Positions 1-64,000 of a DNA stretch of 64,000 nt are shown here, piece by piece. Below the pieces are notes generated by a model. The model did not search any database. It saw only the letters and a program-made list of their open reading frames with translations, and was not told the origin of the DNA. The position numbers were made by a program, and so were the translations under genes. Origin of the DNA: Pratylenchus scribneri (Eukaryota > Nematoda > Chromadorea > Rhabditida > Pratylenchidae); NCBI GenBank assembly GCA_030063045.1, contig JAQSEB010000109.1, positions 1,550,001 through 1,614,000 on the forward strand, in the 5' to 3' direction. Each line of letters opens with the position of its first letter. The stretch's first letter is position 1.

Positions 1-798
1 TCTGGCCAATTTGGCTGCTCCTCTCCGGCTGGGATTTTTGTCAATGTTGCCGCTGCTTTCCCCTCGATTCCCCCCCCCCCCCCTTTCATTCACACATATT
101 TCCCCATTGTTTTCACCCATTTTCACATTTCCATATTTTAATTCGCCGCCAATAAAGCCCATGTAAATTTTGTGTATTTTGGAAATGGGGAAGTAAATTG
201 AGTTTGTAGGAGGGTGGGATTAATCCGCCATTTGTCCCCAGCCGTCATTTCTTCCTAACAGAGCCGGTCAGCTTGCCCAACTTTCGATTTCCGGGCATCG
301 GCTATTCCCACCGTTCGCCCCCAGTTATAATGTCATTTCCCCCTTTTCTTCGCCATCCCTTTTCTCCCTTCCCTTTTCCTTCCCCAATTCTTTCCATCAA
401 AATGGCATTATCCCAGTCGCTCTTTGCGGTGATTTGGCCCAATCTTGGCTTCGGGTCCCAGTCCCCTCCAAATGACTGGGTGGAGCCCCCTACACTCCCT
501 TTGGTCTTAATCCGGCATCCATGCCGCCTACGGTCCCCATCCGAGGCAGGGGAGAATCCCGGACCTCCCGGCCGGCGGGATTTGGCCAACACCTCTCCAA
601 TCACATTTTGGTCCCGGAGCGACAATAATAATTTTAAATGTTATTTTATTTGCCTGCGAAAAATGGCTATATCCTATCAAATGAAGATAAAAAGTTTTGA
701 AGAATCAATTTTTCAAATGGCTAAAAGCTAAACATAAAATATTTACATACTTATTAAATTTATTTTCCTATTTTTGAATTAACCAAGAAACAAAATAT
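1..798. other. No gene recognised; GC-richer, C-rich stretch
   Basis: Positions 1-620 are richer in C and in CCC/TTCC runs than the rest of the window, and then the sequence becomes AT-rich. Open frames exist on both strands (about 107 codons on minus, 302-625), but they are low-complexity and match no family I recognise. It may be upstream or intronic sequence of a gene left of the window. Confidence 0.4.
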
Positions 799-1181
799 TT
801 ATGTTCTACTTCTCTTTATGTCCATGCTCGAAGGCAGCAGGTATGATTGTAGCTGATTCTCTTTTTGTGTCTGTTCAGACATTGAATGAAGCTGGTATTG
901 TCCATAGTTGTCATTTATTTTTTCCACGAATAGCGGTATTTCAGGTTGAGGAGTTTCGCATTTTTTGGTCTCGCCAGCCCGATGATTGTGCTTCTTTGTG
1001 ATTGTGACAATCTCATTTTTAACCACTGCTCGTCCATCGCAATTTATGCCATCAATATTTTCAAATATACAACGCCAATAAACTCTTGCATATTTAACTT
1101 TTCGATTCTTATAATAATATTCAAATTCCATATGCAAGAGACGGCGTCCTCCTCTTGGACTGAGTATATATTTGGCTTTAT
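799..1181 (-). CDS. FLYWCH-type zinc finger protein, 3' exon
   Basis: A terminal exon on the minus strand. After a plausible acceptor (AG at 1182-1183) it reads through a full FLYWCH-type finger: a PRGGRRLL start, the aromatic EFEYYYKN segment, YWRC, a second Cys in INCDGRA, and the closing HNH. FLYWCH fingers bind DNA or protein and occur both in nematode regulators and in MULE-type transposons. A hydrophilic Q-rich tail of about 60 residues follows, containing PQPEIPL, and ends at a stop codon at 799. The tail resembles the C-terminus of the protease gene at 1743-2712. I did not find the upstream exon or the start codon, so this is a partial model. It could be a host gene or a domesticated transposon gene. 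Confidence 0.7.
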
Positions 1182-1742
1182 CTATGAGGAAGAAAAATAT
1201 TATTAAAATTTTTTAAAATTTGATTGGTTAAGCCTAATTCAAGTTTCTAGTCTTACATTTAGTGATTTTTTGTGAACATTTTATCAGATATAAAATTCTT
1301 GATATGTATTTAAGTTAAAATATTAATTTAATTAATTTATTTCCATGCTTTTTACAATTATATAAAATAATTTATTTTAATTTTTCAATTTAAAATTTTT
1401 TTAAATAGGGTCATTAATTTTGAAAAACAAAAATTCTGATTTTGATAAATTCGCATGGATTATTCAATTTTAATAAGGAAAATTAATTATTAAAAATTTC
1501 AACGATTAATAAGATGATTTGTTTTATTAAATTTGCTTGTGAACTAATGATTTCATGATTTTTAAGCCAAAATTAAAAAAAAAGAATTCAATATTGCAAA
1601 TAGCTGAAATATATAATATTTACTAAATTTGCGTTAAATTTTTTGATTTAACTGTGGATATGTTCTACCTCTCAGTTTATCCATGCCCGAAGGCAAGGAT
1701 GGTTTTAGCTGATTCCCTTTTTGCTTCTGATCAGTAATTAAA
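1182..1742. other. AT-rich spacer with a frameshifted tail relic
   Basis: Mostly AT-rich sequence with no gene. On the minus strand, about 1630-1745 continues the similarity to the tail of the FLYWCH gene (QKQKGNQLKPSLPSGMD here, against QTQKENQLQSYLLPSSMD there). It lies in a different frame from the protease exon just before it, so it looks like a tail cut off by a one-base insertion. Confidence 0.5.
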
Positions 1743-2712
1743 TTACGCAGGTATTGACCAGCAGATTTCTCTTATTAATTCCATTCGAAGCGGTATTTCT
1801 GGCTGAGATTCTTCATAGAATATGATCTCACCAGATCGCTGGTGCTTCTGCTCTATTAATTGGATAAATTCTGGCAATTTTTGCTCTGATTTTTGAATTT
1901 CCAATGATTGAATTGGTTTCGAAAGTTGAATTGTTTGATATTTTTGTAACCGTTGAATTGCTGGGACTGATAACTCTTCAATAATTTCTAACAATTCATA
2001 AGTTTTACTTAATATAAAAATTAATTACATAATTAAAAATATCTTACAATCTTTCTACTACCAATTCATGGAATATTTTCATTCGACATTCTCCAACTTT
2101 TTCCTGACTAATTGTCATTTTAGGAAATAAATTTCCTTGACTGATTATATCTTGGGCAAACATCATTAAAAATACCCCGCAATCGATTACATTTTTCTGT
2201 CTTGGTATTTTACTATTATCAAACCATTCAGTCTTTTTTGGATCAAATGCCAAAATTTTCAATTTTTGTAAATATAGTATTGTGAAAAATCTCAACATAG
2301 CTTCCTTGAATTTTATCTTCTCTATCATCTCAATTCCGGGATATAAGGAATCATAAAAAGTCATCCAATTTATTGACACACCGAATGCCGACAATGCCCA
2401 ATGATTATTGTTTAGATGAGCTGGTATTAGCCAAATTTTTACATTTATCAAATGCTCCAATGTAATTGATTGAAACCAATCCGGGATGAATATTCCATCC
2501 TTACGAAAATATGTAACCACATATGTCGGAATATATCCAAAAATGGAATTTTTCTTTGTAAGCAATTCAAAATAAGCGTCAATAACAAAATTGTTAACCC
2601 ATTTATTTGGATCCAATAATTCAATTAAATCCTCTTTTGGTAATTTCGATTGATATGCTGCCGTCTCAATTTGTTGAGCATTTTCTTTCCGATTTTCGGG
2701 CGTAACTCTCAT
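1743..2712 (-). CDS. Ulp1/SENP-like (C48) cysteine protease, two exons
   Basis: Exons 2048-2712 and 1743-2007 are joined by a 40-bp GT-AG intron with phase kept, giving 309 residues. The fold is that of Ulp1/SENP proteases, which cleave SUMO or ubiquitin-like modifiers. The triad is visible: His104 in NNNHWAL, Asp121 in FYDSL, an oxyanion Gln172 and Cys178 in VIDCGVF. The first ATG after an upstream stop (near 2773) is used as the start. The second exon encodes a Q/E-rich tail ending in a piece like the FLYWCH gene tail (QPEIPL), after a stretch (KHQRSGE) that recalls the end of a FLYWCH finger. C48 proteases and FLYWCH fingers occur together in some MULE transposons, but no transposase was seen here. 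The intact triad suggests an active enzyme. Confidence 0.75.
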
Positions 2713-3161
2713 TTTTTTTATTCCATCTAGCGAGTATTTTTTTGTATTTTTTCGATATTTGAATAAATATTAGATTAAATGGGAGGTCATTTTTGATATT
2801 TTTTATAGGTATTTTTTTTTTATCTATTTTTATGGTTCATTTTCTCAAAAAAATATATTATATTACTATACTCTTATTATTGGTTATCAGGTTCAATTTT
2901 ATAAAATAAATTTTCTAATTACATATTTTATTGAAAATTTATTTTTACACTAAAACCTTCATTTTAATGATTTCATTGAATATAATTATATTCTTTATTA
3001 AATTCTTTTACCTATTTAAACTACAATCAATAATCTTACGAGTTCAAAACATAAAAATAAATGGGATTAGCAAAATTTTTAGAAATTTTATTTATCTATT
3101 GTTTAATAAATAATTCTATATTGTTTAACATTAAAAAAATGGCGATTTTAAAAATGTTATT
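2713..3161. other. AT-rich intergenic spacer
   Basis: No coding exon or repeat was recognised between the start of the C48 protease gene and the stop of the secreted protein gene, both on the minus strand. It should hold the protease promoter. Confidence 0.5.
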
Positions 3162-3927
3162 TTAATCCATACCATTATCAATTTCCATCATTGACATTTT
3201 TCTTTTTCCTTTTTCTGCCAATTTGGTAATATTAGAATGAGAAGTCGATATTTCGGGTTTTTTGCTTTGAGCTGTGTTTGATTTTAATTCTTTTAATAAT
3301 TGATGAAACTTTTCCTCGGAATTCATGCTCTCTGATTGAGATGATTTCCCAACATTTTTAAATAATCCAAAGTCAACTAAATTCCATAATTATTTATATT
3401 TTTTTAATAAATTTTTATTTTACATTCTGGTGTTTCAGGAAATTCAATAAAATTTTGTGGTCTTTTTTGTGTTGTTTCATCTTTAAAAAAATAAATTCTA
3501 TTAATTAAAAATAAATAAAAATTTTGGTAATAGTCTCACTTGTCCCCAAATTTTTTCTAATTAACTATTTTTAAAAAATTTCAAACAAATATACCGGCTG
3601 ATTTTCGGCAAGAATTGGGAATTCTTTCATTAATCGATTTATTGGAGATTGTGTGCTCGCACTTGAAGTTGGGACATTTACATGGTCAGTTTGAGACGGA
3701 TTTTCAGCAGGATTTTGTTTTCCATGCGGTAATTCCTCCATTTTTTTCAACCATTGATTAAATTGTTCTTGAGAATTGGCCCTTGCTGCGGCATTTACGG
3801 GTTGAAAACTTGTTTTTTGGTTTAGATTTTGTCCAGATCCAGAAGAATTCAAAAAATTGGCTGCATTTGAACAATAAATGCTTATTATAGAAATAAGGAA
3901 AAAATTGACTATTTTATTTTTTGTCAT
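3162..3927 (-). CDS. Small secreted protein, no known family
   Basis: Three exons, 3587-3927, 3424-3497 and 3162-3376, keep phase and give 209 residues. The donor of exon 1 is the weakest part of the model, because an alternative GT eight bases upstream breaks the frame. The protein begins with a clear signal peptide (basic start, then FFLISIISIYCSNA). The mature part has no cysteine, is rich in Ser, Gln, Asn and Lys, and carries two related stretches: NSQEQFNQWLKKMEEL early and NSEEKFHQLLKELKSN late. Near the C-terminus lies a basic cluster, EKGKRKMS, that resembles a nuclear localisation signal. I do not recognise a family. A secreted, disordered, lysine-rich protein fits many nematode gland products, but that is inference. 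Confidence 0.6.
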
Positions 3928-4399
3928 TTTCCTTTGAAATAAAAATTTAATTAATTATTGATTGATTTGCAAAAAATTCTTTAATAATTTAATCTCAAAA
4001 AAATTTGTGGACTGCAATTCTGAAGAATTACAAACTCATGGGTTGGAGTTGGTGTCAAAAATTGAAAAACTCAGATTCCGGAATCGGATTCGGTTAAAAA
4101 TTATAAAAAGCACAGTAGACAGCAATCGAAATTATATAATTAATTTACCATTTAGGGAAAAGACAATTTGAACTACAAATAGCTTAATTTACTATTTAGG
4201 GAAACACAATTTGAACTACAAAGAGCAGAGTGAAAAGAAGAAGGAATTAGTAACAATAAAAAATGCATATTGCCTCTTGGTCTTGTGTTCCAAGAGAGGA
4301 ATTTAAAATTGGATGGAGAAAGAGATTTGATCTGCTGGTCCTGACCTGAATAAATGATTACACGCGCGCTGCCCTTCATCTAAATAATGAATTTTTCCA

Positions 4400-5590
4400 T
4401 GGTTATTCCCTTTTCCGTAAAGGGGATGATGGATAATCATGGCCAGCAGTTCATGAGGGAGAATTGTACGGAAAAGGGATGATCATGCCCAATAAATGAG
4501 AGAGAATTGTACGGAAAAGAGGATGATCATGCCCAATTCATGAGGGAGAATTGTACGGAAAAATGGATTGATCATGGCCAATTAATGAGAGAGAATTGTA
4601 CGGAAAAATGGATTGATCATGGCCAATTAATGAGAGAGAATTGTACGGAAAAGAGGATGATCATGACCAATTCATGAGGGAGAATTGTACGGAAAAGGGG
4701 ATGATCATGACCAATTCATGAGGGAGAATTGGGTAATAGTTCGGTTGGGGCCCCCCTTTTTTGCCAAAATAATTTTTTTATTTTATTTTACCCTAAAAAC
4801 ATGTATTTAGGGGTTTTCGATGATAGAGAATTCGAATATGGCATTAGTTTTTCCTTAGCTCTACTGGCTGAACCGTTATCGGTTCACAAACCGGTTTGGG
4901 AAAAATTGAAGTTTGATATTTTGGGCCATATTATACATCAATCGACGCGCTTCGATGTGCTGATAACGAATCTGTCATTTATTTCGCAAAAAACCCAAAA
5001 CCAAAAAAGTTATGGCAATTTAAATTTTCATAAGGGTTATAGATGACCAATGGACTAAGATGGCCATAACTTTTTTATTTTTGTGTCTTAAGCGAAATAA
5101 ATGGCAAATTTGCAATCAGCTCATCAATACGCGTCGAATGATCTATAATATGACCTAAAATACTAAAATTCAATTTTTTCGAAACCAATTTGTAAACCTA
5201 TACTGGTTCAGTAAATTTAATTCGGTAAAAATAAATGCCAAATTCGGATTCTCCATCATAGAAAACCCCTAAATACACGTTTTTAGGGTAAAATAAAATA
5301 AAAAATTATTTTGTCAAAAAAAGGGGGGGCCCCAACCGAACTATTACTGTTTACTGAGAATTGTACGGAAAAGAGGATGATCATGACCAATTCATGAGGG
5401 AGAATTGTACGGAAAAGAGGATGATCATGACCAATTCATGAGGGAGAATTGTACGGAAAAGAGGATGATCATGACCAATTCATGAGGGAGAATTGTACGG
5501 AAAAGAAGATGATCATGGCCAATTCATGAGGGAGAATTGTACGGAAAATGGGATGATCATGACCAATTCATAAGGGAGAATTTACAAAAA
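4400..5590. repeat. 44-bp tandem array, interrupted
   Basis: A unit of about 44 bp (GAGGGAGAATTGTACGGAAA followed by AGAGGATGATCATGACCAATTCAT) is repeated from about 4440 to 4732 and again from 5356 to 5580. Units differ by a few bases. The two halves are in the same register and were one array before the foldback element at 4733-5347 entered. Confidence 0.85.
4733..5347. mobile_element. Foldback (palindromic) element inside the 44-bp array
   Basis: The ends are inverted copies of GTAATAGTTCGGTTGGGGCC, and the similarity continues inward for most of the length (for example ATGTATTTAGGGGTTTTC at the left against GAAAACCCCTAAATAC at the right), so the whole element can fold into a long hairpin. 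GAGAATTG flanks both sides and may be an 8-bp target duplication, although the array itself contains that word. It holds no transposase. It is non-autonomous. Confidence 0.75.
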
Positions 5591-6307
5591 CACATAAACT
5601 TTAGTAAAAATTTACAATTTTGAAAATATTGCATCATCAAAATTTTAACGAAAAGGCCATTTGTTTGCCAAAAATTGGACAGGTCATCAAGTGGAAGGAT
5701 AATTTGTTTAGCCATATAAAGTTACATCAAAAATGTAAAAATTTGAATACATTTATTCATTCCCTTCTAAATTTAGCGGAAAACAAATTGCTCAAAATAT
5801 GAGAAAATTTTCAAAACAAAAAAATATTTAAACGAATATCAGAAAAATAAGAGGAAAATGATGATAGCCAAGGGTCGATGAACTAACAACTAACTAACGA
5901 TGATAGAGAAATATTAGATATTGTCCGAATAAAGTTTATATATTTTTTATATTTCACAATTTTTTGCAACCATTTTTCATTTATTTACTGTAAAATGTGA
6001 ATTATGCAGATCTCTTCTCTTCAATTTTTTTAACTTTATTCTACATTTGGATAATGCATAATATTTATTATTGAAATTTTTCCCATTTTAGTTTAAAACC
6101 GACTCTGTTTTAACCTAGAAATGAATTGCGGAACAAGTGACACATAAAAATTAATATTTTCAATAAAAAAAATATATAACATTTTTAATTGGAAAATTTT
6201 TTATTACATATAAAAAACATAAATGGCAATAATACAATTTATTAATAATAATTTGTCTTTTCAAATGTTAGGGTAGGGATTACAAAAAAATTTTGAAAAA
6301 ATTTTTT
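5591..6307. other. AT-rich spacer, no gene seen
   Basis: Only short open frames in AT-rich DNA. Downstream flank of the chemoreceptor gene that ends at 6308. Confidence 0.5.
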
Positions 6308-7829
6308 TCATGTTATCGTTAATTGTGGAACAACAACAATTGTATTTTTTTTGAATGGGGCCATCAGAGCATCTCGATATGGACGAAATGTCCAAAGACT
6401 GGCCAATGGATTGAAAATTGGCAGCCAATTGATTAGCAAATAAACATAAAATCCTTCGTTCAGATTCTTCATTTTTATAAATATCAAGTTAATTAAAAAA
6501 ATACCAAATAAAGCTTGAAAAATAAGCGGAAAGCAAGCCTAAAATCAATTTAAAATTATTATTCATATTTAATAAATAATTTTGTTTAGATTAAATATAA
6601 TATAAAATATCTGTATTTTATAATAAAAAACACAAATTTAAATTTTCAGAAAAACATATTTTTATTTACAAAAAAATATGTAAATATATTTTTTCCAAAG
6701 AATTGAATATATATTTTTGCGAGAATTAAATTTGTATTTTAAAAAAATATACAAATTTATTCAATTTTATTATTTTCGAATTTATCTTACGATAATGATT
6801 AAGCTTTTTGTCAATTGTTTGTTCAACTCCTTCAATCTTTGATTCATTGCATTGGCGGCGACATATTTGATCATTTTTCGGCCACAAATAATTATAATAA
6901 AATAGCATAAAAAATAAGAGAACATAATTAAAAATAATGTAATATTCTTTGTTGATTCCTGAATTTAGGATTTTAAATGAATTTTAATTTGTGCCTACAT
7001 TCATTTCAAATATTGCACATGTGATATTCTCGCATAAATCAATGGAAATTTCAGAAAAAAGATTTAAATTATTAATCAACGGTTTTCTGATTGCATTATA
7101 ACTGATACATGTTATTAAAAATGAACAAATTAATGGTATAGTAAGAAAGAGCAAATATCGACATAGAGTTATTTGAATATTTCTATAAAATTGTTTATTA
7201 ATTAAAAATTAATTTTTTTTAATAAATTTTGAAAAATAATACCGATTTAAGACCAAATAGCGGTAAAGAAATTGAACGGCAATGGCAAAAATATCCAATT
7301 GGAAGAAGAAACTCCATAATAATATCAAAAACTCTAAATGCATTGAATCGTTGAAAAATTGGCCAAATAAACCGGAAAGAATCAAATAGCCATCAAATAG
7401 GTATAAGGCATAGTTTCCTTCTACATCCAGATAAGTTCCATACTATAATAGAAATATATAAATATATATTATTATAAGTTTCTAGGCCTCATACAGACTT
7501 TATTTTCTTATTCGTTAAATTTTGGCTTCTAATTATCAAATAAATTAAATTGCTAGGCTTACTTAATTTTTGATTATGTTGGATTCTATTAATTAAATCA
7601 TTTCATTAATATTGTAAAATTAAAAAAAAAGACTTACTGGTATTCCTATACAGAAGACAATCAAAACTAGAATGTCCAGAATGCATGTTTGCAACAGAAC
7701 CCGACTATGGAGCCACATTTCTTTTGGTGTTCGATGAAGAATAAGCCAAAGTAGGGTAAAATTCAGCAAAAAACCAAATGGGGGTATTAGAAGGGAATTG
7801 GCGTGAACAATGGTAATAATCAATGGCAT
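6308..7829 (-). CDS. Serpentine chemoreceptor, str/srd-like, intact
   Basis: Five exons (7638-7829, 7243-7442, 6999-7182, 6791-6958, 6308-6538) join in phase to 324 residues, the usual size of nematode seven-transmembrane chemoreceptors. Hydrophobic segments can be assigned in order: the first two in exon 1, the third ending in QFLYRYLVLNR (the position and style of the str-family end of TM3), the fourth in exon 3, the fifth in exon 4 (ITLFLIMFSYFLCYF), and the last two in exon 5, which ends with NWLPIFNPLASLW and PYRDALM, typical of the str group. Receptors of this type act in sensory neurons through G proteins. The start is the only ATG before TM1. The str superfamily is well supported; the exact subfamily (str, srd, srj) is not. 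Confidence 0.85.
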
Positions 7830-7929
7830 TTTAATTTCTAAGTAGCAGATTTATATTGATGAAAATTTATGAAATATTAATTAAATGGCAAAATATTGAT
7901 TAAAATTTTAAATTTTATCTTAAATTACA

Positions 7930-8176
7930 TATGTTGCGGCGGCATAATTGAAAATCCGGCAAAGCTGAATATGCCTAGGCAAAACTGAAATTTCTCTAAC
8001 TGTCTACCACACTCTCTAACACATTCTTCTTTTCTTTCTTTCTTTCTTTATTTTCCCTATGTCACAAACTTTTCTCTCTATCTCTAACATAAAAAGTGAA
8101 AAATAGTGTGCAAATTTCAGTTTTGCCTAGGCATTTTCAGTTTTGCCGGTTGGTCAGTTTTGCCGCCCACATATAT
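7930..8176. mobile_element. Short foldback element with GGCGGCA ends
   Basis: The left end (GGCGGCATAATTGAAAATCC ... CCTAGGCAAAACTGAAATTT) and the right end (AAATTTCAGTTTTGCCTAGG ... TTGCCGCC) are inverted copies of each other. About 245 bp, no coding sequence. It lies just upstream of the str-like receptor start. Confidence 0.7.
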
Positions 8177-9166
8177 ATTATCAATAAATTTAAATTGTTC
8201 GAATTTTTATAGAAATCAAAAAATTTTTCAAAAATTACATCAGATTTTTTATAACAAAATCAGTGAGCTATTTTTCGCTTTACAAGCAAAACAAAAAAGT
8301 GGAATAGATCTGATATTTAATGAATAAAATTGGAAATGAGCTGACATAAATAAAAAGCTAAAATAAATTTATAGCCATTACTATTTGTACTATCTTGCCG
8401 GTTATTTCATGAAAAATATTTATATCAATTAATTTTTCGCAAATAAACCATTTACGTAATCATTTGTTTACGATCAAAGGCAGAATTCTACGAGTAAAAA
8501 TATCGCATTAAATGTTTATCCATGAATAAACAAATTAATTAATAATGCCTAGCGACAGCTATTTGCCTTATATGATAGTCATTAGTCTTTGATGTTGAAT
8601 AAAAATGAACTTACATTCGTTTAGATTTTATAATAAAAATAGTCATATTTTGAGCTCATTAAATGTAATTATGGATGGTCATAATGGTCATAATTTTATT
8701 TGGTTGTTTAATGAATACGACCAGTCCATTTTATCTGGCATTTTTCAAAATTTCCGATTCTGATTGGTTAAAATTAATACATGCATTGTTTCAACAATAA
8801 TTTTTTGCACCTTAACTTGTACTGGTCTTTTTTTTATTAAAATTTGAAAATAAATGAATTTTATTTTATTTTTAAAAAATGTTAACAGCACACTATCGAA
8901 AATGCCATAAAAGCATTTTTAAATGGTTTGCGAAAAATAATTAAACACGGCCATCAATTGTTGCTCAGGTAATTTTATAAAATTCTTTTCAAAAATATAA
9001 CAATCAACCACTAACAACAACTTGTGTTCAAATGATTTAAATATTATTGATAATTTTGATATTAACTCTTGTAAATAATTTTTTATCTCTTTTTCAATTC
9101 TTGTAAATATTGATTATTTAATTTTTGATTTTTCTAATCTTAATATTTTCTCATTAATTTTTTACC
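8177..9166. other. AT-rich spacer, no gene seen
   Basis: Low-complexity AT-rich sequence with no frame or motif worth naming. Confidence 0.5.
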
Positions 9167-9462
9167 AAATTTACTATCAAAGATCAGTCAGAACGCAAAC
9201 AATTAAAATGTCTTGCTTGGATACACACCCAGACATGATAATATTATGATCTCATCTATGTAATATACACTTTAATAAACAATTTACATTCTTGTAATCC
9301 GAACATTTTCTTAAAAAATATTCTCGATGAAAAAAGGTCAAATCTTCATTGGACATCCAATTATTTTTTCACTTTATAAACAGTAAATATTTATATTTTT
9401 AAGAGAATAGTCCATATATATGCATCGTGAACAAGGAATATATTTTTTGCGCATTGGTGTTT
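9167..9462. repeat. Left arm of a 295-bp inverted repeat pair
   Basis: This arm matches the reverse complement of 12026-12322 along its whole length (for example ATCAGTCAGAACGCAA here and TTGCGTTCTGACTGAT there; TCGTGAACAAGGAATATATT against AATATATTCCTTGTTCACAA). The arms lie 2.6 kb apart. Either both are ends of one element or they are two insertions of one repeat in opposite directions. Confidence 0.8.
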
Positions 9463-10623
9463 TTACGCATTGATGCGTCAGAGAAAAGTTCTTTTAAATG
9501 ATTTTATCAAACCAACTTTTTGGTATTTAACATTTATATATTTATATCTTGAAATCTTGAAATTGATTTAAGAAGTTTCCTAAATACTTCTAAAATCATC
9601 ATTTTTTTTAGTTTAATTCCAGTAAATTATGAAATACCCATTTTAATATAATATCTTAAACGATATTTTTCGGTTGAACACGGTAACACTTATTTTAGTA
9701 ATCGAGTCAATATTCGCGCAAAAATATTATCACAGCACCCTAATAAAGAAAAATTGGGTCCAGATTTTTCGTTTGGAGATTTTCGAAAATTTTTGTACCC
9801 TGTCGCAAATGCCATTTGCGAAGGGAAAGGAATGAATTGGATAATGGGGAAGAATGGAATGAAAATTGGATTTTTGGATGGATTTGATTAATAAAATTTA
9901 TTGTCTATCCCCCCATATTTTCGTCCCTCATTTTCTCTTTGCCTTTTCTTGATTTCCATGCATTTTGCCCATTCTTGACCCCCTTATATTAATCCAATTA
10001 ATGCTGTCCCCTTCCTCCCTTTTTGACCCCTTTTCTCATCATCGGCCTTTGGCCATCATCGATTTTCTCCGCCCATTTCTAGGCCTATTTCAACTTCCCC
10101 CATTCCTATTCAATTCACTTTTGCGAATTTCACCACCGCTTAAGTCCGCTTTAAATACCCAACAACCAGCCTTTTTGTCCATCGAATTTTTCACCACCTT
10201 TTTCCAAATGCCTGCAAATAAACTTCTTTATTTTGTTGGAATTGGGAATAATTTGGGCGAGTCAACCCAACTAATTTTGAGTCCTTGGGCCCCATCAGTT
10301 GGCCCACACAATTTCCAATCCTTTTCCACCCATTTGTCCATATTTGAGTTTTTTGGGCATTGTCTTTTGCCCACCCTTTTCCTAATCCATTTTAATAGTT
10401 GGGACAAGGCGTTTCGCCTCCAAGAAAGCCTCCCCAAATCCCAACATACCCCACTAAATTTCGATTTGTGATTTACGAAATTATATTGACCCTTCGAAAT
10501 TCAATTTATTATTTTCGAAAATTTTTGGACTTCCAAAATTCGATTTGCTATTTTCTTTTTTTTTTATTCATTCATCCATGGCCTATACGGAATTGTATGT
10601 ATTCCTTCCCATTTTTTCAAAAG
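9463..10623. other. Spacer, no gene resolved; C-rich segment
   Basis: Positions 9780-10470 are pyrimidine-rich and GC-richer, like 1-620. The first transmembrane exon of the srt-type receptor downstream should lie here or further left, but I could not find one that joins convincingly. A short frame reading HGLYGIVCIP (near 10575) could be part of it, but the intron it would need is too short. Confidence 0.4.
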
Positions 10624-11120
10624 ATCAACGCTTCACTGTCCATTCAATTTATCCTATTAGCCACTGGAAGTTTTATGGGCTCCTGCTGGCTCCCACTCTC
10701 TGGTGAAATTTGTATTTTGTTGAAATTACCCGGTTGGATTGGGGTTGGAATGCAATGTGCAATGATGGTGTTCATCAGTTTGGAACGATTAATTTGCATT
10801 AAATTTCCTATTTTGTTAGCAGAAATTCAATTAAGATAACAATATTTTTCTTGCACGCCCTATAGTATAGCGTATGTTCGAATCAGGGTTGGTGCTATAT
10901 ACCATCCGATTCCTCTCTTTAATTTTAAAATTGAAAATGAGAAATCAAAAATGATTTTCAACAAATTGGATATCATTTTTGAAGTAATTATCTACAAATT
11001 TAATAAATTTTTAAAGGAATTTAGAATACTTTGATTGAATAATTTATATAGATTATAAAAATAAAATCGATTTATATAGGTTTTAATATTTATTTGAACA
11101 CGTGAATTTGGAATTAAACA

Positions 11121-11788
11121 GATGACTTCTTTCTTTCAATGCTACCGTTTCAAAAATATTTCTTCATCCGCTCCAGGGCCATCAGTAGAAAGTAGAAACT
11201 ATAATTGAATGGAATATTTATCTCCAAGGTAAAATATTCAAAAATGCATTCGATCAAATCATATCATTGAGTAAAACAATGTTTGGTATCAAACCGAGGT
11301 TTTTACCTTCGTTGACTTCTCAACAACAGCAGAATTTGCCGGAGACAATGTCCAGAATTCATCCACCTAATCCTGTCCATCCTACACTTAAAAATAAAGC
11401 CAAAAAAGCTTCTGGTTCTAAATCAATGCCCAAAGATTATGTTGACCCTGAAGAAGCGGTAAATCGAAATTTTGATAAGCCCACATTTTTGGATTACATT
11501 GAGTATAATTTAACTTTGCCAACACAATGGTAAGCATTAGAAGAACAATTCTTAAGAGAGGATAATACCGAACAATCCATGATGCGAGCGACGGTTTGGG
11601 ATTTTTAATTAATTAGATTTTAAAAAAACAAATTTATTAATTTTTTTTTCGATTTAATTTGGTAAAATATCCCTTTTATAATTAAAATGAAATTTTTAGA
11701 TTCGACTGAATTCCGGCGTCCTACTGATGGCTCTGGAGCGGATGAAGAAATATTTTTGAAACGGTAGCATTGAAAGAAAGAAGTCATC
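11121..11788. mobile_element. Inverted-repeat element in the srt intron, with a small open frame
   Basis: 68-bp arms, 11121-11188 and 11721-11788, are near-perfect inverted copies (GATGACTTCTTTCTTTCAAT at the left, ATTGAAAGAAAGAAGTCATC at the right). Between them an open frame from an ATG at 11279 to a stop near 11531 encodes about 84 residues with a Q-rich start and the segment DPEEAVNRNFDKPTF. It matches no family I know. It may be a short cargo of the element or a trapped exon. Confidence 0.55.
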
Positions 11789-12025
11789 TTTTTAAATCAA
11801 TTTTTTGAATTTTTTCGGCGTTCATTATTCTATTGCAATTAGTGGAAACGAACTCAAACACCGGAATTCCGGCATTCGGAATCGGAATTCGGATTCCGGC
11901 CCCACCCCTGATGGGAAGTCATTGTGAAAGAAAATTGATGATCATTTATTTATATTTTTTTCTATATTATCAAAATGCAAATATCCTGATTTTAATGATT
12001 TTTTTCAGTAATGATTAATGAACCA

Positions 12026-12322
12026 ATACGTAAAAAATATATTCCTTGTTCACAATGCATATATATGGAATATTCTTTTAAAAATATAAAAATTTACTGT
12101 TTATAATATGAAAAAAAAAATAATTGGATGTCCAATGAAGATTTAACCTTTTTTCCATCGAGAATATTTTAAAGAGATATACGGATTATAAGAATGTAAA
12201 TTGTTTATTGAAGTGTATATTACATAGATGAGATCATAATATTATCATGTCTGAGTGTGAATCCAAGCATGACACGTTTTAATTGGTTGCGTTCTGACTG
12301 ATCTTTGATAGTAAATTTAGCA
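12026..12322. repeat. Right arm of the 295-bp inverted repeat pair
   Basis: Reverse-complement partner of 9167-9462, ending about 50 bp before the srt-type exon at 12374. Confidence 0.8.
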
Positions 12323-12984
12323 AAAATGACATTGTACAATTACCCATTTTTTTGCCCATTTGGACCCAAATAGGTTCTTGCCTTGAATCGTTGTTTGGAC
12401 ATTCTTTGCCCTGAATTGGCCATCAAATGGTTCCATGGGAAACGTGTTTGTTTTTGGTTATTCCCTTGTACCGCAATTGCCCTATATACTTTTATGCATG
12501 AAATGCCATTGGTTTACAATGGCCTTTTCTTTGGATGGTTCACAAATCCATATGAAGGATTTTTAAATGTACCTAAAGACATTGTAAGCTTTTTAAATAT
12601 TTAAATAATTAAATAATATTTTTTAAATAAGTTCAAAAGTTATATTTGCATATTTATTTGTTTTGTCCTAGTTTTTGGTACATCGACAATTTATGCCATT
12701 TTCCTTGTCGCATTTTATATCAAATATTTACTCTTCCATAATGGAATAGTGCATCGAGATTCACTCTCAAAAATGCAAAAAAGTGTAAGCAATTCACTTT
12801 AAATAATTTTCAATAATTTTTTTTTTCAATATTTTCAGATTTTTCTGCAAGTTTTTCTAATTTCCCTATTTAATATTCTTACTGGTTTAATTGTTTTCCT
12901 AATGAACCAATTCCCTGCATTGGTCAATTCAACAACAATTATTATTGGTCATTTTGCTTGGTAAATTATTTAGCAATTCCTTAC

Positions 12985-13555
12985 ATTGGCATTTCGTACA
13001 ATAGGGCGATACTTATATTGGCAATTCGTACACAGAGGAAATAAGCAAATTTGTACATTAATGTATTAGCGGTAAATTGGTGTCGAAATTTAAGATTATT
13101 ATACACCAATCGATCGACGAGATGAATTTAGATCTGCAGAAATATTTTGCCGGAATAATCCAAAAAAATAAAATTAGATAATTATGGAAATTTAATAATT
13201 GCATAAGTGAAGGGTGGAATCTTTATTATGTATATTTCAGATTTGTTAAATTATACATAAGAAATAATTAGGACATTAATATAAACCCCATCTGGAGCAA
13301 TTTTTAAGTAAGCCTGAACAGAATTATCCCTACCTATACGAATATAAATGGTTGCAACATATTTAATATTAGTTTTTTACTTTTTATGAATAGTCAATGT
13401 TAACTTATTAGTGTCAAGCGTGTCGAGAATAATCGATTAGTATAAAATAACCCTCATTTGACACTAATTAACCGATAAATACACTAATTCTACGACGTAC
13501 GAATTTACTTATTTCCTCCGCGGAAAATGAACGAATTGCCATATTGTACTAGTTT
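12985..13555. mobile_element. Foldback element in the last srt intron
   Basis: The left end (ATATTGGCAATTCGTACA, then GAGGAAATAAGCAAATT) returns in inverted form at the right end (AATTTACTTATTTCCTC, then GAACGAATTGCCATAT). About 0.55 kb, no coding sequence. It enlarges the intron 12961-13605. Confidence 0.65.
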
Positions 13556-13840
13556 CCTTGATATCAAATTATTCATCCAAAATAACATAAATTTTCTTCA
13601 ATAAGGTTCCATATTCATGGTATTCCTCCGGTCATTTATATTTGCCTCAATAAAACTCTTCGAAATGATTGCAGAAAATTTTTGATTAAAATTACTAAAA
13701 TGTCAAAATGGAATCAGATTTTGGATCGCCAATCCAGGGCAATTCATCCGCAAAATCAGCGTAGAAATATAGAAAAGAAGGGAATTTCGACAATCAACGG
13801 GGTCGAAAATGTTGGTGCGGGTGTTATTCAACAAAAATGA

Positions 13841-14498
13841 AAAAAGAAAAAAATAAATTATCGAAACAATGGAGAAAAGAGAAGATTGATTGGAAGAAAT
13901 AAAAATTAATGTTTGCATTAACAAAATTCTTTTTTTCTTTTCCTTTATCAAAAAGTATATTCTTTTATGTTTTATCCATAATGATGACTTGATTTATTCA
14001 AAATATTCATTTAATATATGATAGATAAAACTTCTTTCTTTCATAAACAAAAGCATCCCGATTTGCTTCTAAAATCACCCTTTCAACAATCATTTGAACT
14101 TTTCAACGAATTCACCAGTTTAACTTTGCTTATCCAAATTTGCCTTAAAATTGGATAAAACACCAACAGCTGAATTTTCCTAATTTTGAGTCTGTTCCTA
14201 GTCATCGAAATGGTAAAAAGCGGTAGAATCCGTACAACATATTTTGCCATCTCACTCATTTGTGAAATGAGAATGAGAATGTTTGGGAGAAATAAAATTA
14301 GCCAAAAGGCACATTTATCGGAAAAACATATTTTTCGGGAATATCTCTACAGTAGAAATTTGGCAATTTTTAGGAAAACACATTCAAACGCATTTCTCCA
14401 ATAATTTAAAAAAATATTTACATGAAATTGCCGAAAAAACACATATTTGGGAAATAAATTTTTTACAGATTCAACATATTTCCATTTTTACAAGTAAA
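13841..14498. other. AT-rich spacer between convergent genes
   Basis: The srt-like gene ends at 13840 (+) and the nuclear receptor gene ends at 14499 (-). Nothing else was recognised between them. Confidence 0.5.
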
Positions 14499-17400
14499 TT
14501 AAGAAAAACAAAAATGAAACAATTCGGGAAAAAATTTCGTAGGATCTTGTCTTTCATAAAAAACTTCCACATAAATTGTATAATTGATTAGGGCCTTACG
14601 CGCCTTCCAAATAACATTTAACAATTCCATTAATGCCATCATTCGTTCAGAGGCGCCAAATATGCCAAATTTTGTTTGCAACATTTTTTGAAGAGCATTT
14701 ATGTGAAGAACTGATTCTTGATAGATTATTTCCCTTCCAGCTGGCGATAAATTATTTGCATCTAAAATATTTATTCATTTATTTAATAATTAGTGGGATT
14801 TGATTTTTCTAATTCACTTAATGCTAATTATCGGTTAAATTTTGAATAAAAGAAAAGTAGGTGAAGTATCCCTTAAGGCATGCTTGATTTAGAATACGTG
14901 AAGGGGCGCTCTTTACTATCGTATTTAAGGAAAGGCAGGTGACCAGGGATGAGCGCATTGCGTTTTGCGTTTTGCGTTAATTGCGTTCATTTTTGGCATT
15001 TGCGTTTCGTTTTGCGTTTTGCGTAAAAATGGGAAAATTAACGCAAAAAAAAGCAAAAATGCAATGAAAATTGTTTTAATTTAATTTCAAAAAATTGATT
15101 TTTTAATGAAATTTGTTCGTTGATTTACCATTTTTGGCTTGAATTTTTCGCTGCACGGCCATTTTTTTGCTCAAATTTTACGCTGCGCGGCCATTTTTGG
15201 CTTGAATTTTACGCTGCGCGGCCATTTTTGGCTTGAATTTTACGCTGCGCGGCCATTTTTGGCTTGAATTTTTCGCTGCGCGGCCATTTTTGGCTTGAAT
15301 TTTACGCTGCGCGGCCATTTTTGGCTTGAATTTTTCGCTGCGCGGCCATTTTTGGCTTGAATTTTACGCTGCGCGGCCATTTTTTGCTCAAATTTTACGC
15401 TGCGCGGCCATTTTTGGCTTGAATTTTACGCTGCACGGCTCGAAAAATTGTAAAAATTCCTTTTCAAAAAACGTAATCTTAGTGCTGGATGTTTCTGGAT
15501 TGTTCATTCATGATAAAAAACCTAATTAAAAAATTTTAATCAATTTATATTAGCTTAAAACGAAAATCTTTTTTTTTGACACCAAAATCTTTTTTTTTCA
15601 AGGCCAATGTACTTTTCTTTGAAAATAAATCTGACAGCCCTGGCTTGATAATAATTGAAAAGAAAATTTTAATTTTCAAAAAAGAAAAAATTTTTTGACC
15701 ATTGCGTTTTGCGTTTTGCGTTTTGCGTTATTGCGTCCATTTTAGGCCGTTGCGTTGCGTTTTCCGTTTTGCGTAAAAAAAAATTTTGAACGCATTGCGT
15801 TTTGCGTTCGGTAGCTTTTGCCGTTGCGCTCATCCCTGCAGGTGACCACTTATTAGCTGAATTTACCCTTAAGGAATTCCTGATGAGAATTCATGAAGGG
15901 TGCTTTCTGTTACCGTATTTTCTTCCTTCCTTTTTTCAACGAAGGTCTGTTCAACGTGTTTTTTCTAAGGGCATTATTCATTTCCACTAATCCTTTCTCA
16001 AGGAGAAGCAATAAATATATTAATGCCGATGATTCCATATGCTTACCAAATGTTTTTGAATATTTTTTTGTGAAGGAATCAATTTTGATAATCTTGGTAT
16101 GCACAAAAATTTTTTAATTTTTAAATTGATGACTTAAAAATGAGGATTTAGGATAGTCCAAAAATATTTATATTCAAATATTTTCAAGCATTCATTGATT
16201 AAATATTAGAATTATATTAGGTTCTTAACGAAAATTACTTATTCTTAAATTCTTTGATTAATTTGGGGAAAAATAGTATAACTTTATGGATGTTAAAATC
16301 GCGTGCAGATAACCGATAATTATCATTTTAACTTTTATTAATATTCCAATTTAAAAATATATTTATTTATTTTTTTCCCTTTTTATCTTTACTTGTATTT
16401 GCCATAAAAATGGCCAATAGAAATAGGAATTCCTTGTATTCCAATCCCAATTGACTCATTCGCTCGACCAATTCACATAGTGAAACCTTCAAAAGTTGTC
16501 GAATCCTATAAATAAAATAAATATTGCACAATATTAAATTTCCTCTCACTTTTGATCATTTTTATATCTTTTTGGTTCCATAATTGTGATTAGTTGGAAG
16601 CCATTTGCTCTTGTCATTGTTTTCGCGCACATTGCATGCGAATAATATGCATAAGTGAATTGTGAGAATGGCGTGACAATATATTTCAGTAAATTAACCT
16701 AACATTTGATTGTGAATATTTAATTTGAAAAAGGAAAATATTAAATTTGTGAAAAAAAAATATTGAGAATGATAAAAATAAGTTAATAAAACTAAAATAA
16801 TTATAAAATGGTTTAAGGAGGATTAATCCTACACATGCAAACATAAAACCATTAGATAGATCTCGTAAAAACGCATGAAATTGTATTTTATCATGGTTTG
16901 GTCAAAATTTATTTAGACGGCTTAAACCAATTTTGACTTTTGATTCAAAGTTAAATTAGAATTGGTTATATCTAAACAAAAAATAATCAGTTGCTCTGTC
17001 CTAATGAGATTTATCTTTTGGGTATTTTATAAGGCTTTAAATTTGTAGTCTTGGATATAAACAGTTTAACCATTATTAAAATATTTTGGCCATTTTTAAT
17101 ATTGTTTTCGGCAATTTTGTTTTTTCGACATATTAATAAATATCATCAATTAAGAAAAAGGTAAATTTCTTATCTAACTTTTAACCTTATCATCCATATC
17201 AAGTTTCCTGAAGAATGGCATGGTCCTGGCGATTTCCACTACCAGAAGCCAGTCTCTCTCAGCAATTCTCGTTATTTTATTCGAATAGAACAATCCCTTA
17301 TTCTCAATTTCGCTAATAATTTGGGACTTGTTGTAAAATTCAAGTGGACACATCTTAATTATAGTTTTAGAATATTCAAATAAAAATGCGCAATGAACCG

Positions 17401-18145
17401 AATATTCTTCCGCCTTTGATAACAAATTTTCTGGGTCGTCGGCCAAATAAGCAGCCAAAGTTGAATATCCATTCCTCAATTCAGGGGACAATTCTCGCAT
17501 TGATTCCCAAATCCATTTATGTGCTCGCATAATTGGCTTCAATTTTTCCAATTTTTCCACAAAATCGGGTTCATTCAATTTTAAATTCTAATATTATCAA
17601 TTAAAAAATTAATAAAACCAAAAAATGGGCCATACTTCAATTTGCACATTTTCGCCTTGCCAAAGACACTTTTGCCATTCTTTCATTTTTTCAATAAATT
17701 TTTTATGCTTTTCACTGTGTATGCCATCCATTGAGTTCACTTTACCCGGGTCCATTCCCATCAACAAACATTTTTTCAGTCTACATCTTCGACAATTGCT
17801 TCCCTCTTTTAGATTTTTATTCATTAAATCATTTTTAAATATTTAAGAGAAACCTTCTTTGGTGATATCACAATTCTGGGTTTTTTGCCAACATTTATAA
17901 AAAGTATGTTTCGTGACAGAACGCCGAAAAAATTGTTTGCATCCTTTTGAAGAAAAATAAATAATAAGAAAATTTAAATTAATTCTCCCACCTTCACAAC
18001 TTAAAATTCCATAATAGGAATAAAAACATAGTCGATTGCAAATTCGGCATTTTGACGCCCTTTTCTCTTTTTCCAACTTTTTACAGGTTAATTCTTCACC
18101 AATGATTAACTTTTTCGACATTTTTTGACAAGTCAAAACGTCCAT
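14499..18145 (-). CDS. Nuclear hormone receptor, seven exons, intact
   Basis: Exons 17992-18145, 17854-17943, 17636-17805, 17186-17587, 16550-16698, 16393-16505 and 14499-14761 keep phase at every junction and give 446 residues. Residues 33-94 form the DNA-binding domain with two C4 zinc fingers: C33, C36, C50, C53, then C69, C76, C86, C89, followed by RLKKCLLMGM. The P-box region is CEGCKQFFRR, with Gln in place of the common Gly, as in many nematode supplementary receptors. The ligand-binding domain starts near residue 160 and shows DMDDKVNLLKYIVTPFSQF (helix 3-5 region), GLEYKEFLFLLAIF and LSPAGREII. Introns are 48-64 bp near the 5' end but 1,631 bp for the last one, which contains a hAT element. 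Another intron (16699-17185) holds a foldback repeat. The ligand and targets are unknown. Confidence 0.92.
14944..15838. mobile_element. Non-autonomous hAT element, copy 1 (895 bp)
   Basis: Ends CAGGGATGAGCGCA and TGCGCTCATCCCTG are perfect inverted repeats and begin with CAGGG as in many hAT elements. The 8-bp sequence CAGGTGAC flanks both sides (14936-14943 and 15839-15846), which is the hAT target duplication length. Subterminal regions are runs of TTTTGCG words. The centre (about 15130-15440) is a roughly 31-bp tandem repeat (GGCTTGAATTTTTCGCTGCG plus CGGCCATTTTT) in about ten units. No transposase is encoded. It lies in the last intron of the nuclear receptor gene. Confidence 0.92.
16780..17135. 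mobile_element. Foldback element of the GACGCGTC family, decayed copy
   Basis: It carries the inward-facing words of the family (AGATCTCGT, ATCATGGTTTGGTCAAAATT) and related ends (ATGGTTTAAGG; CAGTTTAACCATT), but many positions have diverged. It sits in intron 4 of the nuclear receptor gene. Confidence 0.5.
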
Positions 18146-18298
18146 TTGAATTAATGAATACTAATATTTTTAGCTTGTTCGAAAATTAAATGTTCGATTT
18201 TCTTAAATTTCGTCCCTATTTTAATACTTTAGTTTGGTTCATTTTTATTCAAATCAAAGTTCAAACACCAATTCCATTCCAACTTGGTTCAATTTTGG

Positions 18299-18308
18299 TA
18301 TAAAAAGG
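18299..18308 (+). promoter_or_regulatory. Possible TATA box between the inverted receptor copies
   Basis: TATAAAAAGG lies in the 389-bp spacer between the two divergent receptor starts, 227 bp before the ATG of the plus-strand copy. It matches the TATA consensus only; there is no further support. Confidence 0.3.
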
Positions 18309-18534
18309 TGAAGAGAAATATAATAGTCCATATTCATTTACTCTCTATCGATTTCATTTTTCTCTGACTGATGTGAAGCCATCCGCCAGTCGACACGTTT
18401 AGTTTAATTAGTCTGGCTTATTTTATTATTTTCAAGAATTAGAAAAATTGTATTTCCCATTAAATATTATGAGAAAATTGAAGAATTTTGTCTATTCAAA
18501 TTGATTTTTTAACAAGCTAAAAAATATTCATCAA

Positions 18535-19394
18535 ATGGACATTTTGACTTGCCAGAAAATGTCGAAAAAGTTAATCATTGGTGAAGAATTAACCTGTAAA
18601 AAGCTGGAAATCCAGAAAAGGGCGTCAAAATGTCGAATTTGCAATCGATTATGTTTTTGTTCCTATTATGGAATTTTGAGTTGCGAAGGTGAGATAATTA
18701 ATAAAAGATATAAATTTTGTTATTATTTTTCTTCAAAAGGATGCAAACAATTTTTTCGGCGAACTGTCACGAAACATAATTTTTATAAATGTTGGCAAAA
18801 AACGCAGAATTGTGATATCACCAAAGAAGGTTTAATAAATATTTAAAAAATGATTTTTAATGAATAAATCTAAAAGAGAGTTTTATAATATAGGATTCGA
18901 CAACTTTTGCATATTTCCTTATGTGAATTGGTTGAGCGAATGAATCAATTGGGATTGGAATACAAGGAATTCCTATTTCTTATGGCCATTTTCTTGGCAA
19001 ACACAAGTAAAGATAAAAAGGGATAAATAGTAAATACATAAATATATTTTTAGAAAAATAAGTTTAAGGGAACTGAATTTTAAAAAAAAAACAATTTTTA
19101 ATCTTAGCAATTAAATAATAAATATTTTAGATGCAAATAATTTATCGCCAGCTGGAAGGGAAATAATCTATCAAGAATCAGTTCTTCACATAAATGCTCT
19201 TCAAAAAATGTTGCAAACAAAATTTGGCATTTTTTGGTGCCTCTGAACGAATGATGGCATTAATGGAATTGTTAAATGATGTTTGGAAAGTGAGTAATGC
19301 CCAAATTAATTTTGCAATTTATATGGAAGTTTTTTATGAAAAACAAGATCCTCGACAATTTTTTTCTGAATTATTTAACTTTTGTATTTCTTGA
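18535..19394 (+). pseudogene. Broken inverted copy of the nuclear hormone receptor
   Basis: Segments 18535-18688, 18740-18829, 18894-19006 and 19131-19394 are close copies of exons 1, 2, 6 and 7 of the minus-strand receptor. Exons 3 to 5, which carry the end of the second zinc finger and the first half of the ligand-binding domain, are gone. Sequence just after the second segment (AATCTAAAAGAGAG) is the relic of the exon 3 acceptor, then it jumps to the end of intron 5. The exon 2 to exon 6 join is out of phase. The last exon also has one extra T (GGCATTTTTTGG against GGCATATTTGG), a frameshift. It cannot encode a working receptor. A truncated product with the first finger only is possible if transcribed. 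Confidence 0.88.
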
Positions 19395-20462
19395 TTTTCT
19401 TCTAAAAATCTGTTATAAATTGATTTTTTCAAATTTATGCATATGATTTTATAATAATATTTGAAATAATTAATATTAATAGTGCCGGAGAAGGTGGCGA
19501 ATTTTCGACTTACGATTTCTGTAATTTCGGTATTTTGTAATTATTTGTTCTTTGGTTCTGTAAACAAACAAATTTCGTAAAATGGTCGAAAAAAATAGGA
19601 ACCTAGTTTAAATCAAAAAGATTTTTTTGAAATGAATTTTAATTCGGATTTTCACAAATATTCTGATTACAACAAATATTTTGATTTTTACAAACATTCT
19701 GATTACAACAAATATTTTGATTTTAATAAACATTCTGATTTTCATAAACATTCTGATTTTCACAAAGATTCTGATTTTCATAAACATTCTGATTTTCACA
19801 AACATTCTGATTTTCACAAACATTCTGATTTACATAAAAATTCTGATTTTCACAAACATTCTGATTTTCACAAACATTCTGATTTTCATAAACATTCTGA
19901 TTTTCACAAACATTCTGATTTTCATAAACATTCTGATTTTCACAAACATTCTGATTTTCTCCAAAGATTCTGATTTTAACAAACATTCTGATTTTCACAA
20001 ACATTCTGATTTTCATAAACATTCTGATTTTCACAAACATTCTGATTTTCACAAACATTCTGATTTTAACAAACATTCTGATTTTCACAAACATTCTGAT
20101 TTTCACAGACATTCTGATTTTCATAAACATTCTGATTTTCACAAACATTCTGATTTTCATAAACATTCTGATTTTCACAAACATTCTGATTTTAACAAAC
20201 ATTCTGATTTTCACAAACATTCTGATTTTCATAAACATTCTGATTTTCACAAACATTCTGATTTTCACAAACATTCTGATTTTAACAAACATTCTGATTT
20301 TCCCAAACATTCTGATTTCACAAACATTCTGATTTTAACAAACATTCTGATTTTCATAAACATTCTGATTTTCCCAAACATTCTGATTTTCACAAACATT
20401 CTGATTTTAACAAACATTCTGATTTTCATAAACATTCTGATATTCACAAACATTCTGATTTT

Positions 20463-20979
20463 GGTACTCCTCTGTTAACGGGGGGGGGGCCAAACTTTTA
20501 ACAGGGGGGGGGCAAAATTTTAAGAGGGGGGGCACCCGAAAATTTATTATTTTGCCTCCTCCGGTACTTAGAGAACCGAAAAATAGTACAAGAAGGAATT
20601 CTAAACCCTAAAAATCTAAACTAGCCTTACCCTAAACCTAACCCTAACTACCCCTAAAACCCATCCGGTCCTACCCAAACCTAATCCTATCCTACCCTAA
20701 ACCTCATTTTGGATCTTGACAAACCTTATTTAAGGTTTAGGGTAGGGTTAGGGTAAGATTAGGGTAGGGCCGGATGGGTTTTAGGGGTAGGGGTAGGGTT
20801 TTTTTGTGTAGTTAAATTTAGGGTTAGTGTAGGTAAAATTCGGTTTAGGGTAGTTATTCTGTTGTTTAAGGATCTTTAAAATACCGGGGGAGGCAGAATA
20901 ATAAATTTTCGGGTGTCCCCCTCTTAAAATTTTGCCCCCCCTGTTAAAAGTTTGGCCCCCCCGTTAACAGAGGAGTACC
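20463..20979. mobile_element. Foldback element with GGTACTCCTCTG ends, copy 1
   Basis: The ends are inverted copies (GGTACTCCTCTGTTAACG and CGTTAACAGAGGAGTACC), and the arms extend about 100 bp with G-runs and C-runs. The word CTGATTTT flanks both ends as an 8-bp target duplication, although it is also part of the satellite unit. The inner arms hold degenerate telomere-like words (CCCTAACC/GGGTTAGGG). No coding sequence. Confidence 0.85.
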
Positions 20980-21503
20980 CTGATTTTCATAAACATTCTG
21001 ATTTTCACAAACATTCTGATTTTCACAAACATTCTGATTTTCACAAACATTCTGATTTTCATAAACATTCTGATTTTCACAAACATTCTGATTTTCACAA
21101 ACATTCTGATTTTCACAAACATTCTGATTTTAACAACTGATTTTAACAAACATTCTGATTTTCATAAACATTCTGATTTTCACAAACATTCTGATTTTCA
21201 CAAACATTCTGATTTTAACAAACATTCTGATTTTCCCAAACATTCTGATTTTAACAAACATTCTGATTTTCCCAAACATTCTGATTTCACAAACATTCTG
21301 ATTTTCACAAACATTCTGATTTTCCCAAACATTCTGATTTTCACAAACATTCTGATTTTCCCAAACATTCTGATTTTAACAAACATTCTGATTTTCACAA
21401 ACATTCTGATTTTCACAAACATTCTGATTTTAACAAACATTCTGATTTACACAAACATTCTGATTTTCATAAACATTCTGATATTCACAAACATTCTGAT
21501 TTT

Positions 21504-22019
21504 GGTACTCCTCTGTTAACGGGGGGGGGGGCCAAACTTTTAACAGGGGGGGCAAAATTTTAAGAGGGGGGGCACCCGAAAATTTATTATTTTGCCTCCT
21601 CCGGTACTTAGAGAACCGAAAAATAGTACAAGAAGGAATTCTAAACCCTAAAAATCTAAACTAGCCTTACCCTAAACCTAACCCTAACTACCCCTAAAAC
21701 CCATCCGGTCCTACCCAAACCTAATCCTATCCTACCCTAAACCTCATTTTGGATCTTGACAAACCTTATTTAAGGTTTAGGGTAGGGTTAGGGTAAGATT
21801 AGGGTAGGGCCGGATGGGTTTTAGGGGTAGGGGTAGGGTTTTTTTGTGTAGTTAAATTTAGGGTTAGTGTAGGTAAAATTCGGTTTAGGGTAGTTATTCT
21901 GTTGTTTAAGGATCTTTAAAATACCGGGGGAGGCAGAATAATAAATTTTCGGGTGTCCCCCTCTTAAAATTTTGCCCCCCCTGTTAAAAGTTTGGCCCCC
22001 CCGTTAACAGAGGAGTACC
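21504..22019. mobile_element. Foldback element with GGTACTCCTCTG ends, copy 2
   Basis: Nearly identical to the copy at 20463-20979 and in the same position within the satellite unit. The satellite blocks that follow the two copies are also nearly identical (the 21198-21440 and 22220-22462 stretches translate the same). So this copy arose by tandem duplication of a block of about 1.04 kb, not by a second insertion. Confidence 0.85.
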
Positions 22020-22530
22020 CTGATTTTCATAAACATTCTGATTTTCACAAACATTCTGATTTTCACAAACATTCTGATTTTCACAAACATTCTGATTTTC
22101 ATAAACATTCTGATTTTCACAAACATTCTGATTTTCACAAACATTCTGATTTTAACAACTGATTTTAACAAACATTCTGATTTTCATAAACATTCTGATT
22201 TTCACAAACATTCTGATTTTCACAAACATTCTGATTTTAACAAACATTCTGATTTTCCCAAACATTCTGATTTTAACAAACATTCTGATTTTCCCAAACA
22301 TTCTGATTTCACAAACATTCTGATTTTCACAAACATTCTGATTTTCCCAAACATTCTGATTTTCACAAACATTCTGATTTTCCCAAACATTCTGATTTTA
22401 ACAAACATTCTGATTTTCACAAACATTCTGATTTTCACAAACATTCTGATTTTAACAAACATTCTGATTTACACAAACATTCTGATTTTCATAAACATTC
22501 TGATTTTCACAAACATTCTGTTTTTCAAAA

Positions 22531-23650
22531 ACTTTTTTCACAAACATTCTGTTTTTCAAAAACTTTTTTCACAAAATTCAGATCTTCATTTTGTGACTTT
22601 TAGGGAATAAGACAAGCTAATTCTCATTCTATCTCTTTAAGTTTCCCTGTTTCTAAACCCACATAAAACAATTTTTTAATTTTGAAAAAATTTTGTGTTA
22701 AAATTTTAAACTAAAATTAAAAAAATTCAATTACAGACGAGAGACGACATCCAACAATAACCGTCTAAGAGCAATGGTGTCCACTGTGTCCAGTCCATTT
22801 TATTTCTTCATTCCATTTTCTCATATGTTCACATTCTTTAGTTGCCTCTTATACAAATATTCTCTCAATCAAAAAAAGTGAGTGGCGTCCAACAAATCTA
22901 TTTTTGTTGACTCTGATGATGATGAATAAAAAATGAATGTGTATGGGGCGAAGATTACTAAGACAACGGACGAAAAATGAAGGGTCGATAATTTGGAGAG
23001 TTCTCATTAAATTGAGATGGACAAAAAATGGGCAGATAATTCGTCCACACAAAATAGAAAAAAATGTTACACAAAATATTTACAATTAACAGAGAAGATG
23101 AATTGTACCGAAACAAGTTCCCCATTCCTCTCCTTTTTTTAATTCTCCCCAATCCCAATTCATAATTGATGTGGAGGTGAAAAAATTGTGGAATTGATGG
23201 GTCTTGTGGGGGAAAAAGTGTTTAAAATGATCGATTTTAGCCAATGCGTCCACATTTCACCACCACAATATTCTTTCTTATTTTTATCAAAAAGATACAC
23301 AAATGGTGGAATTTTTAATTCCCAATTCAATGCACTTTCTTTTCTTATCTCGGCGAAAAAATAGCCAATTTTCATTCAAAATTAATATATTCATATCAGC
23401 ATTGAGCACAGAGTACCTTTTATAATGTCGAATAATCTTTTTAGTTCCATTTTTTGCATATTTTTGCATGCAGAATTAATAAATTTAAGTTTACATTTGC
23501 TTTTTTTAATTTTATAAAATCCAACAGTAAAAAAGTCCGGTAATAAATTAGTAAATTTTAGTTTAGCTTAAAATTGATTTTCACAAATTCGGTTAAAAAT
23601 GTAGTAAATCCGACAAATTCTTATCACTATTTCATTTTCAATTTTCATTA
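22531..23650. other. Spacer upstream of glutamine synthetase
   Basis: No gene was recognised. It should hold the glutamine synthetase promoter. Several minus-strand frames of 60-80 codons exist, but none has family features or joins to another. Confidence 0.45.
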
Positions 23651-23657
23651 TTTTCAG
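23651..23657 (+). promoter_or_regulatory. Possible trans-splice acceptor before glutamine synthetase
   Basis: TTTTCAG lies 26 bases before the ATG of the glutamine synthetase gene, a position and sequence typical of a nematode spliced-leader acceptor. It could equally be the acceptor of a non-coding first exon. Confidence 0.45.
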
Positions 23658-23683
23658 AGAATTCATTCACAAAAATACAAATA

Positions 23684-27023
<3,340 letters not shown>

Positions 27024-27408
27024 ATTTCAGCAGCGAAATTGTGAATCAAATAATAGATATAAAAATTATGATGATGAATATTCATACATTCAAAACAAAA
27101 TAATCATTTATGCTCTAATAATTAATAATTTGATTTTGGTACATTCGAATAAAATTTTTAGATTTTGTATCAAATTTAGATAATGAGGGCTTTAATGTTT
27201 GAAAGAGGGAAAAGTCTGAAAAAATTAGAATTAAAAAGAAAAATATCAAAATTCCTAATTTGTATCTTCAAATAAATTTATAAATTCAGTATTTGATATT
27301 GGTACTAAATAATCCTTCGAAAATTATATCCTCAAATAGAATGAATCTTAAAAAGAAATAAGAACAAAAATTAAAAGGAGTTTGTTGGGTAAAAATAAAA
27401 AGCACAAA
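27024..27408. other. AT-rich 3' flank of glutamine synthetase
   Basis: The 3' UTR and spacer. Nothing specific was recognised. Confidence 0.5.
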
Positions 27409-28288
27409 AAGCGGAATTAGTGCAATTACAAATAAGAACAGGCGGAATTAGTGCAATTACAAATCAGAACAGGTGGAATTAGTGCAATTATAAATCAGAA
27501 CAGGAGGAATTAGTCCAATTACAAATCAGAACAGGAGGAATTAGTGCAATTACAAATCAGAACAGGCGGAATTAGTGCAATTACAAATCAGAACAGGCGG
27601 AATTAGTGCAATTACAAATCAGAACAGGCGGAATTAGTGCAATTACAAATCAGAACAGGCGGAATTAGTGCAATTACAAATCAGAACAGGCGGAATTAGT
27701 GCAATTACAAATCAGAACAGGCGGAATTAGTGCAATTACAAATCAGAACAGGTGGAATTAGTGCAATTACAAATCAGAACAGGTGGAATTAGTGCAATTA
27801 CAAATCAGAACAGGCGGAATTAGTGCAATTACAAATCAGAACAGGCGGAATTAGTGCAATTACAAATCAGAACAGGCGGAATTAGTGCAATTACAAATCA
27901 GAACAGGCGGAATTAGTGCAATTACAAATCAGAACAGGTGGAATTAGTGCAATTACAAATCAGAACAGGCGGAATTAGTGCAATTACAAATCAGAACAGG
28001 TGGAATTAGTGCAATTACAAATCAGAACAGGTGGAATTAGTGCAATTACAAATCAGAACAGGCGGAATTAGTCCAATTACAAATCAGAACAGGCGGAATT
28101 AGTGCAATTACAAATCAGAACAGGCGGAATTAGTGCAATTACAAATCAGAACAGGTGGAATTAGTGCAATTACAAATCAGAACAGGTGGAATTAGTGCAA
28201 TTACAAATCAGAACAGGTGGAATTAGTGCAATTACAAATCAGAACAGGCGGAATTAGTGCAATTACAAATCAGAACAGGCGGAATTAG
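27409..28288. repeat. 31-bp tandem array
   Basis: About 28 units of CGGAATTAGTGCAATTACAA plus ATCAGAACAGG, nearly identical, differing mainly at one position (GGCGG against GGTGG). Such uniformity implies recent expansion or ongoing homogenisation. There are no spacers between units, so it is not a CRISPR array. Confidence 0.95.
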
Positions 28289-28673
28289 TACGTTCATACA
28301 AATTGGTTCAAACTTGATGAGGTAAAAACGGCACCAAATTGGGCCTTGATAAAATGAACCACTCTACTTATTTTATAGGTAAAATATAAAATTATTAATC
28401 TTTTATTTTCTATGAATTTCCTTCCCCTAAAAAAATTTCGCCAAATTAAATTATTCATATAAAACTGATTTATTGGAGCCATAAATGCATTCACATCAGC
28501 AAAATATAATGTAAAATTATAATTCGGTGCTGGCTGCTGAATTTTAATTTTTTAAGATGACGTTTTTTTGATGAATTTTTATTCCATAATAAATACCACG
28601 TGGAATTCTACATTTTATTTAAAAATTGAAATTTTATTTTTTCTCTCCCATTTTTTATTTGTACTTTTCGAAA

Positions 28674-31210
28674 ATGACTTTACCTATTGGCAAAAAATAT
28701 AGTATCCCAATTTTCTTCCTATTCACTCTCCGTCTTCCAATTGTTTATTTAAATGGTAAGTATGCAATACATTTTTTTCCTTAGTAATCGAATTAATTTT
28801 CTTTTCTCAAATTTAGCTTAAAATTTAACAAATTAGTTACCATTTTATAGTCTCAGATTGGGATAAATTAATTCAGAAAGAATTAGCGGATTTGATGTAA
28901 AATGGCAAAAAGTTATAAATAAAAAAACAGTAAAATAAATCAAAATGAGATGGTAAATTTTTGGACATAAATTTATGGCCAATTATATTTTGTTTAATCA
29001 TTTTTATATCAAGATAGCTTACAGAAAAAGTTTATTAAATGGCATTAAAATTTTATTAAAAAGTTGTACGATTGCTGAGATATGGGCCGAACAAAATTCT
29101 GATATCAAATTTCTCTTAATTTTCAAGATGAAAATTTGGAATTCGATAATCTTAAAAATGATTCTACCTCTGGGAACATCTCAAATAAAGAGGAGGCCAC
29201 TGTGGGAGCAATTCCATTTGAATTCACCGAACAAATGCACGCAATTTTCACCCATCCAAATGTTAATTTGATTGCAATGGAGAAAATTATGCATTGCCTT
29301 CGCGAATCAACTAGTTTCAAACTTCTTTTCCTGGCCAAAGAAAAATGGCACAAAAAAGTGTTGGAAAAAATTGGAGTCCAAAAAGATGAAATGGCATTAC
29401 TTAAAAATGGATTGAACTCTCTTCATAATAATTCAATGAAAAAATTCATCCATACGGCACCCGAAAATCTGGGCAAAATAATTTATGATTGTGTTCAAAA
29501 ATTTTCGCCAACAATAAACAAGGAGGATTGTTGTAAAATGAATAAATCCGTCCCAAGGTAAGAAAACTCAAATCGAAATATGTGCTGATAAGGATAAGCG
29601 ATATTCCCCTTGTCGGGTCAATTTGTTACCGTTTACAATAATTCAACAAGGGCTTAATCCTTAATCAATTTTGATGATTTTTCTATCAAATTAAAAAGAT
29701 CATACTGTTGAATATCTAACCATTTATTTAAAAATTAAAATGATAATTAATTAGGATTAAGAAATTTTCAGTAATTTTTGAGCATAACTCCCATAATTCA
29801 AAAAAAAATTTAAATTAAATTAATATAATAATTAGATAGCCAAAAGTTTGCCCTTTAATTTGTAACAAAATCATGAAAAATTGATTTAGGCTTTAATATG
29901 TCAATATAGGTATACGCGTATACGACGACAAATAGGACTGCTTAATTTTAAGTGAAAGAAATTGTATCGAAAGATTTCCAAAAATATATTTTCTAGTAAT
30001 AATCTTCTTTGCTAAACACGAAATATGACTTTTTATTCTCGTTACTTATTTGGCCATTTTGCATTTTGGTAGAGGACAAAACGACAACATATAAGAAAGC
30101 AGACCTTAAATTTTGCCAATTTTTCGGTCTTAGAAACGTAAAAATAAAATATATCGGCTCCTAAGCAGGGATGAGCGCATTGCGTTTTGCGTTTTGCGTT
30201 AATTGCGTTCATTTTTGGCCATTGCGTTTCGTTTTGCGTTTTGCGTAAAAATGGGAAAATTAACGCAAAAAAACGCAAAAATGCAATGAAAATTGTTTTA
30301 ATTTAATTTCAAAAAATTGATTTTTTAATGAAATTTGTTCGTTGATTTACCATTTTTGGCTTGAATTTTTCGCTGCGCGGCCATTTTTGGCTTGAATTTT
30401 TCGCTGCGCGGCCATTTTTTGCTTGAATTTTTCGCTGCGCGGCCATTTTTGGCTTGAATTTTTCGCTGCGCGGCTAGAAAAAATTTCTTCACAAAAAACG
30501 TAATCTTGCTGGATGTTCTAGATTGTTCATTCATGATAAAAAAAACTTAATTGAAAAATTTTAAGCAATTTATATTAGCTTAAAACGAAAATCTTTTTTT
30601 TTCTGACACCAAAATCTTTTTTTTTCAAGGCCAATGTACTTTTTTTTGAAAATAAATCTGACAGCCCTGACTTGATAATAATTGAATAGAAAATTTTAAT
30701 TTTCAAAAAAGAAAAAATTTTTTGACCATTGCGTTTTGCGTTTTGCGTTATTGCGTCCATTTTAGGCCGTTGCGTTGCGTTTTCCGTTTTGCGTAAAAAA
30801 AATTTTGAACGCATTGCGTTTTGCGTTTTGCGTTCGGTAGCTTTTGCCGTTGCGCTCATCCCCGCTCCTAAGTCCTAATAGAGCATTTACTCCATAATAA
30901 TTTCCAAAATTTCAGTGTTTGCACTCAACTCTGTACCAATGGGGCAAATATCAGTGACGAGTTGAACGCCAAATGTGAACCACATTTTGATGGAATTGCG
31001 CAATGCTACCCAAAAAATGAAATTGTGATGCGATCAGCGATTGGCGATCTTTTGTGCACAGTTTCACCCAACTGTATTAAAATAATTCAAGGCGGCGTTT
31101 ATGTTGGCTCAGTTGGCGCAATTAGTGCCAATCCGGTGCTAGTGGGTGTTGGCGCAGCAGTTGCTGGAGGCGGAGCTGTAGCATGTGGAATTGCTTGGGG
31201 CCTTTGTTAA
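28674..31210 (+). CDS. Secreted protein with Cys-containing domain and Gly-rich hydrophobic C-terminus
   Basis: Exons 28674-28755, 28851-28896, 29025-29065, 29128-29557 and 30916-31210 keep phase and give 297 residues. The start has a signal peptide (basic MTLPIGKK, then SIPIFFLFTLRLPIVYLN). A helical, hydrophilic region follows. The C-terminal third carries paired cysteines (DCV, EDCCKM, VCTQLC, CEPHF, QCYP, LLC, PNC), somewhat like the nematode DB module, and ends in GAAVAGGGAVACGIAWG, a small-residue hydrophobic stretch that could insert into or lie on a membrane, or be removed for a GPI anchor. Exons 2 and 3 are tiny (46 and 41 nt). Intron 4 (1,358 bp) contains a hAT element. I do not recognise the family with confidence. 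Export from the cell is well supported. Confidence 0.8.
30166..30864. mobile_element. Non-autonomous hAT element, copy 2 (699 bp)
   Basis: Same family as 14944-15838: it starts CAGGGATGAGCGCA and ends TGCGCTCATCCCCG, flanked by the 8-bp duplication CTCCTAAG (30158-30165 and 30865-30872). The inner 31-bp repeat has only about four units here against ten in the other copy; this and a few small indels account for the length difference. It sits in intron 4 of the secreted protein gene. Confidence 0.92.
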
Positions 31211-31384
31211 GAGAATGGCGGTAGAAAATGCAAATGAATAAACTTTACAAATTTGATACAATTTTATTGTGATATTTGACATTTTTCGTCGACAATAAAA
31301 TTATTTTGAATAATTTAAAATTTTTCATTCCGATACCTAAACTTCAAATCTATAAAAATAGTTAATATTGCAATATAATGTTGC

Positions 31385-31745
31385 GACCGATTTGGGGAAA
31401 TTGGCCATTCCCGGGAAGGGCTGGCCGAAAAACTGGCCGTTCCTAGGCTGGCCCTTTGGGGAATCTCGGCTTGTGGGTCATCGTGCAGACACGAAAGTAG
31501 GCTCATTCGATTCGCCATGGTCGATTTACTTTGTAAACTTTCAATTTCAGACATCCGTAACCCCTATCCATAAGCCTACCCTTACCAGAGAACCCATTCC
31601 GTCCCTACCCTAACCCTAGCCCTAAACCGATTTGAAATTGAAATTTCATAAAGTAAATGGACGATGCCGAATCCAATGAGCCCACTTTCGAGTCTGTACG
31701 ATGTCTAGAAGCCGAGATTCCCCAAACGACCCAATTCTCTAAATT
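31385..31745. mobile_element. Foldback element with a telomere-like centre
   Basis: The left arm (TTTGGGGAATCTCGGCTT, then ATTTACTTTGTAAA) returns inverted at the right (TTTCATAAAGTAAAT, then AAGCCGAGATTCCCCAAA). The centre contains CCCTACCCTAACCCTAGCCC. About 360 bp, no coding sequence. Confidence 0.65.
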
Positions 31746-31968
31746 GACCGTGACATATATAAAACTTCTTTTTCGTCTATCCAAAGATTGGTCATTGATG
31801 TGAAAATAAGAAGCCAATTTATCAAGAAATTTGCTTAATAATAAATATATAATATGCATAATTATAAAATTATGGAAAAAAGCTGTGCACTTCTACCCTG
31901 TGTCTCACTCAAATTTTTTCTCAAATATATTAAATAATATTTATATATTTTTATTCTTCTCCTCTCCA

Positions 31969-34736
31969 TCATTGTTCGGTGGTATCCGCGCGTAGAAATG
32001 GCGGCCTCTGTTGTTGGTAGAATTCTTGTGAGGGACTTTCACTGCCGCCAGCAGCCGTTGAGCCGCCGCCTCCATTCATATTCAATTTTTGAAGCCATTC
32101 ACAAATCTGAATTTAAGGGATTTTTTTTAATTGGCGATTCATATAAATGGAATAATTGTTCAGAGACTTATTAGATTTGTTTGTGCCAAAAGTGGAAAAT
32201 TTTAAATTTATCTAATTTATTTAACATTAAAAAGATTTTCTATAATGATATCCATGAAGTTACTTATGTAGTTTGGGTCTATTTTTTCCTCAATTTGAAA
32301 AATTGAAGGGTCCCTTTTTGGGTTAACAGGATTAGGGTTAGGGTAAATCAGGGAAATGGATGGGACAAGATCACCTCACCGTAACCCTATCCTAACACCC
32401 AAACGGGCGACCCTTCACTTTTCCTACACTTTTTCCCATTTGAGGAAAAAATGGGACCCAAACTACATAAATACCATAGGTATGAATGAGTTAGCCGCCA
32501 TTTTGCCCACAACAATTTTTATGCCAATTTTTGGTAGGCCCAATGCCAATATTTACCATTTGGGGATTGGATAGGTCACATATTTGACAAATGTTGGCAT
32601 TGCCCCCCTTACCAAAATAACCAAAAAATGCAATGACAAATTTAATATCAATTCATATTTAGTTGATAAAAAAATTATGAAAAATTGAAATTTTGGCGCA
32701 ATCAAATTTATTTTTTCCAAAATTTAATCCTCTTCCAAATTTTCTTATTGTATCCATTCCATTATTACCTGGGAATCGCGTTGCTGCCTACTCAACATTG
32801 TGGTATAATATGGGCCTGTATCGGTTTGACGCCGAAAGCCCAAATAGGATTGGTCATTTGGCTGAATGGCGGCTGCTGATTGCTGCTGATGAAAATGATG
32901 GGGACATGGCATCACGGCTGCCGTCTGCGCAATTTGAGCGGCAGTCAATGTATGAAGATCTAAAAATATAAAATGACTAAGAGTCAAAAAGTGTCAAATT
33001 TTTGCAGTATTTTATAATCAAAATTCAAAATTATCTCAAACATCAATTAAATTATAAAAATTGAATGTTTTAAATGATACATAAATGTTAACACATTGGT
33101 TGGCAAATTTCTGTAAAATTTCAGCAATCTTTCTAGCCCATTAATAAAAATTTATTTTTGAAATGATTAATCAATAAATAATTGCTTCAAAAATAAGACC
33201 AAAAAAAACGAAAAATATTCTGTTTTTTGACATATTTGTTGACAATTTCTATCAAATTCACCAATTCATTACTCAAATCAATTCTTTTTTGCCTGATATT
33301 TTGATATCTAAATAATTGAATCAAATTATAATGGGTTAGAATGTTATGACTAAAAAAGAATGAAAAAAATTCCCGATTTTTGCCTTTTTTATGCTTTTCG
33401 GTTATAATCATTTGTTTTCACTCAATTCCAACCAATTCATTCTCTATTCAATTCACCAATCTTTGACATCAAAATTAGTCAAAATATTCATTTGAAAAAT
33501 TGATTTATTGCAAAAATTCGTGTGACACAAATTTCATTTTAAGATAAAAATATTGAACATTTGATGATTTAAATCATTTTGACCAAATGTGAGAAATAAC
33601 GTAGAATATTTTTTGATCCCAATAACACATCAATAATATTGTTCACCTGATAAACTTTTCACGGGCCGAAGAGAAAGTTGACTGCCCGGCGGCTGCTGGC
33701 CAATGATTGCAGTGCCCATTTGTAAATCCATTTGATGTGTGCCACTGATCATTTCCGCCGATGCCTGCATTTGATCAATAATGCCTTCGGCTCTGGCTAC
33801 GGCACAAGATGCGGTGGATTGAATGCCTCCAGCATCAACAGATTGGCCACCGGTGAATCCATTGCAATGTTGATGGTAACCACCAAATGGAAGAGCGCTG
33901 GCATTGACTTGTGTGAGCATTTCGGGCAGGGATTGTTGTGAACCGCAACCGGCCATTGGGAAATCCGATGCAGAGCCTTCATTCTGTTGTGTGTGTAGTT
34001 AAAGTGGAGATGAATTTTTTCAAAAAAACCGGCTGGTTTTTACGAGTTTGAACCAATTTAATTTTTCTAATAGATTTAGATTAAATCGGTTTGATCTAAC
34101 TAAAATTAAATCCAAAAAATTGTTAAAAGTTAAAGTTTTTTAATTCCTATATCAATTAAAACTTTTTCGATTTAGAGATGATTTTCATTCTAATAACTAA
34201 ACCTTCTAAACCAGATGTTTAATTCTTCTAATAATTAAAAGTTATGTGCTTTTTGTTTGAAGGCAAACCGATCATTGCTTCAAAATAAAAAACTTCTAAG
34301 CTTTAAATTCGTTTAAAAATTAAACTTTTTAACCTTTTGAAAATTAAATCGTTTTAATCTTTCAATTAATTAAACTGTTAATAGGTTGGATTTAGAATTA
34401 AACAAATTTATGTTTAGAATTAAACCAGCTTTAATATTTTAATTATGTTTAGTATCAAACCGGTTTATTTTTCAAATAATTAGTTACTCTGTTTTGATTA
34501 ATCTAATATTTTACAAAAATTCTAGTGTGAACCTGCACTTGAATGGACCAAAGCGAGGAGATCAACGAGGGCCTACTCATTCCAACGTTGCCACTTTCAA
34601 AAGTTACTGTTGGATTTCCTGCACTTCCCGGCTTTTCCATTCCACCGAATGGACAAGGACAATTATTTCTATGATTATCAGTGGAAGCGGCAGATGTTTC
34701 AGAATTTTGGCCACAATTGCTTCCGGACAAATTCAT
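31969..34736 (-). CDS. Gln/His/Ser-rich protein of unknown function
   Basis: Exons 34533-34736, 33647-33983, 32769-32959 and 31969-32106 keep phase and give 289 residues. The start is the first ATG in frame (34736). An acceptor-like site lies at 34776, so a non-coding 5' exon is likely, perhaps near 35300-35435 where a donor-like CAG/GTGAGA is seen. The protein is low in charge and rich in Gln, Ser, Gly, Ala and His (CPHHFHQQQSAAAIQ; GIIDQMQASAEMISG; NGGGGSTAAGGSESPSQEF). It has no signal peptide or membrane segment. The composition recalls activation regions of transcription factors, but no DNA-binding domain is present in these exons. I do not recognise the family. Confidence 0.65.
32266..32480. 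mobile_element. Foldback element with TATGTAGTTTGGGTC ends
   Basis: It begins TATGTAGTTTGGGTC and ends GACCCAAACTACATA, with inner arms TTTTTTCCTCAA and TTGAGGAAAAAA, and a centre of GATTAGGGTTAGGGTAA. It lies in an intron of the Gln/His-rich gene. A related element is at 56675-56865. Confidence 0.7.
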
Positions 34737-35965
34737 TGAAAATACTGTGAAGTGCAAATTTTTGCAGGGGAATGAATCTCTGAAATTTAAAAAAAAAATT
34801 AATAAATTTTAAATGTTAAATTTAAAATAGTGGAATGAAACTTGCGAATTTTTAAGCACTAATTTAATTTTTCAAGTGAATATTAGTTTAAAATTTAGTA
34901 AATTTTTGATATCATTTTTATAGACTTTAAGATTGGGATAAAATATAGGAAAAAAAAATTAGTTGATGGAAATTTGAAAAAAATTATTATGGACAAAAAA
35001 GCTGCAAAATAGGCCAAAATTGGGCTGTTTTTTATTTAGCCATAAATTTCTGGCCCCAATTTTATTTTGATATAATCTTTTTTTTTATCAAAATGCTCGC
35101 TGAGAGAACTTATCAAAGGGTATAAAAGTTTAGTAATTGCTTAAAAAATTGATGAGATATTGGCCAAAATTGGATTGCCAAGTAGCCAATTTTGGTTGAA
35201 TTAAAAAATTATTTGCCACTTCCCAGCCCTTTCAGAAAAAATTAACGCAATACAAATTATTGTTGCCCAAAAATATATCAAAATCGGAAAATACTCTCAC
35301 CTGGCAAATGTCAATTTCACAAAAAAATAACGAAAATGGCACGAGAACGGGGCAAATAATCTCTTCAATGGTTGACTGACTCTGTCGCTCAATTCTTGGC
35401 ACACACTCAAAAAATGCCGACGGGCAAATAGCCAAAAAGAAATGGAACTATAAAAAGAGAATGGAAATGAGAATGCTTTTACCGGTCGATTTCTTTCCGG
35501 CTTCCCACGAATTCACTTCACTCAGTCAGCTGACAATAACAACCAAAAAAGGAGAGCAAAGCCAAAATCTAAATTTTATGTGGAAAGAGAGAGTGGTAAG
35601 CCGGAGAGAAAAATGCCACAGTCTTTTGGGCTGTATGCCACTGCCACAAGGCTTTGCTATTTTTGTGTTGTTTTGTGTGGGGGCGTCAGTGGAGGCAAAA
35701 AGTGTCGGCAAAATAAAAATAGGTGGAAAATAACAAAGATGGCACCTTTCTTGATGTTTTTTTTCTAACGAATTCGGCTATAATTAATCCAAATGTTTTG
35801 TTTATCTATAAATTCAAATTCTAAAGATTATAAAAATTAGGTACCTATACGGTTTAAGTCCGCTTTTTGGAAAATTCTTGGCCCCCTCTATGGTTTTAGG
35901 GTTTGGGTTAAGGTTTCGGTTTTGGATACATGTAAGTAAATATGGAAATATGAAATTGAAATTTG
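34737..35965. other. Spacer upstream of the Gln/His-rich gene
   Basis: Probable promoter and 5' non-coding exon region. Frames at 35232-35435 (-) and 35461-35733 (+) show no family features. No repeat was recognised. Confidence 0.4.
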
Positions 35966-35972
35966 AAAAAAA
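35966..35972 (-). terminator. RNA polymerase III terminator of tRNA-Asn
   Basis: A run of seven T on the minus strand starts six bases after the discriminator base of the tRNA. Confidence 0.8.
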
Positions 35973-35977
35973 TTAAC

Positions 35978-36063
35978 CGCTCCTGGTTGGACTCGAACCA
36001 ACAACCTTTCGGTCTTTGCATCTTCGTAACAGCCGAACGCGCTAACCATTGCGCCACAAGAGC
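35978..36063 (-). tRNA. tRNA-Asn (GTT) with a 13-nt intron
   Basis: 86 nt on the minus strand. Acceptor stem GCTCTTG/CAGGAGC (one G-T pair), D arm GCGC-AATGGTTA-GCGC, anticodon stem TTCGG/CCGAA with loop CTGTTA...A, variable AGGTT, and T arm GTTGG-TTCGAGT-CCAAC with discriminator G. The 13 nt CGAAGATGCAAAG (36014-36026) sit exactly between positions 37 and 38, the canonical tRNA intron site; without them the tRNA is a standard 73 nt. Both internal promoter boxes (TGGCGCAATGG and GGTTCGAGTCC) are intact and a T-run terminator follows. An intron in tRNA-Asn is unusual for an animal. Confidence 0.93.
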
Positions 36064-36837
36064 AACTGGGGGTGGGGCTCAATAGAAATTCAAAGAGGAC
36101 AAAGGTAAAACAATTGAAAGTTGCTAATTACTTTTTAAATAGTATTTTGGCTACTTTATTTTTATAATAATTCTGAGATGTATTTAAATTAAGAATGAGT
36201 GAGTTAGCCACCAATTTTGTTCACAACAATAAATGCCTCTTTTTGGTAAACCCAATGCCGTAATATTCTAATCGATAATAAATAATATTAAATTTTTAGG
36301 ACATTTTTAATCAATTTAAGATTGCATTAATGATTTATTGTTATTTATGATTCTAAAATTTTTTTTTATTTTTTTTGTTATCCCAAAAAATTCTCATTTT
36401 TTAAGAAAATGAACGATGAGGCTCACTAAGAATTGAGGAAAAATAAAATTGGAAAACAACATTTTTTATTTTATAGTAGAAGGAATGGAATGAGGATTAG
36501 CGTGTACGGAAGAAGGCTGTCCATTTGCCTTTAATGTCGCTGTTTTCTTCCTCAAATATTCTCATTCCATTTTGTAGCCTCATCAATGTCCGTCCCCCTT
36601 GGCAATTGGAGGAATTGGCATTCCTCAATGCCCATCGATATGGCACACATTGGCTGCGCCCCACATTTTAATTAGTTTTACATTTATAATAAACACATAA
36701 CTATGGGCTTAAGGCATCTTTCCAAGGCGGCCGAATGTGAACCTAATAGAGAGCTCTGTATGAAAAGAAAAGGCATGAGGGAAAGAGGTATGAAACCAGC
36801 AGAGAGCCATGGGTTTTCCGAGAATGCATATGCATAT
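36064..36837. other. Spacer, no gene seen
   Basis: AT-rich with one GC-richer block (36480-36620) that has a short inverted pair (GAATGGAATGAG and CTCATTCCATT). Nothing else was recognised. Confidence 0.45.
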
Positions 36838-38434
36838 CAGTGTTGCCGCGAGTCGCCAAAAAGTTCGAGTCGAGTTTCGAGTTCGAGTCGGCCAAAATTT
36901 TTCGAGTCGAGTTTCGAGTTTCGAGTCGCCAAAAACCTCGAGTTTCGGGTTTCGAGTTTCGAGTCTCGAGTCTAATTCAAAAAAATTAATTTAACATAGA
37001 AAAATTTTTTTATCCAAATTTAAAGAAGAAAATGGAATTAAAATTTGCTTTCATAAATCAAAAATAAATAATAGCAAAAAAATATTGAGATTAAATAAAT
37101 AGTTAATATTCGAAATTTGTTAATGGAAGATTTTCATGGATGAAAAGTAACTTCTCCAAATTTTCTGCACTTAAACGATTTCGCAAATCAGTCATAATTG
37201 CACCGGCCGTCGAAAAAAGCCGTTCTGATTCTTGCGAACCTACAGGCGCACAATTAAATTGTCTTAATTAATGTTAAAAATATTTCATTTTATAATAATA
37301 ATAACCTGAATAATTTGCACAATCTTGGCCATTGTTCAGCTTTTTGCGTCCAATATTTGAAGCAATCTTTTTTTTGCAATGGTTCCGACAAATAAGCATC
37401 AATTTCCTGCTTAATCAAATCCGCCTCATCTTTGTCAATAAACAAAAATAAATCATCTTCATGAGAATTATCCTAAAAATTAGTTTAAAATAAAAATAAT
37501 TATTAATTAAAATTTAAATAAAAAAAATACTTGAGCTTGTATTGTGGTGGTGCCAAAAAATTGATCAATCGTTTAAAACCTGTTTTTTCCGGAGTTCTTA
37601 ATGGCATCAAATCAAGCGCTATCATTTCCATGATTAATTCATCCGTTCTTTGCGCTTTTGAACCACCCTCCCTCCATTGTGCTTCAATAATTATAAGATT
37701 GAAAGAAAATTTTTATAAAATAACAAACTAAATGTTTCAATAATTGTGGGCTGGCTGCCCGAATCAACACGACTTCGTTTTATTCCGAGATCAACTAAAC
37801 CTGAAAAATGATACCAAAATTACAAATTTAATTATTTGAACCGGTTGAAGTTGATTCTGAATTGGTCGGACAATTTGAAGTAGTGAAATTTGTTATTTTT
37901 GGCATTGTTGAGAGTGCTTTTTCTGCCAATTGTTTCTTTTTTTCCTTTGCTTTTACATATTGAGCATAAAATTCTTTATGATGATTTTTTAAATGTCGAT
38001 TCATATTTGTTGTTGATTTAGTTTTTTCTCGTTTTTGATTCCATTCGCAACTTTTACATTTGACAAAATCGTTGGTCAATTCAATAAAATAATGCCAAAT
38101 CGAATCTTCTTCCGCCATTTTTGCTATTCTAATCTGATATAAATTGCAAAATAATTTATTATTAAAGTATAAATTTAATATGATTTATGACAAATAAAAT
38201 GATAAATAAATAAAAATAAAAAAGAATTGACGATTTTATTTAAAATAAATAATAAAATAAGGAAAATCCGTTCGATAAAAATTTAAAATTTTTAAATTAA
38301 AAAGTGCCAAAAATTTCGAGTTTCGAATCGAGTCGATCGAAAATTTTTCGAGTCGAGTTTCGAGTTTCGAGTCGCCAAAAACCCCGAGTTTCGGGTTTCG
38401 AGTTTCGAGTTTCGAGTAACTCGAGGCAACCCTG
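36838..38434 (-). mobile_element. hAT transposon with internally deleted transposase (1.6 kb)
   Basis: Ends CAGTGTTGCC and GGCAACCCTG are imperfect inverted repeats, flanked by the 8-bp duplication ATGCATAT (36830-36837 and 38435-38442). Subterminal regions on both sides are arrays of CGAGTTTCGAGTC words, probably transposase binding sites. The inside carries the remains of a transposase gene on the minus strand (see the entry at 37103-38118). It has no copy of the catalytic core. Confidence 0.92.
37103..38118 (-). pseudogene. hAT transposase, catalytic core deleted
   Basis: Five exon-like blocks: 37842-38118, 37729-37800, 37531-37681, 37306-37472 and 37103-37262. The first encodes a BED zinc finger (CKSC ... 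HLKNHH). The second and third read into the segment just before the catalytic domain (MIALDLMPLRTPEKTGFKRL). The last two encode the C-terminal dimerisation region (YWTQKAEQWPRLCKLF, then SQESERLFSTAGAIMTDLRN). The RNase H-like core that should lie between blocks three and four is missing, and that junction is the only one out of phase, as expected if a deletion fused two introns. The product cannot cut DNA. It could still bind element ends or dimerise. Confidence 0.88.
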
Positions 38435-38504
38435 ATGCATATGCCCTTTTTGACTTTGCCCTTTTTGACTTATTAGTTGGAATGCTTCCTTGCTATCTCT
38501 TTTA

Positions 38505-38900
38505 ATATTTGATATTAGAAAGGAAAATATTTTTTACCAACAAAACAGTTTTTTGACTTCTATCAAATCAAAAACTGGTTTTAGACCCAACAAACCCTAT
38601 ACCATTTTGTAGATCTCATCGAGATGCATCCAATGGTATATTATTTATCTGGTTTAGCCTAAAATTAAAGAGTTTAAAACCATAAACTGGAATAGATGAT
38701 TTAAATGTTTTAACTTTTAAATCTTAAATTTTGGGCCAAATCAAAACAAATTATATACCAATAGATGCGTCTGGATGAGATCTACAAATTGAAATAAGGT
38801 TTTTATAGAGTCTAAAACCGGTTTCTGATTTTGTAGAAATCAAAAATCTGTTTTGTAGGTAAAAAAGCATTTTTGTCGGTAAAAATAGCAACCTATTAGA
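38505..38900. mobile_element. Foldback element of the GACGCGTC family
   Basis: Arms facing each other: GACTTCTATCAAATCAAAAA ... CCATTTTGTAGATCTCATCG at the left and GAGATCTACAAATTGAAATA ... TAGAAATCAAAAATCTG at the right. Same family as the copies at 57245, 58370 and 62450. No coding sequence. Confidence 0.75.
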
Positions 38901-39589
38901 ACTATTGGCTATATTCTATTAATTATTAAATTTACCCTTAAAATCAGTTAATTTACTCAAAAATTTCATTTCGATAATTTATCATTTTTAGGTCTAAATT
39001 TGATCAAAAAAATAGAGCCAGATAAATTTTACCATGAAGTGGAATTTGGAAAATGCTTTAAATATTTTAATTTTTCTAGTCTTAACTGAGCAAATAATGA
39101 ATTGTGGTTAAATAAAGATTAACAAATGTCAGAGAAATAAGGGGTATGAATGGAAGATTTATGCCAGCAGGTGTAATTATAATTAATTCCTTCCGTTTTG
39201 AGTAATGAAGGGCAAAAAATAAATGGCACTCTGGTTCACGAAAAAATAATATAAAAACAATAATAAGGATAGCAATTAATTTACATAGTTAAGCCATAAA
39301 ACTTGGCCATACCGGAATGTTAAAACTCGGTGTTGCTTAAGCCCTTGTCCTTACCCCGTTTAACTTTAATTAGTTTCAATTTTTCATTTTCATAAATATG
39401 TATATCGAATTAAAAATTTTAAGGTAAATCCATTGATTTTATGGCTAAATAAATATTTTCTCAAATATTAAACTAGTCAAATTCAAATTATCAAAATCAT
39501 ATGCTAAATGCCCTTTAATTAAGCCATATAAAATGCATAAAAAGTAAATGGGAGAGAAAAGGAATAATTAATTAAAATGCAAAATGTGT
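38901..39589. other. AT-rich spacer, no gene seen
   Basis: No exon or repeat structure was recognised. Confidence 0.45.
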
Positions 39590-40880
39590 AACTGTGAATG
39601 GAGATTATATTTTGGAAACGGTGGATTTATGTCTATGGTGTGGGGATTATTCTTTCGAGGTTTTCCAAGGGAAAGATGCTCGAAGGGGAAATGGCCTCAT
39701 TCATCCATCGACCTGCAGTCCTTCAGCAGAGTGTTCCATCGCCTTTGGAATGGATAAAAGGATGAGAAAATGGATGAGTAAAAAAGGCCTTAAGTACTTA
39801 AGGAAAAAGTGGATAAAATTGGTTGAAAGTGGAAAGAGAGATGGCCCGTTTTATTCTGTTTTAATAGAATTATTTATATACTAGATAAATATAGGGCAAA
39901 TTACAAAAGAAAATATGTTAAATTAAAATTGTATAATTGTGAAAAAAAGATTAGGCTATTTTAATGGAAATGGCCTCATCCATATATCGACCCGTCTCGA
40001 CCGTTGGAATGGAATTGAATTGGAGTAAAAGGATGGGAAAAACGGATGGGTAAAAATAACAAGGCTAAAACCTAAAAGGAAATGTGAAAGAAGGGAGAAA
40101 ATTGATTGAATTTGGAAAAACTAAAAACTTGATAAAGGGAGGGCTGAAGGATAAAATTTGCCTATTTCTGGAAGATACATTTATACTATTTTAATAGAAT
40201 TATTTATATGCATCAAATTACAGGAAAATATGTAAATTAAATTGTATAATTGCGAAAAAAAAGATTAGCCGGCAACAGAAAGAATGGGATTATACTCTGG
40301 CGTTTTGTGAGGAAAAAATTAGGCTATTTTAATGGAAATGGCCTCATTCATATATCGACCCGTCTCCCATATATATCGAGTATCGACCCGTCTCGACCAT
40401 TGGAATGGAATTGAATAAAAGGATGGAAAAAGCGGATGGGTAAAAACGCCTAAAGACTAAAAGAAAATGGGAAAGAATGGAGAAAATTTGCTTGCACTTA
40501 AATTTGGAGAGAAAGAGAGGCAAATTTGCTTATATCTGTGTATGTGGATAGATTATGCTAATTTATATTTAAAAAATTATATGCTAAAAATAATATAAAT
40601 AGTAATTATGACTTTAGTACAGAATTAATTAATGCCGATGGCGAATATCTTTCAGTTTTGTGAGGGAAAAATGAAGGTTTTATGGAAATGGCCTCATCCA
40701 TTTTTCCATCGACCGTTGGAATTGAAATAGAATAAAAGGATGGAAAAAACGGATGGGTAAAGGCTAAAGGCTTAAGTCTTATGGGCTAAAAGGGGGAATA
40801 TGGAAGAAGGGAGAAAATTGGTTGAATTTGCGCATACTCAAAAGCGGACTTGGAAGAGATGGATAAATTCGCCTTTATTC
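39590..40880. repeat. Degenerate tandem repeat of about 300-350 bp, four copies
   Basis: Blocks beginning near 39680, 39960, 40320 and 40675 share AAATGGCCTCATTCATATAT, TCGACCCGTCTCGACC and AAGGATGGAAAAAACGGATG in the same order, with indels between them. An open frame of 96 codons over the first block is probably by chance. Confidence 0.7.
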
Positions 40881-41394
40881 CCATTGCGTCTCTCGTCTCT
40901 TCCCATCGCATTTTCATTTCTCTTCCTCATCACACACAAATATTTTGTGCTCTCATCCCTCCTCCCCAACAGGCGCTCGCATTTTGTTGGCCACACTAAT
41001 CCAGTCTCACAGCGGTGGCCAATTCCGGCAATGGGACACAACAGCGCATGGATATGGATTGAGAGGGATGGTAAGGGCGAAGGGGGGGGGGAATTGGAGG
41101 GAAGAGGTTGTTTGTGAGGGCCATGAGGAAAGTGAGAAGATGAAAATAAATTGTGGATGTTCTTTGGTCTCACACACACACACCCTAAAATCCATATATG
41201 AAGGCCAATGACTTATTAGTTTGAACGAATGAGTAAATAGAATTTAGTATGCTTGGAATTAGGAAATTTTTAGAATTAGACATAATTGATTTTATTTAAC
41301 TAAAAAACAGTAAATTTGTCCAAAAACACTAATTTATTTAAATTATTCAAATTCTTTTATGGCCCAATAACAATAACTTGGTTGGACATTAAAT

Positions 41395-41750
41395 AACGGG
41401 AAATATTTAAAATGGCGAAAAAAACATTGAAAATGGCAAAAAGAATATTGAAAATGACGAAAAGTTTATAACGGTTTAGTGGTTTGCCCAAAATACACAA
41501 ACTATATACCATTGGATAGAGCTCGACGAGACGCATCGAATGGTATATAATTTGTCATGGTTAAAGTGGTTTTGAACCAAACTCCATGTGATGGTTTAAG
41601 TGGTTTAAAAACCTCTATTTTTGGTCAAACTACGAAAAAATATATACCAATCGAGGGTATAAGGTTTGGGGGTCAAGGACAAACCGTTAAACCTTTATAA
41701 ACTTTTCGCCATTTTCAATGTTTTCAAATTAAATACCATCCAAACATAAC
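41395..41750. mobile_element. Foldback element of the GACGCGTC family
   Basis: The left arm (GTTTAGTGGTTTGCCC ... GAGACGCATCGAATGGTATA) faces a right arm (ATATATACCAATCGAGG ... GGACAAACCGTTAAACC). The ends TTTAAAATGGCGAAAA and TTTTCGCCATTTTCAA are inverted. Same subfamily as 55885 and 60210. Confidence 0.75.
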
Positions 41751-42580
41751 TATCAATTATAAAAAATTATACATACGAAAAATTATATTAAGAGACCAAC
41801 AAAGGCCAAAGAATTTAAAAGGAATTTGGCCGCAATAGCCTCAAAAAGTATTTCGACTTTCAAATGAAAAATTTTATTCCAATGATTTTATTGACAAATT
41901 ATTTTCTTCTTATAGGACTAATAAGATATTGAACCGTGATCCGTAAACATTGATACTTAAACATTGATGATTCATAATTAAATGAAATATCTAACAAAAT
42001 TTATTTTCTTCTAATGTAATCAAAAATCCTATCTAGGGAAGAGGATGGCCGTTGGCTATGTCTTCTTTGGCCTCACATGAACCCTCTACTATATTTGGGT
42101 TTTAGGGCAAAATAGCAAGCTGGCCTCGGGCTCACTCATCAATAGAATGAAAATGAAATTTGGGGGAATGCGGGAAATTTGGGTGGGGACTGGGGAATGA
42201 GAAAAAAGAGGCTGAAAGGGTGGATGAGTGCCTGGGGAATTGGGTCTTTGTGCGTTTTCCCCTCACGATGGGAGGGAATTTTGGCATTTTTTGACGGCAA
42301 AAGCTCCATGAAACTCAAAATAGAATTTTGGCATTGAGGGCTGCTATGAGAAGGCCAAATGAATAGAATTAAAAGGAAAGGGCATGGAAAAGAATGGGAT
42401 ATTTTATTTTTGATAAGACCGCAAAATGAGAACAAATAAATTAATATTGATTGAATTTGAATGTTTCAAATAAATTTGAATGTAATTTGCTATATTGGAG
42501 ATGAAAAAATGTAGTTTATTTTTGGTAATGTTTGCTGTTCGCCTTTATTTCATCCTTTTCCTAGACATTTTTTTTATATA
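41751..42580. other. Spacer, no gene seen
   Basis: Includes a GC-richer block (42010-42400) with a minus-strand frame of 98 codons, hydrophobic and Pro/Ser-rich, not recognised and probably by chance. Confidence 0.4.
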
Positions 42581-42589
42581 TTTTCGGCA

Positions 42590-42690
42590 AAAAAAAAACC
42601 CAATCTCTTGGCAAATGATCCTCTCGGCAAAAAACCCAATCTCTTGGCAAATGATCCTCTCGGCAAAAAACCCAATCTCTTGGGCCTGAA
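42590..42690. repeat. Short 34-bp tandem repeat
   Basis: Three units of CCCAATCTCTTGGCAAATGA plus TCCTCTCGGCAAAA, the last one partial. Confidence 0.85.
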
Positions 42691-42834
42691 AAATGATTAT
42701 TTCTGACACGAAAATTTAAAAAAGAAGGTAAGCAACAATGTATTCAGAGCAAATTTTGATTAAAAATTAGGAAAAAAATTGTTGAGGATTCATTATGTTC
42801 GCCGTGTCATCCTTTTAATTCTCCTCTAAAAATA

Positions 42835-45800
42835 TATTCAAGCTTTGCCATCTCAACAAAATTTTTGCATATTTTTTCTTCAAATCGAAATATAGTTTTT
42901 AAGCTTTGCCATCTCGACCAAAATGTTGCATATTTTTTCTTCAATTCGAATTATTGTTTTTAAGCTTTGCCATCTCGACCAAAATGTTGCATATTTTTTC
43001 TTCAATTCGAATTATTGTTTTTAAGCTTTGCCATCTCGACCAAAATGTTGCATATTTATTCTTCCAATCGAAATAACAATTTTAAGCTTTGCCATCTTGA
43101 CCAAAATGTTGCATATTTTTTCTTCAATTCGAATTATTGTTTTTAAGCTTTGCCATCTCGACCAAAATGTTGCATATTTATTCTTCCAATCGAAATAACA
43201 ATTTTAAGCTTTGCCATCTTGACCAAAATGTTGCATATTTATTCTTCCAATCGAAATAACAATTTTAAGCTTTGCCATCTCGACCAAAATGTTGCATATT
43301 TATTCTTCCAATCGAAATATAGTTTTTAAGCTTTGCCATCTCGACCAAAATGTTGCATATTTATTCTTCCAATCGAAATATAGTTTTTGAGCTTTGCCAT
43401 CTCGACCAAAATGTTGCATATTTATTCTTCCAATCGAAATATAGTTTTTGAGCTTTGCCATCTCGACCAAAATGTTGCATATTTATTCTTCCAATCGAAA
43501 TATAGTTTTTGAGCTTTGCCATCTCGACCAAAATGTTGCATATTTATTCTTCCAATCGAAATATAGTTTTTGAGCTTTGCCATCTCGACCAAAATGTTGC
43601 ATATTTATTCTTCCAATCGAAATATAGTTTTTGAGCTTTGCCATCTCGACCAAAATGTTGCATATTTATTCTTCCAATCGAAATAACAATTTTAAGCTTT
43701 GCCATCTCGACCAAAATGTTGCATATTTATTCTTCCAATCGAAATATAGTTTTTAAGCTTTGCCATCTCGACCAAAATGTTGCATATTTATTCTTCCAAT
43801 CGAAATAACAATTTTAAGCTTTGCCATCTCGACAAAAATGTTGCATATTTATTCTTCCAATCGAAATATAGTTTTTAAGCTTTGCCATCTCGACCAAAAT
43901 GTTGCATATTTATTCTTCCAATCTAAATATAGTTTTTAAGCTTTGCCATCTCGACCAAAATGTTGCATATTTATTCTTCCAATCGAAATATAGTTTTTAA
44001 GCTTTGCCATCTCGACCAAAATGTTGCATATTTATTCTTCCAATCTAAATATAGTTTTTAAGCTTTGCCATCTCGACCAAAATGTTGCATATTTATTCTT
44101 CCAATCGAAATATAGTTTTTAAGCTTTGCCATCTCGACCAAAATGTTGCATATTTATTCTTCCAATCGAAATATAGTTTTTAAGCTTTGCCATCTCGACC
44201 ACAATGTTGCATATTTATTCTTCCAATCGAAATATAGTTTTTAAGCTTTGCCATCTCGACCAAAATGTTGCATATTTATTCTTCCAATCGAAATATAGTT
44301 TTTAAGCTTTGCCATCTCGACCAAAATGTTGCATATTTATTCTTCCAATCGAAATATAGTTTTTAAGCTTTGCCATCTCGACCAAAATGTTGCATATTTA
44401 TTCTTCCAATCTAAATATAGTTTTTAAGCTTTGCCATCTCGACCAAAATGTTGCATATTTATTCTTCCAATCGAAATATAGTTTTTAAGCTTTGCCATCT
44501 CGACCAAAATGTTGCATATTTATTCTTCCAATCTAAATATAGTTTTTAAGCTTTGCCATCTCGACCAAAATGTTGCATATTTATTCTTCCAATCTAAATA
44601 TAGTTTTTAAGCTTTGCCATCTCGACCAAAATGTTGCATATTTATTCTTCCAATCGAAATATAGTTTTTAAGCTTTGCCATCTCGACCAAAATGTTGCAT
44701 ATTTATTCTTCCAATCGAAATAACAATTTTAAGCTTTGCCATCTTGACCAAAATGTTGCATATTTTTTCTTCAATTCGAATTATTGTTTTTAAGCTTTGC
44801 CATCTCGACCAAAATGTTGCATATTTATTCTTCCAATCGAAATAACAATTTTAAGCTTTGCCATCTTGACCAAAATGTTGCATATTTATTCTTCCAATCG
44901 AAATAACAATTTTAAGCTTTGCCATCTCGACCAAAATGTTGCATATTTATTCTTCCAATCGAAATATAGTTTTTAAGCTTTGCCATCTCGACCAAAATGT
45001 TGCATATTTATTCTTCCAATCGAAATATAGTTTTTGAGCTTTGCCATCTCGACCAAAATGTTGCATATTTATTCTTCCAATCGAAATATAGTTTTTGAGC
45101 TTTGCCATCTCGACCAAAATGTTGCATATTTATTCTTCCAATCGAAATATAGTTTTTGAGCTTTGCCATCTCGACCAAAATGTTGCATATTTATTCTTCC
45201 AATCGAAATATAGTTTTTGAGCTTTGCCATCTCGACCAAAATGTTGCATATTTATTCTTCCAATCGAAATATAGTTTTTGAGCTTTGCCATCTCGACCAA
45301 AATGTTGCATATTTATTCTTCCAATCGAAATAACAATTTTAAGCTTTGCCATCTCGACCAAAATGTTGCATATTTATTCTTCCAATCGAAATATAGTTTT
45401 TAAGCTTTGCCATCTCGACCAAAATGTTGCATATTTATTCTTCCAATCGAAATAACAATTTTAAGCTTTGCCATCTCGACAAAAATGTTGCATATTTATT
45501 CTTCCAATCGAAATATAGTTTTTAAGCTTTGCCATCTCGACCAAAATGTTGCATATTTATTCTTCCAATCTAAATATAGTTTTTAAGCTTTGCCATCTCG
45601 ACCAAAATGTTGCATATTTATTCTTCCAATCGAAATATAGTTTTTAAGCTTTGCCATCTCGACCAAAATGTTGCATATTTATTCTTCCAATCTAAATATA
45701 GTTTTTAAGCTTTGCCATCTCGACCAAAATGTTGCATATTTATTCTTCCAATCGAAATATAGTTTTTAAGCTTTGCCATCTCGACCAAAATGTTGCATAT

Positions 45801-48800
45801 TTATTCTTCCAATCGAAATATAGTTTTTAAGCTTTGCCATCTCGACCACAATGTTGCATATTTATTCTTCCAATCGAAATATAGTTTTTAAGCTTTGCCA
45901 TCTCGACCAAAATGTTGCATATTTATTCTTCCAATCGAAATATAGTTTTTAAGCTTTGCCATCTCGACCAAAATGTTGCATATTTATTCTTCCAATCGAA
46001 ATATAGTTTTTAAGCTTTGCCATCTCGACCAAAATGTTGCATATTTATTCTTCCAATCTAAATATAGTTTTTAAGCTTTGCCATCTCGACCAAAATGTTG
46101 CATATTTATTCTTCCAATCGAAATATAGTTTTTAAGCTTTGCCATCTCGACCAAAATGTTGCATATTTATTCTTCCAATCTAAATATAGTTTTTAAGCTT
46201 TGCCATCTCGACCAAAATGTTGCATATTTATTCTTCCAATCGAAATATAGTTTTTAAGCTTTGCCATCTCGACCAAAATGTTGCATATTTATTCTTCCAA
46301 TCGAAATATAGTTTTTAAGCTTTGCCATCTCGACCAAAATGTTGCATATTTATTCTTCCAATCGAAATATAGTTTTTAAGCTTTGCCATCTCGACCAAAA
46401 TGTTGCATATTTATTCTTCCAATCGAAATATAGTTTTTGAGCTTTGCCATCTCGACCAAAATGTTGCATATTTTTTCTTCAAATCGAAATATAGTTTTTA
46501 AGCTTTGCCCCCTTGGCCCAAAATGTTGCATATTTATTCTTCCAATCGAAATATAGTTTTTAAGCTTTGCCATCTCGACCAAAATGATGCATTATTTATT
46601 CTTCCAATCGAAATATAGTTTTTGAGCTTTGCCATCTCGACCAAAATGATATTTATTCTTCCAATCGAAATATAGTTTTTGAGCTTTGCCATCTCGACCA
46701 AAATGATGCATTATTTATTCTTCCAATCGAAATATAGTTTTTGAGCTTTGCCATCTCGACCAAAATGATGCATTATTTATTCTTCCAATCGAAATATAGT
46801 TTTTGAGCTTTGCCATCTCGACCAAAATGTTGCATATTTTTTCTTCAAATCGAAATATAGTTTTTAAGCTTTGCCCCCTTGGCCCAAAATGTTGCATATT
46901 TATTCTTCCAATCGAAATATAGTTTTTGAGCTTTGCCATCTCGACCAAAATGTTGCATATTTATTCTTCCAATCGAAATATAGTTTTTGAGCTTTGCCAT
47001 CTCGACCAAAATGTTGCATATTTATTCTTCCAATCGAAATATAGTTTTTGAGCTTTGCCATCTCGACCAAAATGTTGCATATTTATTCTTCCAATCGAAA
47101 TATAGTTTTTGAGCTTTGCCATCTCGACCAAAATGTTGCATATTTATTCTTCCAATCGAAATATAGTTTTTGAGCTTTGCCATCTCGACCAAAATGTTGC
47201 ATATTTATTCTTCCAATCGAAATATAGTTTTTGAGCTTTGCCATCTCGACCAAAATGTTGCATATTTTTTCTTCAAATCGAAATATAGTTTTTAAGCTTT
47301 GCCCCCTTGGCCCAAAATGTTGCATATTTATTCTTCCAATCGAAATATAGTTTTTGAGCTTTGCCATCTCGACCAAAATGTTGCATATTTATTCTTCCAA
47401 TCGAAATATAGTTTTTGAGCTTTACCATCTCGACCAAAATGTTGCATATTTATTCTTCCAATCGAAATATAGTTTTTGAGCTTTGCCATCTCGACCAAAA
47501 TGTTGCATATTTATTCTTCCAATCGAAATATAGTTTTTGAGCTTTGCCATCTCGACCAAAATGTTGCATATTTTTTCTTCAAATCGAAATATAGTTTTTA
47601 AGCTTTGCCCCCTTGGCCCAAAATGTTGCATATTTATTCTTCCAATCGAAATATAGTTTTTGAGCTTTGCCATCTCGACCAAAATGTTGCATATTTATTC
47701 TTCAAATCGAAATATAGTTTTTGAGCTTTGCCATCTCGACCAAAATGTTGCATATTTATTCTTCCAATCGAAATATAGTTTTTGAGCTTTGCCATCTCGA
47801 CCAAAATGTTGCATATTTATTCTTCCAATCGAAATATAGTTTTTGAGCTTTGCCATCTCGACCAAAATGTTGCATATTTTTTCTTCAAATCGAAATATAG
47901 TTTTTGAGCTTTGCCATCTCGACCAAAATGTTGCATATTTATTCTTCCAATCGAAATATAGTTTTTGAGCTTTGCCATCTCGACCAAAATGTTGCATATT
48001 TATTCTTCCAATCGAAATATAGTTTTTGAGCTTTGCCATCTCGACCAAAATGTTGCATATTTATTCTTCCAATCGAAATATAGTTTTTGAGCTTTGCCAT
48101 CTCGACCAAAATGTTGCATATTTATTCTTCCAATCGAAATATAGTTTTTGAGCTTTGCCATCTCGACCAAAATGTTGCATATTTATTCTTCCAATCGAAA
48201 TATAGTTTTTGAGCTTTGCCATCTCGACCAAAATGTTGCATATTTATTCTTCCAATCGAAATATAGTTTTTGAGCTTTGCCATCTCGACCAAAATGTTGC
48301 ATATTTATTCTTCCAATCGAAATATAGTTTTTGAGCTTTGCCATCTCGACCAAAATGTTGCATATTTATTCTTCCAATCGAAATATAGTTTTTGAGCTTT
48401 GCCATCTCGACCAAAATGTTGCATATTTATTCTTCAAATCGAAATATAGTTTTTGAGCTTTGCCATCTCGACCAAAATGTTGCATATTTATTCTTCCAAT
48501 CGAAATATAGTTTTTGAGCTTTGCCATCTCGACCAAAATGTTGCATATTTATTCTTCCAATCGAAATATAGTTTTTGAGCTTTGCCATCTCGACCAAAAT
48601 GTTGCATATTTTTTCTTCAAATCGAAATATAGTTTTTAAGCTTTGCCCCCTTGGCCCAAAATGTTGCATATTTATTCTTCCAATCGAAATATAGTTTTTA
48701 AGCTTTGCCATCTCGACCAAAATGATGCATTATTTATTCTTCCAATCGAAATATAGTTTTTGAGCTTTGCCATCTCGACCAAAATGTTGCATATTTATTC

Positions 48801-51800
48801 TTCCAATCGAAATATAGTTTTTGAGCTTTGCCATCTCGACCAAAATGTTGCATATTTATTCTTCCAATCGAAATATAGTTTTTGAGCTTTGCCATCTCGA
48901 CCAAAATGTTGCATATTTATTCTTCCAATCGAAATATAGTTTTTGAGCTTTGCCATCTCGACCAAAATGTTGCATATTTTTTCTTCAAATCGAAATATAG
49001 TTTTTAAGCTTTGCCCCCTTGGCCCAAAATGTTGCATATTTATTCTTCCAATCGAAATATAGTTTTTGAGCTTTGCCATCTCGACCAAAATGTTGCATAT
49101 TTATTCTTCCAATCGAAATATAGTTTTTGAGCTTTGCCATCTCGACCAAAATGTTGCATATTTTTTCTTCAAATCGAAATATAGTTTTTAAGCTTTGCCC
49201 CCTTGGCCCAAAATGTTGCATATTTATTCTTCCAATCGAAATATAGTTTTTGAGCTTTGCCATCTCGACCAAAATGTTGCATATTTATTCTTCAAATCGA
49301 AATATAGTTTTTGAGCTTTGCCATCTCGACCAAAATGTTGCATATTTATTCTTCCAATCGAAATATAGTTTTTGAGCTTTGCCATCTCGACCAAAATGTT
49401 GCATATTTATTCTTCCAATCGAAATATAGTTTTTGAGCTTTGCCATCTCGACCAAAATGTTGCATATTTATTCTTCCAATCGAAATATAGTTTTTGAGCT
49501 TTGCCATCTCGACCAAAATGTTGCATATTTATTCTTCCAATCGAAATATAGTTTTTGAGCTTTGCCATCTCGACCAAAATGTTGCATATTTATTCTTCCA
49601 ATCGAAATATAGTTTTTGAGCTTTGCCATCTCGACCAAAATGTTGCATATTTTTTCTTCAAATCGAAATATAGTTTTTGAGCTTTGCCATCTCGACCAAA
49701 ATGTTGCATATTTATTCTTCCAATCGAAATATAGTTTTTGAGCTTTGCCATCTCGACCAAAATGTTGCATATTTATTCTTCCAATCGAAATATAGTTTTT
49801 GAGCTTTGCCATCTCGACCAAAATGTTGCATATTTATTCTTCCAATCGAAATATAGTTTTTGAGCTTTGCCATCTCGACCAAAATGTTGCATATTTATTC
49901 TTCCAATCGAAATATAGTTTTTGAGCTTTGCCATCTCGACCAAAATGTTGCATATTTATTCTTCCAATCGAAATATAGTTTTTGAGCTTTGCCATCTCGA
50001 CCAAAATGTTGCATATTTATTCTTCAAATCGAAATATAGTTTTTGAGCTTTGCCATCTCGACCAAAATGTTGCATATTTATTCTTCCAATCGAAATATAG
50101 TTTTTGAGCTTTGCCATCTCGACCAAAATGTTGCATATTTATTCTTCCAATCGAAATATAGTTTTTGAGCTTTGCCATCTCGACCAAAATGTTGCATATT
50201 TTTTCTTCAAATCGAAATATAGTTTTTAAGCTTTGCCCCCTTGGCCCAAAATGTTGCATATTTATTCTTCCAATCGAAATATAGTTTTTAAGCTTTGCCA
50301 TCTCGACCAAAATGATGCATTATTTATTCTTCCAATCGAAATATAGTTTTTGAGCTTTGCCATCTCGACCAAAATGTTGCATATTTATTCTTCCAATCGA
50401 AATATAGTTTTTGAGCTTTGCCATCTCGACCAAAATGTTGCATATTTATTCTTCCAATCGAAATATAGTTTTTGAGCTTTGCCATCTCGACCAAAATGTT
50501 GCATATTTATTCTTCCAATCGAAATATAGTTTTTGAGCTTTGCCATCTCGACCAAAATGTTGCATATTTTTTCTTCAAATCGAAATATAGTTTTTAAGCT
50601 TTGCCCCCTTGGCCCAAAATGTTGCATATTTATTCTTCCAATCGAAATATAGTTTTTGAGCTTTGCCATCTCGACCAAAATGTTGCATATTTATTCTTCC
50701 AATCGAAATATAGTTTTTGAGCTTTGCCATCTCGACCAAAATGTTGCATATTTATTCTTCCAATCGAAATATAGTTTTTGAGCTTTGCCATCTCGACCAA
50801 AATGTTGCATATTTATTCTTCCAATCGAAATATAGTTTTTGAGCTTTGCCATCTCGACCAAAATGTTGCATATTTTTTCTTCAAATCGAAATATAGTTTT
50901 TAAGCTTTGCCCCCTTGGCCCAAAATGTTGCATATTTATTCTTCCAATCGAAATATAGTTTTTGAGCTTTGCCATCTCGACCAAAATGTTGCATATTTAT
51001 TCTTCCAATCGAAATATAGTTTTTGAGCTTTGCCATCTCGACCAAAATGTTGCATATTTATTCTTCCAATCGAAATATAGTTTTTGAGCTTTGCCATCTC
51101 GACCAAAATGTTGCATATTTATTCTTCCAATCGAAATATAGTTTTTGAGCTTTGCCATCTCGACCAAAATGTTGCATATTTATTCTTCCAATCGAAATAT
51201 AGTTTTTGAGCTTTGCCATCTCGACCAAAATGTTGCATATTTATTCTTCCAATCGAAATATAGTTTTTGAGCTTTGCCATCTCGACCAAAATGTTGCATA
51301 TTTATTCTTCCAATCGAAATATAGTTTTTGAGCTTTGCCATCTCGACCAAAATGTTGCAGATTTATTCTTCCAATCGAAATATAGTTTTTGAGCTTTGCC
51401 ATCTCGACCAAAATGATGCATTATTTATTCTTCCAATCGAAATATAGTTTTTGAGCTTTGCCATCTCGACCAAAATGATGCATTATTTATTCTTCCAATC
51501 GAAATATAGTTTTTGAGCTTTGCCATCTCGACCAAAATGTTGCATATTTTTTCTTCAAATCGAAATATAGTTTTTAAGCTTTGCCCCCTTGGCCCAAAAT
51601 GTTGCATATTTATTCTTCCAATCGAAATATAGTTTTTAAGCTTTGCCATCTCGACCAAAATGTTGCATATTTATTCTTCCAATCGAAATATAGTTTTTGA
51701 GCTTTGCCATCTCGACCAAAATGTTGCAGATTTATTCTTCCAATCGAAATATAGTTTTTGAGCTTTGCCATCTCGACCAAAATGATGCATTATTTATTCT

Positions 51801-53300
51801 TCCAATCGAAATATAGTTTTTGAGCTTTGCCATCTCGACCAAAATGTTGCATATTTATTCTTCCAATCGAAATATAGTTTTTGAGCTTTGCCATCTCGAC
51901 CAAAATGTTGCATATTTATTCTTCCAATCGAAATATAGTTTTTGAGCTTTGCCATCTCGACCAAAATGTTGCATATTTATTCTTCCAATCGAAATATAGT
52001 TTTTGAGCTTTGCCATCTCGACCAAAATGTTGCATATTTATTCTTCCAATCGAAATATAGTTTTTGAGCTTTGCCATCTCGACCAAAATGATGCATTATT
52101 TATTCTTCCAATCGAAATATAGTTTTTGAGCTTTGCCATCTCGACCAAAATGTTGCATATTTTTTCTTCAAATCGAAATATAGTTTTTAAGCTTTGCCCC
52201 CTTGGCCCAAAATGTTGCATATTTATTCTTCCAATCGAAATATAGTTTTTAAGCTTTGCCATCTCGACCAAAATGTTGCATATTTATTCTTCCAATCGAA
52301 ATATAGTTTTTAAGCTTTGCCATCTCGACCAAAATGTTGCATTATTTATTCTTCCAATCGAAATATAGTTTTTAAGCTTTGCCATCTCGACCAAAATGTT
52401 GCATATTTATTCTTCCAATCGAAATATAGTTTTTAAGCTTTGCCATCTCGACCAAAATGTTGCATATTTATTCTTCCAATCGAAATATAGTTTTTAAGCT
52501 TTGCCATCTCGACCAAAATGTTGCATATTTATTCTTCCAATCGAAATATAGTTTTTAAGCTTTGCCCCCTTGGCCCAAAATGTTGCATATTTTTTCTTCA
52601 AATCGAAATATAGTTTTTAAGCTTTGCCATCTCAACCAAAATGTTGCTTATTTATTCTTCCAATCGAAATATAGTTTTTAAGCTTTGCCATCTCGACCAA
52701 AATGTTGCATATTTTTTCTTCAAATCGAAATATAGTTTTTAAGCTTTGCCAAAATGTTGCATATTTTTTCTTCAAATCGAAATATAGTTTTTAAGCTTTG
52801 CCATCTCAACCAAAATGTTGCATATTTTTTCTTCAAATCGAAATATAGTTTTTAAGCTTTGCCCCCTTGGCCCAAAATGTTGCATATTTTTTCTTCAAAT
52901 CGAAATATAGTTTTTAAGCTTTGCCATCTCAACCAAAATGTTGCTTATTTATTCTTCCAATCGAAATATAGTTTTTAAGCTTTGCCATCTCGACCAAAAT
53001 GTTGCATATTTTTTCTTCAAATCGAAATATAGTTTTTAAGCTTTGCCCCCTTGGCCCAAAATGTTGCATATTTTTTCTTCAAATCGAAATATAGTTTTTA
53101 AGCTTTGCCCCCTTGGCCCAAAATGTTGCATATTTTTTCTTCAAATCGAAATATAGTTTTTAAGCTTTGCCATCTCAACCAAAATGTTGCATATTTATTC
53201 TTCCAATCTAAATATAGTTTTTAAGCTTTGCCATCTCGACCAAAATGTTGCATATTTATTCTACAATTCGAAATATAGTTTTTAAGCTTTGCCATCTTAG
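42835..53300. repeat. 61-bp satellite, about 170 units, with higher-order structure
   Basis: The unit is AGCTTTGCCATCTCGACCAA, then AATGTTGCATATTTATTCTT, then CCAATCGAAATATAGTTTTTG. Diagnostic variants show that blocks were copied: the variant GACAAAAATG at 43831 and 45478, and the variant GACCACAATG near 44197 and 45844, are both 1,647 bp (27 units) apart. In the right half, identical segments recur 1,590 bp apart (48427 and 50017; 48795 and 50385). Subtypes with CCCCCTTGGCCCAAAATG or TTTTTTCTTCAAATCG form regular patterns. Open frames on the minus strand (up to 117 codons) exist only because the unit lacks stops in that frame. No gene lies inside. Confidence 0.97.
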
Positions 53301-53461
53301 TCTGAATATAATTTTTGGATTGTACAATACGAAATATTGTAAGATTTTCAATTCATTGAATAATAGGTAAATTTTATTAAATGGCTAAAAAATTTTATGA
53401 GAGAAATAAACAAAATTTACTATCAATTGATTTTAAATATCCATCAACACTATTATGCTTT

Positions 53462-56400
53462 TTATCTTACTTTTTTCTTCAGCCCACTCTTCGGGTTTAT
53501 TGGAACAACACGCCAAAATTGTTTGTCCAATATTTTATTAAGTGCATAAAATTGTATTCCAATTCCATACATGAAAGCCAAACAAAATATTGCCGACAAA
53601 CGAAAAAAGAATTCCCTGAAAAATAATAAATTTAAAAATAAATTATTAGCAATATTTTTTTTAAATTTAATCTGTGTCATTCGTCTTCAACTACGTTAGG
53701 ATGATTCACATTGATACTGGTGTAAATGATAACTTAAATTTTTTTTGTTTTTTTCAGTTAAAATTTAAATAAAAATAAAAGAATAAACACAAAATGTTTG
53801 GAAAAACAAAAACCAAAAATTTTTGGAGAATGTTTTTTTTATAATTTTTAAACAAAATTTAATATTTATTATAATAATTTTTTTCTAATTATTTCAAATT
53901 TTAATGAAAATTTAAATTAGCTTTTATACTATTGTAGAGTAGAATCAAGGGATGGGATTTTTATTGATATCAATATTTTGTTTGCGAACTTAAAATAGCT
54001 TGAAACCAACGTAAAATATGTTTTTATCAATGTTTTTGTTGATTTTCGTGAACTTTTTGGTCAATATCCATCAATATTTTGCCATTTTTTTTGATCGTCA
54101 ATATTTATTTCAATATTTCGCCATTTTTTGGCATTTTGTTCAATATTTTGAAGATTTTTGAAAATTTTTACTAAATTTTATAGTTTTTTTGCAAAAAATT
54201 TAAAATTTCTTGATAAAATTTTGAAAATTTTTTGAAAAATTTTCCATTTTTTGAAAAAAATAATCAAAAATTGATTTTCGCCTATTATTTAAAAAATTAT
54301 CAATCTATAAAAAATAATTCATTTTTTAGAAATGAATTTTAAAATTTTTTTTGAATAAAAAACATCAAAATGTTAATATAATAATTTTTGATTGAAAGTA
54401 ATTGAAAAAAAATTTTAAAAATTTTTTGCTAAAATTTATCGTTTTTTAAAAAATTTTCATCAATATTTTGCCTATTTTTTGTTATTTTCGTCAATAAAAA
54501 TCCCATCCCTAAGAATCACCCATATTTATATTTATACCACCTTTTGCCTATTTTAGGTTGCTATATTTAAATATTGGAATAATTAGCATTTACTTACGCC
54601 CTGTTGCATTCAACATAGCCACGGACTATTGTGGTTGGGGTTTTCAAACCAAATCGATTTTCCTCTTCCCGAATTGTATGTTCTAATAGAAATAGTGGCA
54701 CACGATGGGCATCCATTTGAACATGCAAACCGGGCCCTTTGAACTGAATTTGGGTGAATTATAAAATTATTTATTTAATCGTGATTTTTCGTGTCTGGTT
54801 AAATTTGACTCCTATTAAACCTCATGCTGCTCAAAGTTTAGCCCCAATTTATTTATATAACTCGAAATCTAATTCTAATCTTAAGTATTCTGCTGCTGGT
54901 GGCCAAACAAGTTTTATGGTCTCAAAAAAAGATTACTTTAGCACGAAAAATTTCATGGTCTGAAAATTATAGAAAAATGTAATAAAAACCAAATTTAAAC
55001 TTTTTCAAATTTTGGACTTGATAGCCCCCCCCCCCCCCCTCAAATCGACTAAAAAGTGAAATCCAAAAATAAGTGCCTGTTTCATCATGGGTAAATTAAT
55101 TGACATCCTAAATTATCGTTATTTTGTTTATTTTTTTAAACAAAAAGCTTACTTCTTCCTCTAATTGGGCTGAATTTAGCCTCTAATTTGACTATTTTTG
55201 TTTTTCCTTAGAAAACTTTTTTAGGGTTAGGACTAGGGTTATGGTAGGGCCGGCATGGGTATTTATTAGGGATGGGGACTAAGCTATAAATTTGTTGAAT
55301 TATGGCCATTTTTGTGATAATGCATTTTTTGGCCATAACTCTGTGGCCAATGGGCCAATTTAAATGAACTAAATTGCATTTAATAGCTTTTTTGTGGGCT
55401 ATCGAATGGTATATTATATATATTTTTTGAAAGACAAAAATTTTGCCCAAGTTATGGCCAAAAAACCACTTTTCGCAAAATCAGAGGCTAGATTCAGCCA
55501 AATTAAAGGAAGAATTAAGTCCCACGTTTTTTTACCGGTTCTCCATTGATCAGAGCATCTGGGCGAATTAGGGCGACAATACAGCGTTTTTGTGGATAAT
55601 AGATAATTTTATCGATCTGCAAAAGAAAAATAACGAATTTGTAAAAATGTTCAGCCCATACCTCTCCAGTTGGCAAATAGTATTGCATGAATTGTTCGAA
55701 TGTGATTTGTGGTTGCGCCACAATTTGGGCATGCTCTGACTTCACATTGCCACGCGGCAGACTGGACAGGAAAATATCAATACAAACAAGTGAGATCATT
55801 TGGATTAAGGCGAATTTGCGAAGCGCTGAAATGAAATTATGGAGATTATATTTTTTTATCTTATTAGTTACTTGCTTAAAGGGAAATATTTAAAATGCCG
55901 AATAAAGTTTTAAAAGGTTTTAACGGGTTTAGTGGTTTGTCCTAGACCCCTAAACTCTATACACATTCGATAGATCTCGTCAAGACGCGTCGAATGGTAT
56001 ATAATTTGTCATGGTTTGATCAAAAATTAAGGGTATTAAACCGTTTAAACCGTTTGTCGACTTTGGTTCAAAATCAAGTTAAAATTGATCAACCCTTGAC
56101 AAAATATATACCATTCGACGCGTCTTGACGGGATCTATCGAATGGGTATAGGGTTTAAGGGTCTATGACAAACCACTAAACCGCTAAAATTATTACTTTA
56201 TTCGGCATTTTCAACAATTCGGCATTTTCAATAATTATACCATCCCTTACTTAAATATATTATTTATGTGCAGATTTAAAAATTTTGAGATTTTTATTTT
56301 ATTATTCATATTGAGATAATATTAATTTGCCGAAAAAATAATTAATTTGCCGAAATTTCTCCTGCCAAAAAAAATATATTTTTTTAGGCCATATAGCTTG

Positions 56401-57930
56401 GCCATAACTAGGTATTAGGGCTCAGGGTTAGATACAGAGCACAGGATGGGATTAGGAGCTAGAGGCTAATGATTAGGGAACTAAACTCGAACAAACTATA
56501 CACCAATCGAAGTATCTCAATGAGCTAGGATATAAGGTTTTATGGGTCAAGGAAGAAGCATAAAAGTTATTACGTTATGGGCAAAAAAAATTTCTCTTTT
56601 TAAAAATTTAGTTTCGAACCAAAAATGGAAATATATTTAAATAATTTATTTTATAAATTTTTGGTACTTGTGTAGTTTGGGTTCCGGTCATCAGGTTTGG
56701 GATTAGGGTAGGGTCATTCAGGGATATGTTAGGGATGGGATGGGGTAAAAATCATCTCAAATGTATCCTAAACCCAAGCACAAACCCTAACACCCAAAGG
56801 GGGTCCCTTCACTTTTTCCTCACTTTTACCAAGGTGACCCAAAAGGGGACCCAAACTTAGCAAGTAATAACTTTTTTATTTTTGACCAAACTGTTGGTCA
56901 CCAATTAAAAATTAATTATTTTTAAGCCCACCTCGCCCAATATCCCATTCAATTTTGTAGCCGCTTTTTGCATGCTCTTCGTTGAATTCATCCAAGAACA
57001 TTTTGATTCTAACTGGACTAATCAAAACATATTTTATCGGATGGACGCAGTAATATCTTCCTTCAGCAAATTTTGATTCGAATTTGGACAACAATTGTTG
57101 GGAATCCATTTTGTCGGCGACCTCTTTGTCATCCGTGGAATTGGAGCAAGTGCTGGGCGTTTTCTCGCTGCTGCTGACTTTGAATCGTAGTCCGCGTGCT
57201 GCTGAAAATAATTTTTATAATATTAATAATCGTAAATATTTCCTTAGAGGTTACTATTTTTTTCAGATAAAAAGTATTTTTTTGCAGAAAAAAAAACAGT
57301 TTTTGATTTCTAACAATTCAGAAACCGGTTTTAGAGCCCAAAAACTTTATACCATTTTGTAGATCTCATCGAGACGCATCGAATGGTATATAATTTATCA
57401 TGCTTTGACCCAAAATTAAAGAGTTTAAAACCAAAAACCGGAAATATGGGTTTAAACGGTTTAATACCCTTTAATTTTGGGCCAAACCATGACAAATTAT
57501 ATACCATTCGATGCGTCTCGATGAGATCTACAAAATGGTATAAGGTTTGTTGGGTCTAAAACCGGTTCCCGACTTATTAGAAGTCACTTTTTTCTGCAGA
57601 AAATATTTTCCTAAAATCCAGCATAGTTTATTTTAGGAAAATATTTTAGTTTTTTTAAGTATTGAATAAATCTTCTCTGAATTTAATTATTAAATTTTTA
57701 GTAAATTTATCAAATTAATTACGTGTTAGAATGCATTTTTGATTGGCCAAATTATCCATGAGAAGGCAGCATTTTGCACCGTTGTTAGTTTTCAGTGAAT
57801 GATGTGTTCGAAATGGATGGCGCAAAATCAGCAAATTGCGATGATTTCGATGGTAGAGCATTTGTTGTTGGCTTTGGCTGGCACTTCTCACAAAATTGGA
57901 TGTTGTTGAAATTTTTAGAAGGCAATACAT
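53462..57930 (-). CDS. Mitochondrial m-AAA N-domain-like protein 1 (no ATPase domain)
   Basis: Exons 57723-57930, 56932-57201, 55662-55825, 55536-55616, 54598-54743 and 53462-53615 keep phase and give 340 residues. The first 45 residues have Arg/Lys/His but no acidic residue, as in a mitochondrial presequence. Then a hydrophilic region, TM1 (FALIQMISLVCIDIFLSSL, about 164-182), an intermembrane-space domain (ITFEQFMQYYLPTGE, YYPQKRCIVALIRPDALING, RVPLFLLEHTIREEENRFGL) and TM2 (FFRLSAIFCLAFMYGIGI, about 293-312). This is the order and style of the FtsH extracellular domain at the N-terminus of paraplegin and AFG3L2. The chain stops 28 residues after TM2; no Walker A, SRH or HEXXH follows. An alternative donor at the end of the last exon would instead join an exon running into the satellite. 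The role is unknown: it might pair with true m-AAA subunits or act alone. Confidence 0.82.
53948..54510. mobile_element. Terminal-inverted-repeat element in intron 5 of gene 1
   Basis: Ends AGGGATGGGATTTTTATTGA and TCAATAAAAATCCCATCCCT are perfect inverted repeats. The flanks TAGAATCA and AAGAATCA differ at one position and may be an 8-bp target duplication, so it is perhaps hAT-like. The interior is made of TCAATATTTTG-type words. No coding sequence. Confidence 0.8.
55148..55522. mobile_element. Foldback element in intron 4 of gene 1
   Basis: The left end (ACTTCTTCCTCTAATTGGGC, then TGAATTTAGCCTCTAATT) is inverted at the right (AATCAGAGGCTAGATTCA, then GCCAAATTAAAGGAAGAATT). The centre has AGGGTTAGGACTAGGGTT, telomere-like. 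Confidence 0.7.
55885..56245. mobile_element. Foldback element of the GACGCGTC family, in intron 2 of gene 1
   Basis: GATAGATCTCGTCAAGACGC, then GTCGAATGGTATATAATTTG, at the left faces ATATATACCATTCGACGC, then GTCTTGACGGGATCTATC, at the right. The ends (TTTAGTGGTTTGTCCTAG; TATGACAAACCACTAAAC) are inverted. Confidence 0.85.
56675..56865. mobile_element. Foldback element with GTAGTTTGGGT ends, in intron 2 of gene 1
   Basis: It starts ACTTGTGTAGTTTGGGTTCC and ends GGGGACCCAAACTTAGCAAG. The centre holds GATTAGGGTAGGG and CCTAAACCC. Related to 32266-32480. Confidence 0.65.
57245..57640. mobile_element. Foldback element of the GACGCGTC family, in intron 1 of gene 1
   Basis: Left arm AAACCGGTTTTAGAGCCC and TTTGTAGATCTCATCGAGAC; right arm GTCTCGATGAGATCTACAAA and GGGTCTAAAACCGGTT. 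Near-perfect palindrome over about 300 bp. Confidence 0.85.
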
Positions 57931-58182
57931 TTTGCTCCAAAATTTTGCAAAAAAAAAATCCCTAAATTTTTATTAAATATTAAAAATATTATTAATAAAT
58001 AAAAAGATAATTTCATTTAAATGGATTAATCATTAATGTGTAAATAATATTAGAAAAATTGTAATAATTTTATACAAATATAAAAAAATTGATAAATGAT
58101 AATAAAATTTGCATTTATAAATAAATTAATTCATCAAATCAACAATGTCAAACTAATCAATTTTTTTTGCTCTTTTGGACAT

Positions 58183-61100
58183 TCATCCTCTTGAATTTCT
58201 GGCCACCACACGGAACCATTTTTTGAAGTATGTTTTGACCGTAAAGCGTGCCCAAAGTATTTGCACAAGCATCATGAGAAAAAATGCGCACAAATAGTAG
58301 AATATTCTATTGCTGGAAATGGAAAAAATATTTTTTATTTCTTATTCACTTTAATTTTTAAAACCGTAATTTTTGAAGTTTTAAAAAAGGAATACCGACA
58401 AAAAGTTTTTACTTTTTGACTTCTAATAAATCAGAAACCGGTTTTAGACCTTACAAACCTTGTACCAATTTGTAGATTTCATCGAGACGCGTCGATTAGT
58501 ATATAATTTTCATAGTTTGGCCAAAATTAATTAAACCGTTTAAACAAAATTTCCGGTTTTTTGTTTAATTAAAGGGTATTAAACTGTTTAAACCAGATTT
58601 CCCGTTTTTGGTTTTAAACTCTTTAATTTTGGATCAAACTATGACAAATATTATACCATTCAATGCGTCTCAATGAAATCTACAAAATGGTATAAGGTTT
58701 GTAGGGTTTAAAACCGGTTTTTGATTTATTAGAAGTCAAAAAATTTTCTGGGAAAAATTATTTTTTTTTTCTGCAAAAATAGTAACCTTAATTTTTCATA
58801 GCCCTGTTTTAATTTATTATACTCAAATAATAAACCTTTTATTGTATACAAGTTCGCCTCTGATGAGGACTGGGATTGAATCTTTCGAACCAATTGAACT
58901 TTCAGCGGCCCGGATAAATGTGTTTAAAAATAGTTTTGGCGCTGGAATTGCCAATTTAACATGTACACCGAGTCCAGTGAACTGATTTAGAGAAGAAAAA
59001 TTTGGATATTTTGTATATTTTTACCGGTTCTTCATTGATCAGTGCACCTGGGCGAATTAGGGCAATAAGCAATCTCTTCGATCGATAATAGATAATTTTG
59101 TCAACCTGTATGAAAAAAAAGGAATTGATTTAAAATTATTTTTGGGAAAGAAACACTTCCTTTCCTATTTACTTTACTTATTACTAGAGATCGGACGGGA
59201 CCAGTGGCGGTTTTAGGGGGGTGCGGGGGTGCGCACCCCCAGTTTGGGGGAGTGGCACCCCGGGGTGCCGTGGGGGTAGAGAGAAAAAATAGGGGTTTTT
59301 TTTACAAATTAGACTAAAAACCAAAAAAAATTTTAGCACTCGCGCCTAACGGCGTCGGCGCTCGTATTATATTTTTTTAACTGATTTTTTTCCAGTAAAC
59401 TTCATTTTTTTTTTCAAAATTTTCGGTTTTTTGACATAAAAATTGGTAAATTTTCGAGAGCACCCCGGGGTGCTGTGATTTTTTCGGCTGCGCACCCTCC
59501 CCTTTCTGGAAAAATCCTAGAACCGCCACTGGACGGGACGATCGTTCGGGAGAAAGTTCGGGAAAAGAGACCGGAATGATTTGGGAATTCCAGAGAAGGT
59601 GATCCTGACTGAAGAATTTTCTGAATTTTCGGGAAAACACGGTTATGGGAATTTCTAAAAATTTCCGATCAAGGGAAAAGGGCATTTTTCGTTAGAATTT
59701 TTCCCTTGAAGTTTTAAAATGTTGATTTTTATAGACTAACAGTAATAATCTACAAATATGTGCGTTTAAATTGTTTTTTTTTTACCATTTTTTCCTAAAT
59801 GAATTTTTTTCTCTTTTCCATTGTTTTTAAAAATTCCTGAATCCCGAGCAGGGTCCCGATATTTTTTGACTCGGAAAAACTCGGAAATGGGAATTTTCGG
59901 AAATCCCGAACCGAGTTCCCGATCGAGGTGCTTGGTCTATCTCTTATTTAAAATATTTCCTATCAAAAAAAAGCGCAAACCTCTCCAGATGACAAATATT
60001 CACCCAAAAATTGGCCGAATGTGATTTTTGGTTGTGCCGCCACAATTTGTGCATATTCCGGATTCAAATTGCCGCGTGGACGAAACAACCAGATCAGAAA
60101 GAGCATAAAAATGGTCGGAATGATTTGTATTAAGATGAGTGAAGTGATCATTAAGCATGCATCCGTAAAATCTGCAATTGAAAAAAAATTAATATTTTAG
60201 GATAATATTTAATTTAGCAAAAAAACATTGAAAATGGCGAAAAGATTATAACGGTTTAACGGTTCAGTGGTTTGTCCTAGATGCATAATCCTTATACACA
60301 GTCAATAGATCTCATCAAGATTCAAGACGCGTCGATTGGTATATAATTTGTTTGGTTTGATCAAAAATTAAGGGTTTTAAACCACTTAAACCGTTTTTAT
60401 GGGGTTTGGTTCAAAATCAATTAAACCATGATAAATTATATACCAATCGATGTGTCTTGACGAGCTCTATCCAATGGTATATGTGAATTTTGGACAAACC
60501 AACTAAACCGTTATAAACTTTTCGCAATTTTCAATGTTTTTTTTTTCGTAATTTTAAATATTTCCCTATAAATTTGATCAAAAAATAATTAATTAACACA
60601 AATTTTTTGTGACAAAAATAATAATTTTTGAGGCCATAAAACTTGACCAAATCAGACTTCTTTAAGATTACCTATTCCCTAATCCCATGCTGCCCTAAAA
60701 TCCGTAATACCTAGTTATGGCCAAGTTAACCTCAAAAATAATATTTTTCGATGCGAAAGAATTCGGGTAAATTTTTTTTTGGGGAAAAATTAATTTTTTC
60801 CCATTTTTTAATTCAAAGTCAATCAATCAATTTTCCTTACTAATTGTCTGCTCGTCCGCATTATCTTTAGAACTTCGCATTTCATCGTTCGCAATTTCGT
60901 TTCTTTCTACAAATTGCTTTAGTGATTCATGAAGATCATTGGCATATTCAATTTTGTAGCCGCTTTTTGCATGTTCTTTGTTGAATTTGAGCCTGAACAA
61001 TTCTACAGCGTCGGGTAATTCGATGAGTTTTACGTTCCCATTCTTTAAATCCTTCCAAAATTTGTAATAAAATTGGATATATTTTGATTTGAATTCGGAC

Positions 61101-61887
61101 ATAAATTTTTGTTGGGATTCCATTTTGTCGGCTTTCTCCTTCTCATTCTCAACAGTAGCAGCAATGGAGGAGGGGATCTCTGCTGTCTTTACTTTTGTCA
61201 CTTTTATCTTGATGCCACTATTGTCAGCATTTTTTCGAAGTTCGCGCGACTCTGAAATTTTTATTTTATCAAAATGTTTTGCTTCATTGCGACCTAAAAT
61301 ACATAACTATTGATAAATATTTCGACTTTTAATAAATCAAAAACCGGTTTTAGACCTTATAAACCTTATACAGTTTTGTAGATCTCATCGAGACGCGTCA
61401 ATTGATATATAATTTGTCATGGTTTGGTCAAATTTGTAGTGTATTAAACCACTTATTTAAACCGTCCATGGTTTTTGGTTTAAAACTAATTTAAAATTGT
61501 CAAACCCATGACAATTTATATATGACGCGTCAGGTTAGAACTTTTAGCATAAAATCTACTATATTTTTTTCTCTATATTCATTACAATCAGGATTAATAA
61601 TGAACAAATTAGCTAAAATTTTTTAAAAAAATAACATTAAAACCTCATGACTTCAGCATAATTAAGAAAATGTATTATTTACGTATTAAAATGCATTTTT
61701 TATTGGCCAAATTATCCATGAGAAGGCAACATTTTGCATTGTTGTTTGTTTTCAGTGAATGATATGTTCGAAATGGATGGCATAAAAACATTAAATTGCG
61801 ATGATTTCGATTGTATAACATTTGATGTTGGCTTTGGCTGGCACTTCTCAAAAAATTGGTTGTTGACATTTTTAGAAGGCAATACAT
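58183..61887 (-). CDS. Mitochondrial m-AAA N-domain-like protein 2 (no ATPase domain)
   Basis: Exons 61683-61887, 60841-61251, 59981-60171, 59025-59105, 58836-58981 and 58183-58312 keep phase and give 387 residues. The exon layout is the same as in gene 1, and exons 4 and 5 are the same length (81 and 146 nt). The presequence is very like that of gene 1 (MYCLLKMSTT; HPFRTYHSLKTNN). Exon 2 is longer and encodes a Lys/Glu-rich stretch (EKEKADKMESQQKFM ... NKEHAKSGYKIEY). TM1 is at about 212-232, ending in WLFRPRGN; the intermembrane-space domain follows (ITFGQFLGEYLSSGE, LLIALIRPGALIN), then TM2 (RIFYYLCAFFLMMLVQIL). The chain ends 27 residues after TM2, without an AAA domain. The two genes are tandem duplicates that have diverged in exons 2, 5 and 6. 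Confidence 0.82.
58370..58800. mobile_element. Foldback element of the GACGCGTC family, in intron 5 of gene 2
   Basis: Left arm AATCAGAAACCGGTTTTAGA and TCATCGAGACGCGTCG; right arm ATTCAATGCGTCTCAATG and GTTTAAAACCGGTTTTTGAT. Palindromic over about 380 bp. Confidence 0.8.
59202..59531. mobile_element. hAT-like short element (330 bp), in intron 3 of gene 2
   Basis: Ends CAGTGGCGGTTTTAGG and CCTAGAACCGCCACTG are inverted repeats with one mismatch, flanked by a perfect 8-bp duplication GACGGGAC (59194-59201 and 59532-59539). It has GC-rich inner arms (GCACCCCGGGGTGC palindromes). It is nested in an older repeat with inverted CGGGA-rich ends that reaches to about 59940. Confidence 0.9.
60210..60560. 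mobile_element. Foldback element of the GACGCGTC family, in intron 2 of gene 2
   Basis: Left arm AACGGTTCAGTGGTTTGTCC and AGACGCGTCGATTGGTATAT; right arm ATATACCAATCGATGTGTCT and TTTGGACAAACCAACTAAAC. Confidence 0.8.
61310..61560. mobile_element. Foldback element of the GACGCGTC family, in intron 1 of gene 2, partial
   Basis: The left arm is well kept (AATAAATCAAAAACCGGTTT; GATCTCATCGAGACGCGTCA). The right arm is cut short after ATATGACGCGTCAGG. Confidence 0.7.
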
Positions 61888-62155
61888 TTTGGTCCTTGGA
61901 TTTAGCAGAAAAAAGCCTGCATTTTTTTATAAATGATGTTTTGTATTTTTTATTAATAAAATAAAAGATAAGATTTTTTATTCAATGAATAAATCATTAA
62001 AATGTGTGAAAAAACATAATTAAATTTTATAAATTACCTATTTGAAAATGTAAACAACAAAAAAATCAACAAATTAATCTAATAACAAAAATTACCTATT
62101 TTTAATTTCTCTCTTTCAAATCATTTTTACGGAATATTCCTTCATTCTTTTTGAT

Positions 62156-63254
62156 TTATTTTGAGTCTCGTTTTCGTAAACCAATCGAATATTGCTCATC
62201 TTGAATTCGTTGTTCTATTTCTTTTGTTTGCACATTGCGGAATGATTCTGGCAATTGAACAATCAAAACGGGGTCATTAAACTAAATTTAAGTATAAAAT
62301 GTCGTTAATTTTTTGGTTTTTACCAGTTCTCCATTGATGAGAGCATCTGTTGGGCGGAGGAGGGCAACAAGCAAGTTTCGTTCCCGATTATGGATAAAGT
62401 AGATAATCTAAAAGAAAAAAATTAAGGAATATATTAAAATTGTATTGGTTACTATTTTTTGGCAGTAAAATTATTTCTTTTGGCACAAAAATGCTTTTTT
62501 GGCACAAAAATGCTTTTTTGGCACTAAAAACAGTTTTTGACTTCTAATAAATCAGAAATAGGTATTTGACCAAACAAACTTGATACCAATTTATAGATCT
62601 CATTGAGACGCATCGATTGGTATATAGAATCAGGTTTTAGCCCAAAATTAGAATTTAAAAACTAAAAACTTGAAAAATGGTTTAAACGGTTTAATAGCCT
62701 TTAATGTTGGCCAACCATGACAAATTATATAAGAATCGATACGCTCGATGAGATCTACAAAATGGTATAATGTTTGTAGGGTCTAAATCCGGTTTCTGGA
62801 TTTATTGGAAATCAAAATCCGTTTTGTGTAATAAATATTTATCAAATTGTTTTTGTGAAGGCCTATTCTTATTTTATTTTTATTAATATTTCTTTTTCTT
62901 AAAACCATGAGCTTTTTGTAATTCATGTGTTCCTTTAGAAACATTGGAATAATATTAAAAAAAAGCTGTATGAATAAATTTTTCCAAACTTATTTAAATG
63001 ATTTAAAGAGCTCAAAAACCTCTATAGACGGTAAATAGTCTTGCAAAAATTGGTCGAATTCGATTGATCGCATTCGGATTGATTCTGGCAATCGAACATG
63101 CAAATAGGGCGCAATGAACTATGATTTTGAGAAAAAATTTAAATTGTTTTACTTTTTTGTGTGTTTTTACCCGTTTTCCATTGATTGTAGCACTTTTACG
63201 GAGGAAGACGACAAGCAAATTTTGTTTCGGATAAGGGTCAATTTTGGCGATGTA
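62156..63254 (-). CDS. m-AAA N-domain-like protein 3, partial (5' end outside the window)
   Basis: Exons 63171-63254, 63020-63118, 62324-62407 and 62156-62281 are each a multiple of three and read in one frame for 131 residues to a stop. The 63254 end has an acceptor, so upstream exons lie to the right, beyond the window. The protein holds the intermembrane-space module of genes 1 and 2 twice: first PKQNLLVVFLRKSATINGKR with IEFDQFLQDYLPSIE, then RERNLLVALLRP and DALINGEL with LPESFRNVQTKEIEQRIQD. No second membrane segment follows the second module, unlike genes 1 and 2. It may be a soluble or singly anchored variant, or a gene on the way to decay, but no stop or frameshift is seen in these four exons. 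Confidence 0.68.
62450..62835. mobile_element. Foldback element of the GACGCGTC family, in an intron of gene 3
   Basis: Left arm TTGACTTCTAATAAATCAGA and TAGATCTCATTGAGACGC; right arm CGATACGCTCGATGAGATCT and GGTCTAAATCCGGTTTCTGG. Palindromic, more diverged than the copies in genes 1 and 2. Confidence 0.75.
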
Positions 63255-63289
63255 CTTGAAAAAAATTAAGTTTTATAATAAAATAGGAT

Positions 63290-64000
63290 GCTATTTATTT
63301 GTCGAAAAAAATTAAAAATGTCGAATAGAGTATTGAAAAAGTCGAAAAGATTATAACGGTTTAGTGGTTTGTCCTGCTGGACCCCCAAAATTGAAACCCA
63401 ATTGATAGATCTCGTCAAGACGTCTATAATGGTATATAATTTGTCATGGTTTAATTAGAAATTAAAGGTATTTATTTAACCACTTAAACCATCTTGTGGG
63501 TTTTGGTTCAAAACCAATTAATCAATGACAAATTATATACCAATCGACGCGTCTTGACCATACATGCGCTGGGGGGGGGGGGGGACTGTCCCCCCCGGGT
63601 AGTAGTATTTGAAAATTTTGAAAAAGTGGGTAGTAATTGGTAGTATTTTGCCCATTACTACCCATTTTTTGGCCCTTTTTCCTCCTAAAAATGGGTAAAA
63701 ATCTTAAAATTTTTCTTCTGCGGCGCCTATCGGCACCGCAGTAGTATTTTAACGGTATTTTCTCCGATTATTTGGCAAAAATATAAAATTTTTTAGGTTT
63801 TTTATCATATAATATATGAAATTTTCTAGAAAACTACTCACTTTTATCCATTTTTTCCAAAAAAGATACCTTGTTTTCGGTGGGTAGTATCGGAACAAAA
63901 AAAATTTTTTTCGACCTTTTTTTAAGTGGGTAGTACCCGACCAAAGTGCCCCCCCCAAGCGCATGTATGGTGTTGACGAGCTCTATCCAACGGTATATGG
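63290..64000. mobile_element. Foldback element of the GACGCGTC family, interrupted, runs off the window
   Basis: The left part (63290-63558) has AACGGTTTAGTGGTTTGTCC and TAGATCTCGTCAAGACG, then the inner right arm up to CGACGCGTCTTGA. The rest (TTGACGAGCTCTATCCAACG) continues at 63973 after a younger insertion. Confidence 0.75.
63559..63970. mobile_element. Element with CATACATGCGC ends nested in the foldback element
   Basis: Ends CCATACATGCGC and GCGCATGTATGG are inverted repeats, each followed inward by a long G or C run. The word TTGAC occurs on both sides (63554-63558 and 63973-63977). About 410 bp. The interior has GGTAGTA words and the palindrome CTGCGGCGCCTATCGGCACCGCAG in two halves (CTGCGGCGCC / GGCACCGCAG). 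No coding sequence. Confidence 0.75.

Follow-up and report, generated by a model that had tools for sequence, protein, structure and literature searches.

The window, by which we mean the whole 64,000-nucleotide stretch of Pratylenchus scribneri DNA under analysis (G000:C109:1550001-1614000), contains two complete genes, A and B, both encoded on the minus strand by six exons. The assembly searched comprises 227 Mb in 276 contigs. Models rebuilt from the DNA predict proteins of 387 amino acids for gene A, in which the start of exon 2 was fixed by an acceptor common to the paralogues, and 340 amino acids for gene B. The two models put forward in a first-pass annotation of the window, each with a domain between two transmembrane (TM) segments and then a stop, had these same lengths. 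Both A and B begin with a basic N-terminus free of acidic residues; TM1 comes next, then a domain of the m-AAA intermembrane-space (IMS) type, TM2, and a stop codon. The first acidic residue occurs at position 58 in A and position 59 in B, and either protein contains two hydrophobic segments.

Exon 1 of gene A (61683-61887, minus strand, as are all exons that follow) encodes the acid-free, basic, presequence-like N-terminus in 68 codons plus 1 nt. Exon 2 (60841-61251) encodes a variable, presumed matrix-side segment that contains HAKSGYKIE. TM1 and the start of the IMS domain (PKITFGQFLGEYLSSGE) are contributed by exon 3 (59981-60171), which is followed by a phase-0 intron after SGE. The IMS domain continues through the 81-nt exon 4 (59025-59105; VDKIIYY..IRPGALINEEP) and is completed by exon 5 (58836-58981); TM2, a short basic tail, and the stop codon are located in exon 6 (58183-58312). 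In gene B, the presequence-like N-terminus is encoded by exon 1 (57723-57930), the presumed matrix-side segment by exon 2 (56932-57201), TM1 and the start of the IMS domain (PQITFEQFMQYYLPTGE) by exon 3 (55662-55825), the remainder of the IMS domain by the 81-nt exon 4 (55536-55616) and exon 5 (54598-54743), and TM2, the basic tail, and the stop codon by exon 6 (53462-53615). Two motifs mark the domain: ITF.QF...YL..GE, which lies with TM1 in exon 3, and RP.ALIN.EP in exon 4. The ATG of gene B is separated from the stop codon of gene A by 252 nt.

Downstream, gene B adjoins a 10.5-kb satellite (42841-53297) in which a 61-bp unit is repeated 171 times. At 19642-22563, an 18-bp unit forms three arrays that read, in one frame, as an HKHSDF-type peptide repeat. 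The nuclear-receptor-like pieces at 17177-18843 are a pair of similar C4 zinc-finger exons, one on either strand, and part of a ligand-binding domain. The minus strand at 802-2769 carries pieces of a FLYWCH zinc finger and of a Ulp1-type C48 peptidase, perhaps derived from a DNA transposon.

The first-pass annotation had counted three adjacent minus-strand genes. A and B are such genes, but the third (63254-62156) contains only partial pieces that resemble exons 3-5. Along this region, parts of which were read by eye, an exon 4-like piece, an exon 5-like piece, and a piece similar to the end of exon 3 are followed by another pair of exon 4- and exon 5-like pieces. The first three occupy 63020-63254 (minus strand) at 25-30 bits each, with the exon 5 part assigned by eye; the second exon 4-like and exon 5-like pair (62156-62407, minus strand) scores 29 and 36 bits and reaches a stop codon after GLRKRDSK, an end placed by eye. 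Neither exon 2 nor exon 6 was recognized between 63254 and 62156. An exon 1 match of 23 bits near the third member, with a stop at 62075, was discarded. Units of exons 3-5 or exons 4-5 without a resolved exon 6 also occur on C135, C203, C16, and C181, possibly as a subtype that has diverged or is decaying. An LPESF motif recurs in those on C135, C203, and C16, as does the ending GLRK.DS, and units of this kind may represent a form of the family that lacks TM2.

Protein A, used as a query against its own genome, yields at least 107 exon-level matches at E <= 10. At least 43 of these (counted by eye) correspond to exon 1, all with E < 1e-5, and are distributed over 14 contigs; the expanded set of paralogues proposed at the outset is thus far bigger than could be seen in the window. 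Family copies stand in head-to-tail arrays. Chaining of exons over 20 stretches totaling 231,295 bases (the 64,000 of the window and 167,295 of other array DNA) gave 46 exon groups, 36 with exon 1. Fifteen of the 46 are complete six-exon genes without an internal stop, and the other 31, which may include pseudogenes, are a mixture of groups cut by the end of a stretch, partial groups, and groups in which one exon was left unresolved by the chaining rules. The 15 complete copies form only 8 types when grouped at dS < 0.2, so allelic or homeologous copies inflate the copy count. There are three paraplegin-like genes (C98, C55, and C109) and three YME1-like genes (C59, C31, and C8), all named from their motifs, a pattern suggestive of a polyploid or unmerged assembly.

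In 15 of 17 neighbor pairs, the stop codon is followed by the next exon 1 ATG at a distance of 187-270 nt; in the other two, the downstream exon 1 has no ATG. Two exon 1 copies, one on C203 and one on C22, are without a start codon. Exon 4 measures 81 nt in all of the 15 complete copies but one, which has 78 nt. All 75 introns of these copies are bounded by GT..AG, a rule by which the boundaries were chosen and which is therefore not independent evidence. Kyte-Doolittle windows reveal the two flanking hydrophobic segments, in the order TM1-IMS-TM2, in all 15 proteins, one of which has a third, weak, internal segment. By a count of composition, the N-terminus of every complete copy carries 6-10 lysines or arginines ahead of a first acidic residue at positions 50-72. 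Searches of protein databases for relatives returned none of 2138 candidates at E <= 10 with protein A and none of 4612 at E <= 1 with the 15-member alignment.

The IMS domain links the family to paraplegin. A profile confined to this domain, built from 16 of 17 sequences each trimmed to 98 residues (C16_1724733 was omitted because its exon 5 end looked wrong), retrieved the IMS domain of human paraplegin (9rk6_B) as the top match in the PDB with E = 1.1e-5; the second match, the IMS domain of AFG3L2 (2lna_A), was not significant (E = 0.78). Human paraplegin IMS domain also ranked first (E = 1.2e-4) for a full-length profile of the 15 proteins. Alignment of the family with the genome's own paraplegin (C98) by hhalign extends over 57 columns, from TM1 to just past SGE (SGEI), with a score of 34.4, a probability of 59%, and E = 9.4e-5, compared with 14.2 when the sequence is reversed and no more than 20.8 in any of 40 shuffles. 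The Pfam model FtsH_ext (PF06480) matches protein A with E = 9e-4 and 19.9 bits, below its gathering score of 25.5; it reaches two of the 15 members at E <= 1, both under the cut-off, and protein B has no match in Pfam. The FtsH-type domain assignment of the first-pass annotation is thus borne out by a profile match to the human paraplegin IMS domain but not at the Pfam cut-off. The N-domain of the nematode's own paraplegin matches no Pfam family, indicating that the FtsH_ext model is insensitive here, and it reaches paraplegin in the PDB by phmmer only at E = 0.62, indicating that the paraplegin of this nematode is itself divergent. Across 16 sequences, the core of the IMS domain contains 12 invariant columns.

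Intron positions provide a second line of comparison with the C98 paraplegin, whose exon boundaries, including those of a 48-nt intron between exons 4 and 5, were placed by eye. In three MAFFT modes, the intron between exons 3 and 4 falls in the same alignment column in the family and in paraplegin, that between exons 4 and 5 lies one column away, and both are in phase 0 in either gene; the intron between exons 5 and 6 lies within four columns and is in phase 2 in both. The intron that precedes exon 3 disagrees, being in phase 1 in the family and phase 0 in paraplegin (by eye). At the exon 4/exon 5 boundary, the homeologous matches on C55 and C109 are interrupted close to the residue at which C98 breaks. 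Chance resemblance was rejected on the grounds of a multi-copy family with introns in common. Taken together, the domain profile, the moderate match to the nematode's own paraplegin, and the three common intron positions and phases argue for homology, and these genes very probably encode ATPase-free m-AAA N-domain proteins. The identity originally proposed, an m-AAA N-domain without its ATPase, is thus supported by sequence: a presequence-like start, a TM segment, an FtsH-type IMS domain, a second TM segment, and a stop.

Neither motor nor peptidase was detected in the array DNA tested. Peptide queries from the ATPase and peptidase parts of the genome's own paraplegin and AFG3L2-like genes gave no AAA or M41 match at E <= 10 in the 231,295 bases of window and other array DNA; the same queries gave 24 matches on control loci. 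M41 peptidase was found at seven loci in the genome (best candidates only), none inside an array. All 15 complete copies have an in-frame stop after TM2, and the early claim that the proteins end there without an ATPase part holds for the array DNA tested. We rejected a truncated annotation of a full protease, given the stop after TM2, the next ATG 187-270 nt on, and the absence of AAA from the arrays tested. The sole recognized AFG3L2-like ATPase/peptidase gene (G000:C10:3094783-3095771) starts inside the AAA domain, past Walker A. No Walker A half was recognized for it, either among the genome matches or over some 3.4 kb of upstream sequence; an assembly gap, a distant exon, and real loss are candidate causes.

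Patterns of substitution bear on whether the genes are live. Among nine pairs with dS < 0.2, which are not independent of one another, dN/dS is 0.21-0.50 in eight and 0.89 (95% 0.54-1.47) in the ninth; the latter is the highest, and no supported value above 1 was obtained in the pairs tested. Gene A and its counterpart on C136 give 0.38 (95% 0.24-0.59), and A versus B gives 0.66 (95% 0.49-0.86). Exons 2, 5, and 6 diverge fast among paralogues, with a mean dN of 0.56-0.58. Of 33 copies, 24 carry a TT[CT]AG element in the 50 nt that precede the ATG, 20 of them at 21-31 nt, compared with 3 of 33 in either of two control stretches and a mean of 4.1 (maximum 10) in 500 shuffles. The element resembles an acceptor site for the splicing of a leader; gene B has it as TTTAG, and gene A has TGCAG in its place. 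The genome contains 227 exact copies of the 22-base SL1 leader and none of its reversed control; the RNA genes around these copies fall below the Rfam SL1 gathering score (best 54.4 versus 75 bits). The low dN/dS values and the acceptor-like TT[CT]AG argue for live genes.

Exon 1 (for example, 61683-61887 and 57723-57930) is conserved in an unusual manner. Its identity is 0.75-0.89 in ten tandem pairs, compared with 0.44-0.66 in the next 50 nt of the intron, 0.52-0.72 in the 50 nt upstream, and an average of 0.47 for shuffled 100-nt pieces. Over 105 pairs, with saturated ones omitted, its mean dS of 0.39 is below the 0.68-1.11 of the other exons. Synonymous sites of exon 1 thus appear constrained or homogenized. 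A long 5' gene-conversion tract was rejected as the source of this identity, the flanks being much less identical than the exon; conversion may have been confined to exon 1.

Published work on m-AAA proteases frames what such proteins might do. In the excerpted text of PMC5438985, the role of m-AAA IMS domains is given as unclear; modulators may use them as surfaces for interaction, and prohibitin rings, which can contact these domains, seem to hold the protease in check. To oligomerize, i-AAA needs its TM and N-terminal domains, and FtsH its TM domain (PMC5438985). Yta10/12 without the IMS and TM domains still assemble and are poor at degrading membrane substrates, and the IMS domains of solubilized Yta10/12 fan out without direct contact; the metalloprotease domain is involved in m-AAA assembly and hetero-oligomer choice (PMC5438985). 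The location of known hetero-oligomer determinants in the metalloprotease domain (PMC5438985) weakens the idea that the proteins poison m-AAA rings, which the first-pass annotation had raised together with capping or regulating them. Along with assembly in the absence of IMS and TM domains and the fanned arrangement, it implies that an N-domain on its own might stay outside the ring.

We tentatively prefer a reading, held at somewhat less than even confidence, in which the genes encode an ATPase-free partner or decoy family that modulates m-AAA/prohibitin assemblies. The nuclear-encoded protein would correspond to the N-terminal part of a paraplegin-type m-AAA subunit that ends after TM2, and each family member would be imported into mitochondria and seated in the inner membrane in the m-AAA topology. 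Such a TM-IMS-TM protein would own only those parts that seat m-AAA in the membrane and allow it contact with the prohibitin ring. By occupying membrane/prohibitin contacts, where it would compete more readily than it would enter the ring, an ATPase-free partner or decoy could tune how m-AAA gains access to its membrane substrates. Each paralogue would owe a partner preference of its own to the variable exons 2 and 5. Multi-copy genes for the membrane-and-sensor end of the protease, without the motor and cutting parts, suggest a built-in set of regulators or decoys for mitochondrial quality control. It is possible, if rather doubtful, that interchangeable non-catalytic partners at the membrane/IMS face of m-AAA/prohibitin create many tunable versions of this quality control.

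Ranked next, as a possible account to which we give about one chance in three, is neofunctionalization, in which inner-membrane proteins took over the m-AAA N-domain for its ready-made membrane anchor and IMS module and now serve a role (scaffold, adaptor, or lipid or redox partner) unrelated to m-AAA. The assembly facts above strengthen it and weaken modulation, as IMS domains do not drive the choice of m-AAA ring (PMC5438985). The fast divergence of exons 2, 5, and 6 points the same way, as does the strong conservation of exon 1, unusual in a mere presequence, and the divergence of A from B (dN/dS 0.66) fits new roles equally well. However, retention of the TM-IMS-TM order in 15 of 15 copies and of the 12 invariant columns speaks against a role so remote from m-AAA. 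Tandem amplification and the same divergence between A and B could also mark rapidly evolving conflict genes, such as a mitochondrial selfish or toxin-antidote-like set built on the m-AAA N-domain as a scaffold, but purifying selection in eight of nine close pairs and the lack of a supported dN/dS above 1 in the pairs tested make this improbable.

We consider it similarly unlikely that the arrays are decaying, that is, paraplegin N-terminal fragments spread by segmental duplication and now mostly pseudogenes. The 31 incomplete groups (several of which are incomplete because the stretch ends), the partial units in the window and on C135, C203, C16, and C181, and the absent start codons on C203 and C22 fit decay; the 15 full-length open copies, purifying selection, and the conserved 5' element do not. 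Nematodes trans-splice leaders, and the SL1 copies in this genome, along with an AFG3L2-like ATPase gene found solely as a 3' part, raise the scenario that long-range or trans-splicing adds ATPase exons to the genes, which would then be N-terminal halves only. That scenario is very improbable in view of the in-frame stop after TM2 in every complete copy, the short distance to the next exon 1 ATG in 15 of 17 pairs, and an AFG3L2-like piece that starts past Walker A.

Modulation of m-AAA/prohibitin, if true, would mean that an FtsH-type protease is regulated by stand-alone copies of its own N-domain, for which we found no description; no title or abstract start among the open-licence PMC papers listed concerns a stand-alone m-AAA N-domain family. 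The family may offer a new means of regulating proteases of the FtsH type. Its many ATPase-less copies of the IMS part are a natural experiment on what this domain does alone, and a source of natural reagents for decoy, dominant-negative, or adaptor tests.

Among known systems, paraplegin (SPG7) has the same order of TM1, IMS domain, and TM2, the IMS profile match at E = 1.1e-5, and, in the paraplegin-like gene of this genome, the three intron positions and phases in common with the family. Unlike paraplegin, the family is multi-copy, has neither AAA ATPase nor M41 peptidase, and ends in a short basic tail and a stop; it also has its own conserved exon 1, its own exon 2, and a phase-1 rather than phase-0 intron before exon 3. 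AFG3L2 and yeast Yta10-Yta12 have the same N-terminal architecture, again with the ATPase and peptidase that the family is without. An AFG3L2 N-domain was not found among the genome matches, so sequence does not divide paraplegin from AFG3L2 as the source. Prohibitins and bacterial HflK/HflC, membrane modulators that meet the IMS or periplasmic domains of FtsH-type proteases (PMC5438985), would be functional analogues, with no sequence relation claimed. The nearest published idea, as far as the excerpted text of PMC8197885 extends, is that of the plant FtsHi pseudo-proteases, disabled FtsH relatives of which four are found in a heteromeric complex. FtsHi proteins keep an intact AAA+ domain and lose the zinc site only (PMC8197885), whereas the nematode family has neither part.
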